A stretch of 36,244 nt of DNA. Origin: a virus. Below the pieces are notes generated by a model, which searched no databases, was not told where the DNA came from, and saw nothing but the letters and a program-made list of their open reading frames with translations. Location: the IMG/VR virus record IMGVR_UViG_3300025133_000326, positions 1-36,244 of that record; one strand, given 5' to 3'. The position numbers and the translations under genes were made by a program. Positions 1-36,244 of the stretch are shown in pieces (the first letter of the stretch is position 1; every line of letters starts with the position of its first letter).

Positions 1-983
1 TGGGACTCGCTGGCGTGAAGGCGCGGGACGCCCTGCCCAAGGCCGACTCCGACCGGAACGTCGCCATCCTTCGCTACGTGGGTACCTACGACCGGCGTGC
101 GTTGGTCGGCAAGGTCGCCGTCAAGCGGGTCGTTGCGTACGGCGCTGCCACCGTCGCCAAGGCCGTCGCTGCCGAGGAGGCCAAGGAGGACGCCGCCCTG
201 ACGGACGCCGAGCGCGACGCCGCCGACGTCGACGCCCCCGTGGTCGAGGATACCCCCCCCGCGCCGAAGCGTCCTTCCGTCAAGGACACCGTCACCGCCA
301 TCCGTGCCCGTCGCGACGTGCTCATCGCTTCCTTGACGGAAGATGACAGCCATGACAACAAGGAGCGCGTCTGCCTCCGGTCGGCCACCGACTTCAACCA
401 CATGGACTCGGACAGCCCGTGGGCCGGCGACGACCGCTCCGGTGTCGCGAAGGCTCTTTCCCAGGCGTCGAAGGCCGTGGTGGCGATCCTCACGGGTCGC
501 GACATCATCGATTCCCACGAGATCCCCGAGGGTGCCATCTACGCCACCACGCAGCACATCCTCCCCGGTGACGAGATCGCCTTCGGCACGGCCACCCAGG
601 TCAAGTCCGAGTTCCGCACCGTCGAGACGGCTGAAGTGGTCCGCCCCTCCTGGAAGCACCTCGTGTTCGCCGATGGGTCCCGTGAGGGTCGTGGCGTCGC
701 CGCCAACGTGTGGATCCTCCGCACCGACGGTGAGCCGGTCGTGGTCGAAGCCGAGGTCGAGGCCGACGTGCTCTGGATCCACGCCGACGACGACGAGAAG
801 ACTTGCCCGTGCTGCAAGGAGACGGGTACGGTCGAGGCGATGTTCGGTTACCGCAAGATGTGGGGCAAGATCGACGGTGTCAAGGTCCGCAAGATGGTTG
901 CGCAGTCCTACTGCCGCCCCTGCAAGCGGGCCAACCGGAAGCAGGCTGCAGCCCGACGCGCGGCCGACCGCATCAGCGCTTAG
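1..983 (+). CDS. C-terminal part of a zinc-ribbon protein whose gene spans the contig ends
   Basis: This frame is open from base 1. It is the continuation of the frame that starts at ATG 35792 and runs off the right end. Joining 36140 to 1 gives one 443-residue protein, so the GTG at 15 is not a real start. The C-terminus has a CxxC-x32-CxxC pattern (C385/C388 and C421/C424 of the joined protein), followed by a basic tail rich in Arg, Lys and Ala, which suggests a zinc ribbon binding nucleic acid. The middle holds an Ala/Glu/Asp-rich, probably disordered stretch. I do not recognise the family. The gene is transcribed from a strong early-type promoter near 35709 and ends before a hairpin at 1003-1040. 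An early regulatory or host-takeover role is inference only. Confidence 0.8.
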   Translation, partial: GLAGVKARDALPKADSDRNVAILRYVGTYDRRALVGKVAVKRVVAYGAATVAKAVAAEEAKEDAALTDAERDAADVDAPVVEDTPPAPKRPSVKDTVTAIRARRDVLIASLTEDDSHDNKERVCLRSATDFNHMDSDSPWAGDDRSGVAKALSQASKAVVAILTGRDIIDSHEIPEGAIYATTQHILPGDEIAFGTATQVKSEFRTVETAEVVRPSWKHLVFADGSREGRGVAANVWILRTDGEPVVVEAEVEADVLWIHADDDEKTCPCCKETGTVEAMFGYRKMWGKIDGVKVRKMVAQSYCRPCKRANRKQAAARRAADRISA

Positions 984-1002
984 TCCCCACCGGGATTCAC
1001 AG

Positions 1003-1040
1003 AGAGCCGGACCCATGGTATGGTACCTGGGTCCGGCTCT
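1003..1040 (+). terminator. Perfect 13-bp hairpin between the zinc-ribbon gene and purZ
   Basis: AGAGCCGGACCCA at 1003-1015 pairs perfectly with TGGGTCCGGCTCT at 1028-1040 around a 12-nt loop. The loop contains GGTATGGTACC, which is itself an inverted repeat. Only a weak T-rich tail (TCTGT) follows. It probably ends transcription of the upstream gene. The loop also resembles a degenerate copy of the phage promoter element (CGGTATGGTA), so it may have a double role. Confidence 0.6.
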
Positions 1041-1070
1041 TCTGTATCGCCGGTAATGGAGGACAGCAAA

Positions 1071-2675
1071 GTGAAGATCATCGTTCTATCTGGCGAAATC
1101 GCCAGCGGCAAATCCACCCTCGCGGCCGTTCTTGGCGAGCGGATGAGCATCGCCCACATCAAGAGCAGCACGATCCTACAATCCCGGCTTGCGGGCGGAG
1201 ACGGCACCCGTACGGATCTCGTGGCCATGGGTGATGACCTGGACGCCGATGGGCCGTCCTGGTTGACCGTCCCTGTCATCAAAGCCGCTCTTAACCCGCT
1301 TATCCCGGGTGTTGTGGTTGATTCCTGTCGACGGGTTGAACAGGTCCAGGCGATCCGCCGTTCGGCCTACACGATCGGCGCGCGGGTGTGGCACGTCCAC
1401 CTCACGGCGAGCGAACCGTCACGCGAGTTCCGGCGGCAAACCAGGGGTGACGGACCCGAAAACGGCGGTCTGACCGAGGCCATGGTCGATTCCCTGGGCA
1501 ACATCGCCGACCTCATCATCGACACAGACGCATGCGACCCGGGCGATTGTTCGGTCCGCGTGTCCGCTCTGATCCGCGAACTCAACGTCCAGGCGGAGCC
1601 TTGCGTCGACGTCTACATCGGCGCGCAGTACGGATCCGAAGGCAAGGGGCATGTGATCTCCCAGGTCGCCCACGAGTATGATGCCCTCATCCGTGTCGGC
1701 GGTCCCAACGCTGGACACACGGTCATCCGACCCAACGGTGACAAGTACGCGTTTAAGTCGCTCCCATCCGGCTCGTTCCATGCCCAACGGCATGCAAGGA
1801 TCATCATTGGATCCGGTGCCAACGTCCGGCTGTCGACCCTGCTGTCCGAAATCGAGAAGGTCAACCGACCCAACCACATCCACATCGACCATCGTGTCCG
1901 CATCATCAGCGACGCCGACATGGTTGGTGAAGGCAGGCAGATCGCCGGCATCGGCAGCACCGGTCAGGGAGTCGGTGCGGCGACTGCTTCCCGGATCCTG
2001 GACCGTCACGCCCACGACGACTTTGTCAACGACGAGGTGTACGTCTGCGCTGGCCAAATCCCCGCGCTGCGGCCTTACGTCACCGACACCACTGCAATGA
2101 TCCACGACCTGATCCAGGGCGGCGCATTGATCATGCTGGAGGGAACCCAGGGCACCGGGCTGTCCCTGTACCACGGTCCGTACCCGTACGTGACTTCCCG
2201 GGACACGACTGCCCAGGGTACCATGGCTGAGGCCGGAATCGGACCGAAGCACGTTCGCCGGGTCATTATGGTCGTCCGGGCCAACCCCATTCGGGTACAG
2301 TCGCCGGAGGGTGGATCGTCCGGACCCATGAAGCGTGAACTGTCCTGGGAAGATGTTTCGCTCCGTTCTGGCGTTGATGCCGATGTTCTGCGTGAGCGCG
2401 AACGCACCACGACCACCAAACGGCTCCGCCGGGTGGCCGAGTTCGACTGGGAACTGCTTCACCGTTCAGCGATGCTTAACACGCCCACCGATGTTGCGCT
2501 CACCTTCACCGACTACATCGACCCAGCGAACGCCCGCGCGCACCGGTTCGACCAGCTGTCGTACAGCACGAAGGATTTCATCAACGAGATCGAGCGCGTG
2601 GTCGGATCCCGGGTGAGCTTCGTTGTAACCGGGTTCACGACCAATAGCGTGATCGACCGACGGGAACAGTGGTAG
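1071..2675 (+). CDS. purZ: P-loop nucleotide kinase fused to PurZ (2-amino-deoxyadenylosuccinate synthetase)
   Basis: The 534-residue protein has two domains. Residues 1 to about 175 form a P-loop kinase (Walker A G8-EIASGKS-T16; VVVDSCRR near 80, like the DGxR region of UPF0200/dephospho-CoA-kinase-like kinases). Residues 180-534 form an adenylosuccinate synthetase of about 355 residues, shorter than PurA at about 430. The catalytic loop reads GSEGKG (188-193): the PurA aspartate is Ser189, as in PurZ of Z-genome phages. The histidine of NAGHT (H216) is kept, as are the LEGTQG and YPYVTS motifs. In known PurZ the reaction is dGMP + Asp + ATP to the succino-dZMP intermediate, which host PurB then cleaves to dZMP. 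GTG 1071 is chosen because GGAGGA lies 7 nt upstream; ATG 1056 is an in-frame alternative. The kinase substrate is unknown; dZMP or dGMP is a guess. Confidence 0.88.
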   Translation: MKIIVLSGEIASGKSTLAAVLGERMSIAHIKSSTILQSRLAGGDGTRTDLVAMGDDLDADGPSWLTVPVIKAALNPLIPGVVVDSCRRVEQVQAIRRSAYTIGARVWHVHLTASEPSREFRRQTRGDGPENGGLTEAMVDSLGNIADLIIDTDACDPGDCSVRVSALIRELNVQAEPCVDVYIGAQYGSEGKGHVISQVAHEYDALIRVGGPNAGHTVIRPNGDKYAFKSLPSGSFHAQRHARIIIGSGANVRLSTLLSEIEKVNRPNHIHIDHRVRIISDADMVGEGRQIAGIGSTGQGVGAATASRILDRHAHDDFVNDEVYVCAGQIPALRPYVTDTTAMIHDLIQGGALIMLEGTQGTGLSLYHGPYPYVTSRDTTAQGTMAEAGIGPKHVRRVIMVVRANPIRVQSPEGGSSGPMKRELSWEDVSLRSGVDADVLRERERTTTTKRLRRVAEFDWELLHRSAMLNTPTDVALTFTDYIDPANARAHRFDQLSYSTKDFINEIERVVGSRVSFVVTGFTTNSVIDRREQW

Positions 2676-2676
2676 C

Positions 2677-3381
2677 ATGCGCAAAACACGAGTTTACCTC
2701 GCCGGCCCAGTCACTTCGTCCGGCACCCAGGCATCAAACATGCAGACCGCCATCCGTATCGCCGACGATCTGGCGTCCGTTGGCCTGATCCCGTTCGTGC
2801 CCAACCTGTACTTCTCCTGGGAAGCTCAGTATCCCCGCGATGACCAGGAGTTCTGGATGGGGCAGTGCCTGCAGTGGGTGTCCGCTTGTGACTGCGTGTT
2901 GCGGATCCCGGGCGAATCCGCTGGCGCGGATCGTGAGGTGATGTTCGCAAGTGACAACGGGATCCCCGTGTACCACAGACTGGATGAACTGCTGGTTGCC
3001 ACCCGTGATGGTGTGGTCGGCAAAGCCGGTGGCCAGCCGTTCTTGCGGGAGTTTCAGGCCGAGGTTTCGGCGTGGTTGGACAAGCAGCCGTTCGGCAACC
3101 CGCCCATCGCGCACCATTCCCTCCTGGGCGTCGGCGAAGAGGTCGGCGAACTCATGCACGCCCATTTGAAGGCTGAACAGGGGATCCGGCTCACGCCCGA
3201 GGCCGCGCGAGACAAGAAGGCCGACGCCATCGGGGATATCATGGTGTACCTGTGCGGGTACTGCCGCGCCGAGGGACTCGACATGCACAATGCCTACCTC
3301 CGCGCATGGTCCGAGGTGAAGGAGCGAGACTGGAGCGCGAACCCCATCAACGGTACGGTTCCCGACGATTCCGCCGCCTGA
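2677..3381 (+). CDS. Deoxyribosyltransferase-like (DUF4406) domain fused to MazG/MazZ-like pyrophosphohydrolase
   Basis: The 234-residue protein starts one base after the purZ stop. Residues 1-105 resemble the DUF4406/nucleoside 2-deoxyribosyltransferase fold: an N-terminal VYLAGPVTSSG strand-loop, then GADREVMFA with a probable catalytic Glu87, then GIPVY. Residues about 120-220 look like an all-alpha MazG-type NTP pyrophosphohydrolase with GEEVGEL (E154, E155, E158) and DAIGD (D183, D187) as metal ligands. In Z-genome phages MazZ turns dGTP into dGMP, the PurZ substrate, and the tight coupling with purZ supports that role here. The N-terminal domain could act on a deoxynucleotide glycosidic bond, but no substrate can be read from sequence. 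Domain calls are by motif only. Confidence 0.78.
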   Translation: MRKTRVYLAGPVTSSGTQASNMQTAIRIADDLASVGLIPFVPNLYFSWEAQYPRDDQEFWMGQCLQWVSACDCVLRIPGESAGADREVMFASDNGIPVYHRLDELLVATRDGVVGKAGGQPFLREFQAEVSAWLDKQPFGNPPIAHHSLLGVGEEVGELMHAHLKAEQGIRLTPEAARDKKADAIGDIMVYLCGYCRAEGLDMHNAYLRAWSEVKERDWSANPINGTVPDDSAA

Positions 3382-3382
3382 C

Positions 3383-3397
3383 TACCCGTGGTAGAAT
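3383..3397 (+). promoter_or_regulatory. Degenerate operator/promoter element (TACCCGTGGTA, TAGAAT)
   Basis: TACC-CGT-GGTA at 3383-3393 is a variant of the TACCGNCGGTA palindrome found at the other phage promoters. It is followed by TAGAAT at the position of the TATGAT element. It lies between the MazG-like gene and the 58-residue gene at 3417. No convincing -35 box is visible, so activity is uncertain. Confidence 0.45.
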
Positions 3398-3416
3398 GCA
3401 CGCATTGGAGGACAGC

Positions 3417-3593
3417 GTGCTACGTTATCACTTGTGCCGGCAAGAACCCGGCAAGCCAGAAACCCGACAGCTATTGATGATGACCGAGGACGAAGGCATG
3501 GCCAGAGAGATCAAGGAGAAGCTTGATCATTATGAAGACCTTGAACCGGATCCTTGTGAAATCTTCCTGATCGACACGAAAGAGAACAACTGA
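3417..3593 (+). CDS. Small acidic protein of unknown function (58 aa)
   Basis: GTG 3417 is chosen because GGAGGACAGC, the ribosome site shared by several genes of this phage, ends right before it. The product is 58 residues, charged, with no membrane segment or signal peptide and no recognised domain. A short Glu/Lys-rich helix is likely around residues 23-42. Its stop overlaps the ATG of the ERF-type annealing gene (TGATG), so the two are probably translationally coupled and expressed together. A role in the recombination or nucleotide module is only suggested by position. Confidence 0.65.
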   Translation: MLRYHLCRQEPGKPETRQLLMMTEDEGMAREIKEKLDHYEDLEPDPCEIFLIDTKENN

Positions 3594-4381
3594 TGGCAAG
3601 CAAGAAACCCACGAACATCAACGAGGCCCTCGCGGCCGCCCAGGGTGAATCGAAGACCCTGGGGATGGATGGGACTGGCGGCAAGGACGGCAGCACGTGG
3701 AAGTACGTGTCTGCGACTGCCACGATCGAGGCCCTCAAGCCGATCCTGGTGAAATACGGGCTCGTCGCCGTCCTGACCGAAACCCACGTTCTGGAAGTGA
3801 TGGGTGGCACCCTCTCGGTGCGCGGTGAGCTTCGGTGGGGATCGGATGACAGCGTCGTGATGCCGCTCCGGTTCGACATGCCGATCGCACCCCCCAACCG
3901 GGGCAAGGCGATCACGCACTCGACCCAGGCGAGTCACACCTCGGCAGTCGCGCGGCTTCTCCGCAACATCCTCTTGGTTAGCGCTTCGGACGATGTGGAA
4001 GTCGACACCGACGAAACGCCGAAGACGAGCGCAAAGCCCGCTGAGGCCGTCACCACCCCCAGAAAGACGAAGAAGGCGAAGAAGAGCAAGGAAAAGCCCA
4101 CGGAGAATGCTCCCGGTGATTTGGCCGCATTCCGGACCATGGCCGAGCAGGTCGGCGTTGAAGTCGATGTGCTCGCGATGTGGGCGACCCGAAAGCCCGG
4201 TGACAATGGCAAGAAGCACGCGGTGATCGGCACCCTCGACTCCATGGTTGAGGGTGGCATGCTCGCCGCTGGTATCCAGCAGATCGGGGAGGATATCGCC
4301 TCCGCCGAGGCCAAAAATGTTTCGTTTCCGCGCTTCAAGAAGATGATCGAAGCCTGGGCCGACGAGCAGATTCCCTACTAA
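3593..4381 (+). CDS. ERF-type single-strand annealing recombinase
   Basis: The 262-residue protein fits the ERF superfamily of phage annealing proteins. The N-terminal 125 residues contain the typical opening (Tyr-Val-Ser near 38, then a helix with ALKPILVKYGL), an antiparallel sheet region (VLEVMGGTLSVRGELRW), and a serine/threonine/alanine-rich helix ending near residue 125 (STQASHTSAVARLLRNI). A Lys/Pro/Thr-rich linker at about 135-170 joins a helical C-terminal domain. Such proteins anneal complementary ssDNA during recombination-dependent replication and terminal-repeat circularisation. The neighbours, a candidate SSB and Hjc-like and DnaQ-like nucleases, form a coherent recombination set. 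Assignment rests on pattern and context. Confidence 0.72.
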   Translation: MASKKPTNINEALAAAQGESKTLGMDGTGGKDGSTWKYVSATATIEALKPILVKYGLVAVLTETHVLEVMGGTLSVRGELRWGSDDSVVMPLRFDMPIAPPNRGKAITHSTQASHTSAVARLLRNILLVSASDDVEVDTDETPKTSAKPAEAVTTPRKTKKAKKSKEKPTENAPGDLAAFRTMAEQVGVEVDVLAMWATRKPGDNGKKHAVIGTLDSMVEGGMLAAGIQQIGEDIASAEAKNVSFPRFKKMIEAWADEQIPY

Positions 4382-4395
4382 GGAGGACAGACAGA

Positions 4396-4863
4396 ATGGC
4401 GATCGACGTAAACGACTTTGACAACGTGATGCCCATCGTGGATGAATGGGAAGACCAGAAAGAAAAGCTGCCGAAGGATACGTGGCACGATGGCGTGATC
4501 TTCGACTTCGGCTGCTTCGAAGCGAAGACCGGCAAGGACTACGCGACGTTCGGTGTGATGGTCGACCACGACGGTGAGCAGGTCAAGTGCCAGCGCTTCT
4601 ACGAAGTCACGAGCAGGACTTACTGGAAGTTGAAGCAGGATATCACTTCGGCCCTCGGATTCTGCCCGGAAGCGGGTGAGATCCAGGTCATGAAGGATGG
4701 CGTGGGCCGGACTGGCAATGTCATCACGAAGATCCTGGGCAAGAAGGTCCGCGTGTTTTGGGGCACGGTGAACGACTGGGAAGATCTCCACATGTACCCC
4801 GCGAGCCACCCGATCCCGGGCGGCTCCACCAACGAGGACCTCGATCTCGCCGACGGTTTCTAA
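4396..4863 (+). CDS. Candidate ssDNA-binding protein (DUF669/SSB-like)
   Basis: The 155-residue protein is preceded by GGAGGACAG. A beta-rich core (about 30-65 and 105-130; FEAKTGKDYATFGVMVDHDG) resembles the OB-like DUF669/phage SSB group. The C-terminus is acidic and ends in a hydrophobic residue (EDLDLADGF), the arrangement that bacterial and phage SSBs use to recruit partner proteins. It follows the ERF-type annealing gene, the usual place for such a protein. The OB fold is inferred, not shown. Alternatives are another recombination accessory protein of the DUF669 type without ssDNA binding. Confidence 0.55.
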   Translation: MAIDVNDFDNVMPIVDEWEDQKEKLPKDTWHDGVIFDFGCFEAKTGKDYATFGVMVDHDGEQVKCQRFYEVTSRTYWKLKQDITSALGFCPEAGEIQVMKDGVGRTGNVITKILGKKVRVFWGTVNDWEDLHMYPASHPIPGGSTNEDLDLADGF

Positions 4864-4931
4864 CCACCGGGGTTCAACCGGCCACCCCGCGTGGCACCCG
4901 CTGGCACACCGGTTTGTAGTGTGCCTCCTTC

Positions 4932-5003
4932 GGTGAGCCGGCCGGCTGTCTTTCTGTCCTCCAGTGGGTGCGCGCCGCATCCGGGATGGTCGGCCGGCTC
5001 ACC
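4932..5003. repeat. 13-bp inverted repeat with 46-nt interior upstream of the Gp157-like gene
   Basis: GGTGAGCCGGCCG (4932-4944) is matched exactly by CGGCCGGCTCACC (4991-5003). The right arm ends 12 nt before ATG 5016 and next to its ribosome site (GGGAGCGG). The interior holds CTGTCCTCC, which is complementary to the GGAGGACAG ribosome site used by several genes of this phage. It may be a terminator, a leader attenuator or a small structured RNA; no U-tract follows the stem. Confidence 0.55.
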
Positions 5004-5015
5004 AAGGGAGCGGAA

Positions 5016-5552
5016 ATGAGCACTACCGAAGAACTGATTCGAATCGTTCATGAGATCATGTCGGCCGAAGAGGCACTCGATGCTGACGACGACTGGCGGA
5101 GCAAGGTCGACGTGGAGATCGAGATTGAGAGGCTGTATTCCCGCCTCAGCGGTGAAATCGGCCCCCACCTCGATTCGTTGCGCGCGGTGATGAAGCGGGC
5201 AGAATCCGAGGATTTGCTGCTCAAGTGGGAGGCCGAGCAGATCGCGAGGCGGCGACGCGCGGCAAAATCCACCGTCTCCGCGTGTCGTCGCCGGATGACC
5301 GACCTCCTGGTTGCTTACCGTGACAGCGGGCATGACCCGAGAGTCAAGACCGCCGTACATTCGTACTGGCTCCAAAAGTCGACGTCGCTGGAAGCGCCGA
5401 AGGACCCTGCGGATTGGCCGGAAGACTGGGTGCGCATCGAGTACAAGCCCGATCGACGGCGAGCGAGGGAATGCCTTTCCAACGACCCCGAGATCAGCGG
5501 ATGGCCGGATGGGTTCGGCCTGACCGAAAGCGAAGGGGTGAGGTCGCGCTGA
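5016..5552 (+). CDS. Gp157-like helical protein
   Basis: ATG 5016 follows GGGAGCGGAA, giving 178 residues. The protein begins with a long acidic helix (residues 1-60), then a Lys/Arg/Ala-rich helix (about 75-105). This is the layout of the siphovirus Gp157 family, small helical proteins near phage recombination genes. The C-terminal third has aromatic residues and a WPEDW segment. The stop overlaps the next start (TGATG), tying it to the Hjc-like nuclease. The biochemical role of Gp157 proteins is poorly known, and the family match is by overall pattern only. Confidence 0.5.
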   Translation: MSTTEELIRIVHEIMSAEEALDADDDWRSKVDVEIEIERLYSRLSGEIGPHLDSLRAVMKRAESEDLLLKWEAEQIARRRRAAKSTVSACRRRMTDLLVAYRDSGHDPRVKTAVHSYWLQKSTSLEAPKDPADWPEDWVRIEYKPDRRRARECLSNDPEISGWPDGFGLTESEGVRSR

Positions 5553-5899
5553 TGGGGGCAAGGTCCAAACGCAAGGGGTCGGCATTCGAACGGGCGATCG
5601 CCGCCGACATGCAGCACCTCTTCGGCGATGGTGTCCGGCGCGGTATGCAGGACCGGCACATCATCGATGAGTGTGACGTCGAGGGTACGCCGTATTGGTT
5701 GGAGTGTAAGGTGGGCAAGTGCCAAAACCCGCGCGCGGCATTGCGACAGGCGATCGCCGATTCGGCCGGATGCGGCGACGAGAGACAGCCCGTGGCCATC
5801 ATCCGAGACAACAGCACGGGCGGCGGTAAGCCGTCGTTTGACTTTGCTGTCATCCCGTACTCAGTCCTGATGGACTGGATGGAGAAGATGCGTGGTTAA
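5552..5899 (+). CDS. PD-(D/E)XK nuclease, Hjc-like Holliday junction resolvase
   Basis: The 115-residue protein has the Hjc/phage resolvase order: KRKGSAFERAIA at the N-terminus with the first catalytic Glu, RGMQDR, then DVEG...YWLECKVGK giving the D-x(n)-E-x-K core, then a Gln/Ala helix (RAALRQAIAD). Length matches small archaeal and phage resolvases. It would cut branched DNA made by the ERF-type annealing protein and clear replication intermediates before packaging. The start overlaps the upstream stop and its end overlaps the next start at 5892, so these genes are co-translated. A different PD-(D/E)XK specificity, such as a nicking enzyme, cannot be excluded. Confidence 0.72.
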   Translation: MGARSKRKGSAFERAIAADMQHLFGDGVRRGMQDRHIIDECDVEGTPYWLECKVGKCQNPRAALRQAIADSAGCGDERQPVAIIRDNSTGGGKPSFDFAVIPYSVLMDWMEKMRG

Positions 5900-6788
5900 G
5901 AAACTGTCCAGGTTCAAGACGGTCGACCTGCAGGCCGCGCGTCTTACCGCATGCGGTATCACCGGCATCCAAACCCGCGAGTCTGGCAGGCCGACCATCT
6001 TCAAGCGGCTGAAATCCGATACCGCTTTCTTCGGCCGGCTGTACGACAAACATGGCACGATCAACGGCCGATCCCTGTACAAAGGCGAGAGGGAATCACA
6101 GTCGCAGTTCTGGACGCGTTTTGTCGACACCATGTGCACCGAGTTCGAACAGGGACACGTTGGGCCGACCGAAAGGCCACCACTGTTGACCATCGACCTG
6201 GAAGCCACCGGCCTCCCGGGGATGGCAAAAGACCTGCTGAAAATCGTTGAGATTGGTGCTGTCATCACTGATTTTGATGGCAAGATCATGGACGAACTGT
6301 CAGTCATGATCAACCCCGGATTCGACGTGCTCAATCACCAGGACTGCGGACCTGCGTTCAGAGTCACCGGCATTGATCGCGACGAGATCATGCGACGGGG
6401 GATCCCCTACGCCGAGGCCCCCGATCGGCTGCGCTCCTGGATCACCGGGAAGATGGAGTCACGCGGCATCGAGGCGGCGACGTCCTACAATCGATCGTAT
6501 GACTTCGGCGTGTTCCTGAGTCAGGACCCATGGAACATCGAATCCACCGGCATCGGCGAGTACGAATGCCTGATGGAATGGTTCCAACGGCTGCGCTTCG
6601 GCCGGACTGGGCGTCTTCGCGGGTCAAAAGCAACTGACGCGGCCGCATGGTTGGCCGGACGAGGCCACGAGGTGTACACCCCACCGGGTCATCACCGAGC
6701 CCTTTGGGATGCAAGAATGGAGGCCAGCATCGAACGCGGGCTCTCCGTGGAGTCTCGGATGCGTCTCGGCGGCTCTCCGTCGCCCTAG
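5892..6788 (+). CDS. DnaQ-like DEDDh 3'-5' exonuclease with N-terminal extension
   Basis: The 298-residue protein starts at GTG 5892, inside the end of the nuclease gene. The exonuclease domain covers about 97-285 with all motifs: Exo I TIDLEATGL (D102, E104), Exo II YNRSYD (D204), Exo III HHRALWD (H267 or H268, D273). The first 95 residues are an Arg/Lys-rich extension I do not recognise. Such enzymes trim DNA 3' ends. As the only visible proofreading-type nuclease next to a PrimPol-based system, it may act as a separate proofreader, but this is inference. It is the last gene of the left + strand block. Confidence 0.82.
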   Translation: MVKKLSRFKTVDLQAARLTACGITGIQTRESGRPTIFKRLKSDTAFFGRLYDKHGTINGRSLYKGERESQSQFWTRFVDTMCTEFEQGHVGPTERPPLLTIDLEATGLPGMAKDLLKIVEIGAVITDFDGKIMDELSVMINPGFDVLNHQDCGPAFRVTGIDRDEIMRRGIPYAEAPDRLRSWITGKMESRGIEAATSYNRSYDFGVFLSQDPWNIESTGIGEYECLMEWFQRLRFGRTGRLRGSKATDAAAWLAGRGHEVYTPPGHHRALWDARMEASIERGLSVESRMRLGGSPSP

Positions 6789-6867
6789 AAGACCTCAACC
6801 CGGGCGAATATAGCCTCGGGAAGCTCAAACGCAAGGGAACGCAAGGGGAACCCCACGGAGAAGACCC

Positions 6868-7278
6868 CTACTTCGATGCGGTCTTGATGGCACTCACGAG
6901 GTGTGCTGCTTCGATCGCCATCTGCAGCAACGCGCGAATCGCACCCAGTACCCGACGGTCGCACTGGCAGGCCGCGATGGCCTCGGCCACGTCAACGCCA
7001 CCGTTGATCGTCTTCATGACGCCGCCGACGAGCTTTGTTTCCTTCTCGGAAAACCCTTCCAGGTCGGCATCATCGGGCTCGCGTTCGCTGCCCTCCAGGA
7101 TGTTCGACATGCGGCGACCCAAAAGGGTGGGCATGCCGATCTCCTTGAGACGGCGCATCCCGGCTGCAGTCGCGATGGCCATCTTACGATCGCCGGGGAT
7201 CTTCTTCTTGCGCATGGCGTGGTAGGCGTCGACGCCCACTTTGCTAATGACGATGCGCTGTTCCTTTGGTACGATCAT
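6868..7278 (-). CDS. Unknown protein at the end of the lysis cluster (136 aa)
   Basis: ATG 7278 follows GGAGAGACAAGCA. The product has a basic first half (KKKIPGDRK, MRRLKEIGM) and a helical second half with a Cys pair (AACQC). No membrane segment, signal or known motif is seen. It overlaps the holin-like gene by 4 bases, so it belongs to the late transcript and is its last gene. It lies tail to tail with the + strand exonuclease gene, 79 bases away. The function is unknown. Confidence 0.65.
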   Translation of the reverse strand: MIVPKEQRIVISKVGVDAYHAMRKKKIPGDRKMAIATAAGMRRLKEIGMPTLLGRRMSNILEGSEREPDDADLEGFSEKETKLVGGVMKTINGGVDVAEAIAACQCDRRVLGAIRALLQMAIEAAHLVSAIKTASK

Positions 7279-7466
7279 TGCTTGTCTCTCCTACCCATGC
7301 GACGCTTTGTGTCGCCCCACACGCCGACGCCCAACAGGGCCTCGACAGACGGAGTGATCACTTGTACGTCGTCGATGGTCAAATCGGTGAACGCCACCAG
7401 CAACAGCACGAATGCCGCAAAGCCAACGCCGATGGCAATCAGTTTGAATCTATTGGATCCGAGCAC
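7275..7466 (-). CDS. Small membrane protein, candidate holin
   Basis: GTG 7466 is supported by AGGAG 8 nt upstream, giving 63 residues. A basic N-terminus (SNRFK) is followed by one clear membrane helix (about residues 8-27), a short polar loop, a weakly hydrophobic stretch (about 36-50) and a strongly basic tail (KRRMGRRDK). Position next to the amidase and a second membrane protein supports a holin-type role, making the cytoplasmic membrane permeable to the endolysin. A phage r1t-type holin is one possibility. The assignment is from topology and context only. Confidence 0.6.
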   Translation of the reverse strand: MLGSNRFKLIAIGVGFAAFVLLLVAFTDLTIDDVQVITPSVEALLGVGVWGDTKRRMGRRDKQ

Positions 7467-7908
7467 GTGCCTTCTCCTTGCTGTTGAGCAGCTTTGCGAC
7501 GTTGTACTTGATGCGATCGATGTTGAGATTCTTCCCAGGACAGGCAGTCGCCTTCAGTTCACCGTGACCATAGATCGAGTTCACGTCGATGCCGTATTCC
7601 CAACACCACTCTGCAATGATTTGGGAGGCCACCTCGATCATGCCCGGTGAAGGTCGGTCGATCTCGTAGTCCCCACACAGACAGATGCCCAACGAGGCCC
7701 TGTTGTGCCCGATTGTGTGTGCCCCCTGTCGGTCCAGGTCCCGACCCGGCATCGATTCGAAAATGCCGCTGCCCATGCCGCGTACGACCATGTGATACCC
7801 AACGTCGACAAATCCGCGCGCCACATGCCAACTGCGGATCTGGTCGATGTGCGTCGACTTGTCCGATGCGGAGTGGTGAACCACGATGGTTTCGATGTTA
7901 CGTGGCAT
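7450..7908 (-). CDS. N-acetylmuramoyl-L-alanine amidase endolysin
   Basis: The 152-residue protein is a single Amidase_2/PGRP-type domain. Probable zinc ligands are the histidine of VVHH (H11 or H12), H115 in YGHGEL and C123 in TACPG; the GYHMVV strand and the SLGICLCGDY strand are also typical. The length is that of T7-lysozyme-like amidases without a separate cell-wall-binding domain, although the C-terminal 20 residues are basic. It cuts the amide bond between muramic acid and the stem peptide during lysis. There is no signal peptide, so release depends on the neighbouring holin-like proteins. Confidence 0.88.
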   Translation of the reverse strand: MPRNIETIVVHHSASDKSTHIDQIRSWHVARGFVDVGYHMVVRGMGSGIFESMPGRDLDRQGAHTIGHNRASLGICLCGDYEIDRPSPGMIEVASQIIAEWCWEYGIDVNSIYGHGELKATACPGKNLNIDRIKYNVAKLLNSKEKARARIQ

Positions 7909-8098
7909 TCATCAACGTGAGAACAATGTTTGCGATGACGGACACCAGGACACCCGAGGCAATGAGCGTGCCACGATTCATCATGCGTTCGATGTGTAGG
8001 AGGCGGATATCGGTTACTTCTTTCAGGACTTCCAACCCCGATTCCAGTTTCCCAACCCGCAAAATAACAGAGGTTTCAGCGGGGCCGTCATCACTCAT
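7898..8098 (-). CDS. XhlA-like coiled-coil membrane protein (lysis accessory)
   Basis: The 66-residue product has an amphipathic helical N-terminal half (residues 10-40, heptad-like Leu/Val/Ile) and one membrane helix (43-63). This is the layout of haemolysin XhlA-like phage lysis proteins, which work together with a holin. It overlaps the tail gene upstream by 8 bases and the amidase gene by 11. The family match is by topology. It could alternatively be the holin itself, with the 7275-7466 product as its partner. Confidence 0.6.
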   Translation of the reverse strand: MSDDGPAETSVILRVGKLESGLEVLKEVTDIRLLHIERMMNRGTLIASGVLVSVIANIVLTLMNAT

Positions 8099-9680
8099 TG
8101 ATGCGCCTTCCCAGTCTCAGACTCACTTCGATCGATTTTCCCATGGACCACTTGAGATTTTCTACCACGGCTGGCCGCGCGTGCCAACCCATTCCGGGAT
8201 CAGTCACGATGACGACCGATCCAGGCTCCGCAGCGTGCACAATGTCGATGGGGGCCATGTACGACACCAACCTGGACTGGTACGAATAGTGCTGGGCCAT
8301 CCATGCGAGGATTGCCGAAGCCGTGGGTGTGTCCCAGATCACATCTGTCGTGATGCTTTCCCATTCGTTCTCCTGGGTCAACTGCGGACCGATGTACTCG
8401 GATCGTGAGCGGATGCAATGCAGATTCAGGCTGACTTCTTTGTCGACCGCTGCCACCTCCTGATCCCCAGTCAACCCAACACGCTGCGTGTACTTGTCCA
8501 GGTAAGGGTCGGACGCGTAAGCCAGTTCGAAATCATTCACGACCCGATCACGAGAGGAAAACCCCACCTCGCCGACCATGGTGGCGTTAGTTCCCTGGAT
8601 GAGGTGGGCGACGGCCTCGATGGGATTCGGATCGATCGGGTATAAGCTAAGGTACCTACCATCCGGCGATGACTTTGCTGTCACGGGCAGAATCGGCAAC
8701 AGATGGTCTGCGACCCAGTCCCACGGTGTGATCCTGGTGTTTGGCTCCACCTGGATGGCAGTGTCGATTCGGTATTCATTCAAGCGTGCAACGGTGCCGG
8801 CGATCCTACCATGATCAGTCCGCAATCGTGAGAAGCTCAGCATCCACCTCAGCACATCGCCAGCACCGGTCAGCAGTGTCCCATCGGGTAGCAGTCTCCC
8901 ACCACCGTTGTTCCACCTCACGAAGTGCACGTCATCCAGCACAGCGCCAGCCGCCGGGAAGCTCGCGATTGAAACCACCACCCCATTGCCATCCTCGACT
9001 TGAGACACCGGAACAGCAGCCCACACCACGTCATCCTGGTCGATGATATCAACCGTTGTTGCCTCCACCTCACCCACTGCGATGAGCAGGATTTCCGAAT
9101 TGTTGGTGGTATCCACCAGGAGTCCGGCCGAGCCCCAACCATCCGACCCGCCAGGTGAGCCGATAATGTCGGGGTAATGCTCGCCGATCGCTTTGTCCGA
9201 TGCGTTCGGCCACGCGCCTGGGGTCACCCGCTGATTGGGTCCCGGGTACCGTCCCTGATCCTGGTAATCGGCCTCCTCGATGGTGCAGACCGCCACGCCA
9301 TCCCGGGAATAGGACACGTCTGTGATCCAGCCGTCGATCATGATTATCGGATGGTCGCCATCGCGGCCACCCAGGGAGAGGATGCCACGTCCGGCCCCCA
9401 GGTTCAGGCCATCCTCAATGAGGATCTGGAGGCCATCGACTTTCAGATTGAACTCAGCGGATCGATCGCCGGGGGAATCGCCGAACGGGTCGATTGTGTC
9501 GTCCAACTCGCCCGTCCATTCCAACCCGGGTAGGTAATCGTACAGCCTTGGGTCCATCTTGTGGATCGGGTGCCTGGACTGGACCACCCCACGGTCCGAC
9601 GTGAACCGCCAGTCATGACCGCCGATGACCACATCGAGCAGCCAAACGAGGCCACCATCAATGTCGCCCAACGTGAACAT
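8091..9680 (-). CDS. Tail-tip/baseplate protein
   Basis: The 529-residue protein is beta-rich with many DG/GD turns, lacks membrane segments and follows the large tail protein directly (TGATG overlap). The C-terminal part (SVVIVTDPGMGWHARPAVVENLKWSMGKSIEVSLRLG) resembles the closing beta strands seen in phage tail-hub proteins. By gene order, after tape measure and a large tail protein, it should be part of the tail tip that contacts the host. No enzymatic motif is seen. Exact homology to a named tail protein cannot be assigned from reading alone. Confidence 0.6.
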   Translation of the reverse strand: MFTLGDIDGGLVWLLDVVIGGHDWRFTSDRGVVQSRHPIHKMDPRLYDYLPGLEWTGELDDTIDPFGDSPGDRSAEFNLKVDGLQILIEDGLNLGAGRGILSLGGRDGDHPIIMIDGWITDVSYSRDGVAVCTIEEADYQDQGRYPGPNQRVTPGAWPNASDKAIGEHYPDIIGSPGGSDGWGSAGLLVDTTNNSEILLIAVGEVEATTVDIIDQDDVVWAAVPVSQVEDGNGVVVSIASFPAAGAVLDDVHFVRWNNGGGRLLPDGTLLTGAGDVLRWMLSFSRLRTDHGRIAGTVARLNEYRIDTAIQVEPNTRITPWDWVADHLLPILPVTAKSSPDGRYLSLYPIDPNPIEAVAHLIQGTNATMVGEVGFSSRDRVVNDFELAYASDPYLDKYTQRVGLTGDQEVAAVDKEVSLNLHCIRSRSEYIGPQLTQENEWESITTDVIWDTPTASAILAWMAQHYSYQSRLVSYMAPIDIVHAAEPGSVVIVTDPGMGWHARPAVVENLKWSMGKSIEVSLRLGRRINE

Positions 9681-12600
9681 CAGACAATCTCTTCCAGCGT
9701 AACCGTGTTCAGCCGTTCGACCTCATCGACACCTTCACCGGATCGAGCGGCGAGATTCTCGATCCTGGACCCAGTCTCGGATCGGCACAACATGAAGAGC
9801 TTCCGGCGGGCCTCCTTGAACCACGCATCCGAACCGCCAACCCGAACCGGGATGCGGGCACAGTACACCATCGGGAGGACTGGGCCGTCGTTCCAGTCAA
9901 GGATGCCCTCCATCACCCGAACAACATCGTTCCTGGACGCAACCGGGAGTCCAGACGGCCCATCGGCGAGATAATCCGGATCGGGCTGGTTGGTTTGTTC
10001 CTGCTTCAGTTGGGTGGCCGTGTTCTCCCATGCAAACTCGACTTGACGTCGACCCGGGGATCGCGAGGCGAACGTGTCCAGCCACGAATCGGTTTCATCG
10101 CGGACCCAGTTTCGGAGCTTCGACCGAATCCAGCCCAGGTCGTACTGCTGGCCGAACACCTCGATGTGACCCCAAAAGAACGTCCCGATTTGGTAGTATC
10201 CGTCGGCCGTTTCGTGCGATGGGATCTCCAGCGAGATCTTATCGAAGGTGCCCGCGTATTCCCTGGTGATCGCCACGAAATCACGCGACCAGATATCGCC
10301 GGTTCCGCTTGCGGCTTCCGGCCCCTTGAAGTTCGCCGGGTCCAGGTAAATGGTCGGCTGCTTCACCTTCGCGGCACCACCATCGACACGCCACGCGCCT
10401 CCGGTGTTGTGGGTGATCTTGTGGATTGGGGTTTCGCCGGCACCCAGATCGAACGTATCGTCCGCGTGTTCCTGCATCCACAGATAATTGCCACCCGCCG
10501 CGATCTGTGAATTGTCCGGACGGACCGTGGTGCCCTTCCGGAGGTGCGGGAGTCCGGTAAATCCGAAATCAGCCTCAAGCTCCGCGATGGTCGTGGGGAC
10601 ACCGCCGGTCCACCCACGGACGGTTGCGCGGTTGACGTTCGACCCGAACAGACCGAAGAGCAGCATGCCGTTGCCCAGGTAGGCCGAGGTGAACAGCTTT
10701 TCCAGATCCCAAACGTATCTGGTGGCAACCTGATCCTCGGTTGTACGGTGGGGCAGACGCGGGCTCTCGTGCAAGGTGGGGTGCATGTTGCGCACACCGT
10801 AATCCGGATTCGGCGTGATCGTCCACCGGTCGCCCTCGCGGGTAGGACCGTCGACAGCGCGAATGGACGTGTCATCCACCAGATATCCGAAATCACCGGG
10901 GAAATGCCGGCCGCGCAGATCCTCCGGATTGGTCCACGCGCCGAGCCAGTTGGACGGCACCCGCTGCGTGGTGGGGCCGGCGGAGCATCCCCACCCCATG
11001 AAACCCCATCGCGAGGTGGCCGCACCACCGGCCACGTCGTGCCCAAACTCGACCCTGCTGGTGTTCGTGGGATTGGCCCCCGAATCATCGTTGAGGGTGC
11101 CCGTCTGGACGCCGACCTCCAACAGGCGAATCTGGCCATCCGGACGCCCGTACCAAATGGTGAGTTCACCTTGATCGGACCCGGAGCCGTCGCCCTTGAT
11201 GCCAACCAAAAACCACGTCTGCTCAGTCAGGTCGAACGACTGATCGCCGCCGACCTGGACGTTTGCGATCACATCCCACACGCGGAACTGCGTGGCGGTC
11301 ATCCGGACTTCGATCTCGTGGATGTGGGTTGCGTTGACCACTCCCCCGGTGTCGTAGTCACTCAACCGCAGACGGAATCCCACTTCCAGGGCAGTCAGCA
11401 CGCCACCACTGTCGCACTGCGCCTGGATGCCGGCGAACATCGCCTTGTTTGACGGCTGCGAAGCCGTGTCGGAGATCGAATAGAACTTCCGTTGGCCAGC
11501 CGTCGTGGTGACAGCGTACAGAAGATCCGCATCTACCGCACCGGCACCTGCACCTGCAACCGCGAACCCCATCGAGTTGGGATTATTGATGGGGATGAAC
11601 GATCCACCCCAACGCGCGGTGCCACCGAGTTCATCACCAAATCCCATCCATGAGGGATCTGAGAAGTCACCAGTGCCATCATCAACAGACGGCATCGACG
11701 CCGACGTGTGGCCACCCAAATAAGCGATTGCGGCCGAAGCGCCCGAATAGGCGTGAGCCGATTCCCACCTCATCGTCCAGGCCGCGCGACCACCGATCGA
11801 GGCCACGCGGTAATCCGACGGACGGGTATCCGCACCACTGGGCCGACCCCGAAATACGGACGTTTTGAACGGGAACCACGACACCCCACCATCAATGGAA
11901 TACCACAGATCCGTCCGGCTGTCGCCGTCCTCATCGATCTCGGCGATGAAGAAAAGACCGCCACTCTCGTCTGCCCACATCGCACACGACGGGAAGTCGG
12001 CGAACAAGGGGCATCCTGACGCGGGCACGGCGATCGTGGTATCAGTCTCCAGGTAGGCCGGCGATCCAGGAGTAAAGACCCTCACGTGGTATTTCTGCTG
12101 TCCGGCGACGGCTTCGCTCGCCCAGTATGCCATCACGTGCTTGCCCGAATCCAGGCCGACCATCGTGATATGGTACGGTCGCTCCTGGGGGGATGTGGCC
12201 GTGAACCAATCATCACCCACCGTGGTGAACGTGAGGCCGAGATCGTGTGACACGTACTGCTGAGCAGAACCCGGGACAGCCGCAGCGCCCGCGTTCGTCC
12301 AGAGCATCATCGCGACAGTGCCGCGCGAATGCGAGACAGCGATGCCCTGGATTTCATCGGTGGATGGGGTGAGCAGGCCACCCCTGGATGCCTCCGCCCA
12401 TGTCAACCCGTCATCCTCCGTGTACATCACGTGGATCTGCTTCTGGTCGTTCACAGAATCGGTGATGTACAGCTGCACTCGGCCATTCGGCAAAGAGATC
12501 ATCGCTGTGTGCGGCGCATTTGCAGCGCCGGCCGACATGGCAGGCGTGAGAGTGGTTGTGCCCTGGACGGTCCATGCCCCGCTATCGGGATCGTACTTGT

Positions 12601-13045
12601 GAGTCTTGAACTGGGATGAGCCCGACCACTCGACCATCAGCAACGCGCGGTCGTGCTCCAACCGGACGATCGGTGACGGCAGCGGCTGGCCACCAGTGCC
12701 ATCGGCCGTCATGCCCTCCCACCCGGTGATTGCCATGAATCCGTCGTGGCCGAGCCACTCGTCGTCGCCATGATCATCCGGGAAGCGCCAGATGAACTCG
12801 CCACCGTCGCGCAACGGGTGACCGGCGTTCTGAGTCAGAATCTCGATCTTCTTCGTCTGATCGCCAGCCGCTTCCAGGACCATGTCGGTCCTTTGGCCAG
12901 CCACCGGAACACCCGCGCGCGGACCGGCTTCCGTGTACGACGAATCATCCGGATTCGGCCCGATCGGGACCAGCGCGTCGATCGTGAACCTGGGGTCCAG
13001 AATGGCCAGACCCTGCGTTCGCGCTGGAATGGAGGACTTGCCCAT
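9680..13045 (-). CDS. Large tail protein with Asp-box (BNR-like) propeller and lectin-like regions
   Basis: This 1121-residue protein is the largest of the phage. Its first half contains three Asp-box-like motifs: YTEDDGLTW near 207, SHDLGLTF near 266 and SIDGGVSW near 383. They mark a probable beta-propeller as in sialidases. A middle part (about 480-690) looks like a lectin/LamG-type jelly roll (IRLLEVGVQTG). The C-terminal 350 residues are Trp- and Tyr-rich. It lies directly after the tape measure (TAATG overlap), where distal tail and receptor-binding proteins are found. It probably binds surface glycan. The catalytic arginine triad of a sialidase is not evident, so enzyme activity is not claimed. 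Confidence 0.65.
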   Translation of the reverse strand: MGKSSIPARTQGLAILDPRFTIDALVPIGPNPDDSSYTEAGPRAGVPVAGQRTDMVLEAAGDQTKKIEILTQNAGHPLRDGGEFIWRFPDDHGDDEWLGHDGFMAITGWEGMTADGTGGQPLPSPIVRLEHDRALLMVEWSGSSQFKTHKYDPDSGAWTVQGTTTLTPAMSAGAANAPHTAMISLPNGRVQLYITDSVNDQKQIHVMYTEDDGLTWAEASRGGLLTPSTDEIQGIAVSHSRGTVAMMLWTNAGAAAVPGSAQQYVSHDLGLTFTTVGDDWFTATSPQERPYHITMVGLDSGKHVMAYWASEAVAGQQKYHVRVFTPGSPAYLETDTTIAVPASGCPLFADFPSCAMWADESGGLFFIAEIDEDGDSRTDLWYSIDGGVSWFPFKTSVFRGRPSGADTRPSDYRVASIGGRAAWTMRWESAHAYSGASAAIAYLGGHTSASMPSVDDGTGDFSDPSWMGFGDELGGTARWGGSFIPINNPNSMGFAVAGAGAGAVDADLLYAVTTTAGQRKFYSISDTASQPSNKAMFAGIQAQCDSGGVLTALEVGFRLRLSDYDTGGVVNATHIHEIEVRMTATQFRVWDVIANVQVGGDQSFDLTEQTWFLVGIKGDGSGSDQGELTIWYGRPDGQIRLLEVGVQTGTLNDDSGANPTNTSRVEFGHDVAGGAATSRWGFMGWGCSAGPTTQRVPSNWLGAWTNPEDLRGRHFPGDFGYLVDDTSIRAVDGPTREGDRWTITPNPDYGVRNMHPTLHESPRLPHRTTEDQVATRYVWDLEKLFTSAYLGNGMLLFGLFGSNVNRATVRGWTGGVPTTIAELEADFGFTGLPHLRKGTTVRPDNSQIAAGGNYLWMQEHADDTFDLGAGETPIHKITHNTGGAWRVDGGAAKVKQPTIYLDPANFKGPEAASGTGDIWSRDFVAITREYAGTFDKISLEIPSHETADGYYQIGTFFWGHIEVFGQQYDLGWIRSKLRNWVRDETDSWLDTFASRSPGRRQVEFAWENTATQLKQEQTNQPDPDYLADGPSGLPVASRNDVVRVMEGILDWNDGPVLPMVYCARIPVRVGGSDAWFKEARRKLFMLCRSETGSRIENLAARSGEGVDEVERLNTVTLEEIV

Positions 13046-15177
13046 TATCGTCTACCGGGGATCGATCGACCGACCTTCGGCCGGATTTTGGATAGCTCGC
13101 GCTGCATCTTACCACTGCGTGAGCGAAGCTGCCTGTGCGAGATCACCTCGGTGGTCCTGGTGCCAATGCGCATGATATTATACGTGGTCCCGCCAGCCGT
13201 TGACTGACCACGATTCGCGGCCTCCAGCCCGGATCTGCCGCCGATCGCCGCCATGCCCTGGTTGCTCAGTACGCCTTCACCGGCCTTTGCGTTGATCGGC
13301 ACAGATTCGCGGCTGGCCACGGTGGATGCGCGGATGAAACCACCACTGTGGAACTGCGGAGGCTTCTGAGTGGCGATCTTCGCGATGGCGATGCCACCGG
13401 CTGCACCGGCCAATGCCGCCAGTGCGATTCCGGCGAAGATCGTGGGTGCCGTCGCCAGTGCGTTGATCACGGCGAGAGCCGTATTGATTGCCGCCGAGAC
13501 AAGAGCCAGGGATTGCTGTGTCTTGAATGCCTCAAGAGCGGCTTCCTTTTGCGCTTTCTCGCGTTCAAGCAGGGTCGCGCGTAGGTTGGTAAGTCTCCCC
13601 TTCTCGGCAGCGTCCGTGGCCTCCGTGAGCCTTTCTTCGATATTCTCGATCGTGGATCTTGTCTCGTCGGCCGCAGCGATTCGATCTTTCATCGTCTGCT
13701 TCGCCATGTCGGCAAAGAGATCAACAATGTCCATTGCCAGTTGAGCGGCCGAGTTGACGATTTCGCCGAATCCAGACTGCCAGAACTCCTTGAACTCCCG
13801 GAATCGATCCTCGATTGTCGTCAAGACCTCATCGAACTCGCCAGCGTCGATCATTGCGTCCAGGATGGACGGTGCCGATGCCAACTCATCGAGCATGTCA
13901 AGGTCGAGGTCACCCAGGGCATCGGCCATTTCGCCGATCTTGCCGGCCGCATCGCCAGCCGCGTCACCCACATCCTTGATTGAGCCCGACCCGCTACTGC
14001 CGAAGCTGGCGGTAACGGCCTTTGCATCATCGATGTACCCCATCACGGTATCGGACCAGTCATCCCACCGGGAATCCGAATCCGAGAGCATGTCCAGATG
14101 CATTTGGACGAACGAGTCTGCGAATCTGGTGAAATCGCGGCCAGAAGCCTCGATCACCATGCGGCCCATTTCGAACTCGCCTTGGAGAATCATCCCCAGT
14201 CCACGGCCGGCATTGGCGGCTGCGTAAGCGCCCAGTGCGTAGACCTTAAGTTCGCCGATCAGATTCTCAAGAAACTCACCAGCAAGACTCAGTGCGGGCA
14301 CGAGGCCACGCGCGATGCCCTCTGCAAACAACAGGGTAGCTTCTTTCGATCCGCTGAATCCTCTCGTCTCGTTGATCACGTCGGTGATGCCGCGCAGAAT
14401 CCCGGTGAATACCGGGATCAGCGGCTCCAAGACTTCACGTTTGAGTGACCCCATGGACTGTTCCATCAGGTCGATTGCGTCGATCAGGTCTTCCGACTTG
14501 CGCGCCGTATCGGCACTGACGACACCGGCCACACGGACAGCCTCGATCGTGGATCGAATGGCATCGCCGCCATCGCCCATCGCGATCGCCATTTCGCGAC
14601 CAGTGCGGCCGAATAGGTCCATGGCGACCTGGGATTTTTCGGCACCATCACGGAGGGTCGGCCATTGGTCGGCGATCATCGCCAACTGTTCATCAATGGA
14701 GAGCCCGATGAGGTCTTCGGCGGATAGACCCAACTTGTCCAATGCTGTAACTGCTTCGCCAGTGCCATCCCGGGCGTCAGACAGATTGCGTCCCAGGTCC
14801 TGCAGCATCCGAGCAGCGTCGACGCCATTCTCGGTCATCATGCCCAGTGCGCGACCGACCAACTCAATATCGGATGCCGAAGCGCCTACCTTCTTGCCGG
14901 CTTTGGCCAATCTGTTTGCGGATTCGGCCAGCGTAACCGTGTTCTTGCTGATGTTCACAGCCAGTTTGGCCGCAGCCTTGCCCACCAGAACAGCAACGCC
15001 AGCGATCGCCGCACCAGCGGCAGCAGCCGCCACGGCAACCGCACCCAACCCACCGGATGCCGCCTCCGAAGCCTCATCGAAGGAACCATCGAGATCGTCT
15101 ACCTTCGAATCTACAGCGCCCAAGGCGGCTTCCAGTGCCCGGGTATCCGCTGTGAACTCGTATTCAACGGTCGGCAT
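13045..15177 (-). CDS. Tail tape measure protein
   Basis: The 710-residue protein has an Ala/Gly-rich hydrophobic segment near 45-70, long helical stretches (SKNTVTLAESANRLAKAG; AADETRSTIENIEERLTEATD), a second Ala-rich hydrophobic segment near 570-615 and a basic C-terminus. The start ATG 15177 overlaps the stop of the frameshifted tail chaperone (TGATG), the classic gene order. An in-frame TTG at 15180 is a worse start. The protein sets tail length and is ejected ahead of the DNA. Scaling with typical siphoviruses would give a tail of roughly 100 nm, an estimate only. Confidence 0.9.
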   Translation of the reverse strand: MPTVEYEFTADTRALEAALGAVDSKVDDLDGSFDEASEAASGGLGAVAVAAAAAGAAIAGVAVLVGKAAAKLAVNISKNTVTLAESANRLAKAGKKVGASASDIELVGRALGMMTENGVDAARMLQDLGRNLSDARDGTGEAVTALDKLGLSAEDLIGLSIDEQLAMIADQWPTLRDGAEKSQVAMDLFGRTGREMAIAMGDGGDAIRSTIEAVRVAGVVSADTARKSEDLIDAIDLMEQSMGSLKREVLEPLIPVFTGILRGITDVINETRGFSGSKEATLLFAEGIARGLVPALSLAGEFLENLIGELKVYALGAYAAANAGRGLGMILQGEFEMGRMVIEASGRDFTRFADSFVQMHLDMLSDSDSRWDDWSDTVMGYIDDAKAVTASFGSSGSGSIKDVGDAAGDAAGKIGEMADALGDLDLDMLDELASAPSILDAMIDAGEFDEVLTTIEDRFREFKEFWQSGFGEIVNSAAQLAMDIVDLFADMAKQTMKDRIAAADETRSTIENIEERLTEATDAAEKGRLTNLRATLLEREKAQKEAALEAFKTQQSLALVSAAINTALAVINALATAPTIFAGIALAALAGAAGGIAIAKIATQKPPQFHSGGFIRASTVASRESVPINAKAGEGVLSNQGMAAIGGRSGLEAANRGQSTAGGTTYNIMRIGTRTTEVISHRQLRSRSGKMQRELSKIRPKVGRSIPGRR

Positions 15178-15991
15178 CAATGCTCCACGAAGAGTGCCCG
15201 AACCTGTTCGTTTAGGTCCTCAGATCGGGCCTCGGGTGGTAACCCAAACTCGTCTGGTTTGGTGTACTTCTTGGGGTACATTTTACCATGTAGGTAGATG
15301 AGGTCACCAGTCTTAACCGGCGACGGCATCATCAGCCGAAGGTCTTCCAGTGATGGGCTGTAGTCCTCGGTGGTGCCATGCGTGTCCGACGGCTTACCAG
15401 AGTGATGGCACAGATGGAACAGTGCCAAAGCGTCGATCTGGAAATCCTCCTTGGCCCGCCACCACGCGCGGATATCACCGCCGAAGTAGGCTAGACCACA
15501 GCAGAGTCGGATGTATCGTTGGTATCCGCTTTCGGTCTGGTAAAACCCAGGCGATTTTGGATCACCTCCTGGGAAGCAAACGACTTGCCGATGAGGTCGA
15601 CCAACTCGCCGAAGATCGCCACGACACTGGACATTTGCCCCAGTCCGACGGAGTCCAACTCATCCAGGACCTCTTCGCCGAAATCCGCCAGGATCGTCGC
15701 ACGGCAATCTTGCCGAGCTTCCAGGGGCATGGTGCGGTCGACCAGCTTGATGGCCTTCCACGGCTGAGGCGTTTCGAGTTCGTACTCGGGGTGGTGCCAG
15801 CACGCGCCGATGATCGCGGCAGCGGGATCTACGGTGTCCATGACCGCGCGTACGGTGCCATCCGTACTGACGTACTCGCCGATGAACTCCAGTAGGATGA
15901 ACTGGCGCTTCTCGTTGGGCAGTCGGAAGGGGATGCCACACACCTCCACAACCCGACCACCGGTCGGAAGAGGCGTTGATCGCTCAATCAT
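15177..15991 (-). CDS. Tail assembly chaperone, long form by -1 frameshift (G-T-like)
   Basis: The short chaperone frame (start 15991) has the slippery heptamer G GGT TTT (complement of 15542-15548) in the right phase. A -1 shift after the TTT codon 150 continues into an open frame to 15177, adding 121 residues that begin YQTESGYQRYIRL and include AYFGGDIRAWW. The joined product is about 271 residues. In the lambda family the long form recruits tape measure and tail-tube subunits and is absent from the virion. The extension has no plausible start of its own at its upstream edge, which supports frameshifting. Confidence 0.82.
15491..15991 (-). CDS. Tail assembly chaperone, short form (G-like)
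   Basis: The 166-residue acidic, helical protein lies directly upstream of the tape measure on the transcript. It is the unshifted product, ending at TAG 15491 after SDSAVV. It opens with a small beta region (GRVVEVCGIPFRLP) and then helices, as is common for phage tail chaperones that recognise the tube protein. Its last 16 codons overlap the extension frame, which is why the short form ends in a low-complexity tail. Function is inferred from gene order and the frameshift site. Confidence 0.78.
   Translation of the reverse strand: MIERSTPLPTGGRVVEVCGIPFRLPNEKRQFILLEFIGEYVSTDGTVRAVMDTVDPAAAIIGACWHHPEYELETPQPWKAIKLVDRTMPLEARQDCRATILADFGEEVLDELDSVGLGQMSSVVAIFGELVDLIGKSFASQEVIQNRLGFTRPKADTNDTSDSAVV
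15542..15548 (-). promoter_or_regulatory. -1 ribosomal frameshift slippery site GGGTTTT
   Basis: Read on the - strand, the zero-frame codons are CTG GGT TTT ACC. GGGTTTT therefore matches X XXY YYZ exactly, with X=G, Y=T, Z=T. Slipping back one base joins the short chaperone to the 121-codon extension. No stimulatory structure was worked out. Confidence 0.8.
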
Positions 15992-15993
15992 TG

Positions 15994-16530
15994 TCAGTCC
16001 AGGCCGATGATCAGGACGTCGATGGTCTGCGTGCTGGTGAACGCCTCGATGCCGAGAATCTGCGCGGTCGTGTTCACCACGTCGACGCCGTCATCGGGAG
16101 CCGCCCAAAGGAACATGCCCTGGGCCGGGATCGTGATAAAAGACCCGTCGACGGAGAACGGCGATCCGGTCACACCACCATCGGTGTCGGACCACGCGTC
16201 CGCATTCGGCGCGGAGGATCCGCCAGTGCCGCCACCGATGGTGACCTCATCCGCAGCCGACCGGTTCTTGATCGCGATGAGCTTGACCTTTGACAGGGTA
16301 ATATCGCCGGACGACAGTGCGTCGAGTTCTAGGACCTGGACCGCACCCGCGACGATATCGTACGTGGCCGAGAATGCCTCGGCATCGTACTGCTTGTCAC
16401 CCGTGCCTTCGGCGAGTTCAAGCAGGTATTCCAGATCGTCATTGAACCTGGAAGGCGATCCCTGGGGGATGGCGGGTGCCTCGGTGAAGACGGCACCAAT
16501 CCGGAGTGCGACTGAGGCTTTGTTGGACAT
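15994..16530 (-). CDS. Virion protein, tail-tube candidate (178 aa)
   Basis: The 178-residue acidic, beta-rich protein has a Gly/Ser/Thr-rich middle (IGGGTGGSSAP) and short strands. It begins MSNKASVALRIG and lies just upstream of the tail chaperone on the transcript, a position often held by the major tail protein. The neighbour at 16540 is an equally good candidate for the tube. There are no membrane segments or signal. I do not recognise a named family. Confidence 0.5.
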   Translation of the reverse strand: MSNKASVALRIGAVFTEAPAIPQGSPSRFNDDLEYLLELAEGTGDKQYDAEAFSATYDIVAGAVQVLELDALSSGDITLSKVKLIAIKNRSAADEVTIGGGTGGSSAPNADAWSDTDGGVTGSPFSVDGSFITIPAQGMFLWAAPDDGVDVVNTTAQILGIEAFTSTQTIDVLIIGLD

Positions 16531-16539
16531 TGCGTGTTC

Positions 16540-17070
16540 CTAGAAGCGGATCGACGGACGCGTCTCACGACTACGCCAGTTGACCGAAATGGTCGAGGGA
16601 TCGGCCGTTGCCTCCGAGAAGGTCAGCCGGGACTGGCGGAAAACGACACCGTGGGTGTCGGACGGGTTCGCCGGGTGCTCATACACGCGTTTGATATCGC
16701 AGTGGAGCCGTTCAGCGTTGGCCACGACACTCGGCAGCGTCGAGGCGAACCCAGTCTCATTAAGAATGTCCATCAGCGCCAACGCGGCGGGATCAGTCTC
16801 GTGGGTGTAATACGCGGTGAAGCTGCCCGACATGGGCGCATCATCCGTGAGGATGGGGGCCTGATCGAACATGACCTCGCCACGATCCAGCGGGTCGACC
16901 TCGCCTTCGCCGGGCTGATCGCGCGAGAAGTCACCGATCATCCTGGTGACTTCGAAGACGGTTGCGCCAGGAACGGCGTTGCCGGCCGCATCGAATGCGT
17001 CGATACCGGCGGCAAACCCCAGGTACAACTTGAGAGAGCGTTTGCCCTTTGTCTGTGTAGAAGAAGCCAT
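16540..17070 (-). CDS. Virion protein, major tail protein candidate (176 aa)
   Basis: The 176-residue protein has a basic start (MASSTQTKGKRS), then alternating strands and turns. The segment APMSGSFTAYYTHETDPAALALMDIL (split by a conserved-looking DPxAL turn) resembles the strand-helix arrangement of siphovirus tail-tube proteins. It sits between neck genes and the chaperones, the expected place for the tube. It could instead be a tail terminator or minor tail component. Assignment is from order and general shape. Confidence 0.5.
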   Translation of the reverse strand: MASSTQTKGKRSLKLYLGFAAGIDAFDAAGNAVPGATVFEVTRMIGDFSRDQPGEGEVDPLDRGEVMFDQAPILTDDAPMSGSFTAYYTHETDPAALALMDILNETGFASTLPSVVANAERLHCDIKRVYEHPANPSDTHGVVFRQSRLTFSEATADPSTISVNWRSRETRPSIRF

Positions 17071-17073
17071 CTG

Positions 17074-17589
17074 TTACCCTCTCAAGAATCGCATCAACTG
17101 GCGGCGGTGCCGTTCCAGACTAGATTCGCGCTGGAATACCCGCACATCTGCGCGGAACATCCGCGTTGGGGCCTCGCGCAAATCCCGCCTTCTTGCTGAC
17201 AAGCTTATCAGGCGACGCTGATTCGCGTCAAGTCTCTGTTTTTGCTTCCAGGCGGAGATAAGTCGCTTAAGCCTCGGCATCACCATACCGAGGAGATGTT
17301 TGGCGAACCCGTCCAGGATACCCCACACCTCGGTGGGGTCGCCCTTGCGGTGAACGTAGGCCGCATACTCAACCGGATTGCGGAGGATCCACGTAAGTCC
17401 ACTCATGCGATTCTGCCATCTGGACTGTGACCGACCCGTCGCAACCGGCCAGATCGCGAGCATTTCTTCGCGCCACAGATGGACCAACTCATCCAGCACG
17501 CCGCGAATCGCTCTCAACACATCTTCTGGCAGGTCCGCATCATCGACGCCCAGGATCCCCCCAATGTCGACTGAGATATCGACACTCAC
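17074..17589 (-). CDS. Neck/tail-completion-like protein (171 aa)
   Basis: The 171-residue protein has an acidic N-terminus and a strongly basic C-terminal half (many Arg/Lys and a long helix). The middle TGRSQSRWQNRMSG followed by NPVEYAAYVHRKG matches the HK97 gp10-like pattern: a TGR...S motif, then a strand leading to YA.YVH. Such proteins join head and tail. The gene overlaps its upstream neighbour by 4 bases, and that neighbour shows a similar TGRL...YA pattern, so there may be two related neck genes. The unusual basic tail is unexplained. Confidence 0.5.
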   Translation of the reverse strand: MSVDISVDIGGILGVDDADLPEDVLRAIRGVLDELVHLWREEMLAIWPVATGRSQSRWQNRMSGLTWILRNPVEYAAYVHRKGDPTEVWGILDGFAKHLLGMVMPRLKRLISAWKQKQRLDANQRRLISLSARRRDLREAPTRMFRADVRVFQRESSLERHRRQLMRFLRG

Positions 17590-18047
17590 AACGACAACTG
17601 TCTGGTGATGATGACTTGAATATCGCGGATTGCTTCCTCGCCGAACTGCAGGAACCTTTTGCCCACCCGATCGGCGGAATCGCCCACGGGCTCACCAGAA
17701 TGGTGTGCAACATCGGCGTACTCAAACCCCGATCCTGGGTCGCGCGCATCCGCGCTTATGCGCACCGTGAGGCCATCATGCACAATGTCGTGAGAAGAGA
17801 GCAGACGACCAGTATTGATGGGAACGAGTCCCAAACCCGGGGCCAACGGATTTTGGGGTCTTCCGGCCCGCCGTCTGCCCGCCGGGAGTCCGATTCCTGG
17901 TGAGTTAGGGGTCGGCCCTCGGAGGTCACTTTCGAACCTCTCTGCAGCCTCCGCAATGGCATCTTCGATATCTGTGCGGACACCGTCCAGGGACAGCGCG
18001 CGGGACAGCGCCGATCGCATCGGGGCGGGGATGGCGATTTTGATCAT
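17586..18047 (-). CDS. HK97 gp10-like neck protein (153 aa)
   Basis: The 153-residue protein has an N-terminal amphipathic helix pair (residues 8-45), a Pro/Gly/Arg-rich loop (45-70), then NTGRLLSSHDI and FEYADVAHHSG followed by a C-terminal helix. This is the gp10/tail-completion pattern: TGRL, a beta hairpin, then Y-A-x-x-x-H. These proteins act at the head-tail interface. The start overlaps the gene upstream (4 bases). The loop insertion near 50-70 is longer than in the usual family. Confidence 0.55.
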   Translation of the reverse strand: MIKIAIPAPMRSALSRALSLDGVRTDIEDAIAEAAERFESDLRGPTPNSPGIGLPAGRRRAGRPQNPLAPGLGLVPINTGRLLSSHDIVHDGLTVRISADARDPGSGFEYADVAHHSGEPVGDSADRVGKRFLQFGEEAIRDIQVIITRQLSL

Positions 18048-18484
18048 GGCTCAGCCGACAGCGCCCAGTCCATTTCGACCAGAACGGCGAACCGTACATC
18101 ACATTCGATGTGCTCGCCGGTCCTGGACGTCTTCACCGGCCAATCTGTGAAGTTGACGTGTCCCAGTGCATTCAGCGTGCTGTCGCCCATGATCGCCGCC
18201 ATGACGGTTTCATAGTCGTTCGCTGCCCGCTTGAGGTCCAACTTGCCATCCGACCCGATCCGCATCCGGTGGACGAGTCTCACCGCCAGATCCAGGCGCA
18301 CCAACGCGATGGTCCTATCCGACATTTTGTTGGTGTTCCGGACCCCGCGAATCAGCGATCGGAACGACTTGTCCATCCGGACGGCGGATTCCCCAGGTTT
18401 GTCGTGTGGGGTTGGATCCTCTTTGAATCCGACGGCCGACACAAGATCGGAAACCCGATCCAAAGTGGTGGCGAACTGTCCCAT
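18044..18484 (-). CDS. Head-tail joining protein candidate (146 aa)
   Basis: The 146-residue protein contains basic and acidic helices, then a strand region near the C-terminus (HIECDVRFAVLVEMDW) of the kind seen in small neck or tail-terminator proteins. The gene overlaps both neighbours (1 base upstream, 4 bases downstream), as expected of a tightly packed structural operon. No membrane segment is present. Only position supports the neck role; the family is not recognised. Confidence 0.45.
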   Translation of the reverse strand: MGQFATTLDRVSDLVSAVGFKEDPTPHDKPGESAVRMDKSFRSLIRGVRNTNKMSDRTIALVRLDLAVRLVHRMRIGSDGKLDLKRAANDYETVMAAIMGDSTLNALGHVNFTDWPVKTSRTGEHIECDVRFAVLVEMDWALSAEP

Positions 18485-19221
18485 CAGGGGAACCTACGGC
18501 GAGCCGGCAGATCCATGAGGATATGAGTGGCAGGACCCTCGACGGTGCCATCGGTGGATCCGTCTCCATCACTGTCGTACGAGAACTGCAGGGACGACCA
18601 TTCCGCCTCGGCACGCTTTGCCCACATTTCGTGATGCTCAGCCCACATACCGCCGCCAGTGACCCGTAATCGCTGCCCGATGATGGTCAGGGCAAGGTAC
18701 ATGTGCACGTTGCGGATGGCCCAGGGACTCATGATCAGCTGGGGACGTGTCCCCTGCGCGATCAGCCGCGCGTTCAGCTGGATCCACGCCTCGTAGATCT
18801 GCGGAGTCCAGTCGCCCTGACCGACCGGCAACCATTCCGACAGCCCGGGGTACACCTGTTCCAGGTCGGCATCGATGACCACACCGAACAACTGCCGACG
18901 GATCAATGCCATTTCGGTACGGAAAGTCTCTTCGGCACCGTCGACGTCGATCACCCAAAGGATCTGCCACCCCATGCCCAGGGATTCACCGTCGAACGTG
19001 GCCGGGACCCACTGGCATTCGGGCACGTTGTCGGCAACGGCCTGAGACGGCATGTCGTCGTGCTCAGTCCCATCCGGCCTGTACACCTTGATCGAGGTGA
19101 TCGACACCGTGGGCACACCGCCAGCCCGCTCGATGGGTAGCCTGAGTGTGCCCTGACCATCGCGCTCCACCATCCAGGGCAGACGCTGTTGGCCGGCGAT
19201 GTATTCCTGCGTTTGGATCAT
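18484..19221 (-). CDS. Virion protein, possible head-tail adaptor (245 aa)
   Basis: The 245-residue protein has a beta-rich N-terminal 110 residues (TLRLPIERAGG; QILWVIDVDG) and a helical C-terminal part (YEAWIQLNARLIAQG; EHHEMWAKRAEAEW). The C-terminal part resembles the helical gp6-type adaptors that attach under the portal, fused to an extra beta domain. The last 30 residues are Asp/Gly-rich. The adaptor call is inference from secondary structure and gene order. Confidence 0.45.
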   Translation of the reverse strand: MIQTQEYIAGQQRLPWMVERDGQGTLRLPIERAGGVPTVSITSIKVYRPDGTEHDDMPSQAVADNVPECQWVPATFDGESLGMGWQILWVIDVDGAEETFRTEMALIRRQLFGVVIDADLEQVYPGLSEWLPVGQGDWTPQIYEAWIQLNARLIAQGTRPQLIMSPWAIRNVHMYLALTIIGQRLRVTGGGMWAEHHEMWAKRAEAEWSSLQFSYDSDGDGSTDGTVEGPATHILMDLPARRRFP

Positions 19222-19940
19222 TAGGGTGTCGGGAAGTAAGTCACGATACCGGATTCGACGGTAACGGCTCCGGTGTACTGTGTCCAGTTGCCCATGATCA
19301 GACCAGCCTTCGTGACCGATCCAACCACATCATCCTCAGCAGTGCGGATCACGGTCCACGTAACGCCATCAGCGCTCTCGGAATAAATAATGTCCTTGCC
19401 GCTGCGTTCGGTCTTGTAGTGCCAATACGCAGTGGGATCGACCAGGGTCGCACCGTCCGTCTCCCCGACCTGTTCAGTCCCAACGACTGATCGACCCCTG
19501 ACGACGGTTGAATTGTCGTTGGCCGTCGTGAGCAGGAATGCCGAATCATTCCCGCGAGCCCAACAAGCCCCGGGACCGGCATACAGATGAGTCGTCGTTG
19601 GACTCGACGTCTCGTACTTCATCTTGAGTTCAACTGTCCAGTCCCCGATAGCATCCAGTGTCAGGGCCAGAGCGTAATCATCGAAGCGGGTGCCGTTCTC
19701 GGAGGCCGGACGGAAATACCCGGTGGCGACCCCAGTATTCAGTACCGACTCTGCCCCATCCCCGACAATGTCGGTGAACTGACCATCGGGATCGAACAAG
19801 TCGAACCCGTCCCACATGCCGCCGACGATCTTCCCACCAGAGGCCGTGAAGGTGCCGGATCCAGGCGTGAGGGTGAGTACGGTCGCTGGTGTAGGACCAC
19901 CACCACCACCGGGGGGGGGTGTGTAGTATCCCGTGCCCAT
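19221..19940 (-). CDS. Virion protein with LamG/concanavalin-like fold (239 aa)
   Basis: ATG 19940 overlaps the upstream stop (TGATG), so the longer open frame to 19997 is not used. After a Pro/Gly-rich start (PPPGGGGG) the protein looks like a jelly-roll lectin domain: repeated short strands, DWTVELKMKYE, then TAYWHYKTERSGKDIIYSES and a closing strand. LamG-like domains bind carbohydrate and are common in head-decorating or fibre proteins. Its place among head and neck genes favours a surface decoration of the head. No enzyme motif is seen. Confidence 0.5.
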   Translation of the reverse strand: MGTGYYTPPPGGGGGPTPATVLTLTPGSGTFTASGGKIVGGMWDGFDLFDPDGQFTDIVGDGAESVLNTGVATGYFRPASENGTRFDDYALALTLDAIGDWTVELKMKYETSSPTTTHLYAGPGACWARGNDSAFLLTTANDNSTVVRGRSVVGTEQVGETDGATLVDPTAYWHYKTERSGKDIIYSESADGVTWTVIRTAEDDVVGSVTKAGLIMGNWTQYTGAVTVESGIVTYFPTP

Positions 19941-20257
19941 CAATCTACGACCTCGTACACACGGACGTCGACGGGTGCAGCGGCGATCGCCCACCACGTG
20001 CCAGCACCGTTGTCGCAGTCCAACTCAAGCCACGCGTCCTGTGCGACGTAGAGTCCGGTGGCGACTGTGACCGCGTTTGTGGTGGCGATGTAAACGTCAC
20101 CGTCGGTGGGGTTGATGATGAGCCGATCCCGCCCAGCGATGGGACCACCGGTCGACTTCAGTTCCGTGGCCGCAGCCAGGACGGACACCGCTTCGGGTTC
20201 TGCCCGCGCACCCCCAAACGGCAGGCCACGACGGGCGATGATGGTTGACTGGGTCAT
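19940..20257 (-). CDS. Small virion-associated protein (105 aa)
   Basis: ATG 20257 overlaps the TGA of the upstream gene. The 105-residue product has strands in the second half (GDVYIATTNAVTVATGLYV; AQDAWLELD) resembling small carbohydrate-binding or fibre-cap domains. The first 30 residues are basic and probably flexible. Neighbouring genes have a similar composition. I do not recognise a family; virion association is inferred from the operon. Confidence 0.5.
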   Translation of the reverse strand: MTQSTIIARRGLPFGGARAEPEAVSVLAAATELKSTGGPIAGRDRLIINPTDGDVYIATTNAVTVATGLYVAQDAWLELDCDNGAGTWWAIAAAPVDVRVYEVVD

Positions 20258-20490
20258 CAGGCAGTCTGACCGAGGATCGGAACCCAGGCACCAGCCACGC
20301 GGACGTAGATGGCATCGTCGCCATCGGTGGCGTCCTTCTGAGTGTACATGGATCCATCGGCCTCGGCTGCAGTGGGCACGCCGTCGCCGACGGTCCACGT
20401 GGGGGCGGATGCGACGGCATCACCATCCGAGGTGTTCGCGTATCCGGCGGCAGAAATCTGGCGCTTGAACTGGGGCTGCGTATCGGCCAT
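20257..20490 (-). CDS. Small virion-associated protein (77 aa)
   Basis: ATG 20490 has AGGAG 7 nt upstream, so the longer in-frame start at 20514 is rejected. The 77-residue product is acidic with a Ser/Asp/Ala-rich middle and ends in a strand pair (AIYVRVAGAWVPI) like the short Trp-containing hairpins of phage fibre and head-fibre proteins. It is translationally coupled to the next gene (TGATG). The function is unknown; it may be a head-fibre or spike component. Confidence 0.5.
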   Translation of the reverse strand: MADTQPQFKRQISAAGYANTSDGDAVASAPTWTVGDGVPTAAEADGSMYTQKDATDGDDAIYVRVAGAWVPILGQTA

Positions 20491-20538
20491 CACATGTCTC
20501 CTGGGCAGCACCATCTGGTGCAGTGATGACTCAGCCTA

Positions 20539-20760
20539 TCACAGGGTATCCCGGTGGTCAATCTCGCGTTTGATGTGGATGCGCCTGGACATGGCCAGAC
20601 ACTGATCCCACGACGGCGGAGGCCGATCCTTCACGGCTTCGCGGGCATTGTGCCGATCGAGCGGATCGGGGGCCTCGCGTGCACGACGCCGAAGCTCCAA
20701 CCAGTCGATCCGCTGCCGCTTGAGAGTGGTGGCCGCGAAGTCGAAAACGGCCGCGCGCAT
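20539..20760 (-). CDS. Small basic protein of unknown function (73 aa)
   Basis: ATG 20760 is the first ATG after the upstream gene stops at 20780. The product is 73 residues, rich in Arg and helical (TLKRQRIDWLELRRRAREA). No motif is recognised. A 48-base gap with no gene separates it from the next one. The codon pattern agrees with neighbours, but because several overlapping frames are open here the start is uncertain. Confidence 0.5.
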   Translation of the reverse strand: MRAAVFDFAATTLKRQRIDWLELRRRAREAPDPLDRHNAREAVKDRPPPSWDQCLAMSRRIHIKREIDHRDTL

Positions 20761-20779
20761 GCGCGGGTCTTCGCATGCC

Positions 20780-21544
20780 TCAATCCGAGGCACTCTTCTT
20801 GCCCTTTCCCTTGCTCTTCTTCGTGTCCAGGGCGGCATCCAGGACCGAATGCACGTCCGAACCCAAGACAGCCTCCGTGGGCTTTCCGTAGTGCTCCTCG
20901 GACAGATGCAGTTCAGCTTCCAGGACGGAGATCTGCTTCTTGAGTCGGGAAGCAGTCGCCTCGTACCGGTCACGACGGGACCGATCCTCGGTGGTCGGCA
21001 CTTGCAGATTCTCGTACTGGGAACGCGTCATGTTCAGCAGCGACTTGATCGTCTGCGGCTGCGGAGGCGGAATGATGCCCTTCTCGCGGCACAGCTTGAT
21101 GAACTTCTTGTATGCCTTGCCATCCATGACCCAGTCGGTTTTGTTCGCACCGTTGACCGGACGCTGGAAGATCGAACGGTGGGTCATCTTGCCACGAGTC
21201 GTGAGGTACGGCGCAACGTAGTCGAGGTCGCCCATCACGTCGTGGGGGATGAGGACCATGCCCTGATCTTCGTACCAGACGCGGGCCGGCGTGAACTCGC
21301 CACGACGGCCGACACCCTGGGCGCCGGGGGATTTCGACAGGGGAACGATCACGGGCATGAGGTCGCCATCAGCACCCACCTGCCATTCCTGTCGACGGTG
21401 TCCGTACTGGAAGTTGGATCGGGGAACGTCTCGGACGCGCGCGCGGCGATCTTCCTGGGCAGCAAGGTTGGGGCTAGCCAAGGGGGACGGAGACTTGTCC
21501 GTGGATCGGGGTCCAGACTTCGTGGGGGATGGGTCGATTGCCAT
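20780..21544 (-). CDS. Unknown protein downstream of the capsid gene (254 aa)
   Basis: ATG 21544 follows AGGACATAGC. The 254-residue protein has a disordered Ser/Pro-rich N-terminus (1-35), a central globular part (45-165; ARVWYEDQGMVLIPHDV), a probable coiled coil near 190-225 (RYEATASRLKKQISVLEAEL) and a Lys-rich tail (KKSKGKGKK). Being next to the capsid gene suggests a virion or assembly role. The family is not recognised. Confidence 0.6.
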   Translation of the reverse strand: MAIDPSPTKSGPRSTDKSPSPLASPNLAAQEDRRARVRDVPRSNFQYGHRRQEWQVGADGDLMPVIVPLSKSPGAQGVGRRGEFTPARVWYEDQGMVLIPHDVMGDLDYVAPYLTTRGKMTHRSIFQRPVNGANKTDWVMDGKAYKKFIKLCREKGIIPPPQPQTIKSLLNMTRSQYENLQVPTTEDRSRRDRYEATASRLKKQISVLEAELHLSEEHYGKPTEAVLGSDVHSVLDAALDTKKSKGKGKKSASD

Positions 21545-21594
21545 GCTATGTCCTACAAGACCACGGGTCGACCCACCCCACCACGGGGTCAGGT

Positions 21595-22515
21595 CTAGAC
21601 GTGGTCGGTGATGATCTTCACGCCGCGATCGGCCTCACGGACGGAAACGCCGTAGAAGCCGTTCGTGACGAGGCTGTCTTCGGCCTTGTCCAGATCGGTG
21701 TCAATGTCGGTATAGATCACACCACCGGGGGCCAGGATCCGGCCACCACGGACCACGACCGGACGCGGGGAACCCGTGCCGTACGCGATCGCCGAGAGGC
21801 CGTGCATCGCACCACCGTGATCGAGGCCACCGTTGGCGTCCGGAGCCTGATTCGACGTCCAGAGCGCGATGCCGTTGAGGATGCCCTTGAAGTTGGACCC
21901 CTTCAGCGACAGCATGTCCTGGGTCGCAGGGACCAACTGCCACGGTCCGACCTCGCCACGAATGTCGGTCTGCAGGTTATTGAACTGTTCCTGATGGAGG
22001 TGGCAGACCACCTCTTCCTCGACCAGCCGCGACTGCATCGTCTGCTGGGCAGCGAAGAAGTCGGAGGCCGACATGTCAACGCCCGTGGATCCGACGCTGC
22101 CGGTGAGCGACTGGGTCGCCGTGGCGTACAGCGCGTGGACCTGCTTGAGGACAGCCTTTACGTTGAACATCGCGAGCGCAGCCTCGGCCACGAGGCCGGA
22201 CGAATCGATGATAGCCATCAACTCGGAGTAGGTGCGCTTGATCGCGATGCGGGCCGGAGTCACCGAGAAGGTGGCATCCGTGAGATCGGTGTTGCCGGCG
22301 ATGAGAGCAGCACCCTCGGCCACGACCTCACCAATGTCATCGGAATCAACCAGCCGACCCTTGATGGTGTCGGCAGCGGACCCGGAGACGTCGCCCGCAA
22401 ACTGCATCAACTGCAGTGCGAACGGCCGCTGATTCAGGAGGAATCCGAGTTCCTGCTGCAGGATCTCGGTCTGGAGGATGTTTCCGTGTGCGGAAACGTA
22501 GACTTCGTTGGCCAT
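21595..22515 (-). CDS. Major capsid protein (HK97-fold candidate)
   Basis: The 306-residue protein follows the scaffold-like gene and precedes head and neck genes, the usual capsid place. Features that fit an HK97-type capsid are a helical N-terminal arm, an E-loop-like strand region (IKGRLVDSDDIGEVVAEG), the following SVTPARIAIKRTYSEL strand-helix (spine helix region) and an Asp/Gly-rich C-terminal P-domain (YGVSVREADRGVKIITDHV). The length is right for an uncleaved capsid protein with a separate scaffold. The initiator ATG is preceded by AAAGGG. Confidence 0.75.
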   Translation of the reverse strand: MANEVYVSAHGNILQTEILQQELGFLLNQRPFALQLMQFAGDVSGSAADTIKGRLVDSDDIGEVVAEGAALIAGNTDLTDATFSVTPARIAIKRTYSELMAIIDSSGLVAEAALAMFNVKAVLKQVHALYATATQSLTGSVGSTGVDMSASDFFAAQQTMQSRLVEEEVVCHLHQEQFNNLQTDIRGEVGPWQLVPATQDMLSLKGSNFKGILNGIALWTSNQAPDANGGLDHGGAMHGLSAIAYGTGSPRPVVVRGGRILAPGGVIYTDIDTDLDKAEDSLVTNGFYGVSVREADRGVKIITDHV

Positions 22516-22527
22516 GGGGTTTTCCCT

Positions 22528-23094
22528 TTACGGCTTCCTGTTCCCTTGAACCTGTGCGAGGATCTTTTGGCGATGTTCAGCGTAGACTTCGGGCGACATT
22601 GCCTTGACGTCTTCGCCATCCCATGCCCGATCGTTGCCGGGTTCTTTGGTCGCAGGAGGCTTTTTGCCACCCTCAGGGGTGGTCTTCGGTGTTTCCTTCC
22701 CTGGTGCCAACCCGAAAAACGCAGGTTCCGATTCCTTGAGAGACTTGAGGAAGGATCCGACGTCATCGGTGCCTTCCGTGGTCAGACGGTTCTGCATGTA
22801 ACTGCGGTATTCAGGCTTCACACCCGCATCCGCCATCTGTACCACCAATCCGGTTTCCGCCTTTGCGGCCTCGACCTTCTCGGCGATCATGCTCTCGACA
22901 GCATCCGGCGCAGTCCAGTCCTTGTACCCGTCGATCTTCTCCGCCAACGTAGCTTCTCGGGCCTCAGCGGCGCGCAGCTTCTCGTTGGTTTCCTTGAACA
23001 CCGAATACGGGACCGGCTCCGGTCCGGATTCCTTGTCATCCGTCCCACCACCACCCTCTGTTGGTGATCGGTAAATGCGATTTCGAATGAACAC
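22528..23094 (-). CDS. Capsid scaffolding protein
   Basis: The 188-residue, highly charged, Lys/Glu-rich protein starts at GTG 23094 (AGGGG upstream). A coiled-coil region near 35-60 (FKETNEKLRAAEAREATLAE) precedes helices and a Pro/Lys/Gly-rich linker (145-165). Scaffold proteins of this size and composition sit right before the capsid gene, as here. The N-terminus (RNRIYR) resembles short leaders in other scaffolds, but no protease domain is seen. It is the first gene after the inserted + strand cassette. Confidence 0.7.
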   Translation of the reverse strand: MFIRNRIYRSPTEGGGGTDDKESGPEPVPYSVFKETNEKLRAAEAREATLAEKIDGYKDWTAPDAVESMIAEKVEAAKAETGLVVQMADAGVKPEYRSYMQNRLTTEGTDDVGSFLKSLKESEPAFFGLAPGKETPKTTPEGGKKPPATKEPGNDRAWDGEDVKAMSPEVYAEHRQKILAQVQGNRKP

Positions 23095-23234
23095 CTAACA
23101 ACCCCTGATTTCGTGTTTCACGGCCAACGCGCCGGGTGCCCGGGGTGGACACGTGGTCACTAAACCACGGATACGGCACCCCAAACAAGACCACATCGTG
23201 GGAAGTCGGATCGCAACCGGGCACGAGAATGCCC
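23095..23234. other. Intergenic region between scaffold and the + strand cassette
   Basis: No gene is seen here. Two small hairpins are present: GTGGT/ACCAC near 23153-23168 and CGGGCA/TGCCCG at 23218-23235, the second just before the cassette promoter. The region would carry a - strand transcript from the late promoter as well as the divergent start of the + strand cassette. No promoter reading toward the scaffold gene was convincing. Confidence 0.5.
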
Positions 23235-23263
23235 GATACACCTTACCGTCGGTATGGTTAAAT
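23235..23263 (+). promoter_or_regulatory. Promoter with embedded operator, start of the inserted cassette
   Basis: GATACA (23235-23240), 17-bp spacer, TTAAAT (23258-23263). The spacer contains TACCGTCGGTA (23244-23254); TATGGT at 23253-23258 is an alternative -10. It lies 22 bases before ATG 23285 with GGAGG between. Confidence 0.7.
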
Positions 23264-23284
23264 GTTTACAAGATGGAGGCAACG

Positions 23285-23494
23285 ATGGAACAGACCAACA
23301 ACCCGATTATCACCGTCAACACCCCGACCGGAACCCGCCGCGTGCGACTCTCGGTTGTCATCAACAAGCTCTGGCCCCGATACAGCGATGACGCGGCCAT
23401 GCTGAACAGCAAGATGCGGATCGCCAACCGCATTCCCCACAACGCGCGCTTCGATCTCATCGACGCCATCTACAACGCTATCGAGGACCTGTAA
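23285..23494 (+). CDS. Small basic protein of unknown function (69 aa)
   Basis: ATG 23285 is preceded by GGAGGCAAC. The 69-residue product is basic; a short beta stretch (PIITVNTPTGTRRVRLS) precedes two helices ending in LIDAIYNAIEDL. It is the first gene of a + strand cassette inserted between scaffold and portal, with an early-type promoter. One base separates its stop from the next start. The family is not recognised. A small DNA-binding or inhibitor protein would fit the size and charge. Confidence 0.7.
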   Translation: MEQTNNPIITVNTPTGTRRVRLSVVINKLWPRYSDDAAMLNSKMRIANRIPHNARFDLIDAIYNAIEDL

Positions 23495-23495
23495 G

Positions 23496-23900
23496 ATGAC
23501 CAGTACCAGTTCCAAGCTCCGCATCGCCCGCCTCCAGAACTCCTACCCCGAGCCCGCCAAGGGGCAGATGAAGAAGGCCGAAGAGATCCTGGGTGATCGC
23601 ATTTGGTATTCCGACTCGCCGCGCGCCATCGTCGATTCGGCCACGGACGCTGCCGAGAAGGGTGGTTTCGACAAGGTCGACGCTCTCCGCGCGCTGAGGA
23701 TCCTTGTTAAGGACAAGAACCACCACCACGCCCATGTTACCCTCTACCTTGCTGCTTTCACCGATTACGGGGTTTCCGCCTTCGAACGCGACAGCCGGCG
23801 CAACCTCATCACCGCCGTCGCCCTGCTCACCGCCGAACTGACCGAAGAGTACCGCGTCGTCAAGAACCGCATGCAGCGCATCCGCCGGGTGATCAAGTAA
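23496..23900 (+). CDS. Helical protein of unknown function (134 aa)
   Basis: The 134-residue helical protein is rich in Ala, Lys, Arg and Glu, with a strongly basic C-terminus (RVVKNRMQRIRRVIK). It contains KNHHHAHVTLYLAAF, a histidine cluster next to a hydrophobic helix. No catalytic motif is evident. The TAATG overlap couples it to the next gene, so the three genes from 23285 to 24157 form one short operon. The function is unknown. Confidence 0.65.
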   Translation: MTSTSSKLRIARLQNSYPEPAKGQMKKAEEILGDRIWYSDSPRAIVDSATDAAEKGGFDKVDALRALRILVKDKNHHHAHVTLYLAAFTDYGVSAFERDSRRNLITAVALLTAELTEEYRVVKNRMQRIRRVIK

Positions 23901-24157
23901 TGCCGAAAATCTGTTGTAACTGCAAGCTGGATCTGTCTCAGTTCTCTGTCCACTGCATCTCGCACGAAGTCCGCGCAGGCCGCGCGGAGCGCGGGGAGGA
24001 TGGTATCGAAGACCGCATCACCAAGAACGGGTACACATCCAGGCGCAACGGCAAGCTGCAATCGGACAACCCTTGGTTGATGGGCAGTGAGTTCTACTCC
24101 ATCTGGGACCGTGGATGGGCAGATGCCGACCACGACCTGCGGCACGGAGCCACTTGA
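23900..24157 (+). CDS. Small Cys-rich protein with RMF-like end (85 aa)
   Basis: The 85-residue product begins MPKICCNCKLDLS, a short Cys cluster that could bind zinc. Its C-terminal part (GYTSRR...NPWLMGSEFYSIWDRGWADA) resembles the ribosome-modulation-factor pattern G...NP(W/Y/F)...W..GW. RMF silences ribosomes in starved bacteria, but phage proteins with this pattern have unknown roles. It shares one base with its upstream gene. The pattern is short, so the family call is tentative. Confidence 0.55.
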   Translation: MPKICCNCKLDLSQFSVHCISHEVRAGRAERGEDGIEDRITKNGYTSRRNGKLQSDNPWLMGSEFYSIWDRGWADADHDLRHGAT

Positions 24158-24182
24158 CACCGTACCGACGGTATGATTTAAT
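24154..24182 (+). promoter_or_regulatory. Promoter with embedded operator (best consensus copy)
   Basis: TTGACA (24154-24159), 17-bp spacer, TTTAAT (24177-24182). The spacer contains TACCGACGGTA (24163-24173), with TATGAT overlapping its end. It drives the 24204-25159 gene pair. Confidence 0.8.
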
Positions 24183-24203
24183 GGTTACATCATGGAGGAC
24201 AAC

Positions 24204-24476
24204 ATGGGACACTACACCGAACGAGCGATCACACCGAGTGGCCACACCTTTAACACGGCAAGCCTGGACCAAAAGTCCGACTGGCAACCGGTGTCCGGAA
24301 GGTGGTATCTGCTGGCCGCAGCCCTGGGGGCGCACATCGCCGCGCGCCGGTACCAGGAGAAAGCGGCCCATTTCGAAGGCCGACTCATCGGCGCTGCCAA
24401 TGGCGGCTGGTGGCGATCCCAAGCTGCCTGCGAACTGGTCTACGTGAACCGCGTCAAGAAGGGACTCCGACGATGA
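24204..24476 (+). CDS. Small protein of unknown function (90 aa)
   Basis: ATG 24204 is chosen because GGAGGACAAC sits just before it; the in-frame ATG 24192 lies upstream of that site. The 90-residue product has a hydrophobic helix (RWYLLAAALGAHIAARRY) and a basic C-terminus. The hydrophobic stretch is interrupted by charged residues, so a membrane role is unlikely. It overlaps the DUF2786 gene by 4 bases (ATGA). The family is not recognised. Confidence 0.6.
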   Translation: MGHYTERAITPSGHTFNTASLDQKSDWQPVSGRWYLLAAALGAHIAARRYQEKAAHFEGRLIGAANGGWWRSQAACELVYVNRVKKGLRR

Positions 24477-25159
24477 CCTCCCGAGACACCGCCAAGCGAC
24501 GCATCGAAAAGCTCATCAACCTCGCCGAAGGATCAACCTCTGAGGCCGAGTCGGAATCCGCCATGCGGATCGCCCGCTCCCTCATGATTAAGCACGCCAT
24601 TTCGGAGGCTGAGGCCAGGGACGGCCGGGTCAAGGAGGAGATCGTGCGACGACAGTTCAAGGCCGAACAGCGGTTTGCGTGGCATCGCACCATCGCGAAC
24701 GCGGTTGCTGGTTACTGCAACTGCCGGATGTACTACAACTCTTGGCGCGGTGTTATGTCTATCACCATGGTCGGATACTCGTCCGACACCGAGATCGCCG
24801 AGTACCTGTACAAGTCCGTGGCTCGCCAAGTGATGGCGATGAGCAAAGCCCACGCCCGCCGGATGCGCCGGTACGGTGGGCGGGTCGACCACGTGGGATT
24901 CGGCAATGCCGCAGCCCACAAGGTGTGGGATCGCCTCCTCGCCATGCAGGACACCGTCGACGCCGAAGAACAGGTGTCCGAGTCGACTGCCCTGGTGCTT
25001 CGCTCGCGCAAGAAGGAGGTGGACGAGTTCTTCGGCACCATCGCCCTGCGTACGAGCACTTACAGTTCCGACAACTGGTCGGAGGCCGGCTCCAAGGCTG
25101 GTGGCCGCGTGAATCTCAGCAAGGGGATCCAGGGTGGATCGCGCGGAGAGTTGACCTAG
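24473..25159 (+). CDS. DUF2786-domain protein (228 aa)
   Basis: ATG 24473 overlaps the previous stop, giving 228 residues instead of the longer open frame. The N-terminal 45 residues (RRIEKLINLAEG...EAESESAMRIARSLMIKH) match the DUF2786 helical pattern. A central part has Tyr/Cys-rich strands (VGYSSDTEIAEYLYKSVARQ) that resemble the domain often following DUF2786 in phages and mobile elements. The role of DUF2786 is unknown. It is the largest gene of the cassette, and the other genes there are too small to be enzymes of note. Confidence 0.7.
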   Translation: MTSRDTAKRRIEKLINLAEGSTSEAESESAMRIARSLMIKHAISEAEARDGRVKEEIVRRQFKAEQRFAWHRTIANAVAGYCNCRMYYNSWRGVMSITMVGYSSDTEIAEYLYKSVARQVMAMSKAHARRMRRYGGRVDHVGFGNAAAHKVWDRLLAMQDTVDAEEQVSESTALVLRSRKKEVDEFFGTIALRTSTYSSDNWSEAGSKAGGRVNLSKGIQGGSRGELT

Positions 25160-25180
25160 GTACCCACGGTATGGTAAAGT
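25151..25180 (+). promoter_or_regulatory. Promoter with embedded operator, third in the cassette
   Basis: TTGACC (25151-25156), 18-bp spacer, TAAAGT (25175-25180). TACCCACGGTA is at 25161-25171 and TATGGT at 25170-25175. The -35 box overlaps the stop end of the DUF2786 gene. The leader carries GGAGGACAGCAAA directly before ATG 25202, the same leader as before purZ. Confidence 0.7.
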
Positions 25181-25201
25181 CGATATTCGGAGGACAGCAA
25201 A

Positions 25202-25516
25202 ATGAGTACTATTGATATTTTGGCCGACAGGCTGCTAAACGTCATCAACGAGTTCAATCTGATCAAGAAAGACTTCGTCCAGACCCTTGGTGATGGCAGG
25301 TGCCTGATTGGCATGCCGGCCAACCATCCCGTGGCACGACTGGCGATCGAACACACCCAGGTGTCGGTCACCGTCCAGAGGGGCAATAACAAAGTCCACC
25401 GGATCACCCACATGTATGGGATCGATACCGACTGTGATCGAGACACGTCCGGCATGGTAGTGGTTGGTGTCGGCGATGAGCACCTGGACTGCGTCGACTG
25501 CATGAGCGGGTGGTAG
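25202..25516 (+). CDS. Unknown protein (104 aa)
   Basis: The 104-residue, slightly acidic protein has a helical N-terminus (LADRLLNVINEFNLIKKDF), then strands (VSVTVQRGNN) and a short C-terminal Cys pair (CVDC). The strong ribosome site and its own promoter mark it as expressed separately from the DUF2786 gene. One base separates it from the next gene. I do not recognise a family. Small early proteins of this kind often alter host functions, but nothing here shows this. Confidence 0.65.
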   Translation: MSTIDILADRLLNVINEFNLIKKDFVQTLGDGRCLIGMPANHPVARLAIEHTQVSVTVQRGNNKVHRITHMYGIDTDCDRDTSGMVVVGVGDEHLDCVDCMSGW

Positions 25517-25517
25517 C

Positions 25518-25811
25518 GTGAACAGCAAGATCTACATGGCAATCGATGGCTATATGCCGCACATCGACTCAACCCGATTCGGGTCCGAACACGACCGGAT
25601 GGTTGCCCGGGTAAAACTGGGCGGAATGATGCTCGCGAAGTTGCGCGGGACTGCGGCCTCCCAGGGTGCACGCATCGAGCGGCTGGAGGCTGAATTACGT
25701 CGAATGCACGAGATCTTGCGTCATTCAGCCGTCTCAGCGCCATCCTCGGGATCGGCTGATTCGTCGTCATCCCCGGGCGGCTGCGGCGGTGATGGCTCCC
25801 TGGACGGCTGA
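25518..25811 (+). CDS. Unknown protein overlapping the portal gene end (97 aa)
   Basis: GTG 25518 follows the previous stop by one base. The first 70 residues are helical with a likely coiled coil (AKLRGTAASQGARIERLEAEL). The last 30 are Ser/Gly/Asp-rich low complexity, and this part lies antisense to the end of the portal gene (25721-25811). The tail composition may simply follow from the portal frame on the other strand. Function unknown; moderate confidence that the whole frame is translated. Confidence 0.5.
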   Translation: MNSKIYMAIDGYMPHIDSTRFGSEHDRMVARVKLGGMMLAKLRGTAASQGARIERLEAELRRMHEILRHSAVSAPSSGSADSSSSPGGCGGDGSLDG

Positions 25812-27274
25812 TTCTCGTCTGCGATCTCCTGGAGAATGTCCAGGAGTTCGACCCGGGCTTGATCCTCGGAAATCCCGGGGTTTAGCCGCATGTACGCCTT
25901 GACCCTGGACACGAGGCCGAGTTTCATTTCCTCGGCGATGTTGCCCAGGATCTCGGTGCGCTCTTCCTCACTCAACTCGACCGATGAATACTCGATCAGG
26001 TACCCGTCCTGGGGGACGGCCGGACCATCGGAGTGAGTGTTCGTGATGATCGCGATCTTCTTGAGCATCAACAGGTCCGACGAGCGGAACAACTGGGCAT
26101 ATTTCGCCTGCAGACGCCGAACCGCCTTGCGGGAGACGGTCAGGGACACCCCTGACGCTGGCGAGGTGACGTCGAAAGTGACGTCCGAGGGTGTGAGGCC
26201 GAAATGAACCGCCAAACGGCAACCGTAGTTACGGGAGAACCTTTCCGCCTTGTCAATGTCGACGGATGCCGACCATGCCCCAACCTTGACCTCGCCATCA
26301 CCGTCTGCCTGGATCCTGGTGATAACCGTAGGATCCGACATGTGCTGCAGGGTCTGGGCGGGCATCCCGTCACCAACGGGTCCCACCGGCTTGCCACCGA
26401 CGATCTTGCCACCGGCCACGTACCGGGCATCCCAAGAAGCGCGCATGAAAGCGTGGTTCGTGTTCGTCCAGTTCAGCCCATCCTGCAGGGTACCGAACAC
26501 AACCTCGGAGTTCTCCGTTGCGGACCAAAGGCCGGTCCTGGGCAACGCGTGGTACGCTGTATACGGGTGCTGCGGCATGCCCCCATTATCGCGGTACTTG
26601 TACGCGGATCCGGACCACTCATCCGGGTCGATTCCGGCGAAGATCGTGAGGTCAGACCGGAGGTTCGATGACAGGACCCGAAAGAACGGCCTTTGGGCCG
26701 ATAGCGACTCCATGAGATTGGGTGCGCGCACAGGTTCTTCCGGCTCACGCATATCCCAGACGTCCCAGACCCATTCGGTGCGCTGCCGACCGTCGATCGT
26801 GATTGGGCGTTCGCGAGCTTCGAAAATGACCCCGAATTGACCGTCATCGGCCGCATCCGGGATCCCCCACACATGATCGGGTGGAACCACTCGGACCTTC
26901 GCATGCCGGGCAGCTTCACTCCAGGCGCATGCCATCACAGAATCATTGATGCCGATCGTGTACAGCTGGTTGCGTTGCGCGAGGAGCCACATCCGCGCAT
27001 TGTCCAGCACACCGACCATGTCCTCAGCCGTCGACCCGTCTTCGCGGGTGATCGCAGGCGCGCGGTCGTACATCACAGCCAAAGCGGATGACAACTGCTT
27101 GAGTTGATTGGACGAAATGTCCGGGATGCCAACCATGGCGGCACGCTTCTCACCCAACTGAGAGCGGAGGTGCTGGCCCAGCAGATCCGACCACGCACCT
27201 TCAAGGATCGCGCGCCGTTTGCCGTGCTCTCGGGCACGCCTCTGCTCGTTGATATCCGGCGGTGTCGGGATCAT
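25721..27274 (-). CDS. Portal protein
   Basis: The 517-residue protein has the size and layout of a siphovirus portal: an N-terminal helical part (RRAREHGKRRAILEGAW), a wing with strands (VWDVWDMREPEEPVRA), a helical stem-like region with DLLMLKKIAI, and a long acidic, low-complexity tail (QPPGDDDESADPEDGAE). It overlaps TerL by 4 bases. As a dodecamer it would form the DNA channel and bind the terminase. The C-terminal 30 codons overlap a + strand gene. Confidence 0.82.
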   Translation of the reverse strand: MIPTPPDINEQRRAREHGKRRAILEGAWSDLLGQHLRSQLGEKRAAMVGIPDISSNQLKQLSSALAVMYDRAPAITREDGSTAEDMVGVLDNARMWLLAQRNQLYTIGINDSVMACAWSEAARHAKVRVVPPDHVWGIPDAADDGQFGVIFEARERPITIDGRQRTEWVWDVWDMREPEEPVRAPNLMESLSAQRPFFRVLSSNLRSDLTIFAGIDPDEWSGSAYKYRDNGGMPQHPYTAYHALPRTGLWSATENSEVVFGTLQDGLNWTNTNHAFMRASWDARYVAGGKIVGGKPVGPVGDGMPAQTLQHMSDPTVITRIQADGDGEVKVGAWSASVDIDKAERFSRNYGCRLAVHFGLTPSDVTFDVTSPASGVSLTVSRKAVRRLQAKYAQLFRSSDLLMLKKIAIITNTHSDGPAVPQDGYLIEYSSVELSEEERTEILGNIAEEMKLGLVSRVKAYMRLNPGISEDQARVELLDILQEIADENQPSREPSPPQPPGDDDESADPEDGAETAE

Positions 27275-28716
27275 TGCGCGAAGTCCAGGTTGTGTTCGAT
27301 CTGCATGATCGCGTACCTATCCCTGTCGATGATGTGCTCATGCGAATCCTCGCGACCCTCCCACATCTTGTAGGCTCGTTGGGTTCGCACGCACCTGGGG
27401 TGGACTCTCCAGTCCCCACGTGCCATCGCTTGATTCAACCGTTTGAGTCCCAGGTCGATCGATCCCGCGCCTTTGCGTGCACGCTGCATCGGAAATGCCG
27501 GTGCCGAAGGATGCAGCCGCATCAAGCGGGCAAAATGTCCCTCGTAGATCACGTTCAGCGATCTGCCAGCCCTGGATTTTCCGGCCGAGTTCACATCACC
27601 GACACTCCAATCAATATCGTCTAGCTTGAGTCCGACCGATTCTATCATAGTCTTAACCTCCATGGCATCCTCTTCGTCAGTCGTCGTCGTCTCGGATACG
27701 TATTCCGCTTCCACCCGAATCTTGATAACAACGCCGTAGTCCTTCATTCTTTGCACCTGGAACAGATACAAGGCCCATGCCGAAGCGCCGGCCTTTTCAC
27801 CGTGATCTACAGCCATCACAACGAGTATGGGCAGGCTGGGATCCCACCCGTCCCCAGGCCGCGTGTCATCGGGCAGAATGAGATCGGGTGTCCATGCGGA
27901 CAGACGCCGATTTTGTGATGTGGATTCCCACCCACCCCGCGCGCGCTGTTCCCATTCCCATTCGGGGATGCCCTTCTTTTGCTCCTCAATGTCCTGGGGT
28001 GTGCGGTGTGGGCAGTTCTCGGCAGTTAGCTCGATGACTGTCTGCGAATGATAGTCCCTCGGCGGCTTCCCAGTGGCTGGGTTGCCCTCAATCGTGGTGC
28101 GCAGCCACGACAGGTCCTGTAGCGGTTTCGCCGGGTCACCGACGGGTGTGAGCGCACCAATGGACGGACCCATCGACATTGACAGCGCGCGCTGCATTTC
28201 ACCCCAGTGTGTGCGCTTCGGTGGCTCGTTCCAGATCATCCAGTCGCCCTTGATGCCAGCTGCCGAGGTGATCCGCTGGAACGACGATCGGAACATCACA
28301 CGGCAACCATCCTTTGTCAGGATCCCACGCTTCTGTCCGATCAGATAGCCCTTTGTCGGATCGTATCGACATGCCTCGGCAAGAATGCCGGGTGGTTCCA
28401 ACTCACGCAGGCACTTACAAACATCATCGGCGTACGAATCCTCAAGATCTGGCACGAAGTAGATGCCAGTGTTAACGCGAGGTATGTTGTCATCACGAAA
28501 CGGATGGGTGCCCGTAAGCCACCACCAGATCTCCGCCGATACCGCATAGGTCTTGCCAACTTTGTTTGCGCATCTGAGCGCGCGCTTTCTCTCGGGATCT
28601 TCGTGGAACACGCGCTGCCCAGGGGACATGCCACCCAAACCCGGTGGCATTCCTTCGTAGACCGCAAGTGGGTTCGACTCCTGGATCTGCAGATACTCAT
28701 CGATCTGTGACCTCAA
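27271..28716 (-). CDS. terL: Terminase large subunit
   Basis: The protein is 481 residues from TTG 28716. Motor domain: Walker A NKVGKT (N51-T56) and Walker B-like WMIWNEP (E164, with Asn where Asp is usual), then a coupling-type STQ-poor region. Nuclease domain: MAVDHGEK (D304), SVGDVNSAGK (D374) and an IIDRDRYAIM end, the RNase H-like acidic residues. The frame stays open upstream for 17 codons to a stop at 28768, and these codons (LETYDEWWYGLDPEL) look coding, so the true start is probably a non-standard codon upstream of 28716. It cuts and packages DNA with the portal. Confidence 0.85.
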   Translation of the reverse strand: MRSQIDEYLQIQESNPLAVYEGMPPGLGGMSPGQRVFHEDPERKRALRCANKVGKTYAVSAEIWWWLTGTHPFRDDNIPRVNTGIYFVPDLEDSYADDVCKCLRELEPPGILAEACRYDPTKGYLIGQKRGILTKDGCRVMFRSSFQRITSAAGIKGDWMIWNEPPKRTHWGEMQRALSMSMGPSIGALTPVGDPAKPLQDLSWLRTTIEGNPATGKPPRDYHSQTVIELTAENCPHRTPQDIEEQKKGIPEWEWEQRARGGWESTSQNRRLSAWTPDLILPDDTRPGDGWDPSLPILVVMAVDHGEKAGASAWALYLFQVQRMKDYGVVIKIRVEAEYVSETTTTDEEDAMEVKTMIESVGLKLDDIDWSVGDVNSAGKSRAGRSLNVIYEGHFARLMRLHPSAPAFPMQRARKGAGSIDLGLKRLNQAMARGDWRVHPRCVRTQRAYKMWEGREDSHEHIIDRDRYAIMQIEHNLDFAQ

Positions 28717-28767
28717 TTCAGGATCGAGGCCATACCACCATTCATCGTAGGTTTCCAGGTCGATAGG

Positions 28768-28884
28768 TCAGGCCATGATCACGAAGATGATGCCCGCCAC
28801 CAAAGCATTCGCCAGCAGCGCAAAGATGGGCATGGTGTCTGCCAAACATCTGCCAGCTGCTTCGATGTGCCTTTGATCGATCAC
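28768..28884 (-). CDS. Small membrane peptide in the terminase operon (38 aa)
   Basis: GTG 28884 overlaps the stop of the RMF-like gene (GTGA). The 38-residue peptide has a polar first third (IDQRHIEAAGRC) and a hydrophobic helix of about 20 residues to the end (MPIFALLANALVAGIIFVIM is the core). It is in the same frame as TerL, only a TGA apart. Too short for a domain call. It could be a small membrane protein or merely a translational bridge to terL. Confidence 0.5.
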   Translation of the reverse strand: MIDQRHIEAAGRCLADTMPIFALLANALVAGIIFVIMA

Positions 28885-29105
28885 AGGACCTCACCGGGGA
28901 TGGGCTGTCGCTGAGTCTTCTTGATCCATTCATCGCGCCGATAGTCCTGCATCCCCCATCCTTCACACCAGTGCGCGTGGTCATTGGTCCCGATCATGAA
29001 CGGATTCATGTTGACGTGGATCCCATCGGCGCGCGCCTGGGACCCCATCTGGATAGGCTGGCGGGAGACAGTCTCGGACTTGCAAATCTTACTGGGGATC
29101 ATCAT
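28881..29105 (-). CDS. RMF-like small protein (74 aa)
   Basis: ATG 29105 has GGAG five bases upstream (ATG 29102 is the alternative) and overlaps the end of terS. The 74-residue protein carries a ribosome-modulation-factor-like pattern: ARADGIHVNMNPF, then HWCEGWGMQDYRRD. Bacterial RMF (about 55 residues) dimerises 70S ribosomes in stationary phase. The match is to a short motif, so this may be a different zinc- or nucleic-acid-binding protein. It sits between terminase genes, an unusual place for such a protein. Confidence 0.55.
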   Translation of the reverse strand: MMIPSKICKSETVSRQPIQMGSQARADGIHVNMNPFMIGTNDHAHWCEGWGMQDYRRDEWIKKTQRQPIPGEVL

Positions 29106-29574
29106 TGAACTCCGCATCTATGGTTGGTTTCCTCATGTGGTCGACGGGAGAGCGGATTCCCGTCACCGCTCTCAACATCAGAGCACGCTTTTCCATCAGT
29201 TCCAATCCGGAAATCATGTTCGCCTTGACAGCCTCGGCGACAGTCTTCTGCAGATCTGCCTGCTTGTGGCGTGCCAAAGAATCCAAAATGGTTTTGGCCG
29301 CGTTGATCTTCTGACTGACCGTCGCCTCGTCATCCTCAAGCACATCCCCCAGGGTTTCGATCGCGCGGAGCGCGTATCCTTCCAGGGCACCAACAACCGA
29401 TTTGGCGTGATCATCCATGTATGGGATCATCTTCGGGTCTTTGGTCCATTTCGAAACCGTGGACCATCCGACTCCCAACTCATCCGCTACCTTGCGATAG
29501 GATCCGTATTCGGCGTACAGCTTGACTGCGCGGATCTTGACTTCTTTGGGGTATGGCTTGCCCGGGTCTACCAT
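29089..29574 (-). CDS. terS: Terminase small subunit
   Basis: The 161-residue protein has an N-terminal helix-turn-helix (residues 24-45, YRKVADELGVGWSTVSKW) and a helical oligomerisation part (55-125), then a short acidic tail. It is the first gene of the - strand late block, directly before terL, as is usual for the DNA-recognition subunit. ATG 29574 begins only about 7 bases after a candidate -10 box with no ribosome site, so it may be translated from a leaderless message. Confidence 0.8.
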   Translation of the reverse strand: MVDPGKPYPKEVKIRAVKLYAEYGSYRKVADELGVGWSTVSKWTKDPKMIPYMDDHAKSVVGALEGYALRAIETLGDVLEDDEATVSQKINAAKTILDSLARHKQADLQKTVAEAVKANMISGLELMEKRALMLRAVTGIRSPVDHMRKPTIDAEFNDDPQ

Positions 29575-29581
29575 ACCAGGA

Positions 29582-29610
29582 AGTAGACCACATTACCGGC
29601 GGTCTGGCAA
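29582..29610 (-). promoter_or_regulatory. Candidate late promoter for the - strand structural genes
   Basis: On the - strand, TTGCCA (29610-29605), 17-bp spacer, TCTACT (29587-29582). TACCGGCGGTC at 29594-29604 within the spacer is a near-match to the operator palindrome. ATG 29574 starts 8 bases after the -10 box. Confidence 0.55.
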
Positions 29611-29640
29611 TCCCTACCATCCATGGTGCGGAGGCCGTTT

Positions 29641-30021
29641 GTTCCCAGGTTTGTTCCCACCCCTAGCACCCCCGCTAGCGGGGTACGTCTCTCCATATCC
29701 CCCCTGTTCCCATATCTGCGCGGAGAGGGGATACGCAAAAAAGCCGAAAAGACCTTACCTTCGGTCTTTTGAATCTCTCTCTCCTCTTTTTTTAATTATA
29801 TTTATTATATGGGAACATGGGAACAAAAAAGGAAGCGGCCCCCACGTCCCTCTTTCTTGCTGTTCCCACCCTGTTCCCAGTGTTCCCACCCTCCGTTTCC
29901 CCGCGTGTCTGTATACTTCGCAGAACATGGGAACACTGGGAACAAGGCCATCTAAGCGCAGCACGTGGGATCTATGGCTTGTTCCCACCCCCATGGGAAC
30001 ATCTATGGGAACGGTGGGAAC
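29641..30021. repeat. Iteron array, 14 copies of GGGAAC/GTTCCC
   Basis: GTTCCC starts at 29641, 29653, 29706, 29862, 29873, 29882 and 29981. GGGAAC starts at 29811, 29819, 29929, 29938, 29995, 30007 and 30016. Most are part of TGGGAACA or TGTTCCCA. About 0.2 copies would be expected by chance in this length. Spacings are mostly 8-12 bases within clusters. They are likely binding sites of a replication initiator. Confidence 0.8.
29747..29770. terminator. Hairpin with A4/T4 ends, possible bidirectional terminator
   Basis: AAAAGACC (29747-29754) pairs with GGTCTTTT (29763-29770) around TTACCTTC. The stem ends in A/T runs in both directions. It lies inside the candidate origin and may insulate the divergent transcripts. 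Confidence 0.5.
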
Positions 30022-30023
30022 TC

Positions 30024-30052
30024 TTGCGCCTGGGTGGGCACACTGGTATATT
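30024..30052 (+). promoter_or_regulatory. Promoter candidate for the primase-helicase operon
   Basis: TTGCGC (30024-30029), 17-bp spacer, TATATT (30047-30052). No TACCGNCGGTA operator is present, unlike the other promoters. It begins three bases after the last iteron, so initiator binding could influence it. A leader of about 100 bases precedes AGGAGCG and ATG 30156. Confidence 0.55.
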
Positions 30053-30155
30053 GATTCGGCAGTGGTGCCAGCGAATCCCCCGTCCCACCGGGGATCTTAG
30101 CACTGCGGTCTGGTGACAACGAGTCAGGCCATTGCTGTCCCCATCAGGAGCGAAG

Positions 30156-32723
30156 ATGAGTATTCGTGGTGCTGCGCTAAGCTACGCGCGCCGAGGCTGG
30201 CGTGTCATCCCCCTACACGGTATCATCGACGGGGCTTGCACCTGTGCGAAGGACTGTTCCCGGGCTGGCAAACATCCCAGGATCCCGTCATGGCAGATGG
30301 CAGCATCGAACGACCTGGAGACGGTGGCCACGTGGTGGGATCGATGGCCCGATTCCAACGTCGGCATCGCGACCGGACCCGAATCCGGCCTGTTCGTGAT
30401 CGATGTGGACGATCTGTCTGCCCTGGACAATCTGCCCGATATGCCCGAAACGCTCACCTCACGCACAGGGTCGGGCGGGATCCATTTCTTCTTCCTCCAC
30501 CCTGATCACCACATGGGTAACTCCGCCGGGAAGCTTGCGAAGGGTATCGACACGCGGGCGATCAATGGGCAGGTCGTGGCACCTCCCTCGGTGAACATCA
30601 ATGGCGAGTACAAGTGGACTCGTCGGGTTACGCCCGTTGAACTGCCCGTTTGGGTCATGGAACGGCTGTCCGAGAAGAAAGCCAAAGGGAAAGCCCGGGG
30701 GAAGGCTTGGCACCGTCAGTGGGACACACCCACGGGCGATACCTACGGAAGGTCCGCGCTAGAACGGGAATGCGCCTCCGTGGCCAACACAGAGGAAGGG
30801 CAGCGCAACCACGCCTTGAATGCTGCCGCATTCGCCATTGGGCAGCTTGTCGCGGGCGGTGAATTGGATGAGGGTGAAGCCATCGCGGCACTGCGGTCTG
30901 CGGCCGAGGCGGCTGGACTCAAGTCCGGCGAGATCGAAGCGACGATCCAGTCCGGCATGCAGTCAGGCGCAAGCGACCCCAGGACCAAACCGGAGCGCGA
31001 GGAGCGCAAGCCGGCCGAGCCCGATGCCGAACAGCCGAAGTGGACGCGCGGCTGTCCAGTGGACAATCCCGTTGTGCCATCCGGGTGGACCATTTCCAGC
31101 AATGGGGTTTGGGACACCTCGCGCGATCCGGCGAAGCTCGCTTCCCCGCTGCCCGTGATCGTGGGCTCGCGGTTGCGTGACGTCAGCACGGGCATCGAGC
31201 ACGTGATCCTCCACTGGAAGGAGAAGAACGGCTGGCGATCCCACACCATGGAGCGTGAACGGGCAGTCAACTCCCGTAAGATCGTGGATGCCGCCTCCGT
31301 CGGTGTCCCGGTTTCGTCGGTTCACGCGTCCCTGTTGGTCAAATACATCGCCGAGGCTGTGACCGATCCTGATATGCCCATGTCCGAGATTATCACCCAC
31401 CTGGGCTGGTACAAAGACACGTTCATCCTCGGCGACGAGGACTCGGTCCCCAGGTACACACCCCAGGCCGGCCTGGGCGACATGTTGAAGGGATTCACGA
31501 CGGGTGGCACGTTGGCCGGATGGCAGGAAATCATCAAGTCGGTGGCGGCACACCCGCGAGCACTCATCGGGCTATGGGCATCGTTCGCCGCACCTCTCCT
31601 CAAATGGATCCCGGAGGCACCAAATGCGATCATTGATTATTCGGGCCGGACGTCGACTGGGAAAACAACTGCGCTCCGCATTGCGGCATCGGTGTGGGGA
31701 TGCCCCGATGAACGAGCCAACGGAACCATCCACACATGGCAGACCACCCGCGTTGGACTTGAGCGGCTCGCCGCATCACACCGACACCTCCCAGTTTGTC
31801 TCGATGACCACACACGAGCTTATCGTCCCCGGGATATTCCCGGGTTCGTTTACGATTTTTCAATCGGACAGGGCCGAACCCGTGGTCGTGCAGATGGGGG
31901 ACTACAACACCGCGCTACCTATCGCGGAATCCTGATCTCGACCGGCGAAATGCCGCTCGTGTCGAAGTCCCAGGATGCCGGCACCCGTGCCCGGGTCCTC
32001 ACCTGTTGGGGATCGCCCCTGGAGAACGCCACTGGCGATTTCGTTTCGGGCGTGAATCGTGGCCTGCTGTCCCAGTATGGGCATGCCGGCCGCGAGTACA
32101 TCAAGCGGCTGTCGGCGAACACCGAACTGCAGGGGATGATCCGGCCCATGTTCGAAGAGTTCCGTGATGAGTTCGCGCAAGGGGTCAACTCGGAAGTCGG
32201 ACACCGGCTCGCCGGGTCGATGGCCCTCATTGCCCTCGGTGGGTCCGTCTCGGCCACCCTCGGCGTTTCGGTGTTTTCTAGGGGTCACGCGGCCGAAGTG
32301 TGGCGTTCAGTCCTTGGGGAGGGGGAAGAAGGGGCAGACAGACCCCTGTCAGCGTTGGCCCATGTTTACGGCTGGTGTGCCTCGCATTCACGCCGCTTCT
32401 TTGGTGCCCACACCCGCGACGATCCCAACGGTGGTTGGGCCGGTGCCTGGAAGGTCGGCGAGTACATCGGGGTCATGCCCCACATCCTCAACGAGATCCT
32501 CAGTGACGACGATTACGACTCCGATGCGATCGTGCGACAATGGAAGGATTCCGGGTATCTGCGCGGGTCCGAGAACCGGCGCACCCTCCGCATCCGTGGC
32601 CACGGTGGGCAGTTGTGGCGTGTGGTCGCGATCAAGCACAGCGCGTTGGTCGACCTGGGGATCGGTGACACCCAAATCGCGGAATCCAGCATCAAGCCGA
32701 TGGTGGACGTTCGCAGCGTGTGA
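30156..32723 (+). CDS. Primase-polymerase (AEP PrimPol) fused to DUF927-type helicase
   Basis: The protein has 855 residues; AGGAGCG precedes ATG 30156. Residues 1-170 form an archaeo-eukaryotic primase-polymerase domain: IDVD (D83, D85), RTGSGGIH (H110), IDTR (D132, R134) and APPS, with a Cys/His cluster (C28, C30, C34, H40) near the start. A helical linker (about 225-290) resembles PriCT-type regions. Residues 320-800 look like DUF927, with Walker A SGRTSTGKTT near 495. This is the phage's main replication protein and no other DNA polymerase is visible. S-2L, a Z-genome cyanophage, also uses a PrimPol. Whether this protein makes the whole genome or only primers is unknown. Confidence 0.85.
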   Translation: MSIRGAALSYARRGWRVIPLHGIIDGACTCAKDCSRAGKHPRIPSWQMAASNDLETVATWWDRWPDSNVGIATGPESGLFVIDVDDLSALDNLPDMPETLTSRTGSGGIHFFFLHPDHHMGNSAGKLAKGIDTRAINGQVVAPPSVNINGEYKWTRRVTPVELPVWVMERLSEKKAKGKARGKAWHRQWDTPTGDTYGRSALERECASVANTEEGQRNHALNAAAFAIGQLVAGGELDEGEAIAALRSAAEAAGLKSGEIEATIQSGMQSGASDPRTKPEREERKPAEPDAEQPKWTRGCPVDNPVVPSGWTISSNGVWDTSRDPAKLASPLPVIVGSRLRDVSTGIEHVILHWKEKNGWRSHTMERERAVNSRKIVDAASVGVPVSSVHASLLVKYIAEAVTDPDMPMSEIITHLGWYKDTFILGDEDSVPRYTPQAGLGDMLKGFTTGGTLAGWQEIIKSVAAHPRALIGLWASFAAPLLKWIPEAPNAIIDYSGRTSTGKTTALRIAASVWGCPDERANGTIHTWQTTRVGLERLAASHRHLPVCLDDHTRAYRPRDIPGFVYDFSIGQGRTRGRADGGLQHRATYRGILISTGEMPLVSKSQDAGTRARVLTCWGSPLENATGDFVSGVNRGLLSQYGHAGREYIKRLSANTELQGMIRPMFEEFRDEFAQGVNSEVGHRLAGSMALIALGGSVSATLGVSVFSRGHAAEVWRSVLGEGEEGADRPLSALAHVYGWCASHSRRFFGAHTRDDPNGGWAGAWKVGEYIGVMPHILNEILSDDDYDSDAIVRQWKDSGYLRGSENRRTLRIRGHGGQLWRVVAIKHSALVDLGIGDTQIAESSIKPMVDVRSV

Positions 32724-34108
32724 TGGAACTTAGGGCTTACCAAAAGACAGCCGTTACCGCTGTCGTGGGCCGTCACATCGAAGGGTCCCGGGCGGTCTGT
32801 CTCGTTGCTCCAACGGGCGCTGGCAAGACCGTCATGGGATCGGCACTCGCGAAGATGGCCACCAGCAGGGGTGGATCGGTCCTTTGGTTGTGCCATCGGC
32901 GGGAACTGGCATCCCAGGCGATCGATTCGAACAACCGGTATTCAGGCCCCCACACCGCCGGTCCGATCCAGTCCGACTGCCCGATCCGGGTGTCGACCGT
33001 GCAGGCCCTCATGCGCAAGCGCGGCCCCATCCCGGGGATTCGTTTCCTCGTCCTGGACGAATGCCACCATTATCGGGCCGAACAGTGGGGGGCCGTCGCC
33101 CAGATGTACCCCGTTCATACGGTCGGGCTCACGGCAACCCCGCAACGGGCGGATGGACTCGGCCTGGGCTCGATGTTTGATTCGATGGTCGTCTCAGCCT
33201 CGTACACGCAACTGCGCGAGGATGGCCACCTCGCCGACTGCGAAGTCCTACGACCCGATGGTCCGCTCATGTCGAACGAGGTTGCCCAGTCTCCGATCCA
33301 GGCATACTGCAACAACGCGATGGGCAGACACGCTTTCCTCTTCGCAAAGTCGGTGAAGGATGCGGAACAGTTCGCCCGGGATTTCCGGGAGGCTGGTGTG
33401 CGCGCGGCCGTCGTGACCGGGAAGACGGACAAGGAAACGCGGAGGAAGCGTCTGCAGGCATTCGCCGAAGGCACCATCCAGGTCCTGTGCAACGTGTTCG
33501 TCCTTACCGAGGGTGTGGATATCCCGCGAGCGGACGTGTGCATCCTCACCCGTGGCTGCTCCCATGCCTCGATCTATTTGCAGATGGTCGGTCGGATCCT
33601 CCGCCCGTTCCCGGGCAAGGGCAAAGCCCTGCTCATCGATCTCCCTGGTGTCTCCCATGAGCACGGTCTGCCCGGGGAGGACGTTAAATACAGCCTGGAC
33701 GGTGACGGTATCCAGACCGCCGGGAAAGCAAAGAAGAAGGCAGACGACACCATTTCAGGCGACGATCAGAGGCCACCACCGACAATCTACAGCATGGAAC
33801 TGCGGCGGGTGTATGCCGGGTCGGCAACGCCAACCGATCACAAGGATTCGGAATGGCGACGGCTTCGCTCGATCGCAGTCCAGCGCGGATATTCGCTCGC
33901 CTGGGTGGCCAACGAGTACAAGAAGCTGTTCGACCACATCCCACCACAGATCCAGTCGATCGGGTCCCAGGAGCGGCAGCGTGAGTACAGGTCGCTGATC
34001 GGCCTTGCGCGATCACGAGGGTACAAGAACCCACCCGGATGGGCAGGGTACCGGTACAAAGAGACTTTCGGGAAATGGCCACCCAGGTTGTGGTCCTGGA
34101 AGATCTAA
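32723..34108 (+). CDS. SF2 DEAD/DEAH-type helicase
   Basis: The 461-residue protein starts at ATG 32723 overlapping the PrimPol stop. Motifs: Q-like region AYQKTA, Walker A APTGAGKT (K35), DECHH (112-116), TATP (137-140), motif V TEGVDIP (262-268) and motif VI QMVGRILRP (287-295), R291 and R294 being the arginine fingers. The last 120 residues are a basic, Tyr/Trp-rich extension, perhaps a DNA-binding tail. It probably opens DNA or remodels forks with the PrimPol. The ATPase core is clear; the substrate is not. Its last four bases overlap the - strand regulator gene. Confidence 0.85.
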   Translation: MELRAYQKTAVTAVVGRHIEGSRAVCLVAPTGAGKTVMGSALAKMATSRGGSVLWLCHRRELASQAIDSNNRYSGPHTAGPIQSDCPIRVSTVQALMRKRGPIPGIRFLVLDECHHYRAEQWGAVAQMYPVHTVGLTATPQRADGLGLGSMFDSMVVSASYTQLREDGHLADCEVLRPDGPLMSNEVAQSPIQAYCNNAMGRHAFLFAKSVKDAEQFARDFREAGVRAAVVTGKTDKETRRKRLQAFAEGTIQVLCNVFVLTEGVDIPRADVCILTRGCSHASIYLQMVGRILRPFPGKGKALLIDLPGVSHEHGLPGEDVKYSLDGDGIQTAGKAKKKADDTISGDDQRPPPTIYSMELRRVYAGSATPTDHKDSEWRRLRSIAVQRGYSLAWVANEYKKLFDHIPPQIQSIGSQERQREYRSLIGLARSRGYKNPPGWAGYRYKETFGKWPPRLWSWKI

Positions 34109-34365
34109 ACTAGATTCATCTGCCTGGGATCCGGTTCCCCTACGGCGAACTCGTCCGACACCCACGAAGATGCCCTGATATGACCTTTGGTTGCCTGTTC
34201 GATGAGCCACGCGCGGTCGACGGACGGTCTTGCCCTACCGGACAGATACCGCTCCAGTCCACCGTGGGACACACCAATCGACTCGGCAAAATCCCTCCGG
34301 TTCTTCCCGCGCAGCCAGTCGCGCAGAGATCTGCGGCCGGCAGATTGAGTACGTGTGCGTTCCAT
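34105..34365 (-). CDS. Small HTH regulator (Cro/repressor-like)
   Basis: The 86-residue protein has an XRE-type helix-turn-helix (about 22-46: RRDFAESIGVSHGGLERYLSGRARP) in a basic N-terminal half. ATG 34365 starts six bases after the -10 box, so the message appears leaderless, as for the lambda repressor from PRM. Its promoter contains a copy of the operator palindrome, suggesting autoregulation. It is the only clear phage regulator, so it is the likely reader of TACCGNCGGTA. No oligomerisation domain or integrase is seen, so lysogeny is not implied. Confidence 0.75.
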   Translation of the reverse strand: MERTRTQSAGRRSLRDWLRGKNRRDFAESIGVSHGGLERYLSGRARPSVDRAWLIEQATKGHIRASSWVSDEFAVGEPDPRQMNLV

Positions 34366-34370
34366 GCCAC

Positions 34371-34399
34371 ATAAAACACCGTCGGTAGGTACCTGTCAA
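34371..34399 (-). promoter_or_regulatory. Promoter and operator of the HTH regulator
   Basis: On the - strand, TTGACA (34399-34394), 17-bp spacer, TTTTAT (34376-34371). ACCGTCGGTA with a flanking C (34377-34387) is the operator. ATG 34365 starts 6 bases after the -10 box. Confidence 0.8.
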
Positions 34400-34416
34400 C
34401 CGGGGTGGATCCCGAT

Positions 34417-34455
34417 TTGTCAAGAACTTGTCAAGACTGTCAAGAATTTGTCAAG
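34417..34455. repeat. TTGTCAAG repeat array between divergent promoters
   Basis: TTGTCAAG at 34417-34424, 34428-34435 and 34448-34455, and CTGTCAAG at 34437-34444; spacings 11, 9 and 11 bases. CTTGTCAAG is a 9-bp near-palindrome. A fifth TGTCAA at 34394-34399 is the -35 box of the regulator promoter. The array lies between the regulator and the early operon at 34505. Confidence 0.75.
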
Positions 34456-34469
34456 CCTTAAGATCCGAC

Positions 34470-34498
34470 TAGACGCCCTACCGACGGTATGATTTAAT
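34470..34498 (+). promoter_or_regulatory. Early promoter with embedded operator
   Basis: TAGACG (weak -35, 34470-34475), 17-bp spacer, TTTAAT (34493-34498). TACCGACGGTA is at 34479-34489 and TATGAT at 34488-34493. ATG 34505 is only 7 bases after the -10 box, so translation is leaderless or nearly so. Confidence 0.7.
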
Positions 34499-34504
34499 AC
34501 AATT

Positions 34505-34708
34505 ATGACGAACACGAACAACACCGCCGCCGCCCTCTCCCCCCTCGCCGCCGCCAAGGCTCGCGCTGCCAACCGCGTCGCCCTCGCGGAGGCGCGGCGT
34601 ATTGCCGACCGCCCTGTCTACGTCTTCACCAAGACCGCCTCGTGCGGCAACCATGTGTCCACCGTCGCGTGCGTCTTCTGCGACTCCGCCCGGGTCCACC
34701 ACCCCTAG
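34505..34708 (+). CDS. Small Ala-rich protein with Cys/His tail (67 aa)
   Basis: The 67-residue product has an Ala-rich helical first half (LAAAKARAANRVALAEARR). The C-terminal part carries C..H...C..C...HH (SCGNHVSTVACVFCDSARVHHP in two pieces), a possible zinc site. It is the first gene after the divergent early promoter and has no ribosome site, so it is probably translated leaderless. The function is unknown. The Ala-rich stretch may be partly a compositional effect of the high G+C content. Confidence 0.6.
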   Translation: MTNTNNTAAALSPLAAAKARAANRVALAEARRIADRPVYVFTKTASCGNHVSTVACVFCDSARVHHP

Positions 34709-34775
34709 GTAGCCACGGCGCGCGCCCCTCGGGGCCCCCAGCCGCCGAGGTGCAACCCTAGGAGGAGATGAGAAG

Positions 34776-35014
34776 ATGACCCTGACCGCTGACTATATTG
34801 ACCTGCTCGTGTCCCGGTGTACCCGCACCGCCCCCTGGAAGATCCGTGGCCTGTTCACGGACTACGCCGACGCCTCGCTCGCGTCCACCGTGCTTGCCCG
34901 CGGGGATTGCTAACCCGCGACTACAACGCCGCCGCCGAGGTCGCGATCGTCTCGTTCGGGCCGCACGGGTACCTCAAGACCGACGTCAAGACCGCAGCCG
35001 TGAGGACGTGGTAA
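34776..35014 (+). pseudogene. Frame-broken small gene (single-base loss in GGGG)
   Basis: ATG 34776 follows GGAGGAGATGAGAAG and gives 45 residues to TAA 34911. The next frame stays open to TAA 35012 with strongly coding-like content (TRDYNAAAEVAIVSFGPHGYL). Adding one G to the GGGG at 34902-34905 would join them into a protein of about 79 residues. This is either a real inactivation, a programmed -1 shift at a non-canonical site, or an assembly error in a homopolymer. The family is not recognised. Confidence 0.6.
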
Positions 35015-35043
35015 TGCCCGCACCCACTAGGAGATTTGAGATC

Positions 35044-35334
35044 ATGGAACTCACCCCCGACCAGAAGACCGCCATCCAGCACGCTGCCGTGGAGGGATTC
35101 GGATTCCGGACCCTGTGCAACGTCCGTAACGCCATCATGGCTGGGACCACCACACTCACCATCGAGGATCTCACGGATATCGCCGTACTGCTGAGCATCA
35201 AGGGCGCTAACTGGTGGGACAACCGGTTCGTCCAGATCCTCAAGCACACATCCATGGGTGATCTCTCGGATATGGCCTTCGACTACCTCACCACAACCAC
35301 CGGGGCTCTGAAAGCCGCCCGCGCGATCTGGTAG
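35044..35334 (+). CDS. Unknown protein (96 aa)
   Basis: ATG 35044 has AGGAGA about 10 bases upstream; the in-frame ATG 35014, overlapping the preceding stop (TAATG), is the alternative and would give 106 residues. The protein is helical, moderately acidic, with NWWDNRF near residue 62. No membrane segment or known motif is seen. It belongs to the early cluster under the 34470 promoter. Confidence 0.6.
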   Translation: MELTPDQKTAIQHAAVEGFGFRTLCNVRNAIMAGTTTLTIEDLTDIAVLLSIKGANWWDNRFVQILKHTSMGDLSDMAFDYLTTTTGALKAARAIW

Positions 35335-35340
35335 CCTGAA

Positions 35341-35372
35341 AAGGTGGCTCCCCATCCCGGGTGAGCCGCCAT
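35341..35372 (+). terminator. Hairpin after the 96-aa gene
   Basis: GGTGGCTC (35343-35350) pairs with GAGCCGCC (35363-35370) with one G-T pair, loop of 12. No clear U-tract follows. It precedes the GGTGCAACCC leader of the next gene and may attenuate read-through. Confidence 0.4.
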
Positions 35373-35396
35373 CGGGTGCAACCCAGGAGGACCCAA

Positions 35397-35675
35397 ATGT
35401 CAAAGATCCGAATCGACACGATCGCACTCGGCGCGGATGCTCTTGCCGACTACATCGAAGATCATTGCTGTTCACTCGTCACGATCAATGATCGCAAGGA
35501 GATCACACACATTGCCGTGTTCAAGGGCGTGAACCTTGCCCAGGGAGCCGCAAAGGGGATCTCCATGCAGAACGGCGTCGATGCTGCCGTGATCACTTGG
35601 GATACCTGTGGATGGCCCATGGATATCTTCGTCGTGTCCAAAAATGAGGTACGTGAGGTCATCACAAATCTTTAA
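35397..35675 (+). CDS. Unknown protein (92 aa)
   Basis: AGGAGGACCCAA precedes ATG 35397. The 92-residue protein has mixed helices and strands (IRIDTIALGADALADYI; ITHIAVFKGVNL; MDIFVVSKNEVREVITNL), with no known domain, membrane segment or signal. It ends just before the triple CGCTTGACAA array. The leader GGTGCAACCC-AGGAGGA is shared with the 34776 gene, so the two may be co-regulated after transcription. Function unknown. Confidence 0.6.
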   Translation: MSKIRIDTIALGADALADYIEDHCCSLVTINDRKEITHIAVFKGVNLAQGAAKGISMQNGVDAAVITWDTCGWPMDIFVVSKNEVREVITNL

Positions 35676-35679
35676 CAAA

Positions 35680-35715
35680 CGCTTGACAAACGCTTGACAA
35701 ACGATCGCTTGACAA
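35680..35715 (+). repeat. Three CGCTTGACAA repeats upstream of the zinc-ribbon gene promoter
   Basis: CGCTTGACAA at 35680-35689, 35691-35700 and 35706-35715; the third supplies the -35 box. A degenerate fourth copy (TTTAACAAAC) precedes them. It is the same core, on the opposite strand, as the TTGTCAAG array at 34417-34455. Confidence 0.75.
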
Positions 35716-35737
35716 TCTACCGCCGGTATGATTGAAT
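35709..35737 (+). promoter_or_regulatory. Promoter with embedded operator for the zinc-ribbon gene
   Basis: TTGACA (35709-35714), 17-bp spacer, TTGAAT (35732-35737). TACCGCCGGTA is at 35718-35728. The leader of about 50 bases ends in GAGGACAG before ATG 35792. Confidence 0.8.
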
Positions 35738-35791
35738 GCCTACAGATGACGGGGAACAAACAAACCCACCCCGCACAAGAGGACAGATAAA

Positions 35792-36244
35792 ATGCTCGTT
35801 TCCGCTACCTTCACCGCTCCTCAGGCCAACCACTTCGCGACCATCACCGGCATGCCCAACAGCAAGCTCGTTGAGTTCGACAGCCTCGACAGCCTCGCCA
35901 CGGCGACCATCAAGCTCGATGACGCCTATGACACCCTCAGGGGTGCCACGAAGCGTGCCGTTGGCAACGTCATCACGAAGATCCAGACCGCCGTCGCCGA
36001 AGAGGCCCTGACCGACCGCTTGAACGCCCGGTGCCGTGCCATCGCCGCCGACGTCGACGCCCCCGCCAAGGTCCCCGGCGGCAAGCACGCCGTCGCCATC
36101 CCCGCCAACCTCACCGCCGAGGAGGCCGCGAAGTTCATCATGGGACTCGCTGACGTGAAGGCGCGGGACACCCTGCCCAAGGCCGACTCCGACCGGAACG
36201 TCGCCATCCTTCGCTACGTGGGTACCTACGACCGGCGTGCGTTG
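35792..36244 (+). CDS. N-terminal part of the zinc-ribbon protein spanning the contig ends
   Basis: ATG 35792 follows GAGGACAGATAAA. The frame is open to the end of the window (151 codons) and continues in phase at base 1 through 983, giving 443 residues. The visible part is helical, with Ala/Thr/Asp-rich stretches and an acidic KLVEFDSLDSL segment. Bases 36141-36244 duplicate bases 1-104 with two differences, which change Asp to Gly and Thr to Ala between the copies. It has a strong promoter and ribosome site, so it is likely abundant early. The family is not recognised. Confidence 0.8.
   Translation, partial: MLVSATFTAPQANHFATITGMPNSKLVEFDSLDSLATATIKLDDAYDTLRGATKRAVGNVITKIQTAVAEEALTDRLNARCRAIAADVDAPAKVPGGKHAVAIPANLTAEEAAKFIMGLADVKARDTLPKADSDRNVAILRYVGTYDRRAL
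36141..36244. repeat. Terminal redundancy: copy of bases 1-104 with two mismatches
   Basis: The two end segments align over 104 bases. They differ at 13/36153 and 30/36170 (G versus A each time). This shows that the contig closes on itself and that the assembled reads came from slightly different phages. Confidence 0.9.

Follow-up and report, generated by a model that had tools for sequence, protein, structure and literature searches.

Why would a phage encode a nucleotide kinase and a PurZ-type synthetase on one polypeptide, and does such a protein mean that the phage DNA contains 2-aminoadenine (Z)? These questions are raised by a gene in a linear, 36,244-bp IMG/VR virus record, which lacks end repeats and is analyzed here over its entire length (hereafter, the window; Table 1). 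As judged from sequence, the gene product is a real, conserved, bifunctional protein. The more surprising result, absent from an earlier sequence-only reading of this DNA, is a cellular operon built around the same fusion.

A kinase fused to a divergent PurZ

The open reading frame is free of internal stops. Its GTG start, assigned in the sequence-only reading, is likely correct because it follows a GGAGG element and because a perfect 12-bp inverted repeat (arms 1003-1014 and 1029-1040) sets the gene apart from the preceding one; an alternative in-frame ATG at 1020, which would lengthen the ORF, falls within the loop of this terminator-like hairpin. Searches of the window for RNA families and tRNAs returned none.

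Table 1. Features of the window discussed in the text.
Feature	Position	Strand	Basis or remark
Terminator-like hairpin, AGAGCCGGACCC / GGGTCCGGCTCT	1003..1040	+	Read directly from sequence; divides preceding gene from kinase-PurZ gene
Shine-Dalgarno GGAGG	1058..1062	+	8 nt 5' of GTG at 1071
Kinase-PurZ fusion gene, 534 aa	1071..2675	+	ORF, domain profiles, predicted structure
UPF0200-type nucleoside-monophosphate-kinase domain, aa 1-172	1071..1586	+	Profile and Foldseek
PurZ-type synthetase domain, aa 179-534, Ser189	1605..2672	+	PHROG profile, alignments, tree
NDT-MazG fusion gene	2677..3381	+	PHROG; alignments with L207, L022 and Wayne DmtZ-DutZ
Erf-like single-strand annealing protein	3593..4381	+	PHROG
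Tail tape measure protein	13045..15180	-	
Terminase large subunit	27271..28716	-	Identifies the record as a tailed phage
PrimPol-DUF927 primase/polymerase-helicase	30132..32723	+	Sole polymerase-like gene recognized
SF2 helicase	32720..34108	+	

The C-terminal domain matches the Adenylsucc_synt profile (E 1e-53) and, among PHROGs, 2-aminoadenylosuccinate synthetase (E 7e-67). Ser189, within GAQYGSEGKG, does occupy the position of the catalytic Asp of PurA, as had been proposed; this column holds Ser in every PurZ row compared and Asp in every PurA row. The PurZ-diagnostic residues Ser23, Ser131, and Thr273 (S-2L numbering here and below) are present; the loop after Val241 is of the PurZ type, with 8 residues vs 2 in PurA; and the dGMP pocket described for S-2L PurZ (PMC8342488) is conserved (G22, N49, A50, T132, Q190, T205, R240, and V241). 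Arg134 of the synthetase domain aligns with the Arg146 column. At the position where S-2L Gln308 and phiVC8 Asn297 read the adenine of the ATP donor, the window protein has Asp481, and Asp is also found here in PurA and PurZ0; the phosphate donor would therefore probably be GTP rather than ATP.

Which PurZ is this? PurZ proteins, the window protein among them, are separated from PurA with support of 100/100, and the kinase-PurZ proteins form a separate clade inside PurZ (support 99 in a first tree, 100/99 in a second); the window protein belongs to neither of the described subgroups, PurZ0 and S-2L/phiVC8. An S-2L-type assignment must thus be abandoned, and the GSEGKG motif is not a mark of that type: S-2L and phiVC8-type PurZ carry GSTGKG, while GSEGKG is found in PurZ0-like proteins and in the kinase-PurZ clade. 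The NCBIfam PurZ model (NF038379) gives 208.9 bits, under its cut-off of 300. The window protein belongs to a divergent PurZ subfamily, and we found no report of biochemistry for any member of the kinase-PurZ clade.

Could the protein instead be an archaeal-type PurA that acts on IMP to supply AMP and is fused to an adenylate kinase? Its best single PDB sequence match is PurA of Pyrococcus horikoshii, its length is similar to that of archaeal PurA, and its kinase is adenylate-kinase related; but the catalytic Asp that PurA cannot do without is Ser throughout the clade, the tree places the protein within PurZ and away from P. horikoshii PurA, and a full canonical PurA is already present in 12 of the 12 host genomes of cellular versions tested. 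We consider this identity very improbable.

The N-terminal domain had been read as a complete, UPF0200-like P-loop kinase spanning G8-T16 at its nucleotide-binding motif, and both profile and fold uphold this. The P-loop is GEIASGKST; residues 4-128 match AAA_33 (E 5e-6); a profile of the fused family matches two UPF0200 structures, 3LW7 (E 2e-11) and 3H0K (E 3e-11), along the full kinase domain; and D84, R96, and R121 are invariant among the aligned fused proteins. In an AlphaFold model built from seven relatives (pLDDT 79.5, pTM 0.79), the C-terminal part matches PurA/PurZ structures, and a structure search with the N-terminal part finds AMP-bound 3LW7 (TM 0.77 over that chain).

That the kinase is fused ahead of the synthetase, also proposed earlier, is borne out by domain profiles, by the predicted fold, and by recurrence in relatives: the fusion is no assembly artefact because it is found again in IMG/VR contigs (L207, L018/L023, L021, and L022) and, among the best 79 of 397 cellular matches, in nearly every one. 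The IMG/VR relatives are reached only through alignments; a scan of IMG/VR with the whole protein as a single sequence returned zero relatives, and the kinase domain had zero matches among 50,697 phage records.

A probable route to Z nucleotides and a possible Z genome

The next gene, NDT-MazG, begins 1 bp 3' of the kinase-PurZ gene and also encodes two domains: a member of the nucleoside 2-deoxyribosyltransferase (NDT) superfamily (residues 1-105; PHROG E 1e-15), with candidate catalytic residues Y7, D72, and E87, and a MazG-like domain (residues ~125-220; PHROG MazG E 3e-7), with EExxE at 154-158 and D183/D187. A MazG-like domain, a candidate dGTP pyrophosphohydrolase of the kind looked for in Z-genome phages, therefore adjoins purZ in the window. 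The sister phage L207, in which kinase-PurZ is 48% identical to that of the window, has an NDT-MazG gene (44% identical) shortly 3' of it; in L022, NDT-MazG lies 2.6 kb upstream of kinase-PurZ, and a MazZ-like gene follows kinase-PurZ directly. Of 80 loci fetched after an alignment scan with NDT-MazG, just two, the contigs of L207 and L022, contain PurZ. The first match to the NDT half, the Manatee Spring phage (L005), was set aside: it carries NDT and MazG as separate genes, with no PurZ among the genes read. By analogy with DmtZ, DutZ, and DUF5664, the activities of which have been described (PMC12884076), NDT-MazG is a plausible stand-in for the pool enzymes of known Z phages; in a weak alignment, Y7, D72, and E87 are candidate counterparts of its Tyr, Asn/Asp, Glu triad in DmtZ, and an equivalent of DmtZ Asp12 is not seen at the matching place.

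With kinase and PurZ-type synthetase on one polypeptide and an NDT-MazG protein encoded directly after it, a Z-nucleotide pathway is likely, and kinase-PurZ itself is very likely, to judge from its residues and family, a Z-nucleotide-synthesizing enzyme. The PurZ domain would convert dGMP and aspartate to N6-succino-2-amino-dAMP, as its family and active-site residues suggest, and host PurB would free dZMP; this adenylosuccinate lyase step is usually host-supplied. A PurZ0 phage, Streptomyces phage Hiyaa (L006), has a PurB-like adenylosuccinate lyase gene of its own. The N-terminal kinase would most likely phosphorylate the dNMP product, dZMP or its precursor, towards dZTP, the least certain step of the scheme. 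NDT-MazG, if it acts like MazZ, DUF5664, DutZ, and DmtZ, would supply dGMP and clear dATP/dAMP, and Z would probably enter phage DNA through PrimPol. The two bifunctional proteins could between them cover most of the roles of PurZ, MazZ/DutZ, and DmtZ.

Does the phage then have a Z genome, which the sequence-only reading held to be probable from GSEGKG? Part of that claim stands: the PurZ-type synthetase, the UPF0200-like kinase, and the neighboring NDT-MazG all fit a Z-nucleotide pathway. The signature alone, however, is insufficient, and its predictive value is weakened by 397 bacterial and archaeal relatives identified by the motifs of the clade; the same fusion is found in many cellular genomes beside a normal PurA. 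PHROG and six-frame profile searches of the window found no family-A (DpoZ) polymerase, and the same family-A profile has matches in many loci with unfused PurZ as well as in L207, L018, and L021. In L018, a family-A DNA polymerase is fused to a uracil-DNA-glycosylase domain (9118-12108; 996 aa), and related domains adjoin in L005. A weak, four-sequence DatZ profile matched neither the window nor any of 75 loci.

The missing family-A polymerase does not exclude a Z genome, because S-2L is a Z phage in which PrimPol is the sole possible polymerase (PMC8065100); this PrimPol does not discriminate between A and Z and depends on DatZ (PMC8342488; PMC8065100). The PrimPol-DUF927 and helicase genes of the window are reminiscent of S-2L, and part of the phage sequence may be absent from the record. 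We regard a Z genome as plausible here, its chances being slightly above even.

The explanation that we favor, and rate as moderately probable, is that the gene product makes Z deoxynucleotides as a bifunctional enzyme, that Z would be incorporated into the phage DNA, and that NDT-MazG would manage the pool. Against it count the searches of the window that found neither DatZ nor DpoZ, the sub-threshold NCBIfam score, the dAMP-selecting Asp of DmtZ that is not at the matching place, and the residence of most clade members in cellular operons that bear no sign of a Z genome.

The cellular operon and the origin of the fusion

The 397 relatives emerged when 84,980 species genomes were scanned for motifs of the fused clade. 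The best 79 match over nearly their full length; in nearly all of them the ORF is a kinase-PurZ fusion, and a few have a solitary kinase gene besides. They come from Chloroflexota, Verrucomicrobiota, Planctomycetota, Acidobacteriota, Bacteroidota, Pseudomonadota, Actinomycetota, Myxococcota, and archaea, with a patchy distribution: of 149 Pseudomonas species genomes, 6 have kinase-PurZ, and the two forms in which it occurs there are 43% alike. The gene also resides on rhizobial plasmids together with DUF7002, and those relatives in the plasmid collection that bear product names are annotated as adenylosuccinate synthetase. Some genomes hold further copies: the archaeon Gagatemarchaeum has two kinase-PurZ-like genes side by side in opposite directions (L114; G002:C92:70780-73630), and Amycolatopsis has, besides PurA and kinase-PurZ, an extra synthetase match inside a 782-aa open frame (L189; G012:C23:177468). 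Plasmids of Rhizobium leguminosarum (H162-H169) and Sinorhizobium medicae (H159-H161) carry a second, more distant PurZ/PurA-like gene, matched over the synthetase part only; in R. leguminosarum it adjoins a folE GTP cyclohydrolase gene and possibly belongs to another modified-purine pathway.

What surrounds the cellular genes? Among 82 loci (the best 79 of the 397 cellular relatives, L098-L176, and three IMG/VR entries that resemble integrated elements, L019, L020, and L046), a DUF7002 gene is present in 78, almost always directly downstream of kinase-PurZ, and a gene for an M78-peptidase protein of ~460 aa in 59, almost always directly upstream; a solitary kinase paralogue lies nearby in 16, and beyond these the loci have little in common. 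The apparent conservation of antisense ORFs across many loci is a shadow of the coding strand, and these ORFs were disregarded. The upstream protein combines an IrrE/CapP-like peptidase with an ALC1/TARG1-type macrodomain. The DUF7002 model (pLDDT 97) has DarT1 and DarTG as its best, weak PDB matches (Foldseek E 8e-4; sequence E 0.036), which indicates a DarT-like ART fold with putative enzyme activity. We found no description of DUF7002 or of a kinase-PurZ/DUF7002 operon in the open-access papers searched.

At E 1e-15, the operon flanks in 12 genomes matched 71 PADLOC models, among them type I restriction, PifA, and the cyclase and phospholipase of CBASS; 12 arbitrary stretches from 11 of those genomes matched 20 models, mostly generic ATPases and helicases. 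Since the models overlap and the controls are few, this enrichment is an indication, not a statistic. In the cellular operon, the same chemistry would probably serve a defence or toxin system, not a Z genome.

In fused relatives, the kinase domain resembles the corresponding region of PADLOC dCTPase defence proteins (L046, E 3e-11; L020, E 7e-7). Does the kinase, then, act on dZMP at all? It might recycle or supply dGMP/GDP, or sense phage nucleotides, as relatives among the dCTP-deaminase defence proteins may; the second, solitary kinase copies noted above would suit such a role. Yet kinase and PurZ are fused in nearly every member inspected, and the P-loop, Asp84, and Arg121 are conserved, consistent with a shared pathway. 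A separate role for the kinase is doubtful, and it would be compatible with the favored explanation for the PurZ half.

How are the phage and cellular genes related? The window protein groups with that of L207 (99/91), and this branch is sister (99/85) to one that holds every operon member and the remaining fused phages. L021 and L022 are placed among operon members, so gene exchange has continued. The fused clade is surrounded by unfused viral PurZ lineages, so the simplest reading is that the fused gene arose in viruses and was later put to use in cells, although the deeper forks of the tree are unresolved and the direction is tentative. The viral contig L268, which also has a MazG-like gene (12431-12754), encodes a highly divergent fusion (5283-6767; 31% identical), which may be independent; its very long branch excludes it from dating the fusion.

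This topology also bears on an alternative in which the gene serves the phage as an accessory, taken from the cellular operon or aimed at it (in superinfection exclusion or signal neutralizing), and makes a modified nucleotide while the phage genome keeps ordinary adenine. The clade is mainly cellular, the phages L018, L021, L022, and L214 branch inside or beside operon members, and neither DatZ nor DpoZ was found in the window. But the branch of the window and L207 lies outside all operon members; profile searches found neither DUF7002 nor M78-macrodomain genes in the window, and none was found within 10 kb in L207; and the NDT-MazG neighbor common to both fits nucleotide-pool remodeling. We judge an accessory role unlikely and retain the Z-deoxynucleotide explanation for the window phage.

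A broader proposal, offered tentatively and at less than even chances, would unite both settings: a cellular system, undescribed so far and widely transferred, would be built around kinase-PurZ, with an M78-macrodomain protein, DarT-like DUF7002, and optionally a second kinase; it would convert dGMP to a base-modified nucleotide used as an anti-phage immune signal or weapon, and the window phage and L207 would use a sister form, with NDT-MazG, for 2-aminoadenine DNA. In the window phage, a single polypeptide would both make and phosphorylate an alternative DNA base, and a second protein, also of two domains, would serve the nucleotide pool. The cellular relatives show, in addition, that PurZ chemistry, known as a phage trick, is built into a patchy bacterial and archaeal gene cluster beside ART-fold and macrodomain proteins. 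Do 2-aminoadenine nucleotides take part in cellular phage defence?

Comparison with known systems

For the cellular operon only, DarTG (8BAQ, 7YK3) offers a parallel in its pairing of an ART-fold protein with a macrodomain partner; however, the match of DUF7002 to DarT is weak (TM 0.36-0.43), the macrodomain here forms part of an M78-peptidase protein, kinase-PurZ lies between the two genes, and neither is present in the window. The phage protein itself shares with S-2L and phiVC8 PurZ (7ODX, 6FM1) the Ser-for-Asp substitution, the dGMP pocket, the PurZ-type loop, and the phage setting, and S-2L likewise relies on PrimPol; unlike them, it has GSEGKG in place of GSTGKG and Asp in place of Asn/Gln at the donor-base site, belongs to a separate clade, and carries a fused kinase, and DatZ was not found with the weak profile.

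In motif (GSEGKG/GSEAKG) and in Asp at the donor-base site, the window protein resembles PurZ0 of Arthrobacter phage Wayne and Gordonia phage Ghobes (7VF6), which is accompanied by DmtZ, DutZ, and DUF5664; in Wayne, too, an NDT-family partner is fused to an NTP pyrophosphohydrolase. By contrast, PurZ0 belongs to another clade and lacks a fused kinase, the pyrophosphohydrolase of the window is MazG-like rather than dUTPase-like, and DpoZ was not found in the window. The N-terminal domain has the fold and P-loop of UPF0200 and adenylate-kinase-related proteins (SSO1041, 3LW7, 3H0K) and a full-length profile match to them, but those of solved structure are stand-alone proteins without a synthetase. 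In PADLOC dCTPase, a dCTP-deaminase anti-phage protein, a related kinase domain is attached to a nucleotide-converting domain, which is a deaminase there and PurZ here.
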